From Pseudomonadota bacterium (GTDB taxonomy: Bacteria > Pseudomonadota > Gammaproteobacteria > Arenicellales > UBA868), in contig PBDS01000013.1 in the NCBI GenBank assembly GCA_002718155.1, forward strand, positions 1 through 34,106: a DNA stretch of 34,106 nt, written 5' to 3'. The position numbers and the translations under genes are program-made. Below the pieces are notes generated by a model. The model had not been told where the DNA came from, did no database searches, and worked only from the letters and a program-made list of their open reading frames with translations. Of the stretch, positions 1 to 34,106 are shown one piece after another (within the stretch, counting starts at the first letter, position 1; every line of letters begins with the position of its first letter).

Positions 1-294
1 TCAGATTTCGATTTGTATGACCCTGCCAACATCAGCCCACTAGTGGGATACCTCGCGACCGAAGGATGCCCGTTCACCGGCGGCGTCTTCCATATTGGCG
101 GGAACGAAGTGGGGGTGTACGGAGGTTGGTCGTTAGCCGAAGACGACATTTTGGCGACCGATGGACGCTGGACGGTGAGCGACCTTCAGTCCAAGGCTCC
201 GCGTCTACTAGACGGGCGCTCGAACTTGGCTTCAGTTGCTACTTCCATCGGAGATACCTTCAAGGGGTTCGGCAAGCGCCAGCCAACTGACTAG
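1..294 (+). CDS. Short-chain dehydrogenase/reductase, C-terminal part (5' truncated by window)
   Basis: The frame is open from base 1 to a TAG at 292-294, so only the last ~97 codons of a longer gene are present. The tail contains FHIGGNEVGVYGGWS followed by a polar segment with DGRWTV. This resembles the C-terminal end of short-chain dehydrogenases of the HSD17B4/MaoC-associated type (NAD(P)-dependent 3-hydroxyacyl or alcohol oxidation). The Rossmann motif and catalytic Tyr/Lys lie outside the window, so the family call rests on the tail only. It converges on the phosphotransferase gene that ends at 315. Confidence 0.6.
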   Translation, partial: SDFDLYDPANISPLVGYLATEGCPFTGGVFHIGGNEVGVYGGWSLAEDDILATDGRWTVSDLQSKAPRLLDGRSNLASVATSIGDTFKGFGKRQPTD

Positions 295-314
295 AAGCGT
301 CAGCTTTGAGAAGC

Positions 315-1421
315 TCACCTACAAAATCGACCGCTGTCGACGTCTAAAGCGGCGCTGTATAGGCGGGTCAGCATGGCCTCGAAAAGGCTTTTGCTGCGAT
401 CGTCGGGTGTTTCGATACTGGACAGATTGTTTGCCAACATACCCATCCACCACAAATGAGCGTGTTCGTAATCCTCACGAACGTGTTCGGTCGCCGAAGC
501 ATCAACCCCATGCCCTATCAACGTGTCGATATAAGCGGAGACGAGTTCTGATTCCAGGGAACGCCGTAGGTTCGTTTCGAGATTGGTGGCCAAAAAAAAC
601 GAAAGATCAGTCGCGCCACCAGTAAACATTGCGGTTTGCCAGTCAATGACCGTGATGTCTCCGTTAAGCCCAAAAAGCATGTTGTCTAATCGATAATCGG
701 CGTGGGCAATCGTGAGCGGCTTCGACAACAAGTCCATTCTCCATTGGTTCAGCTGAGGCACAAAGTCGTGCAACCACCGCAAGCCCGTATCAGGCAAGAC
801 ATCACCAAAACGTTCAACAAAACGGGGGAGCGAGGCGGCCATGGCTGATCCGAGGACCTCCGATGTTCCAGGGGTGTCGAGGCCTGGAACCCACTCCAGA
901 TCCGGAGTGCGTGGTTGACCCCAAAACGGGGCGTGTAGTTGCGCCAACGCTTCCACTGCCGCGTGTGCCTGATCCGACGAAGCGCCTACCAACTGGTCAC
1001 CCACAGAGGCCGGATACAAGTCGTCCAGCACGAGGATCGCGTGATCGTCGCTGATGAAATTCACTCGACAGGTTGGTACGGGAGTAGCCACCAAGGGGGC
1101 TAGGCGAGCATAGAACTGTGCTTCACGAGCCCAAACATTCAACATTTTGCCCACAGTCCTGCCGCCAGGATCACGAGTTGGGAGTTTTGCGACGAAACGA
1201 TTCGGAAGAGCGGTGTCTTGATTAGCCCAGGTGATGTTGAGTCTCGCGAGACTTCCCAGAAAGGCGCTCCCCTCGGCAAGTGGTTCCGCGGTGACCTTTT
1301 CGACTTCCACTTCGGGGTTGGAAGGTGCTAAGCCGCCGTCGCGAAAAAGCTGAGTCAGGGATTCAGGCGTGAGTTGGGTTGGGTCGTCAGGTAAATCATC
1401 GATCATTGTTAGCGTGTTCAT
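315..1421 (-). CDS. Aminoglycoside phosphotransferase/EcKinase-like kinase
   Basis: The 368-residue protein has a protein-kinase-like fold signature. A candidate ATP-binding Lys sits near residue 79 (VAKLP). The catalytic loop is HADYRLDNMLF at 240-250, with H240, D242 and N247, and the metal-binding Asp is D260 in VIDWQ. This is the APH / ecdysteroid-kinase-like group, often found with acyl-CoA dehydrogenases in actinobacteria; in animals ACAD10/11 the same kinase domain is fused to an acyl-CoA dehydrogenase. The likely role is phosphorylation of a small hydroxylated or hydroxyacyl substrate, which cannot be named. The ATG at 1421 lies 26 nt inside the end of the upstream hydrolase gene, so the two are translationally coupled. 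Confidence 0.8.
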   Translation of the reverse strand: MNTLTMIDDLPDDPTQLTPESLTQLFRDGGLAPSNPEVEVEKVTAEPLAEGSAFLGSLARLNITWANQDTALPNRFVAKLPTRDPGGRTVGKMLNVWAREAQFYARLAPLVATPVPTCRVNFISDDHAILVLDDLYPASVGDQLVGASSDQAHAAVEALAQLHAPFWGQPRTPDLEWVPGLDTPGTSEVLGSAMAASLPRFVERFGDVLPDTGLRWLHDFVPQLNQWRMDLLSKPLTIAHADYRLDNMLFGLNGDITVIDWQTAMFTGGATDLSFFLATNLETNLRRSLESELVSAYIDTLIGHGVDASATEHVREDYEHAHLWWMGMLANNLSSIETPDDRSKSLFEAMLTRLYSAALDVDSGRFCR

Positions 1422-2106
1422 TGAACTTTTCGGGGATCCACTCCCTCAGACGTTGTCTCAGCACATCTCCTGCTTCTGCCAAGAGATGACCTACTCCGGG
1501 GAGAGGAACGAACTCTCCTCCACCCACAATCATGCGCACGAGTTCGCTGGCTTGGAGCGGCAAAATCTCGTCTTTGTCACCGTGGAACAAAATAATCGGA
1601 ACTCGAGCAGCTAGGTCCTCAGCGGGCTCGCAACCAGCGGATTGCGTTGCCAACGTGATCACTCCCGCACAATGTTCCTCAAGAATGACGGCGGCCTGTA
1701 AAGCAGGCGCGCCACCAAAAGAGTGTCCCATTGTGATGAAACGTCTCGCTCCGCTACGGGTAGCTAAGTCAGCGGCAGCAACCAGGTCATGCACACATTT
1801 CGCCGTATCGTTGGGTGCTCGGTATCCAATTCGGATTGTGCCGATGCCCGATTGGGCCAGTTCAACTCCCAGGTCTTGGTACAAAGCGTCAGCCGGCCCA
1901 AGAACGCCACCCATTGCGCCTCCGCAGGCCAAAACCACGTCACGGGCTTCACTGGGGCCGTGCCAGAACAAGCTCAAAAGCCCATCCATCGTGTACACCT
2001 CGATGTGACGTAAATCGTCATTCAGCATCGTCTCCACAGCTGCCATGGTCTGCAACTGCTCCAACGGGCTCGGTGACGGTTCCTCATCATTAGTTGGCTC
2101 TGACAC
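1396..2106 (-). CDS. Alpha/beta hydrolase (dienelactone-hydrolase-like)
   Basis: The 236-residue protein shows the alpha/beta-hydrolase triad in order. The nucleophile elbow is GHSFGG (Ser ~129), the acid is in FHGDKDEILP, and the histidine is in GVGHLL near the C-terminus. The compact size and the HGDKDE block resemble dienelactone hydrolase/carboxylesterase-type enzymes. There is no signal peptide, so it should be cytosolic. The start is GTG at 2106, preceded by GAGGGG about six bases upstream. It is the first gene of a two-gene leftward operon and overlaps the phosphotransferase start. The substrate is unknown. Confidence 0.8.
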   Translation of the reverse strand: MSEPTNDEEPSPSPLEQLQTMAAVETMLNDDLRHIEVYTMDGLLSLFWHGPSEARDVVLACGGAMGGVLGPADALYQDLGVELAQSGIGTIRIGYRAPNDTAKCVHDLVAAADLATRSGARRFITMGHSFGGAPALQAAVILEEHCAGVITLATQSAGCEPAEDLAARVPIILFHGDKDEILPLQASELVRMIVGGGEFVPLPGVGHLLAEAGDVLRQRLREWIPEKFNEHANNDR

Positions 2107-2224
2107 GAATTCCCCTCAGTAATTCTTCGATAGCAGCTTGAGTTCTATTGAGGGCTTTCGTCAAATGCTGCACCCGAAACTGCGGATCGAGCAGCGGGTT
2201 TCGCTACTATCAATCTTCTGGTCC

Positions 2225-2295
2225 GGCGGGGTGGCCGAGTGGTTAGGCAGCGGCCTGCAAAGCCGTGTACGCCGGTTCGATTCCGGTCCCCGCCT
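2225..2295 (+). tRNA. tRNA-Cys (GCA)
   Basis: The acceptor arm GGCGGGG (2225-2231) pairs with CCCCGCC (2288-2294), with U as discriminator. The anticodon stem 2250-2254/2262-2266 closes a 7-nt loop with anticodon GCA at 2257-2259. The T-loop GTTCGATTC is present. The 3' CCA is not encoded. Confidence 0.95.
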
Positions 2296-2348
2296 CAAAG
2301 TCTCACATACCTGTCGATCAGATTGGGCTGGTAGATTACGAGCCTTCA

Positions 2349-2425
2349 GGGCGATTGGCGCAGTTGGTTAGCGCGCTTGCATGACACGCAAGAGGTCACA
2401 GGTTCAACTCCTGTATCGCCCACCA
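2349..2425 (+). tRNA. tRNA-Val (GAC), CCA encoded
   Basis: The acceptor GGGCGAT (2349-2355) pairs with ATCGCCC (2415-2421). The anticodon stem CTTGC/GCAAG encloses the loop ATGACAC with anticodon GAC. The T-arm is ACAGG-TTCAACT-CCTGT, and the CCA is encoded at 2423-2425. Its 3' half is repeated in degraded form downstream near 6.7, 9.5 and 11.45 kb, so this gene is the likely original attachment site for the cassettes that follow. Confidence 0.95.
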
Positions 2426-2762
2426 CTCCGAAACCCTTGAAGGTACTGAGCCAACGCTCAGGCGACGAGACTAACGACTGATGCCGGTTACAGCGTTCAG
2501 GACGCGGCCAGGACGCGGCGGGAATTCGTAGCCCGTCAGGTATTTCGATCGGTTCAGAGGACAAATAAGAGATTTGGTTACTCCAACGGATCTTGCGACC
2601 CTTTCAAACCAGCAGTCGACACCATCCGCTATTGCCGGTTACCGGATGCAAGGCCTTGGTTGTCGCATGGCCTCCGACGTGTTCCACCGATGCGTTCTGG
2701 GGCTGACTATGACAGAGTGAACTCGACGCGATCTTCGATCGGTCGCTGGAGGCAGGTGGAAT
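2426..2762. other. Intergenic region between tRNA-Val and hyuA
   Basis: I see no convincing gene. The only structure noticed is a short tandem direct repeat (AGGACGCGGC twice, about 2499-2520). The end contains the hyuA ribosome binding site (CTGGAGGCAGGTGGAAT before the ATG at 2763). Confidence 0.5.
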
Positions 2763-4820
2763 ATGGCCGTCTTGGTCGGATCTGACATCGGCGGGACCTT
2801 TACCGATGTCGTTGGTTACGACTCCGAGCGGGCCACTGTGGTGTACGGCAAACGGCTAACAAACCGAACCGATCTCGCTGAGAGCGTTCTTGGCTGCCTC
2901 GCCGAGATCGACGTTGCACCTTCCGAGGTTGACCTGCTCAAACACGGTACGACCCACATCATCAACACGCTGCTCGAGAGAAGCGGGGCGCGGACAGCGC
3001 TCGTCACTACCACGGGATTTCGAGATGTCCTCGAGATCGGCCGAGCTGGGCGACCAGTTGCTTTTCGCTTGGACTACGACCGGCCGGCGCCGCTCATCGA
3101 ACGCGAGATGCGATTCGAAATCGACGAGCGCATCGGCGCAGACGGTTCAATCGTGGTCCCGCTTGATGTGGTTGCACTCGACGAGATAGCCAGTCGTCTC
3201 AAAGAGGCTGCCGTCGAATCGGTGGCTGTGTCATTTCTCAATTCCTTCGCCAATCCTGAACACGAGATGGCGGCGGTCGAACGACTTCGGGCCGCGCTGC
3301 CTGAGGTGTATGTGACGGCAGGCACCGAACTGTCGAGAGAGTGGTTCGAGTACGAGCGCACATCGACTGCTGCAGCCAATGCCTACATTGGACCGACCGC
3401 GACCCGGTACTTCGATCGTTTCCAGCAGCGGTTGGACGGTGAGGACTTCACTGGCCGTTTTTATCTCATGGCATCCAACGGAGGAGTGCTTACGGCCGAC
3501 CAGGCCAAGCGAAGCCCGATCGCTCTTGTCGAGTCCGGACCGATCGGCGGGTGCGTGGGCGCCGCGGTCTTTGCCGAACGCCTTGGGATCGAGAGCTTGA
3601 TCGCGTTCGATATGGGTGGAACCACTGCGAAGTGCGCACTTGTGGAAGACGGGCGCTTCGGCGTGCAGCCGACCTACTACGTCGGCGGCTACGACTACGG
3701 ATTCCCGTTGCGAACACCTGTTCTCGACATCGTAGAGGTGGGCACTGGCGGCGGCTCGATTGCCCATGTCGTCGACGAGCGCCTACTAGTTGGGCCGCGT
3801 AGCGCTGGTTCGGAGCCGGGGCCAGTGTCTTTTCGACAAGGCGGCGTCGAGCCGACGGTGACCGACGCCAACGTGGCGCTCGACCGTATCAGCGGCAACC
3901 AGTTCCTCCGAGGAGCACTTCCGCTCGATCGCCACGGCGCCAGAGCCGCTCTAGACGACCGCGTCGGTCGTCCACTCGGTTACGAAGCTTCCACGCAGAC
4001 CGACACAGTGGCTGCGGGCATCCTCGCTCTTGCCAACGCCCAGATGGCCACGGCGATCAAAGAGATCACGATCGAACGCGGTCGAGACGTCCGCGACTTC
4101 GTGCTGTTTGCCTTCGGCGGAGGCGGCCCGATGCACGCCATCGACTTGGCGCGCGAGCTTCACATCCCTCGAGTCGTTGTGCCGCCCGAGCCCGGAAACT
4201 TCTCAGCCTTGGGAATGCTGTTCGCCGATGCCCGCCTCGACGAGTCCTTCAGCCTGCGCCACGATCTTGTTGACGATGCCTCCACCCGACTGATCGAGGA
4301 GGCCGACGCTACGACGAGGGCCCTGGCCAAGACGCTGGCCGAGGACTTCCCGACTGCGACCCAGATATCGGAGTGGCAGGCCGAGCTTCGGTTCACAGGT
4401 CAACGCCACTCGCTGAAGGTTTCGTTCTCCCGCAATGACACCACCGATTCCGTTCGGCGGTCGTTCCTAGACGAATACCTCCGACAATACGGTCATGTCG
4501 ATGAAGCTGCCCCAGTGGAGGTCATCGGCGTCCGCGTCTCGGTCGCGGCGCCTACCGCCGTCCCCGAAATCTCCGGAGTTCACCGAATAATCGGCTCGGG
4601 CTCACCTAAGCCACGCGAGAACCGTGAAGTGTTCTCGCTTGCGGCCGCCTGCCGAATGTCGACCCCAGTGTTCTCAAGGGACGAGCTACCCATCGGCTTC
4701 GAATTCGACGGCCCCCTGATCCTCGAGGAGTTCGGCGCCACCACGGTGGTCGGGCCGAACGAATCGATCGCCGTGGGCGAACTGGGCGAGATCATCGTCA
4801 CCCTGAAAGGCGAATCATGA
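2763..4820 (+). CDS. hyuA: Hydantoinase/oxoprolinase family protein, subunit A
   Basis: The 685-residue protein begins with the family's ATP-binding signature GSDIGGTFTD (residues ~6-15). It has a second phosphate-type motif FDMGGTTAKC near residue 280 and FAFGGGGPMHA near 460, so the Hydantoinase_A_N, Hydantoinase_A and C-terminal domains are all represented. Members hydrolyse 5-membered cyclic amides (hydantoins, 5-oxoproline) with ATP or, in related enzymes, carboxylate ketones. No small gamma subunit of the acetone-carboxylase type is nearby, which favours a hydantoinase/oxoprolinase role; the exact substrate is open. A GGAGG site precedes the ATG. The stop overlaps the hyuB start (ATGA). 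The gene is visibly GC-richer than the CoA transferase and LLM genes downstream. Confidence 0.88.
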   Translation: MAVLVGSDIGGTFTDVVGYDSERATVVYGKRLTNRTDLAESVLGCLAEIDVAPSEVDLLKHGTTHIINTLLERSGARTALVTTTGFRDVLEIGRAGRPVAFRLDYDRPAPLIEREMRFEIDERIGADGSIVVPLDVVALDEIASRLKEAAVESVAVSFLNSFANPEHEMAAVERLRAALPEVYVTAGTELSREWFEYERTSTAAANAYIGPTATRYFDRFQQRLDGEDFTGRFYLMASNGGVLTADQAKRSPIALVESGPIGGCVGAAVFAERLGIESLIAFDMGGTTAKCALVEDGRFGVQPTYYVGGYDYGFPLRTPVLDIVEVGTGGGSIAHVVDERLLVGPRSAGSEPGPVSFRQGGVEPTVTDANVALDRISGNQFLRGALPLDRHGARAALDDRVGRPLGYEASTQTDTVAAGILALANAQMATAIKEITIERGRDVRDFVLFAFGGGGPMHAIDLARELHIPRVVVPPEPGNFSALGMLFADARLDESFSLRHDLVDDASTRLIEEADATTRALAKTLAEDFPTATQISEWQAELRFTGQRHSLKVSFSRNDTTDSVRRSFLDEYLRQYGHVDEAAPVEVIGVRVSVAAPTAVPEISGVHRIIGSGSPKPRENREVFSLAAACRMSTPVFSRDELPIGFEFDGPLILEEFGATTVVGPNESIAVGELGEIIVTLKGES

Positions 4821-6499
4821 TTGACCCAATCACCGCAGAGATCGTCGTGCATGCCATTTCGGCCATCCCCAATCTGATCGACAAGAACATCACCAAAACT
4901 GCGTTTAGTCCCCTTGTGTCGGAATACAAGGATTACGCCGTCGGGATCGTTGACGCCGACGGGAAACTGATCACCCAATGCAAGGGCGGCATCCCGATCT
5001 TCGTGGCCAACGCGCTGTCGGCGGCGGTACGCGATGGCCTTGAGATCTACGGCAAGAGCGGACTACAGACCGGCGACATTGTCATCACTAACCACGCAGG
5101 GACCATGGGTCAACACCTCAACAACGTCGTGATGTATACGCCGATTCGTCGAAGCGAAGGCGATGACGGCCTGTTCGGCTTCATGGCGATCGTCATGCAC
5201 TGGGTAGACGTCGGCGGCATCGTGGTCGGCTCATGCCTGTCGAACGAGACGACTGATGTGTTCCAGGAAGGGATCCAGTTCCACACCGTAAAGCTGCACT
5301 CACGAGGTGAGCCGGTCGCAGAGATGTACCGCATGATCACCGCCAACACGCGGTTTCCTCACATGGTGCTCGGAGATCTCGAGGCCCAGATCGCCGGCTG
5401 TTTACACGGTCGCTCTCTCGTCGACGAGCTCCTGGACCGATACGGCGCCGACCAGGTCCAAGCAGCGGTGGAACGGTATTGGGACCAGTCCGAGGCGGCC
5501 GTCAAGCGAGCTATCGCCGATATTCCCAACGGAACCTACGAGGCGAGCTCGTTCCTCGACAACGACGGCGTCCATGAAGACGAGACCGTCGAGGTCAACG
5601 TCGCGGTACATGTCACCAACGAAGGGATCACCGTCGATTTGAGCGGAATCGGCCCCGAAGCCAGCGGACCGATGAACGCCGGGTATGAGGGTGGAGCCGT
5701 CGCGGCATCCCGCATCGCGTGCAAGTACTTTTTCTCGCCCGACGACCCCGCCAACGACGGTGCCTTTCGCCCGATCAAGGTGCATTGCCCACCGGGTCGA
5801 TTTTTAAGCGCAGGACCAACGGCGCCATTGAGCGGCTCGGGAAACATGTTGCCAACCGTCGTTGACACAATCCTCAAGGCCTTCGGATCGGCAGTCCCCG
5901 AGAAGGTGCCTGCCGGCCATCATGGCACCTACTGCCTACACGTGATCACCGGACAGCTCGCAGACGACGGCGGCTGGTTCCAACACATGGAATCGACGAT
6001 CGGGGGCTGGGGTGCGTGGTCCGACCACGATGGCGTTGGCCCGTTTCGCTCGATCGTGCACGGTGACACAATGGAGGTCCCCGTCGAACTGCAAGAGGCG
6101 AACCATCCATATCGTGTCGACTGGGTCCGGCTGCGTGCTGATTCGGGGGGCGCCGGCAAACACCGAGGCGGCCTCGGAATCGAGAAGTGCTACACGATGC
6201 TCGGCCCCGCTGACGTCACCGCGATCATCGAGCGTACGAAATGTCCGCCGTGGGGGCTGGACGGAGGTCGAGAAGGTGAAACGGGCCGTGTCGAGGTTCA
6301 CCGTGCCGGAGCAGACTGCAGCGAAGTTCTGATCAAGGGTTCGGCCTCGCTCGCCGTGGGCGATCGGGCGTTGCTCTTCAGTGGGGGCGGAGGCGGTCAC
6401 GGGAACCCCGTCGAGCGCTCAACAGACTCGGTCGCTGAAGATGTCCGGAAAGGCTATGTGTCGAGACGAGCAGCTCTGAAGGACTATGGCTGGACCTAA
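4817..6499 (+). CDS. hyuB: Hydantoinase/oxoprolinase family protein, subunit B
   Basis: The 560-residue protein is the usual partner of HyuA and starts in the ATGA overlap at 4817. It opens with MIDPITAEIVVHAI and contains the family blocks GDIVITNHAGTMGQHLNN (about residues 95-112) and DSGGAGKHRGGLG near 445. Length and order match Hydantoinase_B, the catalytic/complex partner in ATP-dependent cyclic amide hydrolysis. The GC-rich pair lies between the intact tRNA-Val gene and its first 3' remnant at ~6692, so it may be one inserted cassette. The substrate cannot be resolved from sequence. Confidence 0.88.
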   Translation: MIDPITAEIVVHAISAIPNLIDKNITKTAFSPLVSEYKDYAVGIVDADGKLITQCKGGIPIFVANALSAAVRDGLEIYGKSGLQTGDIVITNHAGTMGQHLNNVVMYTPIRRSEGDDGLFGFMAIVMHWVDVGGIVVGSCLSNETTDVFQEGIQFHTVKLHSRGEPVAEMYRMITANTRFPHMVLGDLEAQIAGCLHGRSLVDELLDRYGADQVQAAVERYWDQSEAAVKRAIADIPNGTYEASSFLDNDGVHEDETVEVNVAVHVTNEGITVDLSGIGPEASGPMNAGYEGGAVAASRIACKYFFSPDDPANDGAFRPIKVHCPPGRFLSAGPTAPLSGSGNMLPTVVDTILKAFGSAVPEKVPAGHHGTYCLHVITGQLADDGGWFQHMESTIGGWGAWSDHDGVGPFRSIVHGDTMEVPVELQEANHPYRVDWVRLRADSGGAGKHRGGLGIEKCYTMLGPADVTAIIERTKCPPWGLDGGREGETGRVEVHRAGADCSEVLIKGSASLAVGDRALLFSGGGGGHGNPVERSTDSVAEDVRKGYVSRRAALKDYGWT

Positions 6500-6627
6500 C
6501 TGGAATCACCTGGGCATGAACCTAAAGGCTGACCGACGTGGTCTCGTTATCCTCGGCCCACAGCCTCGTCGAAACCTGTAAGTGCCGTGATGGCTGGTTG
6601 GCTTTGAGCAACGAGCGATTAACGCAC

Positions 6628-6680
6628 GTGAGTCTGTATTTATACATGCGAACACGGCACCAGGGGCACCCCCACAGGGG
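6628..6680 (+). repeat. 53-bp repeat, copy 1
   Basis: This block matches 9570-9622 at 43 of 53 positions by hand alignment, with no gaps. It contains an inverted repeat TGTAT-TT-ATACA and, about 20 bases on, a GGGGCACCCCC block. Here it precedes a tRNA-Val 3' remnant; in the other copy it follows one. Confidence 0.7.
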
Positions 6681-6691
6681 TAGACCCGCCT

Positions 6692-6714
6692 ACAGTTCCT
6701 GTATCGCCCACCAC
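6692..6714 (+). repeat. tRNA-Val 3'-end remnant 1
   Basis: ACAG-TTCCTGTATCGCCCACCAC corresponds to the T-arm and acceptor end of tRNA-Val, with an internal deletion in the T-loop, and includes the CCA. The flank ATCTGACC is shared with remnant 2 but not with the intact tRNA gene. It is a candidate attachment-site scar. Confidence 0.65.
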
Positions 6715-6951
6715 ATCTGACCCGGGGAAATACGGCGAATCATCATATGGATGGTTCGCTGTTTTCGTACAAGCAGCAGCTAATGCCTGGGGAGATACCT
6801 TGATGCAAGCCCCAAATGCCAAGAACGATACGAAACCATTGGGTCGAGTCATTCACGAAATAGTCGCTCAGAGGTCATTTTCGCGGCATCGGGTAACCCC
6901 CCTTTGGCGCCGAAAAGGTCCAGTTTGTTCAGATCTCGGTACATTCAAGAC

Positions 6952-7059
6952 GTGAGATATTGGGAATGGGTGAGCACCACCTTCAGGAACGGGTTGGACG
7001 CCATCATCTGGGTCTTGTGCATCGCGATCGTTGCCGCTGTGGTGGTCGCCGTCCTCTAA
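6952..7059 (+). CDS. Possible small single-pass membrane protein
   Basis: This is a 35-codon frame from GTG at 6952 to TAA at 7057-7059. The N-terminus is polar (VRYWEWVSTTFRNG). It is followed by a ~20-residue hydrophobic stretch (IIWVLCIAIVAAVVVAVL) reaching the C-terminus, as in small inner-membrane proteins. No strong ribosome binding site is seen. The size makes chance plausible, so this is a low-confidence call. It lies between the remnant-1 junction and the alpha/beta hydrolase gene. Confidence 0.3.
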   Translation: MRYWEWVSTTFRNGLDAIIWVLCIAIVAAVVVAVL

Positions 7060-7076
7060 CGGGGTCAGACACCGAA

Positions 7077-7088
7077 ATACCCGGGTAT
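7077..7088. promoter_or_regulatory. 12-bp perfect palindrome ATACCCGGGTAT upstream of hydrolase
   Basis: This palindrome lies about 80 bp upstream of the alpha/beta hydrolase start at 7167. It could be an operator. No regulator gene is adjacent and no second copy was noticed. Confidence 0.25.
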
Positions 7089-7166
7089 CAAGACCAGGCG
7101 GCCTAAGCACTCGCCAAAGGCGTAGGGCTACAGTTTGCTTGTTCGGGTATGAGGGTGGAGGTGGGC

Positions 7167-8024
7167 ATGCGTATAGGTGTGCTGCAGCTAGATGATGTAA
7201 GGCTCGGTTTCGAATACAGAGAAGGTGATGGTGTCCCCATTGTGTTCATGGGTGGGGTGACTTCGACCACCGCAACCTGGGAACCCGTTCTTGAGCGTCT
7301 TGAAACCAGCCGCCCCATATACCTGCTGGACCACAGAGGACATGGCCGTTCTTCTCATATTGGAAGCGGCGACTATGCAAACTGGGTGGGGCAGGTTTCC
7401 GACACCTGCCAATTCCTGGAAAGAGTGAGTGGGCGTAGCGTTGTAGTGGGCCATTCACAGGGTGGAATTCAAGCCTTCTACGCTGCAGGGAAGAAGCCGC
7501 AACTGGTGGCAGGACTGTATTCAGAAGACATTGCGCCACACTTCGCCGCCAACAAGCGACACGTAGGAAGCGCCTTTATTGGCGCCTTGAAGAACATCGG
7601 TGCGGAGCTGGGAAAGGCGCTAGCCGCCGACGAACAAGGTTCGGGGATGGCTGCCAGGATTGCAGGAGTCTCCCTTGGTGGTGACATCACCTTCGGAGAT
7701 GTCAGATCGGATGAACAACTCCAGATCATGGCCGATGGTGTCCTACAAATGGACCCTAAGATTTTTACGACCTTTTTCGAAGACGATTCTGTTCCGTCCT
7801 TTGATCTAGACGACACGATTCGAGCGATTCAATGCCCTGTTCACTTTGCTTACGGAGTACCCGAGCTGGGTGGATTGTTCGTTGAGAGCGATTTGGACGA
7901 TTTACGAGATAAAGGTTGTGACGTCACTTCGACCAACTTTGAGGGCGTCGGTCACAGCGTTCATTTCGATGCTTTAGAACCGTTTGTAGAAGATCTTGCA
8001 GCTTTTCTAGAACGAGTCGACTAG
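7167..8024 (+). CDS. Alpha/beta hydrolase
   Basis: The 285-residue protein has an oxyanion/lid start (VFMGGVTSTTATWEPV), DHRGHGRSS and the nucleophile elbow GHSQGG (Ser ~97). The C-terminal histidine is in GVGHSVHFD. This is the haloperoxidase/epoxide-hydrolase-like branch of the superfamily; the substrate is not predictable. The frame opens at an ATG at 7149, but GGAGGTGGGC lies directly before the ATG at 7167, so I take 7167 as the start. It converges with the CoA transferase gene, leaving only ~41 bp between the stops. Confidence 0.82.
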   Translation: MRIGVLQLDDVRLGFEYREGDGVPIVFMGGVTSTTATWEPVLERLETSRPIYLLDHRGHGRSSHIGSGDYANWVGQVSDTCQFLERVSGRSVVVGHSQGGIQAFYAAGKKPQLVAGLYSEDIAPHFAANKRHVGSAFIGALKNIGAELGKALAADEQGSGMAARIAGVSLGGDITFGDVRSDEQLQIMADGVLQMDPKIFTTFFEDDSVPSFDLDDTIRAIQCPVHFAYGVPELGGLFVESDLDDLRDKGCDVTSTNFEGVGHSVHFDALEPFVEDLAAFLERVD

Positions 8025-8065
8025 ACCTCGCCCTTTCAATGCTGAGATGCATAGGTCTGTATCTA

Positions 8066-9364
8066 TCAGGGAATTACCAAGCTGATGATTTCCGCCGCCG
8101 CCGCCTCAATTGGAGCCAGTGCTTGGTCTACCTCTGCGGCGGAGAAACCCAGGTCCATCATTATTTCCGACGTATGCTCGCCGAGGTATGGCGGTGGGCG
8201 TCTCGCGCCTAAACCAGGCGTCTCACTCAACTGGACGACATTACTAACGACCTGTGTTGTGCCATAGTTCGGGACCGTGACCTCGGCAAGATAGTTGTTT
8301 GCGTCCGCTTGAGGGTCAACCAGGACCTCCTGATAGCTCTGCACTCGTTCATAAATAATCTCTGGTTGGTCACCAAGAAAGACTTCCCACTCGGCTGTTG
8401 TATGCGACGCAAAGGCTTCTCGAAGTTCAGCTCGAACTTCGGTGACCCCGTCGCCATCACCAAGAATTCCGATTCGTTTCGCCGCTGTGTTCCATCTGGT
8501 GTCGAGAGCTAGCTCAGGTTTCCCGCCATAAACGAGAAATTCGTCCCATGACTCATTTGACATTGCAACCGCCAAGAGAAACGAACCACCATCGGATGTT
8601 TGGTAGACCCCATAGGGGCTAGCGATACTGGGGTTGTATTGACCATCGCGTGTCAAAGAGACTCCAGTCATCGCTGTGTGAGTCAACTCCCAAGATTGCA
8701 ACCACATCATGGTTCCCAGAGCTGAAGTATTTACCTCCTGCCCTCGTCCGGTTTGTTCGCGGGCGAATAACGCGGTCATGATTCCTAAGCTGAGTTGCAT
8801 AGCGCCCGAATGGTCGGCGATTGCTGCGCCAGGTGGCATCGGAGGTCCATCAACGGGACCCGATACTGCTGCTAATCCGCCACGCGCTTGCGCCGCACCG
8901 TCCAGCATTGCTTTCTCGGCGTCTTTCCCTTTTGTCCCAAACCCGGAAACTCGTCCATAGATAAGGCGCTCATTTATTCTCCGCATGTGGTCATAACTCA
9001 AACTCATTCGATCCAGAGCTTCAGCCCGATAATTTGTTACAAACACATCGGATTTTTTTATTAATTCGTTAAGAACTCTTTTTCCGAGATCTGTATGGGC
9101 ATCTAGGGCTATTGATTTTTTCCCACGGTTCATAGCCACTTGCTGGCTACCCATTACTTCCATTCCATAGTCAAAACCTGGTCCCCGCGCGTACCGGTTT
9201 AACTCTCCGCCTGGAGGCTCAACCTTTATTACCTCCGCTCCCATATCACTTAGAAATGCTCCAACATGGGGGCCCTGAACGGCGACAGTCATGTCTAAAA
9301 CTTTCAGTCCAGTGAGCGGACCATCAGACAAATCTTTTGAAACCACTGTTTCGTTCCCCCTCAT
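8066..9364 (-). CDS. CaiB/BaiF family (class III) CoA transferase
   Basis: The 432-residue protein starts the fold with LKVLDMTVAVQGPHVG and FLSDMGAEVIKVEPPGGE. It carries the family's catalytic Asp at D184 (AIADHSGAM), where acyl-CoA and aspartyl-CoA intermediates form. Family members move CoA between carboxylic acids (carnitine, formate/oxalate, bile acids, 2-methylacyl). The base composition is more AT-rich than hyuAB. It lies between tRNA remnants 1 and 2 and is probably cassette cargo together with the hydrolase. A weak DosR-like box lies 67-80 bp upstream of its start. Confidence 0.88.
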   Translation of the reverse strand: MRGNETVVSKDLSDGPLTGLKVLDMTVAVQGPHVGAFLSDMGAEVIKVEPPGGELNRYARGPGFDYGMEVMGSQQVAMNRGKKSIALDAHTDLGKRVLNELIKKSDVFVTNYRAEALDRMSLSYDHMRRINERLIYGRVSGFGTKGKDAEKAMLDGAAQARGGLAAVSGPVDGPPMPPGAAIADHSGAMQLSLGIMTALFAREQTGRGQEVNTSALGTMMWLQSWELTHTAMTGVSLTRDGQYNPSIASPYGVYQTSDGGSFLLAVAMSNESWDEFLVYGGKPELALDTRWNTAAKRIGILGDGDGVTEVRAELREAFASHTTAEWEVFLGDQPEIIYERVQSYQEVLVDPQADANNYLAEVTVPNYGTTQVVSNVVQLSETPGLGARRPPPYLGEHTSEIMMDLGFSAAEVDQALAPIEAAAAEIISLVIP

Positions 9365-9430
9365 CTGCGCGCCTTAAAACTGAGGCACCCCTGCCTAACT
9401 ATTAATCATCACCCAAGTTGGCAGTCAAAT

Positions 9431-9444
9431 GGGACCAAACGACC
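9431..9444 (+). promoter_or_regulatory. Weak DosR-like box
   Basis: GGGACCAAACGACC differs at two positions from the box at 12431-12444 (GGGACCAAATGCCC). It lies upstream of the CoA transferase start at 9364. It is weaker than the other boxes. Confidence 0.3.
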
Positions 9445-9511
9445 GAGCCACCCCCAAGCTCTTTATTTCTTACCCCAATGTGTTTGTGGGGTGCGCCGAT
9501 CTGCGGTGGGA

Positions 9512-9562
9512 TGCACGACACGCAAGAGGTGACAGGTTCAACTCCTGTATCGCCCACCACAT
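9512..9562 (+). repeat. tRNA-Val 3'-half remnant 2
   Basis: About 50 bp match the tRNA-Val gene from the anticodon arm through the CCA, with two mismatches (TGCAC for TGCAT; GGTGAC for GGTCAC). The 5' half is absent, so this is a 3' duplication and not a functional tRNA. This is the expected product of site-specific integration at a tRNA 3' end. Confidence 0.85.
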
Positions 9563-9569
9563 CTGACCT

Positions 9570-9622
9570 GTGGGTCTGTATCTATACATGTGGACGCGGT
9601 ACTACGGGCACCCCCACAAGGC
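9570..9622 (+). repeat. 53-bp repeat, copy 2
   Basis: This pairs with 6628-6680. It keeps the inverted repeat TGTAT-CT-ATACA and a GGGCACCCCCACA block. It sits directly after tRNA remnant 2. A 13-bp piece (GGTCTGTATCTAT) also occurs at 8054-8066. Confidence 0.7.
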
Positions 9623-9704
9623 GAAAGATTTTGTAGAGTGCGTCGATTGAGTGACAGCAGAGTGGTTGCTCGTAGCTTGGGACCAAGATTTTTAGGGGAT
9701 TGAT

Positions 9705-10709
9705 ATGGCAAGACTTGGGTTTTGGCCGCCCGTCTATGGCAACTGGATTATCTCTACAGAGCAGGGTACGCGTGACGCTTCTTTTGCCTACACGAAAGAG
9801 GCAACCCTGCTGGCAGAGCGACTGGGCTTTGACACGATGCTTATCGCTGAACACTTCATGAATCCTGTTAGCCCAGACCTCAGTCAGCTAGATGCCTGGA
9901 CAACAGCAAGCGCTCTGGCTGCGCTAACAGAAAATATCGAAATCATTACTGCTGTTAAACCAGGGTTTCGAGCTCCAGGGGTCATCGCGAAAATGGCCAG
10001 TCAAATTGACCACATAAGCAACGGCCGCATGGCCATCAACTTGGTTTCTGCGTGGTGGTTGACGGAGTTTGAAATGCTGGGTGCCCCCGTATTAGCCCAC
10101 GATGACCGCTACGCACGATCCGAAGAATTCCTCGAGGTGATCGTGGGAAGTTGGACTGAGCAAGAATTCAGCTTCTCTGGCGAATACTACGAAGTGAAAG
10201 AAGCGACTCTTTCTCCCAAGCCGCTGCAGCAACCACATCCCCATATCTATATCGGGGGTGAATCGGAGCAGGGACGGACCTTGGGGGCCAAGATGGCCGA
10301 CACCTTCCTCATCAATGGCCGTCCACCCGAAGAAATTGACGAGATCGTCGGTCATGTTCGACGGCTAGCGCACAGTTACGGTCGCGAGCCCCGGTTCGGT
10401 ATGTCGGCATTCGTAATCTGCCGAGACACAGAAGATGAGGCCAAGCAGGAGTTCCAGCGCTTGCTAGAACTCCGCAAACTTGAACTTAAGGGCTACGACA
10501 CTGAAGTCGTAATGCTGAGGTCTGTGTCACCTGGCGGAGCGCTCGGGACAAACGGGGGCACCGCGGCAGGACTCGTGGGGACCCCAGAGCAGATTGCTGA
10601 GCGAATGGGACGTTTTGAGGATCTTGGGATCAAGACGTTTCTCTTCCAGTTTCACCCAGTAATCGAGGAGATGGAACGCTTCGGCGAGCAAGTCATGCCG
10701 TTGCTTTAG
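9705..10709 (+). CDS. LLM-class flavin-dependent monooxygenase (SsuD-like)
   Basis: The 334-residue protein has a luciferase-like TIM barrel. It shows WPPVYGNW at the N-terminus, AERLGFDTMLIAEHF, the strand NGRMAINLVSAWW and the typical PHIYIGGESEQGR block near residue 184. It most resembles the alkanesulfonate/dimethylsulfone monooxygenase branch (reduced flavin plus O2, C-S or C-N bond cleavage); the substrate is unproven. No flavin reductase gene is adjacent. GGGGA precedes the ATG. It is the first gene of the third cassette, followed within 60 bp by the MDMPI-like gene. Confidence 0.85.
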   Translation: MARLGFWPPVYGNWIISTEQGTRDASFAYTKEATLLAERLGFDTMLIAEHFMNPVSPDLSQLDAWTTASALAALTENIEIITAVKPGFRAPGVIAKMASQIDHISNGRMAINLVSAWWLTEFEMLGAPVLAHDDRYARSEEFLEVIVGSWTEQEFSFSGEYYEVKEATLSPKPLQQPHPHIYIGGESEQGRTLGAKMADTFLINGRPPEEIDEIVGHVRRLAHSYGREPRFGMSAFVICRDTEDEAKQEFQRLLELRKLELKGYDTEVVMLRSVSPGGALGTNGGTAAGLVGTPEQIAERMGRFEDLGIKTFLFQFHPVIEEMERFGEQVMPLL

Positions 10710-10767
10710 GACGTCCGGTACAGAGATAGGGGCGTTACCGGTCTGCTCCTGTGATTACGATCTTTTC

Positions 10768-11430
10768 ATGAGTGAGAACCCAAGCCCGCCCGAGCGACTC
10801 CTGTTTGATCGAGCGCTCGCCAAGTTTGATGCGGTGGTTCAGCAAGTGCCGAGTGATGCATGGGCGAACCAATCCCCGTGCGAGGCGTGGAATGCGGCAA
10901 ACATCGTTGGCCATGTCGCGGCAACCACCCAGTTGCCTGTGCTCTTGGGTCGAAGAATCCCTCTGGGAGTTCCAGAAGGGCCCGATGCCTCGGAGGTTCC
11001 GACAAGAGGTAACGACGACTTGTTTATCAGCAAGACAATGCTGGCGATGATTCGAGGTCTCCCAGAAGAGGCCGTGACCGATCCCTTGGGCGTTTGGAAT
11101 CGTTGTTATACAGAAATGGACGAAGTTTTGTCTGGCGATGTCTGGGGCCAGTCACCCATTGGCACCCAGCGCGGCACTATGACACTCGAAGAGTGGTTGG
11201 AACCCGCCTTTTACGATTCCACGGTGCACACCTGGGATCTGTCTCAAGCAACTGGTGTGCCTCACAACCTGGACGACGAGCTCTGCAAGGCCGCATTAGC
11301 CACCCTTAGGAGCATTGAAGAGTCAGCGAATATGAGATCCAGCAATGTGTTTGGGGCGGCGCTCGATGCTCAAACCGAAGACTCGCTCAGTCAACTGATT
11401 GCCTATACCGGACGCATCCCTATTCGCTGA
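10768..11430 (+). CDS. DinB/MDMPI-like protein, TIGR03086-type
   Basis: The 220-residue protein has the N-terminal four-helix pattern of the mycothiol-dependent maleylpyruvate isomerase / DinB_2 superfamily. The metal-site region contains WNAANIVGHVAATTQ, and the typical C-terminal STVHTWDLSQATG appears near residue 150. Members bind a divalent metal and are thought to use mycothiol in thiol-transfer or isomerisation. It follows the LLM monooxygenase on the same strand and probably shares its transcript. It ends just before tRNA remnant 3. The exact reaction is unknown. Confidence 0.8.
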   Translation: MSENPSPPERLLFDRALAKFDAVVQQVPSDAWANQSPCEAWNAANIVGHVAATTQLPVLLGRRIPLGVPEGPDASEVPTRGNDDLFISKTMLAMIRGLPEEAVTDPLGVWNRCYTEMDEVLSGDVWGQSPIGTQRGTMTLEEWLEPAFYDSTVHTWDLSQATGVPHNLDDELCKAALATLRSIEESANMRSSNVFGAALDAQTEDSLSQLIAYTGRIPIR

Positions 11431-11439
11431 CGAGCATTC

Positions 11440-11484
11440 ACATGACAGGCCAGAGGCGACGGGTTCAACTCCTGCATCGCCCAC
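11440..11484 (+). repeat. tRNA-Val 3'-half remnant 3 (most decayed)
   Basis: CATGACA, CAGAGG and GGTTCAACTCCTGCATCGCCCACA align with the anticodon arm, variable loop, T-arm and acceptor of tRNA-Val with several mismatches. The T-stem changes are not compensatory, so it is a decayed remnant. Confidence 0.7.
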
Positions 11485-11519
11485 ACCGACAGAGACGAAT
11501 GGATCTTCCGAACCTTGGC

Positions 11520-12158
11520 TTAGTAGAAGAAGTCGGTGTCGAAGTCTTCGCTGGGACGAGCCGCCCGAATCTGGTCGCCGGTGAGCGTCCCTTGTTTCAG
11601 GGCTAGCTCGGCGACTAATTCGACCCAATCCCAGTGCTCAGTCAAAATGGCTTCAACTTCGTCGTCCCATAACTCACGGACACGATGAATAATCTGCGAC
11701 CAATCTTCCTCCTCGACGCCCATCTGCGGATCACGAAGCATCACGGGGCACAGAGCCTCGTCGTAGTCGGGACCCTCGTAGCCATAGACGTTGAGAAGTT
11801 TCTGGCTGATGTTCTCAATGTCTGCCGCCGCTCCATCCCAGTTGAACGCTCCAGTGATTCGCTGCTCAGCTAAAGGACCACCCAGGGAAGACTTGGTGTT
11901 GGCATCGACCCAATCTCTAATCGCAGGCCACTCGTCATCGCCGTGGCGGTACATCTGAACCTCCATCTGTTCATAGAAGATTCCAGAGATGTCGGGGTGG
12001 GTGATATGGCCGAATGAGCCCTCTTCCTTGTCGGGGTCAATGGTCAAGCTGGTGCATTCAACGCCGGCGACCTCACCTACAACAGCGTGACCTGCTTCGT
12101 GGAAGGCGACTACTCGGAGTGGAGGCATGGACATGGCAGCGATGGTATTGCGTGTCAT
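11520..12158 (-). CDS. Stand-alone FtsH-type (M41-like) zinc metalloprotease domain
   Basis: The 212-residue protein has HEAGH at about residues 20-24 (zinc ligands and catalytic Glu). It also has GGPLAEQ and a later DGAAADIENISQ block that matches the FtsH region carrying the third, acidic zinc ligand. There is no AAA+ ATPase domain, no membrane segment and no signal peptide. It is therefore a protease domain without its unfoldase; similar short M41-like proteins occur in actinobacteria with no known role. No ribosome binding site precedes the ATG at 12158. Instead there is a C10 tract, and a short upstream frame ends in an ATGA overlap with it. Confidence 0.72.
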   Translation of the reverse strand: MTRNTIAAMSMPPLRVVAFHEAGHAVVGEVAGVECTSLTIDPDKEEGSFGHITHPDISGIFYEQMEVQMYRHGDDEWPAIRDWVDANTKSSLGGPLAEQRITGAFNWDGAAADIENISQKLLNVYGYEGPDYDEALCPVMLRDPQMGVEEEDWSQIIHRVRELWDDEVEAILTEHWDWVELVAELALKQGTLTGDQIRAARPSEDFDTDFFY

Positions 12159-12238
12159 AGCGGGGGGGGGGAGTTCATAGAGAGCGGATGTGGCTCGCCC
12201 AGGATGGTGGCAAAGTTACCTTCGTCACTCTGATTCAC
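12155..12238 (-). CDS. Possible 27-codon leader ORF coupled to the M41-like gene
   Basis: The frame runs from GTG at 12238, preceded by GAGAGCGG, to a TGA at 12155-12157 that overlaps the protease ATG (ATGA). The translation ends in LSMNSPPPL, with the prolines encoded by the C10 tract. One extra C would fuse the frame to the protease. It lies almost wholly inside the 21-bp inverted-repeat element. It may be a real coupling peptide, the broken true 5' end of the gene, or chance. Confidence 0.3.
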   Translation of the reverse strand: MNQSDEGNFATILGEPHPLSMNSPPPL

Positions 12239-12259
12239 CCGCTCTCTATGAACTCCCCC
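12167..12259. repeat. Perfect 21-bp inverted repeat flanking 51 bp (possible MITE or hairpin)
   Basis: The left arm 12167-12187 and right arm 12239-12259 are exact reverse complements (GGGGGAGTTCATAGAGAGCG plus one more G). The loop is 12188-12238. It abuts a run of ten Gs (12162-12171). No clear target-site duplication was seen. A 21-bp perfect stem is far too long for chance. It could be a miniature transposable element or a strong mRNA structure before the protease gene. Confidence 0.85.
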
Positions 12260-12289
12260 TATTCAAGTCTTGGCTTGGTGTGTCTAGTA

Positions 12290-12303
12290 GGGCACAAGGT
12301 CCT
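12290..12303 (-). promoter_or_regulatory. DosR-like box upstream of M41-like gene
   Basis: On the minus strand it reads AGGACCTTGTGCCC. It differs at one position from the box at 27143-27156, and flanking bases match too (TA after CCC). It lies ~132-145 bp before the protease start, beyond the inverted repeat. Confidence 0.5.
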
Positions 12304-12430
12304 GATTGAGATGTCCCTGGGCGTATCAGCTCGGTGTCGCAGCGCTTTCCCATAGGTCGCCCGTTCAGCTACGAACAGCAAGAGACCTACACATCGAAAC
12401 GTCGAACCCAGCTACCTAATGGCACGGAAA

Positions 12431-12444
12431 GGGACCAAATGCCC
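12431..12444 (+). promoter_or_regulatory. DosR-like box upstream of diiron operon
   Basis: GGGACCAAATGCCC lies 75-88 bp before the ATG at 12519. It fits the shared pattern RGGACCWWNNGYCC seen at six other places in the window. Confidence 0.6.
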
Positions 12445-12518
12445 TAGCGCTTAGGGACAAATTTGGAGTCGCGTGGACGGTATAGCGATTTCGAAAGATT
12501 TCACAACCGAGGAGAGAC

Positions 12519-13664
12519 ATGGCCATCACGAGTGATGAGGACCTTCGAAGCCTTGAACTCCCTTCAGAAACACCTATGGGTCAGCCGCTCGACTGGGCGT
12601 GGTTGCGTGGAGCTCGCTCCGAATGGGGAATGAAACCTGTACCAGGACCGCGTGGGCTGACGATGATGGACATCGCTACCGGAAGTTATGGCGAGATAGA
12701 GGAAGAGCCACAATTTCGGTCTATGGCTCCAAGGGGCTCAGATATTGACGAAAACACCCCAGACATGGGGTACATCCTTAATCACAAGTCTCAGGTCTGG
12801 GCGGATAATGTGATTGAGCTATATGAAGAGGCTGTAGCCCGCCAGTGGTCGTCTACCAGGGATATTCCTTGGGGTGACCTTAGAGAACTTCCTTCCGATA
12901 TCGAACACGCAATGTGTCAGTTATGCACGGTACTCACTGAAATAGAAATGATTGCCACGGACCTGCCGGCGAAGTGGATGTGGCGAATGAATCACCACTT
13001 CTTAGAAGCAAAGATGTTTCTTTCGACTCAGATCATGGACGAAGCTCGTCACAGTGACGTATTCAGAAAACGGGCTTTGGCCAACGGCGGTGGCCTGCTG
13101 GTGTCGCGCGCTGGGTCGGAAAGCTTGCTACGTACCATTCTCGAAGCCAAGACCTACACCCAGGCCTCAGCGCTTCTCCATCTTCTGGGCGAGGGATTTA
13201 TCCTCGACATCTTCCGTCAGGGGGAGCTAATCGCTCCAACGCCGGTGGAAAAAAAGATCTTTCGCTTATCGATGCAAGACGAAGCTCGTCACGTCGCATA
13301 CGGGACGATGCACATCCGACAGGCCATCGCGGGCGATCCTGACGTTGAAGCGGAAATTCACGAGGCTCTCGACCATGGCGAAAAAGTATTTGCCGAATTT
13401 GGTACCCAACCCGACCTGTCTTCGGCCTTGGCAGTCTTGCTTGCTGGAGGGGTTGAGCATATCGAAGAGCGGGGTTTCCCGATGCAGTCAACGATGGCCA
13501 CCAAGATCTTCACTTCTTATCTAGCTAGATGTGAGCGCGCCGGTCTGAACCGGATCGATCGCACATCGTTGCCGCTCGATTTACTAGGGATTGACCGTGA
13601 CCAGTTCACACGCGAAGGGGTCAGACCGACGAAAGAAAGGGGTGAAGATGGCTTACGTCACTGA
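12519..13664 (+). CDS. Ferritin-like diiron protein (candidate oxygenase/oxidase)
   Basis: The 381-residue protein carries a ferritin/ribonucleotide-reductase-R2-like four-helix diiron site. It has acidic residues on the first helix around E141/E143, DEARH at 174-178 (E175, H178), Glu in GEGF (E225), and a second DEARH at 254-258 (E255, H258). The two EARH motifs are nearly identical. Such sites activate O2 for hydroxylation, desaturation or N-oxygenation. The family is not one I can name. GAGGAGAG precedes the ATG. It heads an operon of four overlapping genes that includes a ferredoxin, which points to an electron-fed monooxygenase rather than iron storage. DosR-like boxes lie upstream. Confidence 0.8.
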   Translation: MAITSDEDLRSLELPSETPMGQPLDWAWLRGARSEWGMKPVPGPRGLTMMDIATGSYGEIEEEPQFRSMAPRGSDIDENTPDMGYILNHKSQVWADNVIELYEEAVARQWSSTRDIPWGDLRELPSDIEHAMCQLCTVLTEIEMIATDLPAKWMWRMNHHFLEAKMFLSTQIMDEARHSDVFRKRALANGGGLLVSRAGSESLLRTILEAKTYTQASALLHLLGEGFILDIFRQGELIAPTPVEKKIFRLSMQDEARHVAYGTMHIRQAIAGDPDVEAEIHEALDHGEKVFAEFGTQPDLSSALAVLLAGGVEHIEERGFPMQSTMATKIFTSYLARCERAGLNRIDRTSLPLDLLGIDRDQFTREGVRPTKERGEDGLRH

Positions 13665-14085
13665 ACTCCGTTATTACCAAGAACTGGCAGCTCTCATGAA
13701 CGCCCACCCTGAGGATTATGAAGTCCTCGGTGAAGTCGACTTGAACTTAGGTCTGGTGATGACCGGTCAAGCCGCCGATCTCAGGGTGAAGCTGCAGTTT
13801 GAAGGTTTGGGGTGTACCGAGGTGTCCGCGCTCGAGGAGGGCGGAGAACACTCCTGTGACTGTTGGCTTGAGGGAGATCTTGAAGCCTGGGGAGAAATGT
13901 TCGATGACATCCTTGTGAACGGGATGGCCACGGGCCGGAAGACAGTGAACAGCCTCACATTGCTGGGAGACCGAATTGACATCCGAGCAAATGATCCCCT
14001 AGGGAAAGACCTCTTTTTTCGCTTTAATCAAACCGTTCAGCAGTTCCTAGACGGTGCCGCCGAGCTGGAACAATCAGTCGTATGA
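13648..14085 (+). CDS. SCP2-like small protein
   Basis: The frame extends upstream to 13591, but GAAAGGGGTGAAG directly precedes the ATG at 13648, which I take as the start (145 residues, overlapping the diiron gene by 17 nt). The C-terminal half (LEAWGEMFDDILVNG, then LLGDRIDIRAND and FFRFNQTVQQFLDG) resembles a sterol-carrier-protein-2/lipid-binding domain. In some catabolic proteins this domain binds hydrophobic ligands or acyl-CoAs. In this operon it may present the substrate to the diiron enzyme; that role is inferred from context only. Confidence 0.6.
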   Translation: MAYVTELRYYQELAALMNAHPEDYEVLGEVDLNLGLVMTGQAADLRVKLQFEGLGCTEVSALEEGGEHSCDCWLEGDLEAWGEMFDDILVNGMATGRKTVNSLTLLGDRIDIRANDPLGKDLFFRFNQTVQQFLDGAAELEQSVV

Positions 14086-14309
14086 AAGGTCGGAATATGG
14101 AAGCTATGCCTTGCCCCCATTGCGACACACCCCTCGACAAGGTGCTTGATCTCCCCTACGGCTACTGGCAGTGGGACGGCGAACGCTATGTCTTGGCAAC
14201 AACTGCTGAGACTGTCGACGTAGCGCCCTGGGTATGCATCAACTGTCTGACTTCGCTACGTAAGTTCCACCCTCAAGACATCACAACCGCGACCTTGAAC
14301 ACCGAGTGA
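14082..14309 (+). CDS. Small zinc-ribbon protein
   Basis: The 75-residue protein has two cysteine pairs, CPHC (C11, C14) and CINC (C52, C55), the spacing of a zinc ribbon or rubredoxin-like knuckle. The segment between is aromatic (PYGYWQWDGERY). The ATG lies in an ATGA overlap with the upstream gene, and its TGA overlaps the GTG of the ferredoxin gene. Internal ATGs at codons 6 and 9 are possible starts. It could be a structural or redox accessory subunit. No known family is recognised. Confidence 0.65.
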   Translation: MKGRNMEAMPCPHCDTPLDKVLDLPYGYWQWDGERYVLATTAETVDVAPWVCINCLTSLRKFHPQDITTATLNTE

Positions 14310-14749
14310 GCCATTTTGTACTTGCGGAAGAATGCATCGGTTGTGGCGCGTGCGAATTTGTTTGTCCTCGCAATGCTCTCCTTAAGACGGACAGTTTCCT
14401 TGGGCTATTCATTATCAACCCCTTCATATGTGATGACTGCGGCGACTGTGTGGAGAAATGTCCGGTGTGGGCCATTGAACCTGACCCAGAGTGGGCCGTT
14501 TGCTACGGCCCTGGCTGCCCGCTCAGTTCACGTCGCCTAAGGAAGTTCGAATGCAACGTTTGGCAGGCCCCATGCCACAAGTGTGGGTCACCTTTGTGGC
14601 GACAACCAGCGAGGAGTGAGGAATGGGTTTGTCCGGTGTGCGATATGGCGCTACGTGTCCGCTGTCCACGCGTCCATAAGCTCAGTGGGGTTGAGGAAAG
14701 CCATCCCGAGCTTGTTGAATCGTTGTGTCGGAACAATTCCCGAGGCTAG
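14306..14749 (+). CDS. 2[4Fe-4S] ferredoxin with C-terminal zinc-ribbon cysteines
   Basis: The 147-residue protein starts at GTG 14306 (GTGA overlap). Two classical clusters are visible: C10-x2-C13-x2-C16-x3-C20-P and C42-x2-C45-x2-C48-x3-C52-P. A cysteine-rich extension follows, with C66, C71, C83, CHKC (90-93), CPVC (109-112) and C120. The extension is unusual for a plain ferredoxin and looks like added zinc ribbons. It likely delivers electrons to the diiron protein encoded three genes upstream, since the four overlapping genes must be co-translated. The electron source (a reductase) is not in the window. Confidence 0.82.
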   Translation: MSHFVLAEECIGCGACEFVCPRNALLKTDSFLGLFIINPFICDDCGDCVEKCPVWAIEPDPEWAVCYGPGCPLSSRRLRKFECNVWQAPCHKCGSPLWRQPARSEEWVCPVCDMALRVRCPRVHKLSGVEESHPELVESLCRNNSRG

Positions 14750-14832
14750 TTAGCTGAGTCGCAGATGCCGTCACACTCGAAATGATTCAAGACGGTTTTG
14801 TCCACCAGGATTCGGCTTACCTCATCGAGGAT
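14746..14832 (-). pseudogene. Remnant of an acyl-CoA dehydrogenase C-terminus
   Basis: The minus strand reads DEVSRILVDKTVLNHFE before a stop that overlaps the ferredoxin stop codon. The acyl-CoA dehydrogenase at 25776-27026 ends in DEVHRILVAKTVLNHVE. The reading frame is closed by TGA just upstream (14833-14835), so only about 28 codons survive. This is a degraded gene end, not an expressed gene. Confidence 0.7.
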
Positions 14833-14875
14833 TCAGTCGTGAGTACCCAGGGTCCCCCGATGTAACTTTTCGCCG

Positions 14876-15439
14876 TCAGATTTTCAGCCACAAGTCTTCG
14901 AACCAGTCGCTGGTCTCGTGGGACCAGAGGTGTTTGGGAATCCGAGAGTCGGTATTACACGTGACACACACCAAGCTGATTACGCCGTTTTGTGTGTGGC
15001 TCTGATCATCGGCATCAGTCCGAGCGCTGTGTGTGAGCAACACGTCGTGGTCAACATGCGGTTCCAATAAGTCGTATGTGTGGGGATTCAACCCGATGAT
15101 GTCGTCGCTCGCCACAAATACTTCGAGTGTTTCTTCACAAGAAGCACAGTGAAGCAAGACCTCGACTTGAGTAGCCCAGTTCGAACCCTCATAGGAGTCA
15201 GAGAGCAAGATCACTTCGTGGTCAAGGTGGATGGTCAGGCGGTCTCCGGTCCCCATCACCGGACCATCCTGTTGGAGATGATTTAGATATCTGCAATAGC
15301 CGACATGCAAACGCTCAGCATTTGCTCGCAAATCCGCGAAATCGGAATCCATGGGCCCTCCCGAAGTTTTCGTAACTTCGAGTTCGCTGATCCTTCGTCG
15401 GACTAACGAAATTTGGGCCTGTTTTTCATCATCGTTCAC
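14876..15439 (-). CDS. Uncharacterised protein with two CxxC motifs
   Basis: I do not recognise this protein. It has CASC and CVTC about 75 residues apart, suggesting one bound zinc or a redox pair, and otherwise acidic, His-rich sequence (LEPHVDHDVLLTHS). The frame is open to 15547, but a DosR-like box lies at 15476-15489. I therefore prefer GTG at 15439 (187 residues, near-leaderless). An ATG at 15352 has a better ribosome site (GGGAGGGCCC) and follows a small hairpin (15362-15380). It is transcribed toward the acyl-CoA dehydrogenase remnant. Confidence 0.55.
   Translation of the reverse strand: MNDDEKQAQISLVRRRISELEVTKTSGGPMDSDFADLRANAERLHVGYCRYLNHLQQDGPVMGTGDRLTIHLDHEVILLSDSYEGSNWATQVEVLLHCASCEETLEVFVASDDIIGLNPHTYDLLEPHVDHDVLLTHSARTDADDQSHTQNGVISLVCVTCNTDSRIPKHLWSHETSDWFEDLWLKI
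15362..15380 (-). repeat. Small hairpin CGAAGTT-N5-AACTTCG
   Basis: A 7-bp perfect stem (15362-15368/15374-15380) with a 5-nt loop sits directly upstream of the GGGAGGG ribosome site of the alternative start at 15352. It may be translational control or chance. Confidence 0.3.
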
Positions 15440-15475
15440 AGGAGAAACCCTAGATTGAATTGACGTGAGACCTAC

Positions 15476-15489
15476 AGGACCAAAGTCCC
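15476..15489 (-). promoter_or_regulatory. DosR-like box upstream of CxxC protein
   Basis: The minus strand reads GGGACTTTGGTCCT. It is almost identical to the box before the cupredoxin gene (GGGACTTAGGTCCT) and close to the mycobacterial consensus GGGACTWWAGTCCC. It lies 37-50 bp before the GTG at 15439. Confidence 0.6.
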
Positions 15490-15601
15490 TATCCGTACAG
15501 CCCGTCTCGCGGTGCGACGTGCGATCGTTGGTCCGGGCCCTAGGCACTGATCCCCGGACTCCGATTATTGGGAACCCGCAGATGATCTTCGGTGGACGTT
15601 G

Positions 15602-16252
15602 ATGAAAGACCGACCGTTACGCATCGAGGAGCAGGACGACGGCGTCGTGCTCTTGACCCTCGACCGGCCCGACCGTCGAAATGCCCTCAGCGCCGAACTC
15701 AGGGGCCTACTCGCCGAAACTTTGGACGCGCTGGCGGTGGGCGACCAGTGCCAAGCTGTCGTGCTCGCGGGGGCCGGATCCACGTTCTGTGCCGGCTTCG
15801 ACTTGGACGAGATCCGTCAGGCGGATTCGCTTGACGACCTGTTCGCCGAGGCCCGCGCCTACCACCACGCCATACACACCTTCCCGAAGCCGTTGATCGC
15901 GGCTGTCGACGGTCCGGCAGTAGCCGGCGGCATGGACCTCGTACTCATGTGCGACCTGCGGGTGGCCGGAGCGGGGGCCTCGTTCGGCCAACCGCAGGTG
16001 CAGGCTGGTATCCCCGCGGCGTACGACCTCGTGCGGACTGTTGTGCCCGAGCCGGTGGCCCGCGAGCTCTGTCTCACCGGTCGGGTGGTCGATGCCGCCG
16101 AGGGCTTCCGGATCGGCCTGGTCACTCGGTTGATAGAGGGGGATGGCGTTGTGGCCGAAGCGCTGGCTATCGCCGCGACGATTGCCAGCTCACCGACGGC
16201 CGGTTCCGCCAAGCGGCAGTTCGTAGCGGGCCAGCCCGATCTGTTCGGCTGA
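15602..16252 (+). CDS. Enoyl-CoA hydratase/isomerase (crotonase) family protein
   Basis: The 216-residue protein has the crotonase core: DRPDRRNALS near the N-terminus, AGFDL (64-68) and GPAVAGG (104-110), which form the CoA-thioester oxyanion hole. It is shorter than the usual ~255 residues and lacks much of the C-terminal helical part. In the FGQP block the residue that is normally the first catalytic Glu is Gln (Q132), so hydratase activity is doubtful; isomerase or hydrolase chemistry is possible. The ATG at 15602 follows GGTGGACGTTG. The gene is markedly GC-richer than its neighbours, suggesting separate acquisition. Confidence 0.8.
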   Translation: MKDRPLRIEEQDDGVVLLTLDRPDRRNALSAELRGLLAETLDALAVGDQCQAVVLAGAGSTFCAGFDLDEIRQADSLDDLFAEARAYHHAIHTFPKPLIAAVDGPAVAGGMDLVLMCDLRVAGAGASFGQPQVQAGIPAAYDLVRTVVPEPVARELCLTGRVVDAAEGFRIGLVTRLIEGDGVVAEALAIAATIASSPTAGSAKRQFVAGQPDLFG

Positions 16253-16290
16253 GGGGTGACGCGATGGTGACCCCTTCCCTTGAGTGGGCT

Positions 16291-16710
16291 TCAACTAGGT
16301 GCCTGAGGCAAGGTTTTTAGGTAGACGGTCACGTCTTTGAGGGCGTCATCACTTAGTGCGGGATTACCGCCTCTCGATGGCATTTGGATTCCTGTTGTGT
16401 TCTCAGGGTCCGACGGGCCTCGGCCTTTGATCAAGAAGCCGACCAAATCTGCAGTGCTGTTAGTGGTGATGAAGTCAGTACCCGCCAAGGGTTTGCCGAG
16501 TCCCGGTCGTCCACCCGCGTCGGGTGCATGACAGGATGCACAGTTCTTGAGGTAGACCCTCTCACCCTCGATCGGATCTCCCCGGGGACTTTCCTCGGAA
16601 GATGATTCAGCAGTGTCGGCTAGGTTCTGAGTTTCATTGGAGGCCTGGCTTCCGCAGCCGAAGAGCAATGCTGCAAACGACAGGGAAACCAATAATTTCT
16701 TGGTGCTCAT
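16291..16710 (-). CDS. Lipid-anchored c-type cytochrome of the nos cluster
   Basis: The 139-residue protein has a lipoprotein signal (ALLFGC, Cys19), an acidic Ser/Glu linker, the haem motif CASCH (C57, C60, H61) and a likely axial Met in IQMPSRGG (M110). It is a class I monohaem cytochrome c on the outer face of the membrane. It starts in an ATGA overlap with the nosL stop, so it is the last gene of the nos operon. It is a candidate electron carrier to NosZ, comparable in place to the NosC-type cytochromes of clade II clusters. Confidence 0.85.
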   Translation of the reverse strand: MSTKKLLVSLSFAALLFGCGSQASNETQNLADTAESSSEESPRGDPIEGERVYLKNCASCHAPDAGGRPGLGKPLAGTDFITTNSTADLVGFLIKGRGPSDPENTTGIQMPSRGGNPALSDDALKDVTVYLKTLPQAPS

Positions 16711-17219
16711 TTTCGTGTCTCCGTGTTCTTAGGGTGGTGGGCTGTTGATGTGTGCGCTGCCAATTGATCGATCAGATCTGTCCAGTTCATGACCGTTGCC
16801 TCGTGAGTGGTTGCGGCTTTTCTTGCTGCCGTAAGCGATGAGTGCGCAGCGAAGCCTGAGGCCATCGGAGAGACCAGATTCTGGGAGTGAACGAACCATG
16901 CTTTGGTCGCTGGAATTGGCTCTCTGGTCGAGTAGTCGAAAACCCAGATTGAAGTGGTTTGGACCTCTGGTTCTGTGATGCTGTGAGTGGCCATCTCCCC
17001 GATGTCGTCAAAGACTCGCTCTGTTCCGTCTGCGAGCCTGTAGGCCGCGGCGAAGCGAATGTCGTCGATAGTCATGTGGCATTCGGTGCATAAAGATCGC
17101 CCTTCAATGATTTGAGGCGGCCCGGCTGCTGGTTGATTGGCGCAAGCTCCGGGGATCACAGCAACTGCGAGGAGAACTAAGGAAAGGGACGCATGGTGCC
17201 TTGGGGGGTGTGTCTTCAC
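16707..17219 (-). CDS. nosL: NosL, copper chaperone lipoprotein
   Basis: From GTG 17219 (170 residues) the protein has a lipoprotein signal with PGAC (Cys26). It then has the NosL copper motif CTECHM (C44, C47, M49), FDDIGEM and WFVHSQNLVSPMASG, all hallmarks of NosL, the chaperone that supplies Cu(I) for NosZ CuZ assembly. The frame is open to 17276. The GTG at 17219 overlaps the nosY stop (GTGA) and has AAGAAGGGA upstream, so it is preferred. Confidence 0.9.
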   Translation of the reverse strand: MKTHPPRHHASLSLVLLAVAVIPGACANQPAAGPPQIIEGRSLCTECHMTIDDIRFAAAYRLADGTERVFDDIGEMATHSITEPEVQTTSIWVFDYSTREPIPATKAWFVHSQNLVSPMASGFAAHSSLTAARKAATTHEATVMNWTDLIDQLAAHTSTAHHPKNTETRK

Positions 17220-18097
17220 GCTTGGTCCCTTCTTTGGAACACCTGTACCGATAAAGCCAAGGGGACAGCCGTCCACAAGCCGAGAACGAGAATCGCAAGC
17301 GCGGCGACTCCTCTACCGAAAGTGTCCACGGCGTATGTGCCGGCTGGCCCCAAGGCATCCAACGAGCCTTCGAGAGAGATCACCGTGGCTAGACGGAATG
17401 CTTCGACCGGGTTCAATAGCGCGGCTGCGAACAAGGTTTCGGTCGGCAGCTGGGTTGCGACTGTGGCACCCATGAGCCCGAGATCGCCTAGGAACACCAT
17501 GCAGAACCAAACCGAAATGGCGACGCCTAGTGCAGCCGAACCTCTCTGAACCAAAGTGCTAACTAATACGCCGATAGCAACCGTGGCTGCTACGAGAAGG
17601 CAGGACAGGGCCGTCAGGCGAAGCAACAAACCTGGATCAATAGGGTTACCGCGAAGAGCGCTGAAAACTCCGGCGACTCCGAATCCGAGCAATACGGATG
17701 CCGACATTGCTGCTACATGGCCTGCGAAGGTCCCAAGGAGCACTTGAGTCCGCGAGACGGGATGGGTAAGCAAGAATACGAGTGTCTTAGATTCGCGCTC
17801 AGAGGAAAGTTGACGCGCTCCGAGGGTCAACGACATGAGGGTAATTACCAATTGGACTAGCGCGATGAGAGAGGCCAGGGCTCGGCCGAAGCCCCCCGAG
17901 CTTGTTAAAGTTCGGTGCTGCGTCGCAGTCACGGTTATAGCTGCAGCGAGAAGTGCGAAACCTCCCGCGTAGGTCCAAAACCACCAGTCTCGTCTGGCTT
18001 CTTGAATCACCTTGCTTGCAATGACCACCGGGGGGTAGTTGCGCGGTGGCGTGCGGTTACTTCCCGTGAACGAAACGATTCTGATAGTCACCGCCAC
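17216..18097 (-). CDS. nosY: NosY, ABC-2 type permease
   Basis: The 293-residue protein has about six hydrophobic segments, with the motif LSSERESKTLVFLLTHPVSR between the second and third. That motif is typical of NosY/ABC-2 permeases. With NosF it forms the ABC transporter that works with NosD in NosZ copper-site maturation (established for NosDFY). The start is GTG 18097 or, by analogy with the GTGA couplings in this operon, GTG 18091 overlapping the nosF stop. nosL follows with overlap. Confidence 0.9.
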   Translation of the reverse strand: MAVTIRIVSFTGSNRTPPRNYPPVVIASKVIQEARRDWWFWTYAGGFALLAAAITVTATQHRTLTSSGGFGRALASLIALVQLVITLMSLTLGARQLSSERESKTLVFLLTHPVSRTQVLLGTFAGHVAAMSASVLLGFGVAGVFSALRGNPIDPGLLLRLTALSCLLVAATVAIGVLVSTLVQRGSAALGVAISVWFCMVFLGDLGLMGATVATQLPTETLFAAALLNPVEAFRLATVISLEGSLDALGPAGTYAVDTFGRGVAALAILVLGLWTAVPLALSVQVFQRRDQA

Positions 18098-18942
18098 ACC
18101 TCGAAATCCAAAACGTCGAAGCGCGCATTGTGAAGAAATGTGAGAGCGTCTGCTTTTTCTTTAGCGGAAACTTGGAGTAGAACTCCGCGTCCGTATTGCT
18201 GGGATTGGTAGCCAGCTGCTTCAAGGCGTGTCTGGGCAGGAGCAGCCTGGTGAGGTGGCAGGGTTACGTTCAGCCATGACTGGATTCCCCAGGTCGATGT
18301 AAATGCCTTTGAGGTGCACTCCCCAACTTTGCGCCCTGCGTCTAGTGCTATGACGTGATCGGTGAGCATCTCTACTTCTTGAACACGGTGAGAGGTGAGA
18401 ACGAAGGCCCTTCCAGGTCGCTTCAATGACTGCAGTAAGGCTGCAGTTTGGCGTTGAGTGTCAAGATCTAACGATGATGTTGGTTCGTCAAGGAGGAGGA
18501 TTAAGGGGTCAGCGAGGAGGGAAATTCCGATAGCGAGACGCTGGCGCATTCCACCCGAGAGGTCAGCAACTCTTTTTCTCCCCGGTTCCGCGAGATTCAG
18601 TAGATCTGCTGTCTCAGATACCAGGTCAAGTGACAAATTTCTCAGTCGGCATGAGAGAGCGAGTGTCTCATTGATGGTGAGGGCTCCGTAGAGTGCAGGT
18701 TCTTGGGGTACATAGCCGATGAGAGATCGCGCAGCGGTCGAGTCCCGCTTGGTATCGAAACCGGCGACTGTTATGTGACCCTGGTGAGAGATCAACCCCA
18801 AGATGCAACGGATTACGGTGGTTTTCCCGGCCCCGTTAGGGCCCCATAGTGCTACTGATTCGCCGGTAGCGACGTTGAAACTGAGGTCGTCGACGACGAT
18901 GCGGCCTTTGTAGGCCTTGGTCAGATGCTTAACCTCAATCAC
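18088..18942 (-). CDS. nosF: NosF, ABC transporter ATPase
   Basis: From GTG 18942 (284 residues) the protein has Walker A WGPNGAGKT (33-41), a Q-loop in YVPQEPALYG, the signature LSGGMRQRLAI, Walker B LILLLDEPTSSLD and the switch His in LTSHR. It is the NosF-type ATPase partner of NosY and NosD. The frame is open to 19038, but GGAGAG lies six bases before GTG 18942 and that start just overlaps the nosD stop, so it is preferred. It would hydrolyse ATP at the inner face of the membrane. Confidence 0.92.
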   Translation of the reverse strand: MIEVKHLTKAYKGRIVVDDLSFNVATGESVALWGPNGAGKTTVIRCILGLISHQGHITVAGFDTKRDSTAARSLIGYVPQEPALYGALTINETLALSCRLRNLSLDLVSETADLLNLAEPGRKRVADLSGGMRQRLAIGISLLADPLILLLDEPTSSLDLDTQRQTAALLQSLKRPGRAFVLTSHRVQEVEMLTDHVIALDAGRKVGECTSKAFTSTWGIQSWLNVTLPPHQAAPAQTRLEAAGYQSQQYGRGVLLQVSAKEKADALTFLHNARFDVLDFEVWR

Positions 18943-21070
18943 TTGTCTCTCCGTGTGAGGGTGTGTGATCACCAACGAATCGGTCAGGTCGCGCAATCGA
19001 CAATCCTGCGATGAGTAGAAGGACCGATGTGAGAGCAAGTGCGGGGCGGTTTGTGTTGTGCTGCCCGAACGACAAGGTGGGAAGATTCGGCGGCGCAGCC
19101 AGAGGCGCGACGTCGGTGAGAATGGGATTGGGTCTCAGGTGGGGGAAGGTTCGGCCCGCGACATCTATGGCGGTGGCGGCAAGAGTTCCGGAAAAGAACC
19201 GGAGGTTGGGGTACCTCGTTTGAAGGTTTCCGAAGAGATTGTCAACTTCGTAGGGCGTATCGCCTATGCCGTCTTGGTTGGAGTCGTAGCCCGAATAGTC
19301 GCTCCAGTAGTTGCCGATGCCGTCTTTAGACCAATAGTTGGCTTCAAGGCCTCCGGTGCTGTCAGAAGTGACATGCTCACCGTTGTCGATAAATGCGTTT
19401 CCGGTGAATGTGTTTCGGGCCACGGTGGAACCCAGCATCGCCCCAATGTTGTTAAACGCGAATACGTTCTCCTCGATGTTGTGAGATACACCGACTTTGC
19501 TTGGTGAGTTATCGACATAGAGTCCTGATCGGTTTTCAACGAAGTGATTCTTGTTTGCCTTCAACCCATCTACATCTTTGATTCCCAGTCCATAGCCGCT
19601 CGGTCCTCTGTTGGACCTGAAGATGTTTCCTGAGACGACAAGGTCTGTGCTGTACATGAGAAACGCGCCAACCGAATTGTGTTCCAAGAGGTTTTCTTCG
19701 ACTGTGGCGCCATCTGAGTACATGAAGTGCAGGCCATAGCGGCCGTCTTCGACGTGGTTGCGACGAACGGTGATTTTGTCTGTGAACCAGAAAACGGCAT
19801 CTCGGCCGCCGATTAGATGGTTTCCTTCCACGACTGCTGTTGAACTTTGCCAAAGTCTGATGCCATCGCCCCGTCGAGCGATAAAGAGATCCATGCTTTG
19901 AATGTCATTGTTGGCGATGTGCGCGCCGTTCGAACGCCGAAGGAACATCCCGAACAGCACTTCCTTAAATCGGTTACCCCGGATGTCGATTCTGGGACTC
20001 GTGGTAGAGCTGATACCGGCGTCTTCCCGATCTAAGCGAGATCCGCTATTTCGAATAACGAGCCCCTCAATTCTTACGTCAGGGGCCCGTACCTCGATGA
20101 CTGAACCAAGCCCCTGACCATCTACTACTGGCCAGTCGGTGCCAACGAGTGTGAGGGGTTTGGTAATCAAGACCCCGCCCCGGTACATGCCCGGGGCGAG
20201 CTCAACTACTCCGCCAGGTTCTGTCGCGTCGATAAGGACTTGAAGATCAACCCACTGGGTCTCACGGTCGATGGAAAGGGCGTCAGCTGAGGTACTGGTT
20301 CCAATACCAACCGCGAGGGTAGCCCCGGCGGCAAGAAGTGATCTTTGAACTACTCGTCTTCGGAACGGGTCTTTCCGGCTACCTACCGAGCTATCGGATG
20401 CTCCGTCTGTAAAGTTGTCTCCTGGCGGCGTCGACAGGGGCTTGTACGCCCGGCGGTGCGAGATCATCCCAGCGGCGGCAAGCGCCGACGCTGTTAGAGC
20501 CATCAAAAGCCCCCACCCTGGCCATGCCAGAGTGTCGAACTGAGCGATGCTTCCCGAACCGAAAAGCGGTGGAGTGAACTCGCCGACTGCATGAGAGAAC
20601 GGCGCTCTTGGGTCGAGGCTGTGGCCATAATTCCATAACCAGTACTGAAGGTCAGCCAGAAAGAACAAGGGAAACAGAACTGTGGGTCCTGCGAGAGTCA
20701 AAGCCCAGCGACTGTGCACATAATGGCCGGCTAGCAGCAGAGCCGCGAGTGTGAGGATCCCTGCAACAGAGACGGTTCTCTCCAGAACTGCACCGTCGGC
20801 AAAAGAAGGTAGGCCGATGTAGTGATTGAGTCCCTCAAGTTCTTGCACGTCTCCCTCAAGGCGGTTCACCCACAACGTGACTCTCAACCCGTCTGGATAT
20901 TGCGGAGCTTTGAGCTTCAACTCCCAGTAGGGCAAGAAGATTGACGAGCCGAGCAAGATGGAGGACAACGTCAACAAGCGCTTAGGTCGCTGATAGGTGT
21001 CACGATGTTGGCTAGCTTCGACAGCTGACACACGAGGCCCCAAGATTCGCTCAATGAGTGCGGGGGGCAT
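18935..21070 (-). CDS. nosD: NosD fused to an N-terminal membrane domain
   Basis: From ATG 21070, with an ideal GGAAGGAGGCGA site, the protein has 711 residues; ordinary NosD is ~400-450. Residues ~30-235 form a membrane domain of about four segments containing APQYPDGL and LNHYIGL. I recall these motifs from the small nos-cluster membrane proteins of clade II types. A second hydrophobic stretch after RRRVVQRS (~260) probably leads the beta-helix out of the cell. The NosD part (~280-640) has repeated carbohydrate-binding/sugar-hydrolase (CASH) turns such as GLHFMYSDG and the NYWSDYSGYDSNQDGIGD block. A C-terminal membrane anchor follows. It acts with NosFY in CuZ assembly. Confidence 0.9.
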   Translation of the reverse strand: MPPALIERILGPRVSAVEASQHRDTYQRPKRLLTLSSILLGSSIFLPYWELKLKAPQYPDGLRVTLWVNRLEGDVQELEGLNHYIGLPSFADGAVLERTVSVAGILTLAALLLAGHYVHSRWALTLAGPTVLFPLFFLADLQYWLWNYGHSLDPRAPFSHAVGEFTPPLFGSGSIAQFDTLAWPGWGLLMALTASALAAAGMISHRRAYKPLSTPPGDNFTDGASDSSVGSRKDPFRRRVVQRSLLAAGATLAVGIGTSTSADALSIDRETQWVDLQVLIDATEPGGVVELAPGMYRGGVLITKPLTLVGTDWPVVDGQGLGSVIEVRAPDVRIEGLVIRNSGSRLDREDAGISSTTSPRIDIRGNRFKEVLFGMFLRRSNGAHIANNDIQSMDLFIARRGDGIRLWQSSTAVVEGNHLIGGRDAVFWFTDKITVRRNHVEDGRYGLHFMYSDGATVEENLLEHNSVGAFLMYSTDLVVSGNIFRSNRGPSGYGLGIKDVDGLKANKNHFVENRSGLYVDNSPSKVGVSHNIEENVFAFNNIGAMLGSTVARNTFTGNAFIDNGEHVTSDSTGGLEANYWSKDGIGNYWSDYSGYDSNQDGIGDTPYEVDNLFGNLQTRYPNLRFFSGTLAATAIDVAGRTFPHLRPNPILTDVAPLAAPPNLPTLSFGQHNTNRPALALTSVLLLIAGLSIARPDRFVGDHTPSHGETSD

Positions 21071-21108
21071 TCGCCTCCTTCCGGGAATGCATTGATGGAC
21101 CGAACAAA

Positions 21109-23097
21109 TCAATTCGGTTCAACTAGGAAATATCCAGCCATTTCAAGGTGGAGTGCCGAGCAGAATTCAGTGCAGTAATAAGTGAACACACCGTCGTTCT
21201 TGGCTTCGAACTCAATGGTGGCTGTTTCTCCTGGCTCAAGACTGAGGTTGATGTTGTATCCCGGTATCGCGAAACCATGGGTTGCATCCTCCGAGGTCTC
21301 GACGTTGGTCAGGTTCCAGGTGACGTGATCGCCCTGCGTTACTGTCACCCGCTCTGGAGTGAAATGACTTCGCATCAAGGTCATATCGATGGTCACCTGG
21401 TTGCCGTTCCTGGTTACTCCTTCGGAGCCGATCTTGGGAGCGCCGGGTTTCGGGGCCATCGACCCTGGATCCCACCCCACTTCGGGGTAAACCGTCATAG
21501 GTTGCAACTTGTCGGCCTTGATGATTTGCGCGTAGTGGGGTTCACCATTAGCGACGGGCATGTCATACAGCAGCTGCATGTCAGGGCCCGGTTTGCTGAT
21601 ATCGACCAGCTGGAAGTTCTGGGGATACAGGGGTCCGGGATGGAAGAAGCGATCAAGGGACCATTTATTGAGCGAAACTAGGTACTTGCCATCAGGGGAC
21701 ACGGTGTCACCCTCTGCAGTCACCACATGTCCAACGTTGTAGTGAATGTCAACAGTGCCTTCGAGCTTCCAGCCATCTTCCCTGTATGGCGAACCCAAGC
21801 TCCAGCGGGCAACATCTGAATCAAGGAAAAGGCTCGTATAGGCGTACCCCTGGTCATCGAATTGGGTGTGGAGTGGTCCTAAGCCCACTTCGACTTGAGC
21901 TTCAACCACGTCATCAAAATCCAGCAGGGGAATTCCGTATTTGTCGGTGTCGAAACTTCCGGCTGCGATCGCTTCCTGGATTTTGGCAAACGAATAAATT
22001 GTCACATGGGGGTCAAGTTTTCCTGAGACAACGATGTAATCGCCCCTAGGGGCAATGTCGACTCCGTGAGGGCTCTTTGGTTCCGGAGTGAAATACAGCA
22101 AGTCATTAGCTATCGCTGTGTCAATCGTGATGAGGGGGAAGCCGTTGACCTCGACTGTTTCACCTGCAGCGGCGACCGCCACGGCCGCGTCTAGATCGAT
22201 GATGTGGAGATAGTCATTTTCGCCGGCGCTCGCACCAGACTCGAAGTATTCGCTGTTTTCAAGGTCATCAGGGTTCAAGCCTGTTGACATCTCGACATTG
22301 AACGAGTTGCAGAAAATCCAACCTTTCGAGACTGCCTTTCCCGAATCACACACGTCCTGCCAGTACGGCGGTAGTTCCATACCGAAAGAAGCCTCTGGAT
22401 CGATCCTGCCCGCAGCTCGATCGAATTTCCAAAAGGTAATCATTCCGCGATATTGGGTGGAGTAGTTGTCCAGCGGTGCGTAATCCCATGCCAGCGGTGA
22501 GGCATATTGGCCACCTTCGATGACCCATTCAGTGTCAGGCGTTACAAACGTCCCTCCGTGATCGTTGATTGATAGTGGGTTCTTCAGAATTTGCTTAGTT
22601 TCGAAGTCTCGAAGATCGATCAGGGCGACCCTGGCGTTTGCCTTATCGTTGATGAATAGAAACTCGCCGTCGTAGTCACCGTTTGTCTCCGATAGGGCTG
22701 GGTGATGAGTGTCTCCCCAGGTGAGCACCTCGCCATCAACGGCACCAGCGGCAAATAACTCTTTGTGGTGTTCATCGCCGTACCCCCAGCCTTGCCAGGG
22801 CTCGGGGGTGAATACGGCGATTGACTTGAGCATGCGCATTGAGGGAATACCGAAGACGAACACCTGGCCACCATGACCGCCTGAGGAAAACATGATGTAT
22901 TCATCGATGACACCGCTGGGTGTATAGGTCTTCAACGCTGCGGCGATGTCGGCATCGCTGAGACCGCGCTCTGCGGCTATCTGGGCTGCGTCAGACCCCA
23001 ACTCAGAACTTGTTCCATTACTCGTACAAGCTGAGGCAATTAATAAAAGCGCAGCGAATGCCGCGAATCGGCCTACCGACAGGGATGCGTTCCTCAT
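21109..23097 (-). CDS. nosZ: NosZ, nitrous-oxide reductase (lipoprotein type)
   Basis: The 662-residue protein reduces N2O to N2. All seven CuZ histidines are present: H131/H132 (DTHHP), H180 (NDHGG), H344 (SPHGV), H410 (PLHTQF), H457 (VGHVV) and H521 (EPHYAQ). The C-terminal cupredoxin domain has the CuA ligands H607 and C642-C646-H650-M653 (YCTEFCSALHLEM). The export signal is a Sec lipoprotein signal (LLIASAC, Cys24), not the twin-arginine signal of clade I, which fits clade II NosZ and an anchored enzyme outside a monoderm membrane. It heads the nosZDFYL-cytochrome operon. A DosR-like box lies 77-89 bp before the ATG. Confidence 0.97.
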   Translation of the reverse strand: MRNASLSVGRFAAFAALLLIASACTSNGTSSELGSDAAQIAAERGLSDADIAAALKTYTPSGVIDEYIMFSSGGHGGQVFVFGIPSMRMLKSIAVFTPEPWQGWGYGDEHHKELFAAGAVDGEVLTWGDTHHPALSETNGDYDGEFLFINDKANARVALIDLRDFETKQILKNPLSINDHGGTFVTPDTEWVIEGGQYASPLAWDYAPLDNYSTQYRGMITFWKFDRAAGRIDPEASFGMELPPYWQDVCDSGKAVSKGWIFCNSFNVEMSTGLNPDDLENSEYFESGASAGENDYLHIIDLDAAVAVAAAGETVEVNGFPLITIDTAIANDLLYFTPEPKSPHGVDIAPRGDYIVVSGKLDPHVTIYSFAKIQEAIAAGSFDTDKYGIPLLDFDDVVEAQVEVGLGPLHTQFDDQGYAYTSLFLDSDVARWSLGSPYREDGWKLEGTVDIHYNVGHVVTAEGDTVSPDGKYLVSLNKWSLDRFFHPGPLYPQNFQLVDISKPGPDMQLLYDMPVANGEPHYAQIIKADKLQPMTVYPEVGWDPGSMAPKPGAPKIGSEGVTRNGNQVTIDMTLMRSHFTPERVTVTQGDHVTWNLTNVETSEDATHGFAIPGYNINLSLEPGETATIEFEAKNDGVFTYYCTEFCSALHLEMAGYFLVEPN

Positions 23098-23173
23098 CGC
23101 TCAATTCCATTCCGTTGAACCATCTGTGAATGTCAACGGAACTGATTGTCGCTACGGATTGAGCGACCAACTA

Positions 23174-23186
23174 GGGACCAAGGCCC
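23174..23186 (+). promoter_or_regulatory. DosR-like box (13 nt) upstream of nosZ
   Basis: GGGACCAAGGCCC, flanked as AGGGACC-A-AGGCCCT, is one base shorter than the other boxes but has the same half-sites. It lies 77-89 bp upstream of the nosZ start in the 259-bp gap between nosZ and the regulator gene. Confidence 0.45.
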
Positions 23187-23356
23187 TCATCTCAGCGTTT
23201 TCTCTAGATTGTTTCCGGCTGCTGAAGCCAAAGCCCCGTTGTTAATGGCCAGGCTTTCGCAAGGGGTTATCAAGGAAATGCACGCTGTGTGATTGTCCTT
23301 TCATGCAATTCGGTGCTTCAACGAAGGACGTGCCGTCTGAGACGGGCGCGTGCGGT

Positions 23357-24022
23357 TTAGTCGGGGGTATGGCGGCTTCGTTCGGCGCGACGTGCTGCCA
23401 TAGCTGCGGCTTCTGCTCTTCGGTTGACCCCAAGCTTGTTGAAAAGACTTGTGATGTAGTTCTTGACTGTCTTTTCGGCGATAAATAACGTTTCGCCGAT
23501 TTGTCGGTTGGTGAGCCCATCACCGATCAGTTCGAATATTCGGAGTTCTTGTGGGGAAAGGTCAGCGGTTCCATCACGGGTGGAGAGCCGAGTGCGAGCT
23601 TGAGCTATCACTTTCGCCCGCTCATCATTGGAGTAGATGGGTTGGCCTGCCGCAATGTGGTGGAGGGTTTTTGTGAGGTCGAAGCTCCTGATCTCTTTAA
23701 CCATGAAGGCTTCAGCTCCCGCCTCTAAGGCCTCTATGAGTAAGGCGTCGTCATCAAAGGAGGTCAACACTACGGTAGTGATTTCAGGGAGATCTTCTTT
23801 TAGTTGCCTTACTAAGTCGATGCCACTTCCGTCGGGCAGTTGAACGTCTATGACAGCGATGTCTGGCCGGAGGCCGCGCAACAGAGGTAAAGCTTCGGTA
23901 ATGGATCCAGTAGTCGCAACAATGTGAAATTCGCCGTCTGCTTGGAGAAGATCGGAAAGCCCGCTGCGGACGATTTCATGGTCGTCGAGTATGAGAACCC
24001 GAGTCGGTTCGGAGGCAGTCAT
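23357..24022 (-). CDS. DosR/DevR-like NarL-family response regulator
   Basis: The 221-residue protein has a receiver domain with the acidic pair D13/D14, phospho-acceptor D59, T87 and K109, then a LuxR/NarL-type helix-turn-helix. The recognition helix reads FIAEKTVKNYITSLFNKLG. It matches the mycobacterial DosR helix, where the two Lys and Asn of EKTVKN contact the GGGAC half-site; here these are K184, K187 and N188. The start overlaps the kinase stop (ATGA). It is the obvious reader of the DosR-like boxes before this operon and nosZ. Confidence 0.9.
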   Translation of the reverse strand: MTASEPTRVLILDDHEIVRSGLSDLLQADGEFHIVATTGSITEALPLLRGLRPDIAVIDVQLPDGSGIDLVRQLKEDLPEITTVVLTSFDDDALLIEALEAGAEAFMVKEIRSFDLTKTLHHIAAGQPIYSNDERAKVIAQARTRLSTRDGTADLSPQELRIFELIGDGLTNRQIGETLFIAEKTVKNYITSLFNKLGVNRRAEAAAMAARRAERSRHTPD

Positions 24023-25140
24023 TGGCTTTTCTCAGGGATCTGCCATCTAGCGATGGTCCAAAGATTTGTGATGTCTCGGCTGACAGTAAATTGTCCACCA
24101 TGTCGCGCAGCGCGTGAGCGAAGGTTGGGTATGCCGTTGCCTTCGGGACCTTCGAAGGTAAACCCCGGGCCGTCATCGCGCACTTCGATCGATAATCCTT
24201 CGGAGTCATCGATGATGACGGCGACGCGTCTTGGGTTCGCGTGACGGATCGCGTTTGTAAGTAACTCTCGAATCACTGAGTCGATGTCTGAGACAAGGCT
24301 TTCAGCCAGTCCTTCAAGTAGGTCTGTGCCCTTGAGTGCTGTCAGCGAAGCGCTCGAAGACTGTAGTGAGGCTTCGATGGTGTTGCGGATTCTGACCGAA
24401 CTCGGCTCTCCCTCGCGATGTCTTTGGAGATCGAAAATGGCTTGCCGAAGATCGGCGATGGTGTCATCGAGTTCATCAATGGTTGATTCGATGCGGCGAG
24501 CCATTGGTTGTTCGATGATTGCTGAAACCGCCTGGAGAGTCAGTCCGCAAGCGAACAGCCTCTGAATCACAGAGTCATGGAGATCACGAGCGATTCGCTC
24601 TCTATCGTTAGCGACGAGTAGCCGGGCGTGAGTGGTCCGGCTTCGGTCCTCCAGTGCCTTACGTTCGGTGACATCTCGAACGACGGCTATGACCCAGATC
24701 TTCCCATCAGTCGCGGGTAGCGGGCTCAGGGAGATTTCGACGGGTACTTCGTGACCGTGCTGATGTAGTGCGTGTAAGTCGAGGTTGTTACCCATGGGGC
24801 GAGTTTCTGCCGCCATTTGGAAACGCTTCCGGTGGTTGGCGTGCGCTTTTCGTAGGCCAGCGGGCATTAGAGCGTCGACGCTCATTCCCATGAGGTCACG
24901 TGGGGCGTATCCGAGAATGTCGGTAATTCGATGATTGACGTAGACAACCGAACCATCTGGATCTACCAACATCACAGTGTCAGGTGCCGTTTCTATTAAT
25001 GCCTTAACGAGACCTGTGATGTCAGTACCTATCGCACCTGCGGCGAGGTCAAGTCCGTTGGTATCGAGTTCAAACACGTCACGCACTTCCGATAGGTACG
25101 GTGAACGATAGGCCGGATTTGCCACCGAAGTAATTGACAC
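24019..25140 (-). CDS. PAS sensor histidine kinase (DevS-like core, HisKA_3)
   Basis: The 373-residue protein has no membrane segment. A PAS domain covers ~47-160 (VDPDGSVVYVNHRITDILGY to VVRDVTERK). The dimerisation/phosphorylation helix RIARDLHDSVIQRLF carries H188, and the ATPase domain has N (LLTNAIRHA) and G (DDGPGF) boxes. The core is very close to mycobacterial DevS/DosT, but the two GAF domains (haem sensor) are absent and replaced by a single PAS. The signal could be oxygen, NO or redox through a PAS cofactor; this is inferred. GTG 25140 is 22 bp after the cupredoxin stop. Confidence 0.88.
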   Translation of the reverse strand: MSITSVANPAYRSPYLSEVRDVFELDTNGLDLAAGAIGTDITGLVKALIETAPDTVMLVDPDGSVVYVNHRITDILGYAPRDLMGMSVDALMPAGLRKAHANHRKRFQMAAETRPMGNNLDLHALHQHGHEVPVEISLSPLPATDGKIWVIAVVRDVTERKALEDRSRTTHARLLVANDRERIARDLHDSVIQRLFACGLTLQAVSAIIEQPMARRIESTIDELDDTIADLRQAIFDLQRHREGEPSSVRIRNTIEASLQSSSASLTALKGTDLLEGLAESLVSDIDSVIRELLTNAIRHANPRRVAVIIDDSEGLSIEVRDDGPGFTFEGPEGNGIPNLRSRAARHGGQFTVSRDITNLWTIARWQIPEKSQ

Positions 25141-25162
25141 TCGAAGCCAACGCTTTCCGGGC

Positions 25163-25585
25163 CTACTTGACGACGGTGAGGGTCGCGACCATGCCAGCGT
25201 CCTTGTGGCCGGGAAGCTCGCAGATCAATTGGTACGTCCCTGCGGCCAGCTGCCCTACATCGAGTTGGGAAGTGCTATCGGCAGGCAACGTTTCGCTTAG
25301 GGGGCCTCCGACAAGCCGAACGTTGTGTTCAATAACTCCCTTGTTAGCTAGCTGCAGAATCACACCACCGGCGGGAACTAGGAGATCACCTTCGATGAAA
25401 AACTCGCCCAGGTCTAGATTTACCTTGGATGACGCAACGCTCGCGGCTTCCGGAGTCAGGTCCTTGTCTTGGGAAGTCGTCGGCCATGGGCGTCCCGAGG
25501 TGTCGTAGGCGCCCGCCGCACATCCGAACGCGCACGACGTCAGAACGAATAAAACGAGTACAAGCTTGGGCCGAGACAACTTCAC
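25163..25585 (-). CDS. Cupredoxin lipoprotein (blue copper, plastocyanin-like)
   Basis: The 140-residue protein has a lipoprotein signal (Cys18 or Cys22), then a beta-barrel domain with type 1 copper ligands: H87 in IEHNVRL, C122, H127 and M132 in ICELPGHKDAGM. This is the standard C-x4-H-x4-M loop. It would carry single electrons at the outer membrane face and is a plausible donor to NosZ, alongside the cytochrome at the other end of the cluster. It is the first gene of the operon with the kinase and regulator. The DosR-like box at 25638 lies 53-66 bp before the ATG. Confidence 0.88.
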   Translation of the reverse strand: MKLSRPKLVLVLFVLTSCAFGCAAGAYDTSGRPWPTTSQDKDLTPEAASVASSKVNLDLGEFFIEGDLLVPAGGVILQLANKGVIEHNVRLVGGPLSETLPADSTSQLDVGQLAAGTYQLICELPGHKDAGMVATLTVVK

Positions 25586-25637
25586 TCCCGTAGTAAGTGG
25601 CTGACTGAAGCATGACCGGTGACAGCGCCGGTTGGCA

Positions 25638-25651
25638 GGGACTTAGGTCCT
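25638..25651 (-). promoter_or_regulatory. DosR-like box upstream of cupredoxin-kinase-regulator operon
   Basis: It reads GGGACTTAGGTCCT on the plus strand (AGGACCTAAGTCCC on the minus strand). It is the best match in the window to the mycobacterial core GGGACTWWAGTCCC. Its place before the operon that encodes the regulator suggests autoregulation. Confidence 0.65.
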
Positions 25652-25775
25652 GTTGCCCATGGCTTTGGTGACCCCAAAAAACAGGAAGCTGAAAAGGCCC
25701 TGGAGGCGCCGATCCACCCAACTGGGTGCCCTTCCCTTACCCGCGAGAAGTGGAACATCTGGAACAGCTCCAAAG

Positions 25776-27026
25776 CTAGTTACCGAAGTCCCAACTACCC
25801 TCATGCTCGACGTGATTCAAAACGGTCTTGGCGACCAGAATTCGGTGGACCTCGTCTGGACCATCAACGATTCGCAGTGACCGGGCTCCCTGATACATAG
25901 CTGCAAGAGGAAAGTCATCTGTGATCCCGGCTGCTCCGAATACCTGCATGGCTCGGTCTACGACCCGTTGGTAAGCGTTGGGGACGAATACTTTGATTGC
26001 CGAAATGTCGGTACGCGGATGATGGCCATCGTGCATCTTTTCTGCACAGTGGATCGTCATCAGGCGAGAAGCCTGGATATCCATGTAGGAATCTGCGATG
26101 AACCCCTGGGCGAATTGCTTGGTTCTGAGCAACCCTCCATGAACTTCGCGGCTTAGGCACCGCTCGACCATCAGGTCGAAGGCCCTCCACATCTGCCCGA
26201 TCGAGTTCATGCAGTGGTAGATGCGACCCGCCCCCAGGCGGTCCTGCGCAGCGCGGTGACCTTGACCAACCGCCCCCAACTGGTTTTCCAATGGAACCCT
26301 TACGTTGTCATAAACAATTTCGCAGTGATCGCTGGGTTGCCCCCAAACGCTGATTCCTCTCAATATCTCTACGCCGTCCGCATCGCTAGGAACGATGATC
26401 TGAGTCATCTTCGAGTTCGCGGCACGATCAGCGCCATCTTCTTCGGTACGGCACATGACAATGAAAAAGTCTGCGGCCATCCCGTTGGAGGTGAACCACT
26501 TGTGTCCGTTGATCACCCAGTCCTCATTGTCTCGACGAGCGGTGGTTTTCAAAGAACGGGGGTCCGAGCCGGCCTGATCAGGTTCGGTCATTGAGAATCC
26601 CGACTCCATCTCGCCCTCAATGAGGGGCAGCAGCCATTTCTGTTTTTGTTTCTCGGTGCCGTAACGCACGAGGATCGATTGGTTCCCTGAGTTGGGGGCC
26701 TGAACGCCAAATAGTGATGACGCTCCTACGGCGTAGGCCAACACTTCTTTCATGTAGGCGAGCTCAAGGAAATTGAAGCCTGCTCCGCCGTACTCCTCGG
26801 GTAAATGAGGTGCCCATAAACCTGCCTCCTTAACCTTCCTGCGGACACCATCTCGAAGGGAACTAGCTTCGGCACGATCGGCCTCACAGACACCCTCATG
26901 GCGCTGGTCGGCCCACAACATGTTCTCCACCGGCAGAATCTCCCGGTTCACGATGGTCGCGGTCAAGCCGCGAATCTCGTTGATGCGATCAGGTACTGAA
27001 GGGATTGGTTGGACGTTCATTTCCAT
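25776..27026 (-). CDS. Acyl-CoA dehydrogenase (ACAD10/11-like)
   Basis: The 416-residue protein has FAD-binding and CoA motifs in order: HLPEEYGGAG, GFSMTEPDQAGSDP, INGHKWFTSNG and RTKQFAQGFIADSYMDIQASR. The C-terminal block VDGPDEVHRILVAK replaces the IYEGT motif of short-chain dehydrogenases and is typical of the ACAD10/11-like group. It would oxidise an acyl-CoA, possibly a hydroxylated one, using FAD. It is divergent from the LLM monooxygenase, with two DosR-like boxes between them. A degraded copy of its last codons sits at 14746-14832. Confidence 0.88.
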   Translation of the reverse strand: MEMNVQPIPSVPDRINEIRGLTATIVNREILPVENMLWADQRHEGVCEADRAEASSLRDGVRRKVKEAGLWAPHLPEEYGGAGFNFLELAYMKEVLAYAVGASSLFGVQAPNSGNQSILVRYGTEKQKQKWLLPLIEGEMESGFSMTEPDQAGSDPRSLKTTARRDNEDWVINGHKWFTSNGMAADFFIVMCRTEEDGADRAANSKMTQIIVPSDADGVEILRGISVWGQPSDHCEIVYDNVRVPLENQLGAVGQGHRAAQDRLGAGRIYHCMNSIGQMWRAFDLMVERCLSREVHGGLLRTKQFAQGFIADSYMDIQASRLMTIHCAEKMHDGHHPRTDISAIKVFVPNAYQRVVDRAMQVFGAAGITDDFPLAAMYQGARSLRIVDGPDEVHRILVAKTVLNHVEHEGSWDFGN

Positions 27027-27091
27027 TGCAGAAGCCTCACGTTGAATTCGGTCGGATTCCCAATCATGGGTTTGCTATTGGAGGGTGCCTA

Positions 27092-27105
27092 GGGCAAATG
27101 GTCCC
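27092..27105 (-). promoter_or_regulatory. DosR-like box, acyl-CoA dehydrogenase side
   Basis: The minus strand reads GGGACCATTTGCCC. It lies 66-79 bp before the acyl-CoA dehydrogenase start at 27026. Confidence 0.6.
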
Positions 27106-27142
27106 GTCTCACGGTATTGACCGATACCTGGACCGCAGAGTC

Positions 27143-27156
27143 GGGACCTTGTGCCC
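27143..27156 (+). promoter_or_regulatory. DosR-like box, LLM monooxygenase side
   Basis: GGGACCTTGTGCCC lies 79-92 bp before the LLM gene start at 27235. It matches the box at 12290-12303 at 13 of 14 positions. Confidence 0.6.
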
Positions 27157-27234
27157 TACCTGGTCAGCCAAACCTGGGCTCAGATGGGGGGAGTTCCGAG
27201 AGAGCAGGAGAAATAAAACAACGGAGGTGAACCC

Positions 27235-28338
27235 ATGCGATTTGGAATGTTGCATCTATTCGAGAATCCAATTGAAAAGACCGAACACCAGGTAGTCACT
27301 GAACAGCTGGAGTTGATGGTTGCTGCAGAGGAGTACGGCTTCGACTCAATCTGGCCAGCGGAACACCACTTCACTGAGTATGGCTACTGCGCTTCCCCAG
27401 CGCTGAGCTTGGCGGCAGTCGCCTCGGTCACCAAAAAAGTCCGTTTAGGCACCGGAATCGTGGTGCTGCCCATGAACCATCCTTTACGAGTGGCCGAGGA
27501 CTACGCGCTACTGGATTTGATGAGCGATGGCCGTGTCGATTTCGGCATGGGACGCGGTTACCAACCCCTGGAATTCCAGCGATACGGCATCGATCAAACC
27601 ACCACCCGCAAGCGTTTCGAGGAATGCGTTGACATCATCAGGATGGCGTGGCGGGATGGCGTGGTCGACTACCACGGTGAATTCTACGACTTCACCGACG
27701 TGCCTATCAGACCCCGGCCCCTGCAAGCACCGCAGCCCCCGATGTGGATGGCCTGCCTGTCACCGGAAACCTTTGAGATGGCGGGGACTTACGGGCACAA
27801 TCTATTGCTCGGCTCGGTGTTCGGCCTCTCGCCAGAACTGGCCGTCCAACGCCGTAAGGATTACTACCGAGGCTTGGTCCAGGGCGGACACTCGGTTGAG
27901 GATAAGCAGGTTGGTTGCCTGATGATGGTCTATGTAGCTGAGACTAAGGAACAGGCAGAGGCAGAATATCGAGACGCCTGCCAGTGGTACTTCAACACCA
28001 TTGCCAAATACGTGTCAGTAGAGGGTGACACGCCCGTCAAATCCTACGAGATGTACAACGCCTTTCGAGACGTTGCCGCTGTTGCCGATTTCGACAAACT
28101 CGCTGATGGAGGGTTCGTCATTTGCGGTTCACCAGATCAGGTGGTGGAACGCCTCACCGAGGCTCAAGACGTCTATGGGATGACCGAGTTGTTGTGTTGG
28201 ACTCGCCTGGGCGGTCTTGACAACAACAAAGTTCTCAAGTCGATGGAGTTGATGAGAGACAAAGTCTTCCCGTACCTGCGGGATCTGACTCCACCTCCGC
28301 CGCCAGAGTTCGACCCGGCAGAGTTGGTGAGTGCCTGA
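27235..28338 (+). CDS. LLM-class flavin-dependent monooxygenase (luciferase alpha-like)
   Basis: The 367-residue protein has an F420/FMN luciferase-like TIM barrel. It shows AAEEYGFDSIWPAEHHFTEY near residue 30, RLGTGIVVLPMNHPLRVAEDYA and GRVDFGMGRGYQP. These features are close to bacterial luciferase and the alkanal-monooxygenase-like group. It probably oxygenates an organic substrate with reduced flavin and O2. An ideal GGAGGTGA site precedes the ATG. It is divergent from an acyl-CoA dehydrogenase with shared DosR-like boxes, so both may respond to the same signal. The substrate is unknown. Confidence 0.87.
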   Translation: MRFGMLHLFENPIEKTEHQVVTEQLELMVAAEEYGFDSIWPAEHHFTEYGYCASPALSLAAVASVTKKVRLGTGIVVLPMNHPLRVAEDYALLDLMSDGRVDFGMGRGYQPLEFQRYGIDQTTTRKRFEECVDIIRMAWRDGVVDYHGEFYDFTDVPIRPRPLQAPQPPMWMACLSPETFEMAGTYGHNLLLGSVFGLSPELAVQRRKDYYRGLVQGGHSVEDKQVGCLMMVYVAETKEQAEAEYRDACQWYFNTIAKYVSVEGDTPVKSYEMYNAFRDVAAVADFDKLADGGFVICGSPDQVVERLTEAQDVYGMTELLCWTRLGGLDNNKVLKSMELMRDKVFPYLRDLTPPPPPEFDPAELVSA

Positions 28339-28590
28339 GATTCGGGATTTCGGAGAGCTCCCGTGCCACGAAGCTCAACGCTCGCGTTCGGTCGAAGAGC
28401 CAAATAAGTCATTACCGCGACAGCTACCCGACGTAACCGCTAGCACGCGTGCAGGACACGGGCGGGGTAGCGACGGCCCGAAACACCGATGAATGACTCG
28501 AACAGGAGTAGGGAACGGGAGATCTCGTTGATTCGTAACGCAGCTACCTGCTAGGACTTTGACTCAGTTGTTGACTAAGGAGAGTGCGAC

Positions 28591-28878
28591 GTGGCAAAGG
28601 CGTACGTGGTGGCCATGCTGAAAATTAATGATGCCCAAGCAATGGGTCCGTACATGACTGCCGTGGAGACAACGGTTACCGATCACGGAGGTCGTTATCT
28701 TGTTCGAGGGGGTGCGCAGCACTACACCGAAGGCGACCCGAACCCAGTGGCAGTGGTACTGGAGTTCCCTGACAGCGATTCGGCGATCGAGTGGAAGAGT
28801 TCAGGTGCATATCAGGAGATCCTGCCGTTCCGCCTAGATAATTCCGAGGGACCGCTAGTCATTTGCGACGGTGTTTAA
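28591..28878 (+). CDS. DUF1330 family protein
   Basis: The 95-residue protein begins KAYVVAMLKINDAQ and contains GGRYLVRGGAQ, VVLEFPDSDSAIEWKSSGAYQEI, the signature of DUF1330 (a small dimeric alpha-beta-barrel-like protein of unknown function). The start is GTG 28591 after AAGGAGAGTGCGAC. It probably shares a transcript with the acyl-CoA dehydrogenase-like gene 65 bp downstream. The ~250-bp gap before it shows no other gene. Confidence 0.85.
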   Translation: MAKAYVVAMLKINDAQAMGPYMTAVETTVTDHGGRYLVRGGAQHYTEGDPNPVAVVLEFPDSDSAIEWKSSGAYQEILPFRLDNSEGPLVICDGV

Positions 28879-28943
28879 ACGCTTGGAGTTTGCGATGTTG
28901 ATTCAGCCTTCGGCTGGGGAGTTCGGTTGGGGGATGGCTGCCC

Positions 28944-30194
28944 ATGAGTTTTGAGCTGACGCCCCGAACCGCCCCGGGAGTGTCTGTCGTTGGCGCTGCG
29001 GAGTCGCTGGTGGAGCCCTTCGCTGGGCGGGCCGAAGCCGCCGATGTTGAAAACGAGATGTGTCGCCAAAACTTTGACGACCTGCTTGCCAGTGGTATCT
29101 CCTCAGCATTCGTTCCGGAGGAGTTGGGAGGGTTCGGTTTGGAGTCGATCCACGACTGGATTGTCGCCATCGCCACTCTTGCGCGGGGAGATGCGTCGAC
29201 CGCTATAGCCATCACCATGCACCATGCGATAGGTCGCCGAATGGCGCAGGCGTATTCCCTTGCCAAGACCGACCTTGGCCCCGATGACGAGCGCACCAAC
29301 AACCTTGCGGAACCACTCAGAAAGATGGTCGCTGGAGAGATGCTCATTTGCGCCACAGCGACCGAAGCTGGGACCGACAATCTGCACCCGGTAACTGAGG
29401 TAGTCCGCCACCGCCAAGATGACCGCGATGGTTGGCGAATCAACGGACGGAAGATCTTCGTCACCATGTCTCCAATAGCGACTCACGTGTCAACGGTCGC
29501 GCGAGTGCGCGACGACGATGGTGACGACATGGCAAACATCGTGCTCCCGATGGATACGCCAGGCTTGATACCTCAGAACGACTGGGATGCGCTGGGCATG
29601 CGCGGCTCGGGCAGCCAATCAGTGGTCTTTAAGGACGCATGGGTACCTGAGTCTGCCTTTGGCAGGATGGGTCCGTGGGGAAAGTGGAGCCTGCAGTATC
29701 TAGAGTTTCGAGCCATTGCAAACATCGTTCTGGTCGGAGCTTTTTTGGGTATCGCTGAAGCGGCTCATGACATCGCGTTGGAGAAACTGCTTACAAGGTC
29801 ACGTGTTGGTCAGCTTGCTGCTGAGCAGTCGGGCATTCAAAACCTCGTCGGAGAGATGGCACTTGAGTTAGCCCAGTGTCGAGCGGTACTGGGTGCGGCC
29901 GGGGTGGAGATGGATGCGTACTGCGAGCGCCATTCGACTTCTGCTGCATCTATGGAAGACGCACATGGCCTCATGAGCGACTATCAAGCGGCAAAGTGGA
30001 CGGTGAATCGGGGTGCGATTGGAGTTGTCAGCAAGGCCATGGATCTGCTCGGTGGCGCGGGCTACACCAATTCAGACGCCCTCGCTCGTCTCTACCGCGA
30101 TGTCCGAGCTGGCCCCTTCATGCAGCCGTTCGGACCAGCGGAGCTTCGCGAATATGTAGGCCAGGTCACTTTGGGTCAATATCCCGACAGCTAG
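28944..30194 (+). CDS. Acyl-CoA dehydrogenase-like flavoprotein (possibly group D monooxygenase)
   Basis: The 416-residue protein shares the acyl-CoA dehydrogenase fold: VPEELGGFGL near 60, ICATATEAGTDN near 135, INGRKIFVT and the block WDALGMRGSGSQSVVFKD near 215. The last motif is typical of acyl-CoA dehydrogenase type 2 enzymes and of two-component flavin monooxygenases of the DszC/HpaB group. The C-terminus YRDVRAGPFMQPF lacks the standard YEGT catalytic region, so dehydrogenation and monooxygenation both remain open. It lies between DUF1330 and an SDR on the same strand. Confidence 0.82.
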   Translation: MSFELTPRTAPGVSVVGAAESLVEPFAGRAEAADVENEMCRQNFDDLLASGISSAFVPEELGGFGLESIHDWIVAIATLARGDASTAIAITMHHAIGRRMAQAYSLAKTDLGPDDERTNNLAEPLRKMVAGEMLICATATEAGTDNLHPVTEVVRHRQDDRDGWRINGRKIFVTMSPIATHVSTVARVRDDDGDDMANIVLPMDTPGLIPQNDWDALGMRGSGSQSVVFKDAWVPESAFGRMGPWGKWSLQYLEFRAIANIVLVGAFLGIAEAAHDIALEKLLTRSRVGQLAAEQSGIQNLVGEMALELAQCRAVLGAAGVEMDAYCERHSTSAASMEDAHGLMSDYQAAKWTVNRGAIGVVSKAMDLLGGAGYTNSDALARLYRDVRAGPFMQPFGPAELREYVGQVTLGQYPDS

Positions 30195-30330
30195 ATCGCA
30201 CAAGTCGGACCCGCAATCGGCTGTATCGCCGGCACGGGGAGACCTATATTTTGTTTTCTGGGTCTCCCTCCGACGAAGCGGAGCTCTAGGACAAGAAGCG
30301 ACGAAGGCTCGCTGGCAGGGATGACTTACA

Positions 30331-31125
30331 GTGCTTATAGAATTTGTTGACAAGGTGGTCTTGGTGACCGGTAGCTCCGGTGGATTCGGCCTCGCAACTG
30401 CTGAAGCGTTCTTGGAGTCGGGTGCAAGCGTAATGCTGAACGGCACCAAGACGCAGAAATTAGAAGCAGCACTTGAGGACCTCAAAGATCGATTCGAAAA
30501 CGTCGAAGCGTGTGTCGCAGATATCTCCACCAGAGCGGGTGGAGAAGACCTCATAGACGAGACACAGCGGCGGTTCCAATCGATTGACATACTCGTGAAC
30601 AATGCGGGGATCACGCAGAACACTGCGTTTCTAGAAATATCGGAGACCCAGTGGGATGCAGTTTTAGACACCAACCTGAAAGGCCCGTTCCTGACATCGC
30701 AGGCATTCGCCAAACAGGCCATCGCCTCGGGTCGCGGTGGCAAGATCGTCAACATCTTGTCCGGCAACTATCTGTGGACCCGAGCAGGCTCAGCTCACTA
30801 TTCGTCTTCAAAGGCGGCCCTTGAGATGCTAACGAGAAGCATGTCCATAGAACTCGGACCCCACGGGATCAATGTAAACGGGGTGGCTCCAGGCCTCATG
30901 GACCTAGCCAGACGCGGTGGCCGCGGGCCCGCGCAGGCGTTTGTTGATATTTACCTCAAGGACGTACCAATGGGACGAATTGGGCACGTTGAAGATGTCA
31001 CAGGTGCCGTGCTTTTCATGGCTTCTACACAGGCAGATTTCATTACGGGATCCACAGTCTTGGTTGATGGTGGCTACGCCGCCGGGCGCGTAGATCTGCC
31101 CCTTGCCCCACCGCCAGAAGGCTAG
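30331..31125 (+). CDS. Short-chain dehydrogenase/reductase (SDR)
   Basis: The 264-residue protein is a classical SDR. It has TGSSGGFG at 13-20 (cofactor binding), NNAG at 90-93 and the catalytic S144, Y157 and K161 (HYSSSK). GFG with no basic residue directly after leaves NAD versus NADP preference open. The C-terminal motif DFITGSTVLVDGGYA is standard. The start is GTG 30331. It follows the acyl-CoA dehydrogenase-like gene by 136 bp on the same strand and likely oxidises or reduces an alcohol or ketone in the same pathway. It converges with the HxD protein gene. Confidence 0.88.
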   Translation: MLIEFVDKVVLVTGSSGGFGLATAEAFLESGASVMLNGTKTQKLEAALEDLKDRFENVEACVADISTRAGGEDLIDETQRRFQSIDILVNNAGITQNTAFLEISETQWDAVLDTNLKGPFLTSQAFAKQAIASGRGGKIVNILSGNYLWTRAGSAHYSSSKAALEMLTRSMSIELGPHGINVNGVAPGLMDLARRGGRGPAQAFVDIYLKDVPMGRIGHVEDVTGAVLFMASTQADFITGSTVLVDGGYAAGRVDLPLAPPPEG

Positions 31126-31188
31126 AACCTACAGTCGTTGTCGATCGGCGCCGTGGGGCCAGGGACTGAAACGACAAGGGCCGATAAA

Positions 31189-32175
31189 TCAACCGGACTG
31201 GTAGCCGCTCCAGCGTGCCGTTAGATGGTTCCGGAAGTCGACATCAGCGAAGGCAGTTTCCACGTTCTCTGGTCGTGGTTCTCCTAGTGCGTCCGCCAAG
31301 CGGGTGACTACCTCCTCAAGGTCGAGCCCTCCGTCTCCCGTGTCAGCAACCTGACGGATCGCTTCGTCTGCGTAAATCTTTGCTTTCCACGAGACCGAGA
31401 GCCGCACGTCTTCATCTGCATAATCCAACAACGTCTGGCCGTCCTCCTGGACGATCCATCGTTCTCCGTCGTGATCAAGCAGTGAGTTAATCGTCAAGCC
31501 ATCTGGTTTTCTAACCCCAGCGGGGCCAATGCGTTCCACTTGGTGGTGCATGTAGTCGTTGTCGCCAACCGCGGCAGTGTTCCACATGTTTTCGTGGCGG
31601 ATGCTGTCCGCGTCGCGGCCGTTCGGCCAATAGCGAAAGAACCCACGTTCACCCCGATAGAACCACGCCACAGCGGTCACGATGGTAATGCGGACATCTT
31701 CAAACAGACGCGATGTTCCCATGGCCTGAAGGAGCCAGCCCGGAGCGTTGGTGCGGTCAATGCCTATGAACTCGGGAATGTCAGTATGAGAAAATCCTTG
31801 ACCGGGCATCGGGGTGGACAGGTTCACGTAGACCTGCTCGGGTACCACCACTTCGGCGCCATAGATTGCCCGTGCCGCCTGAGCGAACCCTTTGTGTTCC
31901 AGGACGCGATCTACACCATCGACTAACGGCCTACCTTCGACCGCCCAGTCACCCCGCCAGGTCGGACCGATCAGGTAATCGGGGACTTCAACGTCCTCCC
32001 GGTTTGAGTTGTCGCTAGCAGAGTCGGCGCTGGCGCCGCTTACTAGGTAGCGAGCCGGCATGAAATAGGGGCCGTTCCTCATCGCCATGTCGCGGATCGA
32101 CTCAGGGTTGTCGAGCACCGGGTCCAACAGCACCGGAGAAAGGCAGCCATGCGGGCGCTCAACCAAGGTCGTCAT
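31189..32175 (-). CDS. Uncharacterised protein with an HxD motif
   Basis: I do not recognise a named family. The frame is open to 32298, but the first 41 residues are low-quality, basic sequence, and an internal ATG at 32175 gives a 328-residue protein (MTTLVERPHG...), which I prefer. Notable features are GFSHTDIPEF (H130, D132), GWLLQAMG, an aromatic WFYRGERGFFRYW stretch, and HENMWNTAAVGDNDYMHHQ with further histidines. HxD plus a distal His is the metal triad of Fe(II)/2-oxoglutarate dioxygenases; whether the fold fits is unknown. It is divergent from the MDMPI-like gene. Confidence 0.6.
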   Translation of the reverse strand: MTTLVERPHGCLSPVLLDPVLDNPESIRDMAMRNGPYFMPARYLVSGASADSASDNSNREDVEVPDYLIGPTWRGDWAVEGRPLVDGVDRVLEHKGFAQAARAIYGAEVVVPEQVYVNLSTPMPGQGFSHTDIPEFIGIDRTNAPGWLLQAMGTSRLFEDVRITIVTAVAWFYRGERGFFRYWPNGRDADSIRHENMWNTAAVGDNDYMHHQVERIGPAGVRKPDGLTINSLLDHDGERWIVQEDGQTLLDYADEDVRLSVSWKAKIYADEAIRQVADTGDGGLDLEEVVTRLADALGEPRPENVETAFADVDFRNHLTARWSGYQSG

Positions 32176-32264
32176 CGTTTCAGGGTAACTCGTCGGCCGG
32201 CTCTGTAGTTCCAAGGATCTTGAAGCGCTGCAGCGCCAACAAACCTTTTTTATAGGGCGGCATC

Positions 32265-33086
32265 TTGGGAAGAGCCGACGCTCTAGGTGCCGTTGCAACG
32301 AACTACCATCCAGACGTGGACCAGATTTGCGATGACCTCGAAGCTGAAACGACAGCCTTAGGTACCGTCGTTAGCGGTCTCAGTGAAGAGCAATGGCGTG
32401 CACCCACGGTTGCGGAAGGTTGGGACAGTCATGAAACAATCCTTCACTTGGGTGCTGCGGATTGGGCTTGTCACCTTGCGGTGACCGATCCGGTGTCGTT
32501 TACTAACGCCCGCCAGCAGTTGTCTAAAGGCGAAGTCTCACTTCACGAGTTGGTTGGCTCGAACATAGGGGCGATGTCCGGCGGTGAGCTGTGGGCTTGG
32601 TTTCTCAGCGGTCACACGGTGATGATTGACGCGTTACGAAACGTTGAACCGAAGGCGCGAATCACCTGGCTTGGCCCAGACATTGGGGCAAGATCGTTGG
32701 CGACCAGTCGACTTCTGGAGACCTGGACCCATTCCCATGACTTGGCCGACAGCTTTGACATGCAGTATCCCCAGACGGATCGTCTCCGTCACATCGCACA
32801 TATCGGCTATGTCACCCGCGAGTTCAGCTACATCAATCGTGGTATGGCTGTGCCCACCGAACCGGTCCGGGTGGAACTCACTGGCCCCAGCGGAGATCAC
32901 TGGTATTGGGGACCCGACGACGCAACAAACCGAGTCACCGCCAGTGCCTATGAGTTCTGCAAGGTTCTGACGCGGCGAACACCACTGATCGAATCGACTG
33001 TTCAAACTGAGGGAGCGTTTGCTACCGAGTGGATGGAAATCGCTCAACCGTGGATTGAACCGCCTCGTATCAGCGACCAAGCCTAA
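32265..33086 (+). CDS. DinB/MDMPI-like protein, TIGR03084-type
   Basis: The 273-residue protein has LSEEQWRAPTVAEGWDSHE, then ILHLGAADWACHLA and ETWTHSHDLADSF. These give the histidine set of the metal-binding mycothiol-dependent maleylpyruvate isomerase/DinB superfamily, in the longer TIGR03084-like version. The start is uncertain: TTG 32265 opens the frame, but GTG 32316 just before DQICDDLEAE would fit family starts better. It is the second such protein in the window and also sits amid catabolic genes, consistent with a mycothiol-producing actinobacterium. Confidence 0.75.
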   Translation: MGRADALGAVATNYHPDVDQICDDLEAETTALGTVVSGLSEEQWRAPTVAEGWDSHETILHLGAADWACHLAVTDPVSFTNARQQLSKGEVSLHELVGSNIGAMSGGELWAWFLSGHTVMIDALRNVEPKARITWLGPDIGARSLATSRLLETWTHSHDLADSFDMQYPQTDRLRHIAHIGYVTREFSYINRGMAVPTEPVRVELTGPSGDHWYWGPDDATNRVTASAYEFCKVLTRRTPLIESTVQTEGAFATEWMEIAQPWIEPPRISDQA

Positions 33087-33104
33087 CTTTCTTGAGTTCG
33101 CCTG

Positions 33105-33116
33105 ACCGCTAGCGGT
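33105..33116. repeat. 12-bp perfect palindrome ACCGCTAGCGGT
   Basis: This zero-spacer palindrome lies 19 bp after the MDMPI-like gene and may be part of a transcription end or an operator. No T-run follows. Confidence 0.25.
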
Positions 33117-33252
33117 AACTGGCGGTTTGAAGGTAGATCCTGTAGCGCCCACGGTCTATTGCACACCCGCGGCTACGGTCTCCCCGTGTAAACACAAGGA
33201 TATACCGTGCGGAGCGGCTGCTATTGGTGGCGCCCGCCCTGTGACGGTGGGG

Positions 33253-34106
33253 TTAGTTGATGGTGTCGATGGCGGTGGTGTTGGGGTTGGTGTGTGCCCG
33301 CAAGATGGTGTTGTGCAATGAGCCAAGGAGGTCGAACAGTCCGCCGTCTGCACCTAATGCACGTAAACCCGTTCCGGCCGGTGTCACATCGATCAACTGA
33401 CCGTTCAACGTCTCTGAGTTGAAAACTTTGGTGGTGAGAGCGGTGATGTCGGGGGTGGTGGTGATGTCACCGAACGTGTACACGGTTCCAGACGCTGACA
33501 ACAAGTAATAGCCGCCGGTGGTGAGGTGTCCGCCAACAATGTTGGTGATCCCTTGCCCTCCAAGCGATCCTTGAAACAGGTCTCGGCCGAAAGAAAACAC
33601 TGCTCCGTCTGATCCGATCAAGATCCCTGACCCGGAGTCGAGGGTTTTGATGTCAACAATGTTGTTGTAGGTCACATAACGAGACAGGTCCACATATGGG
33701 TTCCCGTCAAGGTCGAACACTCGTCCGTGTGACGTCACGAAATACGTGCCGTTGCGGTTGTTCGCTAACTGGGTGACGGTTTCACCTGCCCACAACGTCA
33801 CCAAATCTGTGCCGTCGGGGTCTGTGGTGGGGGTGTTACCGAACCCGATGATCCGTTGCTTCGATGTCAGTACGTATCCGGTTGTGGTGGAACCTGATAC
33901 GAGTTCGATGTCTGTTGCTGTTTCTCCGTCTTCTAAATCGATGGTGACACCGGTGACATCGAGGTTTCCGGTAGTGAACAAGGTCCCATCAGCATCAACA
34001 CTGATCCCGCCTTTCAACGGCTCAGCACACTCCGATTGATAGGCATAGGTAGCGGTTGGCCATGGACACGGAGCAGGAGGCACAGGTGCAGACACAGGAT
34101 CGTCGT
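33253..34106 (-). CDS. Secreted repeat protein, C-terminal part (5' end beyond window)
   Basis: The frame is open through the right edge, so the N-terminus is missing. The 280-plus visible residues are Gly/Thr/Asp-rich with RCC1/beta-propeller-like repeats: DADGTLFTTGN, TSKQRIIGFGN, TSHGRVFDLDG, GSDGAVFSFGR, SASGTVYTFGD, GADGGLFDLLG. Each is about 38-45 residues apart. A Pro-rich linker (PVPPAPCPWP) precedes them. The lack of Lys and the high Thr/Asn content suggest an extracellular protein. The function is unknown; such repeats usually bind partners or surfaces. Confidence 0.7.
   Translation of the reverse strand, partial: DDPVSAPVPPAPCPWPTATYAYQSECAEPLKGGISVDADGTLFTTGNLDVTGVTIDLEDGETATDIELVSGSTTTGYVLTSKQRIIGFGNTPTTDPDGTDLVTLWAGETVTQLANNRNGTYFVTSHGRVFDLDGNPYVDLSRYVTYNNIVDIKTLDSGSGILIGSDGAVFSFGRDLFQGSLGGQGITNIVGGHLTTGGYYLLSASGTVYTFGDITTTPDITALTTKVFNSETLNGQLIDVTPAGTGLRALGADGGLFDLLGSLHNTILRAHTNPNTTAIDTIN

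Follow-up and report, generated by a model that had tools for sequence, protein, structure and literature searches.

A putative att-type repeat bounding small gene cassettes in tRNA-adjoining islands of one Acidimicrobiales family

Integrons and dif modules are the main known cases of gene-cassette stockpiling, and small cassettes are also described at tRNA genes. As portions of two published accounts report, flexible islands of Candidatus Actinomarinales hold small tRNA-inserted cassettes whose end bears a partial tRNA repeat (PMC7771536), and Methylophilaceae carry tycheposons and additive islands, one kind of which has tRNA-end repeats (PMC10872708). The window examined here, a stretch of 34,106 nucleotides, belongs to islands that resemble the former in their marine actinobacterial hosts and small cassettes at tRNAs, and the latter in being variable and tRNA-anchored. 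In that part of the Actinomarinales text, however, tRNA fragments alone mark the ends, whereas here a non-tRNA repeat, termed R, also marks cassette ends and usually stands apart from any tRNA fragment. A junction repeat of this kind is not mentioned in the searched portion of the Methylophilaceae account. A tyrosine recombinase is part of the tycheposon in that account, whereas the window contig, only 34 kb long, has no PF00589 match; the word "integrase" is absent from the searched portion of the Actinomarinales text. Literature searches turned up no account of arrays resembling R in Acidimicrobiia.

The 2 copies of R in the window are R1 (6628-6680) and R2 (9570-9622), both on the + strand. 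An ungapped alignment confirms the 43 of 53 identical bases claimed in the initial annotation, and both copies contain the TGTAT-NT-ATACA motif and G-rich/C-rich block described there, with the middle reading YT. The core of R1, GTCTGTATTTATACATGCGAAC, begins at 6632 and is centered at 6638-6643; that of R2, GTCTGTATCTATACATGTGGAC, begins at 9574 and is centered at 9580-9585. When the stretch 6628-6720 was searched against its own 3.2 Mb assembly, R2 was recovered (E = 1.2e-8), and since all other matches apart from tRNA-Val pieces have E values of at least 0.9, no third copy is found there. A left half of R (GTCTGTATCTAT, 8055-8066, + strand) lies behind the alpha/beta-hydrolase gene, scoring only 14 bits against the R profile (E 0.013), and its likeness to R ends past ATCTAT. 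This half-copy had been overlooked, as had the tRNA remnant T3 at 11439-11487.

The attachment gene of the island is an intact tRNA-Val(GAC) at 2349-2425 (+ strand; ARAGORN and Rfam). The adjoining stretch 2427-2538 aligns to G147 sequence that separates tRNA-Val from the catalytic domain of a tyrosine integrase and forms the 3' end of the integrase's long ORF. Duplicated tRNA-Val 3' ends occur at 3 element boundaries, all on the + strand: T1 (6697-6714, 18 nt, exact), T2 (9512-9560, 49 nt from anticodon loop to 3' end, 96% identity) and T3 (80% identity, no R nearby). Further remnants exist in L038, L072 and L144. R does lie on opposite sides of the first two, about 16 bp before T1 and about 9 bp after T2, and the proposed junction sequence CACATCTGACC is indeed common to the stretches after both. 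The element-end sequence behind T1 (6716-6741) is 84.6% identical to its counterpart behind the L038 remnant, and homology of the T2 region to L038 reaches leftward to 9479. The island genes assigned by Pfam are an alpha/beta-hydrolase cassette gene (7149-8024, + strand), a CoA-transferase III gene (8066-9364, - strand) common to L039, L071 and L144, and, as presumed cargo, a luciferase-like monooxygenase (9705-10709, + strand) and an MDMPI_N-domain protein (10768-11430, + strand). In L039, a protein 95% identical to the hydrolase is encoded directly behind tRNA-Val. T1, T2 and T3 would be att duplications that tRNA-integrating elements left behind at a common hotspot, and R1/T1 and R2/T2 may be spots where 2 kinds of junction came to adjoin.

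From its flank gene the window contig is assigned to Acidimicrobiales, and it is probably misbinned. R matches were found in 14 of the 39 genomes of one Acidimicrobiales family, with up to 140 candidates scored per genome and a profile built from loci on which it was later run; one search of this study gave 13 matches alongside 3 control matches. A sample of 397 genomes from the larger order contained R in 7, all belonging to that family. Among 109 genomes of G000's own order, only 3 besides G000 gave a match, in each case a single one with 3 mismatches that by eye is unlike R outside the core. Identity within the core is 94%, against 57-59% beside it, a contrast that is partly built in because the copies were found by that core. 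A viral, phage or plasmid origin was rejected: IMG/VR held no exact R pattern and no match to the G180 cassette protein or the arm-like repeat described below, a 161-bp query bearing R matched no phage or plasmid record, and the exact tRNA-Val 3' end also had no match in this check. PADLOC returned nothing for 7 cassette proteins.

The idea that R always has a tRNA fragment no more than 100 bp away does not hold. Measured against the 3' ends of 9 tRNA kinds, only 2 of 30 R matches have one so close, both in the window; an 11-nt tRNA match close to one L078 copy is regarded as chance, and the next nearest copy (L075) is 116 bp behind tRNA-Pro. The copies elsewhere are not unrelated to tRNA genes either, as 7 of the 18 R contigs have a tRNA upstream in R's orientation, namely tRNA-Val in the window, L039, L071 and L081 and tRNA-Pro in L068, L075 and L080. 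With 4 more contigs assigned to the tRNA-Val locus via shared genes, 11 of the 18 originate in tRNA-Val or tRNA-Pro islands, the other 7 not being placed. R is not bound to tRNA remnants, yet it occurs mostly in islands adjoining tRNA genes.

A closer association exists between R and gene ends. For 23 of the 30 matches (4 weak ones and 3 too near a contig start were omitted), a same-strand ORF ends within 50 nt before R in 13, compared to 7% at random and 3 of 20 in a mirror control, and the spacing is 5-7 nt in 6 copies; for the remaining 10, no gene ends in the 50 nt upstream. These 13 copies are not independent, because they include 4 hydrolase ends, 2 ends of a 655-bp cassette and 2 of another shared gene, and they represent about 8 gene kinds. 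Copies within an array share one orientation. According to the main rival explanation, which we judge unlikely, R has another job, be it operator, leader or promoter-like element of island genes, and ordinary homologous recombination between its copies swaps the cassettes. Such a job would suit the 12 of 23 copies with a same-strand ORF of at least 100 codons lying 78-173 nt downstream (core to start codon), among them a set in which both the tail and the N-terminus VSENLQKL are constant; however, at L068 12855, L070 and L074 the gene after R runs on the opposite strand, and R keeps to the stop codon of the gene before it. This rival is also disfavored by the lack of convincing RNA structure, with covariation limited to a double change in 1 of 10 predicted pairs in one sequence. 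Rfam gave nothing over threshold in the window apart from the 2 tRNAs, the stretch 6560-6800 gave a single chance-level match (E 3.5), and single-strand DNA folds of 8 strands from 4 R copies did not clearly outdo shuffled sequences (z from -1.09 to 0.24). A promoter or RNA element was rejected, there being no further Rfam match over threshold, stable fold or convincing covariation.

Comparison of flanks bears on the second half of this rival. The hydrolase end with the left half of R is 94-96% identical among the window, L039 and L070, and continues into 3 different right sides. The 655-bp cassette is 87% identical between G180 and G149 and ends with R in both, among differing neighbors; at its start stands R in G180 and a degenerate R in G149. 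Moreover, G180 and G165 share a left flank (87%) with unlike right sides, while G180 and G182 share a right flank (97.5%) with unlike left sides. Left halves of R are thus joined to varied right halves and the reverse, and therefore this comparison shows that exchanges took place within or adjoining R, from which we infer recombination activity of R itself. Half-sites that locate the break are few, with the left-only copy of the window (to 8066) stopping after ATCTAT and the right-only copies in L078 and L068 beginning at or near it. That the two types meet at ATCTAT argues against homologous recombination, although a repeat of about 55 bp could sustain RecA exchange, no recombinase was found beside R, and some exchange boundaries fall tens of nucleotides outside. 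Between L042 and L044 homology stops about 40 nt short of R, and the common right flank of L071 and L144 begins only about 60-70 nt past it; consequently, not every exchange ends in R. Contigs tend to break near R, a contig end lying within 2.5 kb of it in 14 of 18 (combined p ~5e-9, strong matches only), which favors the recombination-site reading. Neither an excised circle nor an exact before/after pair was observed. In some genomes several copies cluster, which might recall the ends of a MITE-like or IS-type transposable element, but the mosaic halves and the single orientation at gene ends make this very improbable, and neither terminal inverted repeats nor target duplications were noticed by eye in the inspected flanks.

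Taken from these patterns, it is fairly probable that R is an att-type site that bounds small cassettes and on which an enzyme, probably a tyrosine recombinase, acts in trans. R would be a double-stranded DNA recombination site of about 55-60 bp, through which cassettes pile up head to tail in islands that follow the tRNA-Val(GAC) and tRNA-Pro(TGG) genes of one Acidimicrobiales family. Strands may be exchanged at the central ATCTAT, flanked by a putative left arm GTCTGT and right arm ACATGTGAAC; the G/C block may serve as an accessory site. No dedicated integrase turned up next to R, which suggests an enzyme acting in trans. None was present among 20 window proteins checked, while G147 has a tyrosine integrase at the same tRNA-Val. 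Integrase contigs L113-L119 gave R profile matches of only E 0.09-0.34 and lack the arm repeat. The 2-nt palindrome center of R led a serine recombinase site to be considered; this was rejected, PF00239 occurring in just 2 of 18 genomes, R-bearing G155 and G157 with one weak R match.

A dif-like site run by host XerC/XerD is highly unlikely, though candidate enzymes are present. In 18 genomes, which are incomplete and do not include G165, PF00589 has 41 matches, 30 of which form 2 groups whose G154 representatives are Xer-type. Exactly 2 PF00589 proteins occur in 7 of the 12 R-bearing genomes searched; the 5 of these in which both loci were compared (G148, G149, G153, G154 and G155) have one of each orthologue group. 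The R-bearing genomes G147, G158, G182 and G183 show a third match, a point against the att-type reading. The G154 pair passes the general NCBIfam PRK00283 cut-off, with XerD and XerC as best equivalogs at scores below those models' own cut-offs. Also, the center of dif is 6 bp, equal to that proposed for R. However, a site of the CATAA-N6-TTATGTAAA type, which we take to be dif by likeness to the dif consensus and not by mapping to a terminus, occurs in 11 of 18 genomes (3 control matches), and its best 11-mer match with R is 7, equalled by 817 of 1000 shuffles. R as a dif-like site is disfavored by this shuffle comparison, and the single orientation of R arrays differs from pdif sites, which alternate.

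An arm-like repeat, GAGTAGCCATTYGAGTAGCC, gave 6 matches in 4 of the 39 genomes, all read individually, alongside 3 control matches in 3 genomes. Four lie 56-68 bp behind a tRNA gene or tRNA-Val remnant, a fifth within the same range behind a tRNA-like 3' end recognized by eye, and the sixth (L180/L079) about 58 bp behind R. In the window, AAGCAGC stands at this place by eye, 57 bp past the CCA of T1. The distance from R center to GAGTAGCCATTYGAGTAGCC is 101.5 bp, against 98-109 bp from the anticodon, so that at this one locus R appears to take the place of the tRNA core. The initial annotation's preference for element ends or recombinase sites over promoters gains support from this position, the exchanged flanks and the fixed placement at gene 3' ends. 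It is conceivable, though doubtful, that this is a new integrase-in-trans cassette system of Acidimicrobiales, in which a family of tyrosine recombinases sharing GAGTAGCCATTYGAGTAGCC arms uses either a tRNA 3' half or R as att core. R would then string single-gene cassettes head to tail while sparing the tRNA genes, an independent answer to the problem solved by integrons. Cassettes served by a site of their own would explain the exchange of small metabolic and other genes beside tRNA genes in uncultured marine Actinobacteria, whose genomes show little mobile-element machinery, and R would offer a concrete site for the enzyme hunt.

Compared to Acinetobacter dif modules, R arrays are similar in that genes lie between short recombination sites, with a host recombinase putatively acting in trans, and different in that R is distinct from the dif-like site of the family and its arrays have one orientation and occupy chromosomal islands. 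Integron arrays and CALINs (PMC11389934) share small genes in the same orientation, mosaic arrays, an integrase absent beside the array and, like the 13 of 23 copies above, a site directly behind the stop codon. That R is itself the attC of an integrase-less array is nevertheless extremely improbable in spite of these single-gene units with fixed orientation: the folds are not attC-like, the core boxes of the attC consensus are absent by eye, most PF00589 matches fall in the Xer-type groups, and the G154 representatives and the G147 integrase, the 3 proteins classed, score far below the integron integrase cut-off. The R system looks like integrons in its manner of working, but its site differs and a dedicated enzyme was not found.

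R occurs twice in the window, at 6628-6680 (R1) and 9570-9622 (R2). The initial annotation reported that the two copies share 43 of 53 bases and lie on opposite sides of tRNA remnants, and both observations were confirmed. Downstream of an intact tRNA-Val(GAC) gene (2349-2425), there are three tRNA-Val 3' remnants, T1 (6697-6714), T2 (9512-9560), and T3 (11439-11487); R1 precedes T1, and R2 follows T2. The window is the complete 34,106-bp contig C13 of its assembly (G000), and no third copy was found when that assembly was searched. Elsewhere in the window, 16 nt at 33137-33152 (ATCCTGTAGCGCCCAC) resemble a tRNA 3' end, with 2 mismatches to tRNA-Val, and also a piece of locus L185; this may be chance. 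An inverted repeat of 24 bp (96%), its arms separated by 45 bp, spans 12167-12259, adjoining the start of a short ORF (11520-12158) in which 16 residues match an M41 peptidase; a sequence resembling half of the repeat lies at 27186-27205, and the repeat was not found in the relatives compared. Nitrous oxide reduction-type genes (NosL, ABC transporter, and NosD by Pfam) are located downstream of the island, at 16291-23097.

The phosphotransferase-like flank protein of the window is 97% identical to a protein of UBA4542 ('Candidatus Microthrix sp.') and 62-86% identical to those of 13 other MAG loci (14 loci in all), titled Acidimicrobiales, Acidimicrobiaceae, Acidimicrobiia, or Candidatus Microthrix. 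In two order relatives of G000, proteobacteria-like genes, presumably efp-like and mucB-like, adjoin weak R-pattern matches, and two tyrosine recombinase family (PF00589) proteins of G000 share at most 45% identity with those of the Acidimicrobiales set. Therefore, the contig, Acidimicrobiales by flank gene and tRNA locus, is probably misbinned. Its G+C content (56.0% vs 56.1-60.7% in seven other G000 stretches) gives no separation. Among the genomes behind the flank-protein loci, a 17-base R core pattern gave 13 matches in 8 of 14, with 3 control matches, and it is present in 11 of the 39 genomes of G149's family. A sequence model, scoring at most 140 candidates per genome, found at least 27 matches in at least 14 of these 39 genomes, G157 only at E 0.011. 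Order-wide, 7 of 397 sampled genomes carry R, all in the same family, with zero control matches. Copies also cluster, four (one weak) in about 3 kb of G148:C15 and three in 2 kb of G180:C18.

A same-strand ORF ends within 50 nt upstream of R in 13 of 23 copies, compared with 7% of random positions and 3/20 in the mirror control; these 13 represent about 8 gene kinds, as homologous ends recur, and the gap is 5-7 nt in six copies. Homologous gene ends with the left R half are joined to right sides that differ among the window, L039, and L070 (hydrolase set), between G180 and G149 (a 655-bp cassette), and between G180 and G165, while one right side stands behind differing left sides in G180/G182. 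The 655-bp cassette protein has zero Pfam matches, and by eye we think it nuclease-like. Left-only and right-only remnants of R meet at ATCTAT. Copies are 94% identical in the core, which was itself used to find them, and 86% identical in the G/C block; next to the core the figure is 57-59%. RNA covariation is negligible and folding ordinary, so double-stranded DNA is the most likely form of the unit. Against R as the junction, however, L042 and L044 diverge about 40 nt before R, the right flank common to L071 and L144 begins only about 60-70 nt behind it, 10 of 23 copies have no upstream gene end, and half-sites are few.

Behind the R tails at L068 13570, L073 1371, and L078 11202 (R-oriented coordinates), ORFs all begin with the constant sequence VSENLQKLxGV, judged TM-like by eye, and vary in their C-terminal parts; related pieces occur at L068 14401 and L075 9566, and N-terminal module swapping is possible. 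A secreted-looking family of 735-768 aa was also observed in four R contigs (L073 2044-4251, L078 8828-11131, L075 10442-11767, truncated by the contig end, and L144 80-2290); one member tested had no Pfam match over the cut-off.

Upstream tRNA genes in R's orientation are carried by 7 of 18 R contigs, tRNA-Val in the window, L039, L071, and L081, and tRNA-Pro(TGG) in L068, L075, and L080. Genes common with the R-free L040 assign L069, L077, L074, and L144 to the tRNA-Val locus, L144 having 3.3 kb without a tRNA. The other 7 have no tRNA-locus placement; one, L078, holds only a tRNA-Val remnant (79%) in 7.7 kb upstream of R. The proposal that R always lies within 100 bp of a tRNA fragment did not hold, as only 2 of 30 R matches, both in the window, have a tRNA 3' end so close. 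Variable regions tend to break metagenome contigs nearby, and R lies within 2.5 kb of a contig end in 14 of 18 R contigs.

In 12 R-bearing genomes searched for PF00589 (E limit 1e-5), two proteins were found in each of seven (G148, G149, G151, G153, G154, G155, and G180), one in G152, and three each in G147, G158, G182, and G183. In the 5 of these 7 two-protein genomes for which both loci were available, one protein belongs to each of two orthologue groups. The G154 pair is Xer-type, over the general PRK00283 cut-off and under the XerC/XerD equivalog cut-offs. The serine recombinase family (PF00239) was found in 2 of 18 genomes; recombinase absences are provisional because the genomes are incomplete. 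In G147, a tyrosine integrase adjoins the same tRNA-Val, and window 2427-2538 is homologous to the G147 stretch from tRNA-Val to the integrase catalytic domain. In L071, a sequence fused to R is 91% identical over 93 bp to the 3' end of this integrase.

An arm-like direct repeat, GAGTAGCCATTYGAGTAGCC, has 6 matches in 39 genomes (L038, L068, L075, L079, L183, and L185), with 3 control matches, and no PF00589 protein is among the matches listed for these contigs. Five are found 56-68 bp behind tRNA-Pro (2), tRNA-Ala, a tRNA-Val remnant, and a tRNA-like 3' end recognised by eye; the remaining one is about 58 bp behind R. The centre-to-arm distance is 101.5 bp for R vs 98-109 bp for the four matches with known anticodon. 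By eye, AAGCAGC occupies the arm-repeat position in the window, 57 bp past the CCA of T1. At a single locus, R stands in the place of a tRNA core, which is the strongest hint of a connection to tRNA-type integration.

Among known systems, the R array works like an integron array; however, R showed neither an attC-like fold nor likeness to dif, and no integron integrase was among the PF00589 matches classed. No description of R was found in the literature searched. In the parts of the sources seen, the Actinomarinales islands (PMC7771536) and the additive islands in Methylophilaceae (PMC10872708) resemble the tRNA-cassette side of R islands. We call R arrays cassette arrays with a site of their own.

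Follow-up and report, generated by a model that had tools for sequence, protein, structure and literature searches.

An operon of four overlapping genes, here called A to D, encodes a real, conserved and unnamed system, probably a type of ferredoxin-fed diiron oxygenase. Its diiron enzyme is constantly paired with a lipid-carrier-type protein, a combination that, as far as could be found, is undescribed. The reading that is narrowly favoured here is that of a soluble, self-contained, ferredoxin-dependent and ferritin-like diiron oxygenase or oxidase, served by a dedicated SCP2-type carrier and belonging to a low-oxygen regulon.

The operon was recognized by reading the open reading frames of a stretch of 34,106 nt, referred to below as the window, in which it occupies positions 12519-14749 of the plus strand. 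Its genes are the following:

12519-13664, plus strand: gene A, putative ferritin-like diiron oxygenase/oxidase of 381 aa, with invariant ligands and a predicted fold matching ADO, VlmB, R2lox and sMMO.
13648-14085, plus strand: gene B, SCP2-fold carrier-type protein of 145 aa.
14082-14309, plus strand: gene C, small putative zinc-ribbon protein of 75 aa.
14306-14749, plus strand: gene D, 2[4Fe-4S] ferredoxin of 147 aa with a C-terminal zinc-ribbon tail and a GTG start.

The ATG of B is found 17 nt inside A (an overlap of 17 nt), and the B/C (ATGA) and C/D (GTGA) overlaps are of 4 nt each, the GTG being taken as the start of D because an MS start is conserved among the relatives of this protein. 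The original prediction had described a four-gene operon with an overlap at every junction, and the coordinates and overlaps of all four frames agree with it. Translational coupling of A to D is likely in the window operon, but the "obligate co-translation" that had been claimed is overstated. Indeed, gaps of about 10-50 nt separate B from C and C from D in many relatives, and coupling is therefore not a fixed property of the system. An Rfam search revealed no riboswitch upstream of the operon, its only matches being two tRNAs elsewhere, and PADLOC showed no defence link for the operon.

The two DEARH motifs of A, already seen in the original prediction as helices of an oxygen-activating diiron centre, cover residues 174-178 and 254-258; none of the 43 aligned relatives departs from their D, E, R and H. 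In the same relatives, E141, E143, E175, H178, E225, E255 and H258 are conserved (one row is truncated at E225), the helix-1 ligand being either E141 or E143 as alignments differ by one or two residues. Such an E / ExxH / E / ExxH pattern on a four-helix bundle places A, at the fold level, in the ferritin-like diiron superfamily. The predicted model (pLDDT 88, pTM 0.89) has cyanobacterial ADO as its top fold matches (Z 20.5, rmsd 2.0, 207 aligned residues), together with VlmB (Z 19.7), R2lox (Z 19.1) and sMMO (Z 18.5); fold comparisons of helical bundles reach a Z of about 13 without meaning, and the values of 18-20.5 obtained for A are well above this level. Since only about 1.5 Z separates the scores of ADO, VlmB and R2lox, the fold of A picks no reaction. 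It nevertheless groups A with O2-activating ferritin-like enzymes and not with storage ferritins, in line with what had been predicted, and a check against known non-oxygenase ferritin families yielded no match for A.

Family models give sub-threshold matches only, with the ribonucleotide-reductase small chain PF00268 in Pfam (17.7 bits for a cut-off of 33.6) and R2lox in NCBIfam (34.4 bits for a cut-off of 194). All 43 relatives behave like A, with a weak but consistent R2lox match. A further likeness to R2lox is F182, an invariant Phe at the R2 radical-tyrosine position, 4 residues after the helix-2 His; this residue and the low PF00268 score led to the rejection of A as a class Ia/Ib ribonucleotide reductase R2. 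A was also rejected as an R2lox, on its score far under the cut-off and on position 220, which is Leu or Met in the 43 relatives where R2lox has its cross-link tyrosine. This position was mapped by spacing, the tyrosine of the Val-Tyr ether cross-link being located 5 residues before the helix-3 Glu. Membership of the ADO family by sequence was dismissed as well, because no ADO family appeared at E<=1 in the Pfam or NCBIfam scans.

The first match of the A profile among solved structures is VlmB with its homologue (E 1.7e-05), which would suit an AurF- or VlmB-like N-oxygenase acting in a small amine or hydrazine pathway. This reading is nonetheless very improbable. A seventh His, 4 residues before the helix-4 Glu (H225 in Dob3), is reported to be characteristic of ferritin-like diiron N-oxygenases (PMC13061610), whereas the corresponding position 251 of A is C, T, A, S or V and never His in the 43 relatives, a feature on which A was rejected as a member of the AurF-type N-oxygenase family. 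In addition, no AurF family matched A in the Pfam scan and no amine biosynthesis genes recur near the operon.

The closest known enzymes, ADO and the azoxy synthase VlmB (with its Kitasatospora homologue), share with A the ferritin-like four-helix diiron fold (Z 19.7-20.5) and the ligand pattern, but their identity to A is only about 13-18% over the aligned part, and A carries about 100 extra N-terminal residues. According to PMC3691600, ADO was reconstituted with its cognate electron-transfer system including ferredoxin. The partners of A are an SCP2 protein and a 2[4Fe-4S] ferredoxin, and not an acyl-ACP reductase as for ADO. On its predicted model, A thus stands within the oxygen-activating ferritin-like diiron fold group, in none of the named families tested.

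Besides the diiron enzyme, the partner proteins turned out as first proposed: B as SCP2-like, C as a probable zinc ribbon and D as a dicluster ferredoxin whose tail is a zinc ribbon. B matches the T. thermophilus SCP2 by profile search (E 0.0012), and its model (pLDDT 95) displays the SCP2 alpha/beta fold, with a Z of 13.7 and an rmsd of 2.3 over 123 residues to 2cx7, the structure of this protein. No Pfam SCP2 match for the single sequence of B reaches the cut-off, so that its putative lipid-binding cavity is deduced from the fold only. C displays a CPxC...[C/H]xxC pattern that is conserved in 19 relatives and looks like a zinc ribbon, and the Cys/His alternation at one ligand position argues for zinc. 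D has a pair of CxxCxxCxxxCP motifs, and its scores against Fer4 families exceed the cut-off. Its Cys-rich tail matches the zinc ribbon PF06677 just above the threshold (24.8 bits, cut-off 24.1) and is present in actinobacterial forms only, as judged from the alignment.

SCP2 carriers are known elsewhere to serve lipid oxidation. UbiJ binds hydrophobic quinone intermediates through its SCP2 domain for O2-dependent hydroxylases, whereas UbiT is the SCP2 carrier of O2-independent ubiquinone synthesis and works beside 4Fe-4S proteins (PMC6747719). Both resemble B, by proposal, as small SCP2 proteins dedicated to a lipid-oxidizing machine, but the enzymes that they serve are other hydroxylases and not ferritin-like diiron proteins. 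B itself is closer to the T. thermophilus SCP2 than to UbiJ (Z 8.6).

A scan of 84,980 species genomes yielded 113 relatives of A, the best 80 of which were kept; the window and L003, an additional genome, bring the set to 82 loci. In this set, B directly follows A in all 80 readable loci, two contigs ending first, which is far more than chance; D is present in 59 loci and C in 44. The A-B pair ranges over Actinomycetota, Chloroflexota, Binatota, Entotheonella and MAGs labelled Delta-, Alpha- and Gammaproteobacteria, and no relatives of A were found on viral contigs. Gene content clusters on the A tree, whose deep nodes have weak support, with some long branches among them, a limit that bears on the order of gain and loss. 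The A-B-C-D arrangement characterizes an Acidimicrobiia-type clade, to which C is restricted, and A-B-D a tree group of Chloroflexota, Binatota and MAGs labelled delta-, alpha- and gammaproteobacteria. In two subclades, one of 12 Binatota/delta-labelled rows and the other of 2 Entotheonella rows, no D lies close to A-B, which means that D is either not indispensable or supplied from elsewhere. The constant core of the system is therefore A-B, usually with D, the zinc-ribbon parts being found only in the actinobacterial branch. Conservation of gene order across phyla, proposed initially as a check, is confirmed for A-B, often with D, so the set is not confined to the window, whereas the complete four-gene set is limited to the Acidimicrobiia-type loci.

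More distant forms of A also occur. In a sample of 296 genomes from the class to which one Acidimicrobiia member belongs, 30 have A-family matches, a few of which are distant paralogues. Distant paralogues of 355-371 bits stand beside amidohydrolase genes without B-D. Two loci, L139 (3894-7665) and L140 (1352-5347), display such a paralogue followed by two amidohydrolase-type genes in a catabolic-looking cluster. An actinobacterial contig that also bears an A-B-C-D operon (L036) includes at 12707-14774 two tandem diiron genes that resemble A, accompanied by a small ORF of zinc-ribbon type, the pair being possibly a two-subunit cousin of A. From these distant and tandem paralogues, A is regarded as one branch of a larger unnamed family. 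On a Rhodococcus opacus plasmid (L085, 3384-7435), a molybdopterin oxidoreductase, a ferritin-like protein distantly like A and the ferredoxin FdxA are encoded in a row. In L003, A-B-D is directly followed by a CbbQ/NorQ-type AAA ATPase and a NorD-type VWA protein (7295-10422); this candidate maturation pair was set aside, being in no other locus.

The DevR/DosR-type regulon is known from mycobacteria. In the window, three features relate the operon to such a control:

12431-12444, plus strand: palindrome GGGACCAAATGCCC of DosR type, at 88 bp upstream of the start of A, an invariant block in 9 relatives.
23357-24022, minus strand: DevR/DosR-like response regulator, likely the regulator of the box.
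24019-25140, minus strand: PAS-domain histidine kinase, likely the partner of the regulator (PAS, HisKA_3 and HATPase_c matches).

When the upstream DNA of nine close relatives is aligned, GGGACCWAATGCCCTA is the outstanding conserved block, the window copy being the box listed above. With a DosR-type palindrome allowed at most 2 mismatches at -160 to -50 from A, a box is present in 30 of the 46 Acidimicrobiia-type loci, compared with 1.6% of equal windows elsewhere in the same loci; these loci are related and do not represent 46 independent events, although the sites vary in sequence and position yet persist, and the rows of the window and its close relatives are not independent of the consensus, which was picked after viewing them. 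Restricting the search to at most 1 mismatch leaves 20 of 46 loci against a background of 0.55%. Outside this clade, only one of 32 loci carries a box, and that locus (L016) nests in the clade by tree. The isolate Aciditerrimonas ferrireducens (L049), which has A-B and a D-like gene in divergent orientation, shows no clear box. The best solved-structure match of the window regulator is M. tuberculosis DevR (180 bits, E 3.6e-52), followed by VraR (107 bits). A similar regulator was found in the genomes of all ten relatives tested, some with a box just upstream of the regulator gene. The DosR-like control that had been suspected from the window thus gains statistical support from the boxes, along with the DevR-like regulator. 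Like the mycobacterial hypoxia regulon, this one combines a DevR-like response regulator with GGGACYWWRGTCCC-type boxes, but it belongs to a different actinobacterial class. A genome-wide count of DosR boxes in the window's own MAG (G000) was discarded, as the rest of this MAG seems to be another organism's.

We know of no DosR-regulated operon with a diiron/SCP2 pair. In the open-licence literature, DosR together with diiron was not found among the matches listed, nor was a diiron/SCP2/ferredoxin cluster or a report of Acidimicrobiia with DosR.

Further genes of the window also have counterparts near the operon in relatives:

25776-27026, minus strand: acyl-CoA dehydrogenase, an immediate neighbour of the operon in close relatives.
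27092-27105 and 27143-27156, unstranded: two DosR-type boxes between the acyl-CoA dehydrogenase and luciferase-like genes, with equivalents in relatives.
27235-28338, plus strand: luciferase-like monooxygenase (Bac_luciferase match), near the operon in three close relatives.

In the window, this divergent pair (25776-28338) is found 11 kb from the operon, from which it is separated by a nitrous-oxide-reductase cluster, the DevR-like regulator/kinase pair and a cupredoxin-like gene. Where the contigs of close relatives extend far enough, the acyl-CoA dehydrogenase comes right after the operon, and in three of these relatives copies of the luciferase-like gene that are 84-86% identical lie at +3.7 kb from A, with DosR-type boxes upstream of these genes. 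In several close relatives, this region is followed by a cytochrome oxidase operon, also behind a box. An association of A with luciferase-like genes outside the closest clade was judged weak and abandoned, identities being mostly 24-37% and such genes being common in these genomes.

A fatty acid desaturase and a flavin reductase adjoin the operon in close relatives as well. With these neighbours and ADO as the top fold match, A might be a deformylating, desaturating or C-C cleaving enzyme, ADO-like or BioE-like, that acts on a fatty aldehyde or acyl thioester and yields an alkane, an alkene or a shortened acyl group. BioE, a diiron oxygenase of the ferritin-like type that takes part in biotin synthesis, acts on long-chain acyl groups and needs an external electron donor, according to the part of PMC12915131 that describes it; it is likened to A at the level of fold type, by its ferritin-like diiron ligand set, and that part of the source mentions no SCP2 or ferredoxin partner. 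This specific form of the best explanation is given a small chance. VlmB and R2lox are as close in fold as stated above, no ADO Pfam match exists and no aldehyde-forming acyl-ACP reductase is recognized beside the operon; the acyl-related neighbours are clade-specific.

The segment between the operon and the acyl-CoA dehydrogenase gene (16291-25773) includes a Sec-type N2O reductase cluster (nosZ, nosD, ABC genes, nosL, cytochrome c) beside the DevR-like regulator and PAS kinase, and further DosR-type boxes are found at 15476, 23174 and 25638. From its sequence, this arrangement suggests an actinobacterium in which DevR-type control governs N2O reduction, and the neighbourhood as a whole looks like an island of low-oxygen genes.

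The main rival of the oxygenase reading starts from the same surroundings: A with ferredoxin D would be a reductase or scavenger of O2, NO or peroxide in hypoxia or nitrosative stress, B being there for structure or docking and not as a substrate carrier. A response to low O2 or NO is consistent with the DosR-type box and the DevR-like regulator, the operon is near the N2O reductase cluster in the window, and a low-potential dicluster ferredoxin suits a reductase. Scavenging is nevertheless unlikely, as the fold of A groups with substrate-oxidizing diiron enzymes, no flavodiiron or rubrerythrin family matches A in the Pfam and NCBIfam scans, and an SCP2 partner, present in every readable locus, would be needless. 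Moreover, proteobacterial and Binatota copies lack the box, several of them having a divergent TetR gene instead.

The source of the window contig deserves a comment. A is 83-87% identical to proteins of Acidimicrobiia contigs and the contig has Acidimicrobiia-like genes, whereas the remaining MAG (86% completeness) has LptD and no WhiB. Judging by these gene contents, the contig is probably misbinned.

Under the favoured oxygenase reading, the SCP2 cavity of B would take up a hydrophobic molecule, such as a fatty acyl group, a fatty aldehyde or an isoprenoid, which B would present to A as the substrate. The reduced ferredoxin D, docked or organized in a complex via its own zinc-ribbon tail and the zinc-ribbon protein C, would pass electrons to the diferric centre of A. 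Once in the diferrous state, this centre (E141 or E143, E175, H178, E225, E255, H258) would activate O2 and oxidize the substrate. In Acidimicrobiia, a DevR/DosR-type regulator would induce the operon when oxygen falls, together with the acyl-CoA dehydrogenase, luciferase-like monooxygenase and terminal-oxidase genes. UbiJ, as an SCP2 carrier, and BioE, as a diiron enzyme with acyl substrates, serve as precedents for this reading. Against it stand the A-B loci that have no D close by and the metabolic genes flanking A-B, whose identity is not conserved across phyla.

Although the family of A is found in several phyla, none of the libraries searched has a curated model for it, and diiron oxygenases keep giving new chemistry. 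The constant SCP2 pairing is a concrete handle on the substrate class of A. The DosR-type box makes the physiology testable, raising the question of why an O2-consuming enzyme is made as oxygen runs low, and extends the mycobacterial type of regulon to mostly uncultured Acidimicrobiia. More tentatively, and as a possibility still in doubt, the system may represent an uncharacterized class of lipid-modifying diiron oxygenases in which a dedicated SCP2 protein ferries the substrate and electrons come from a zinc-ribbon ferredoxin, under DevR-type control when O2 is scarce. If so, O2-requiring lipid oxidation would continue in these organisms even when oxygen is scarce.
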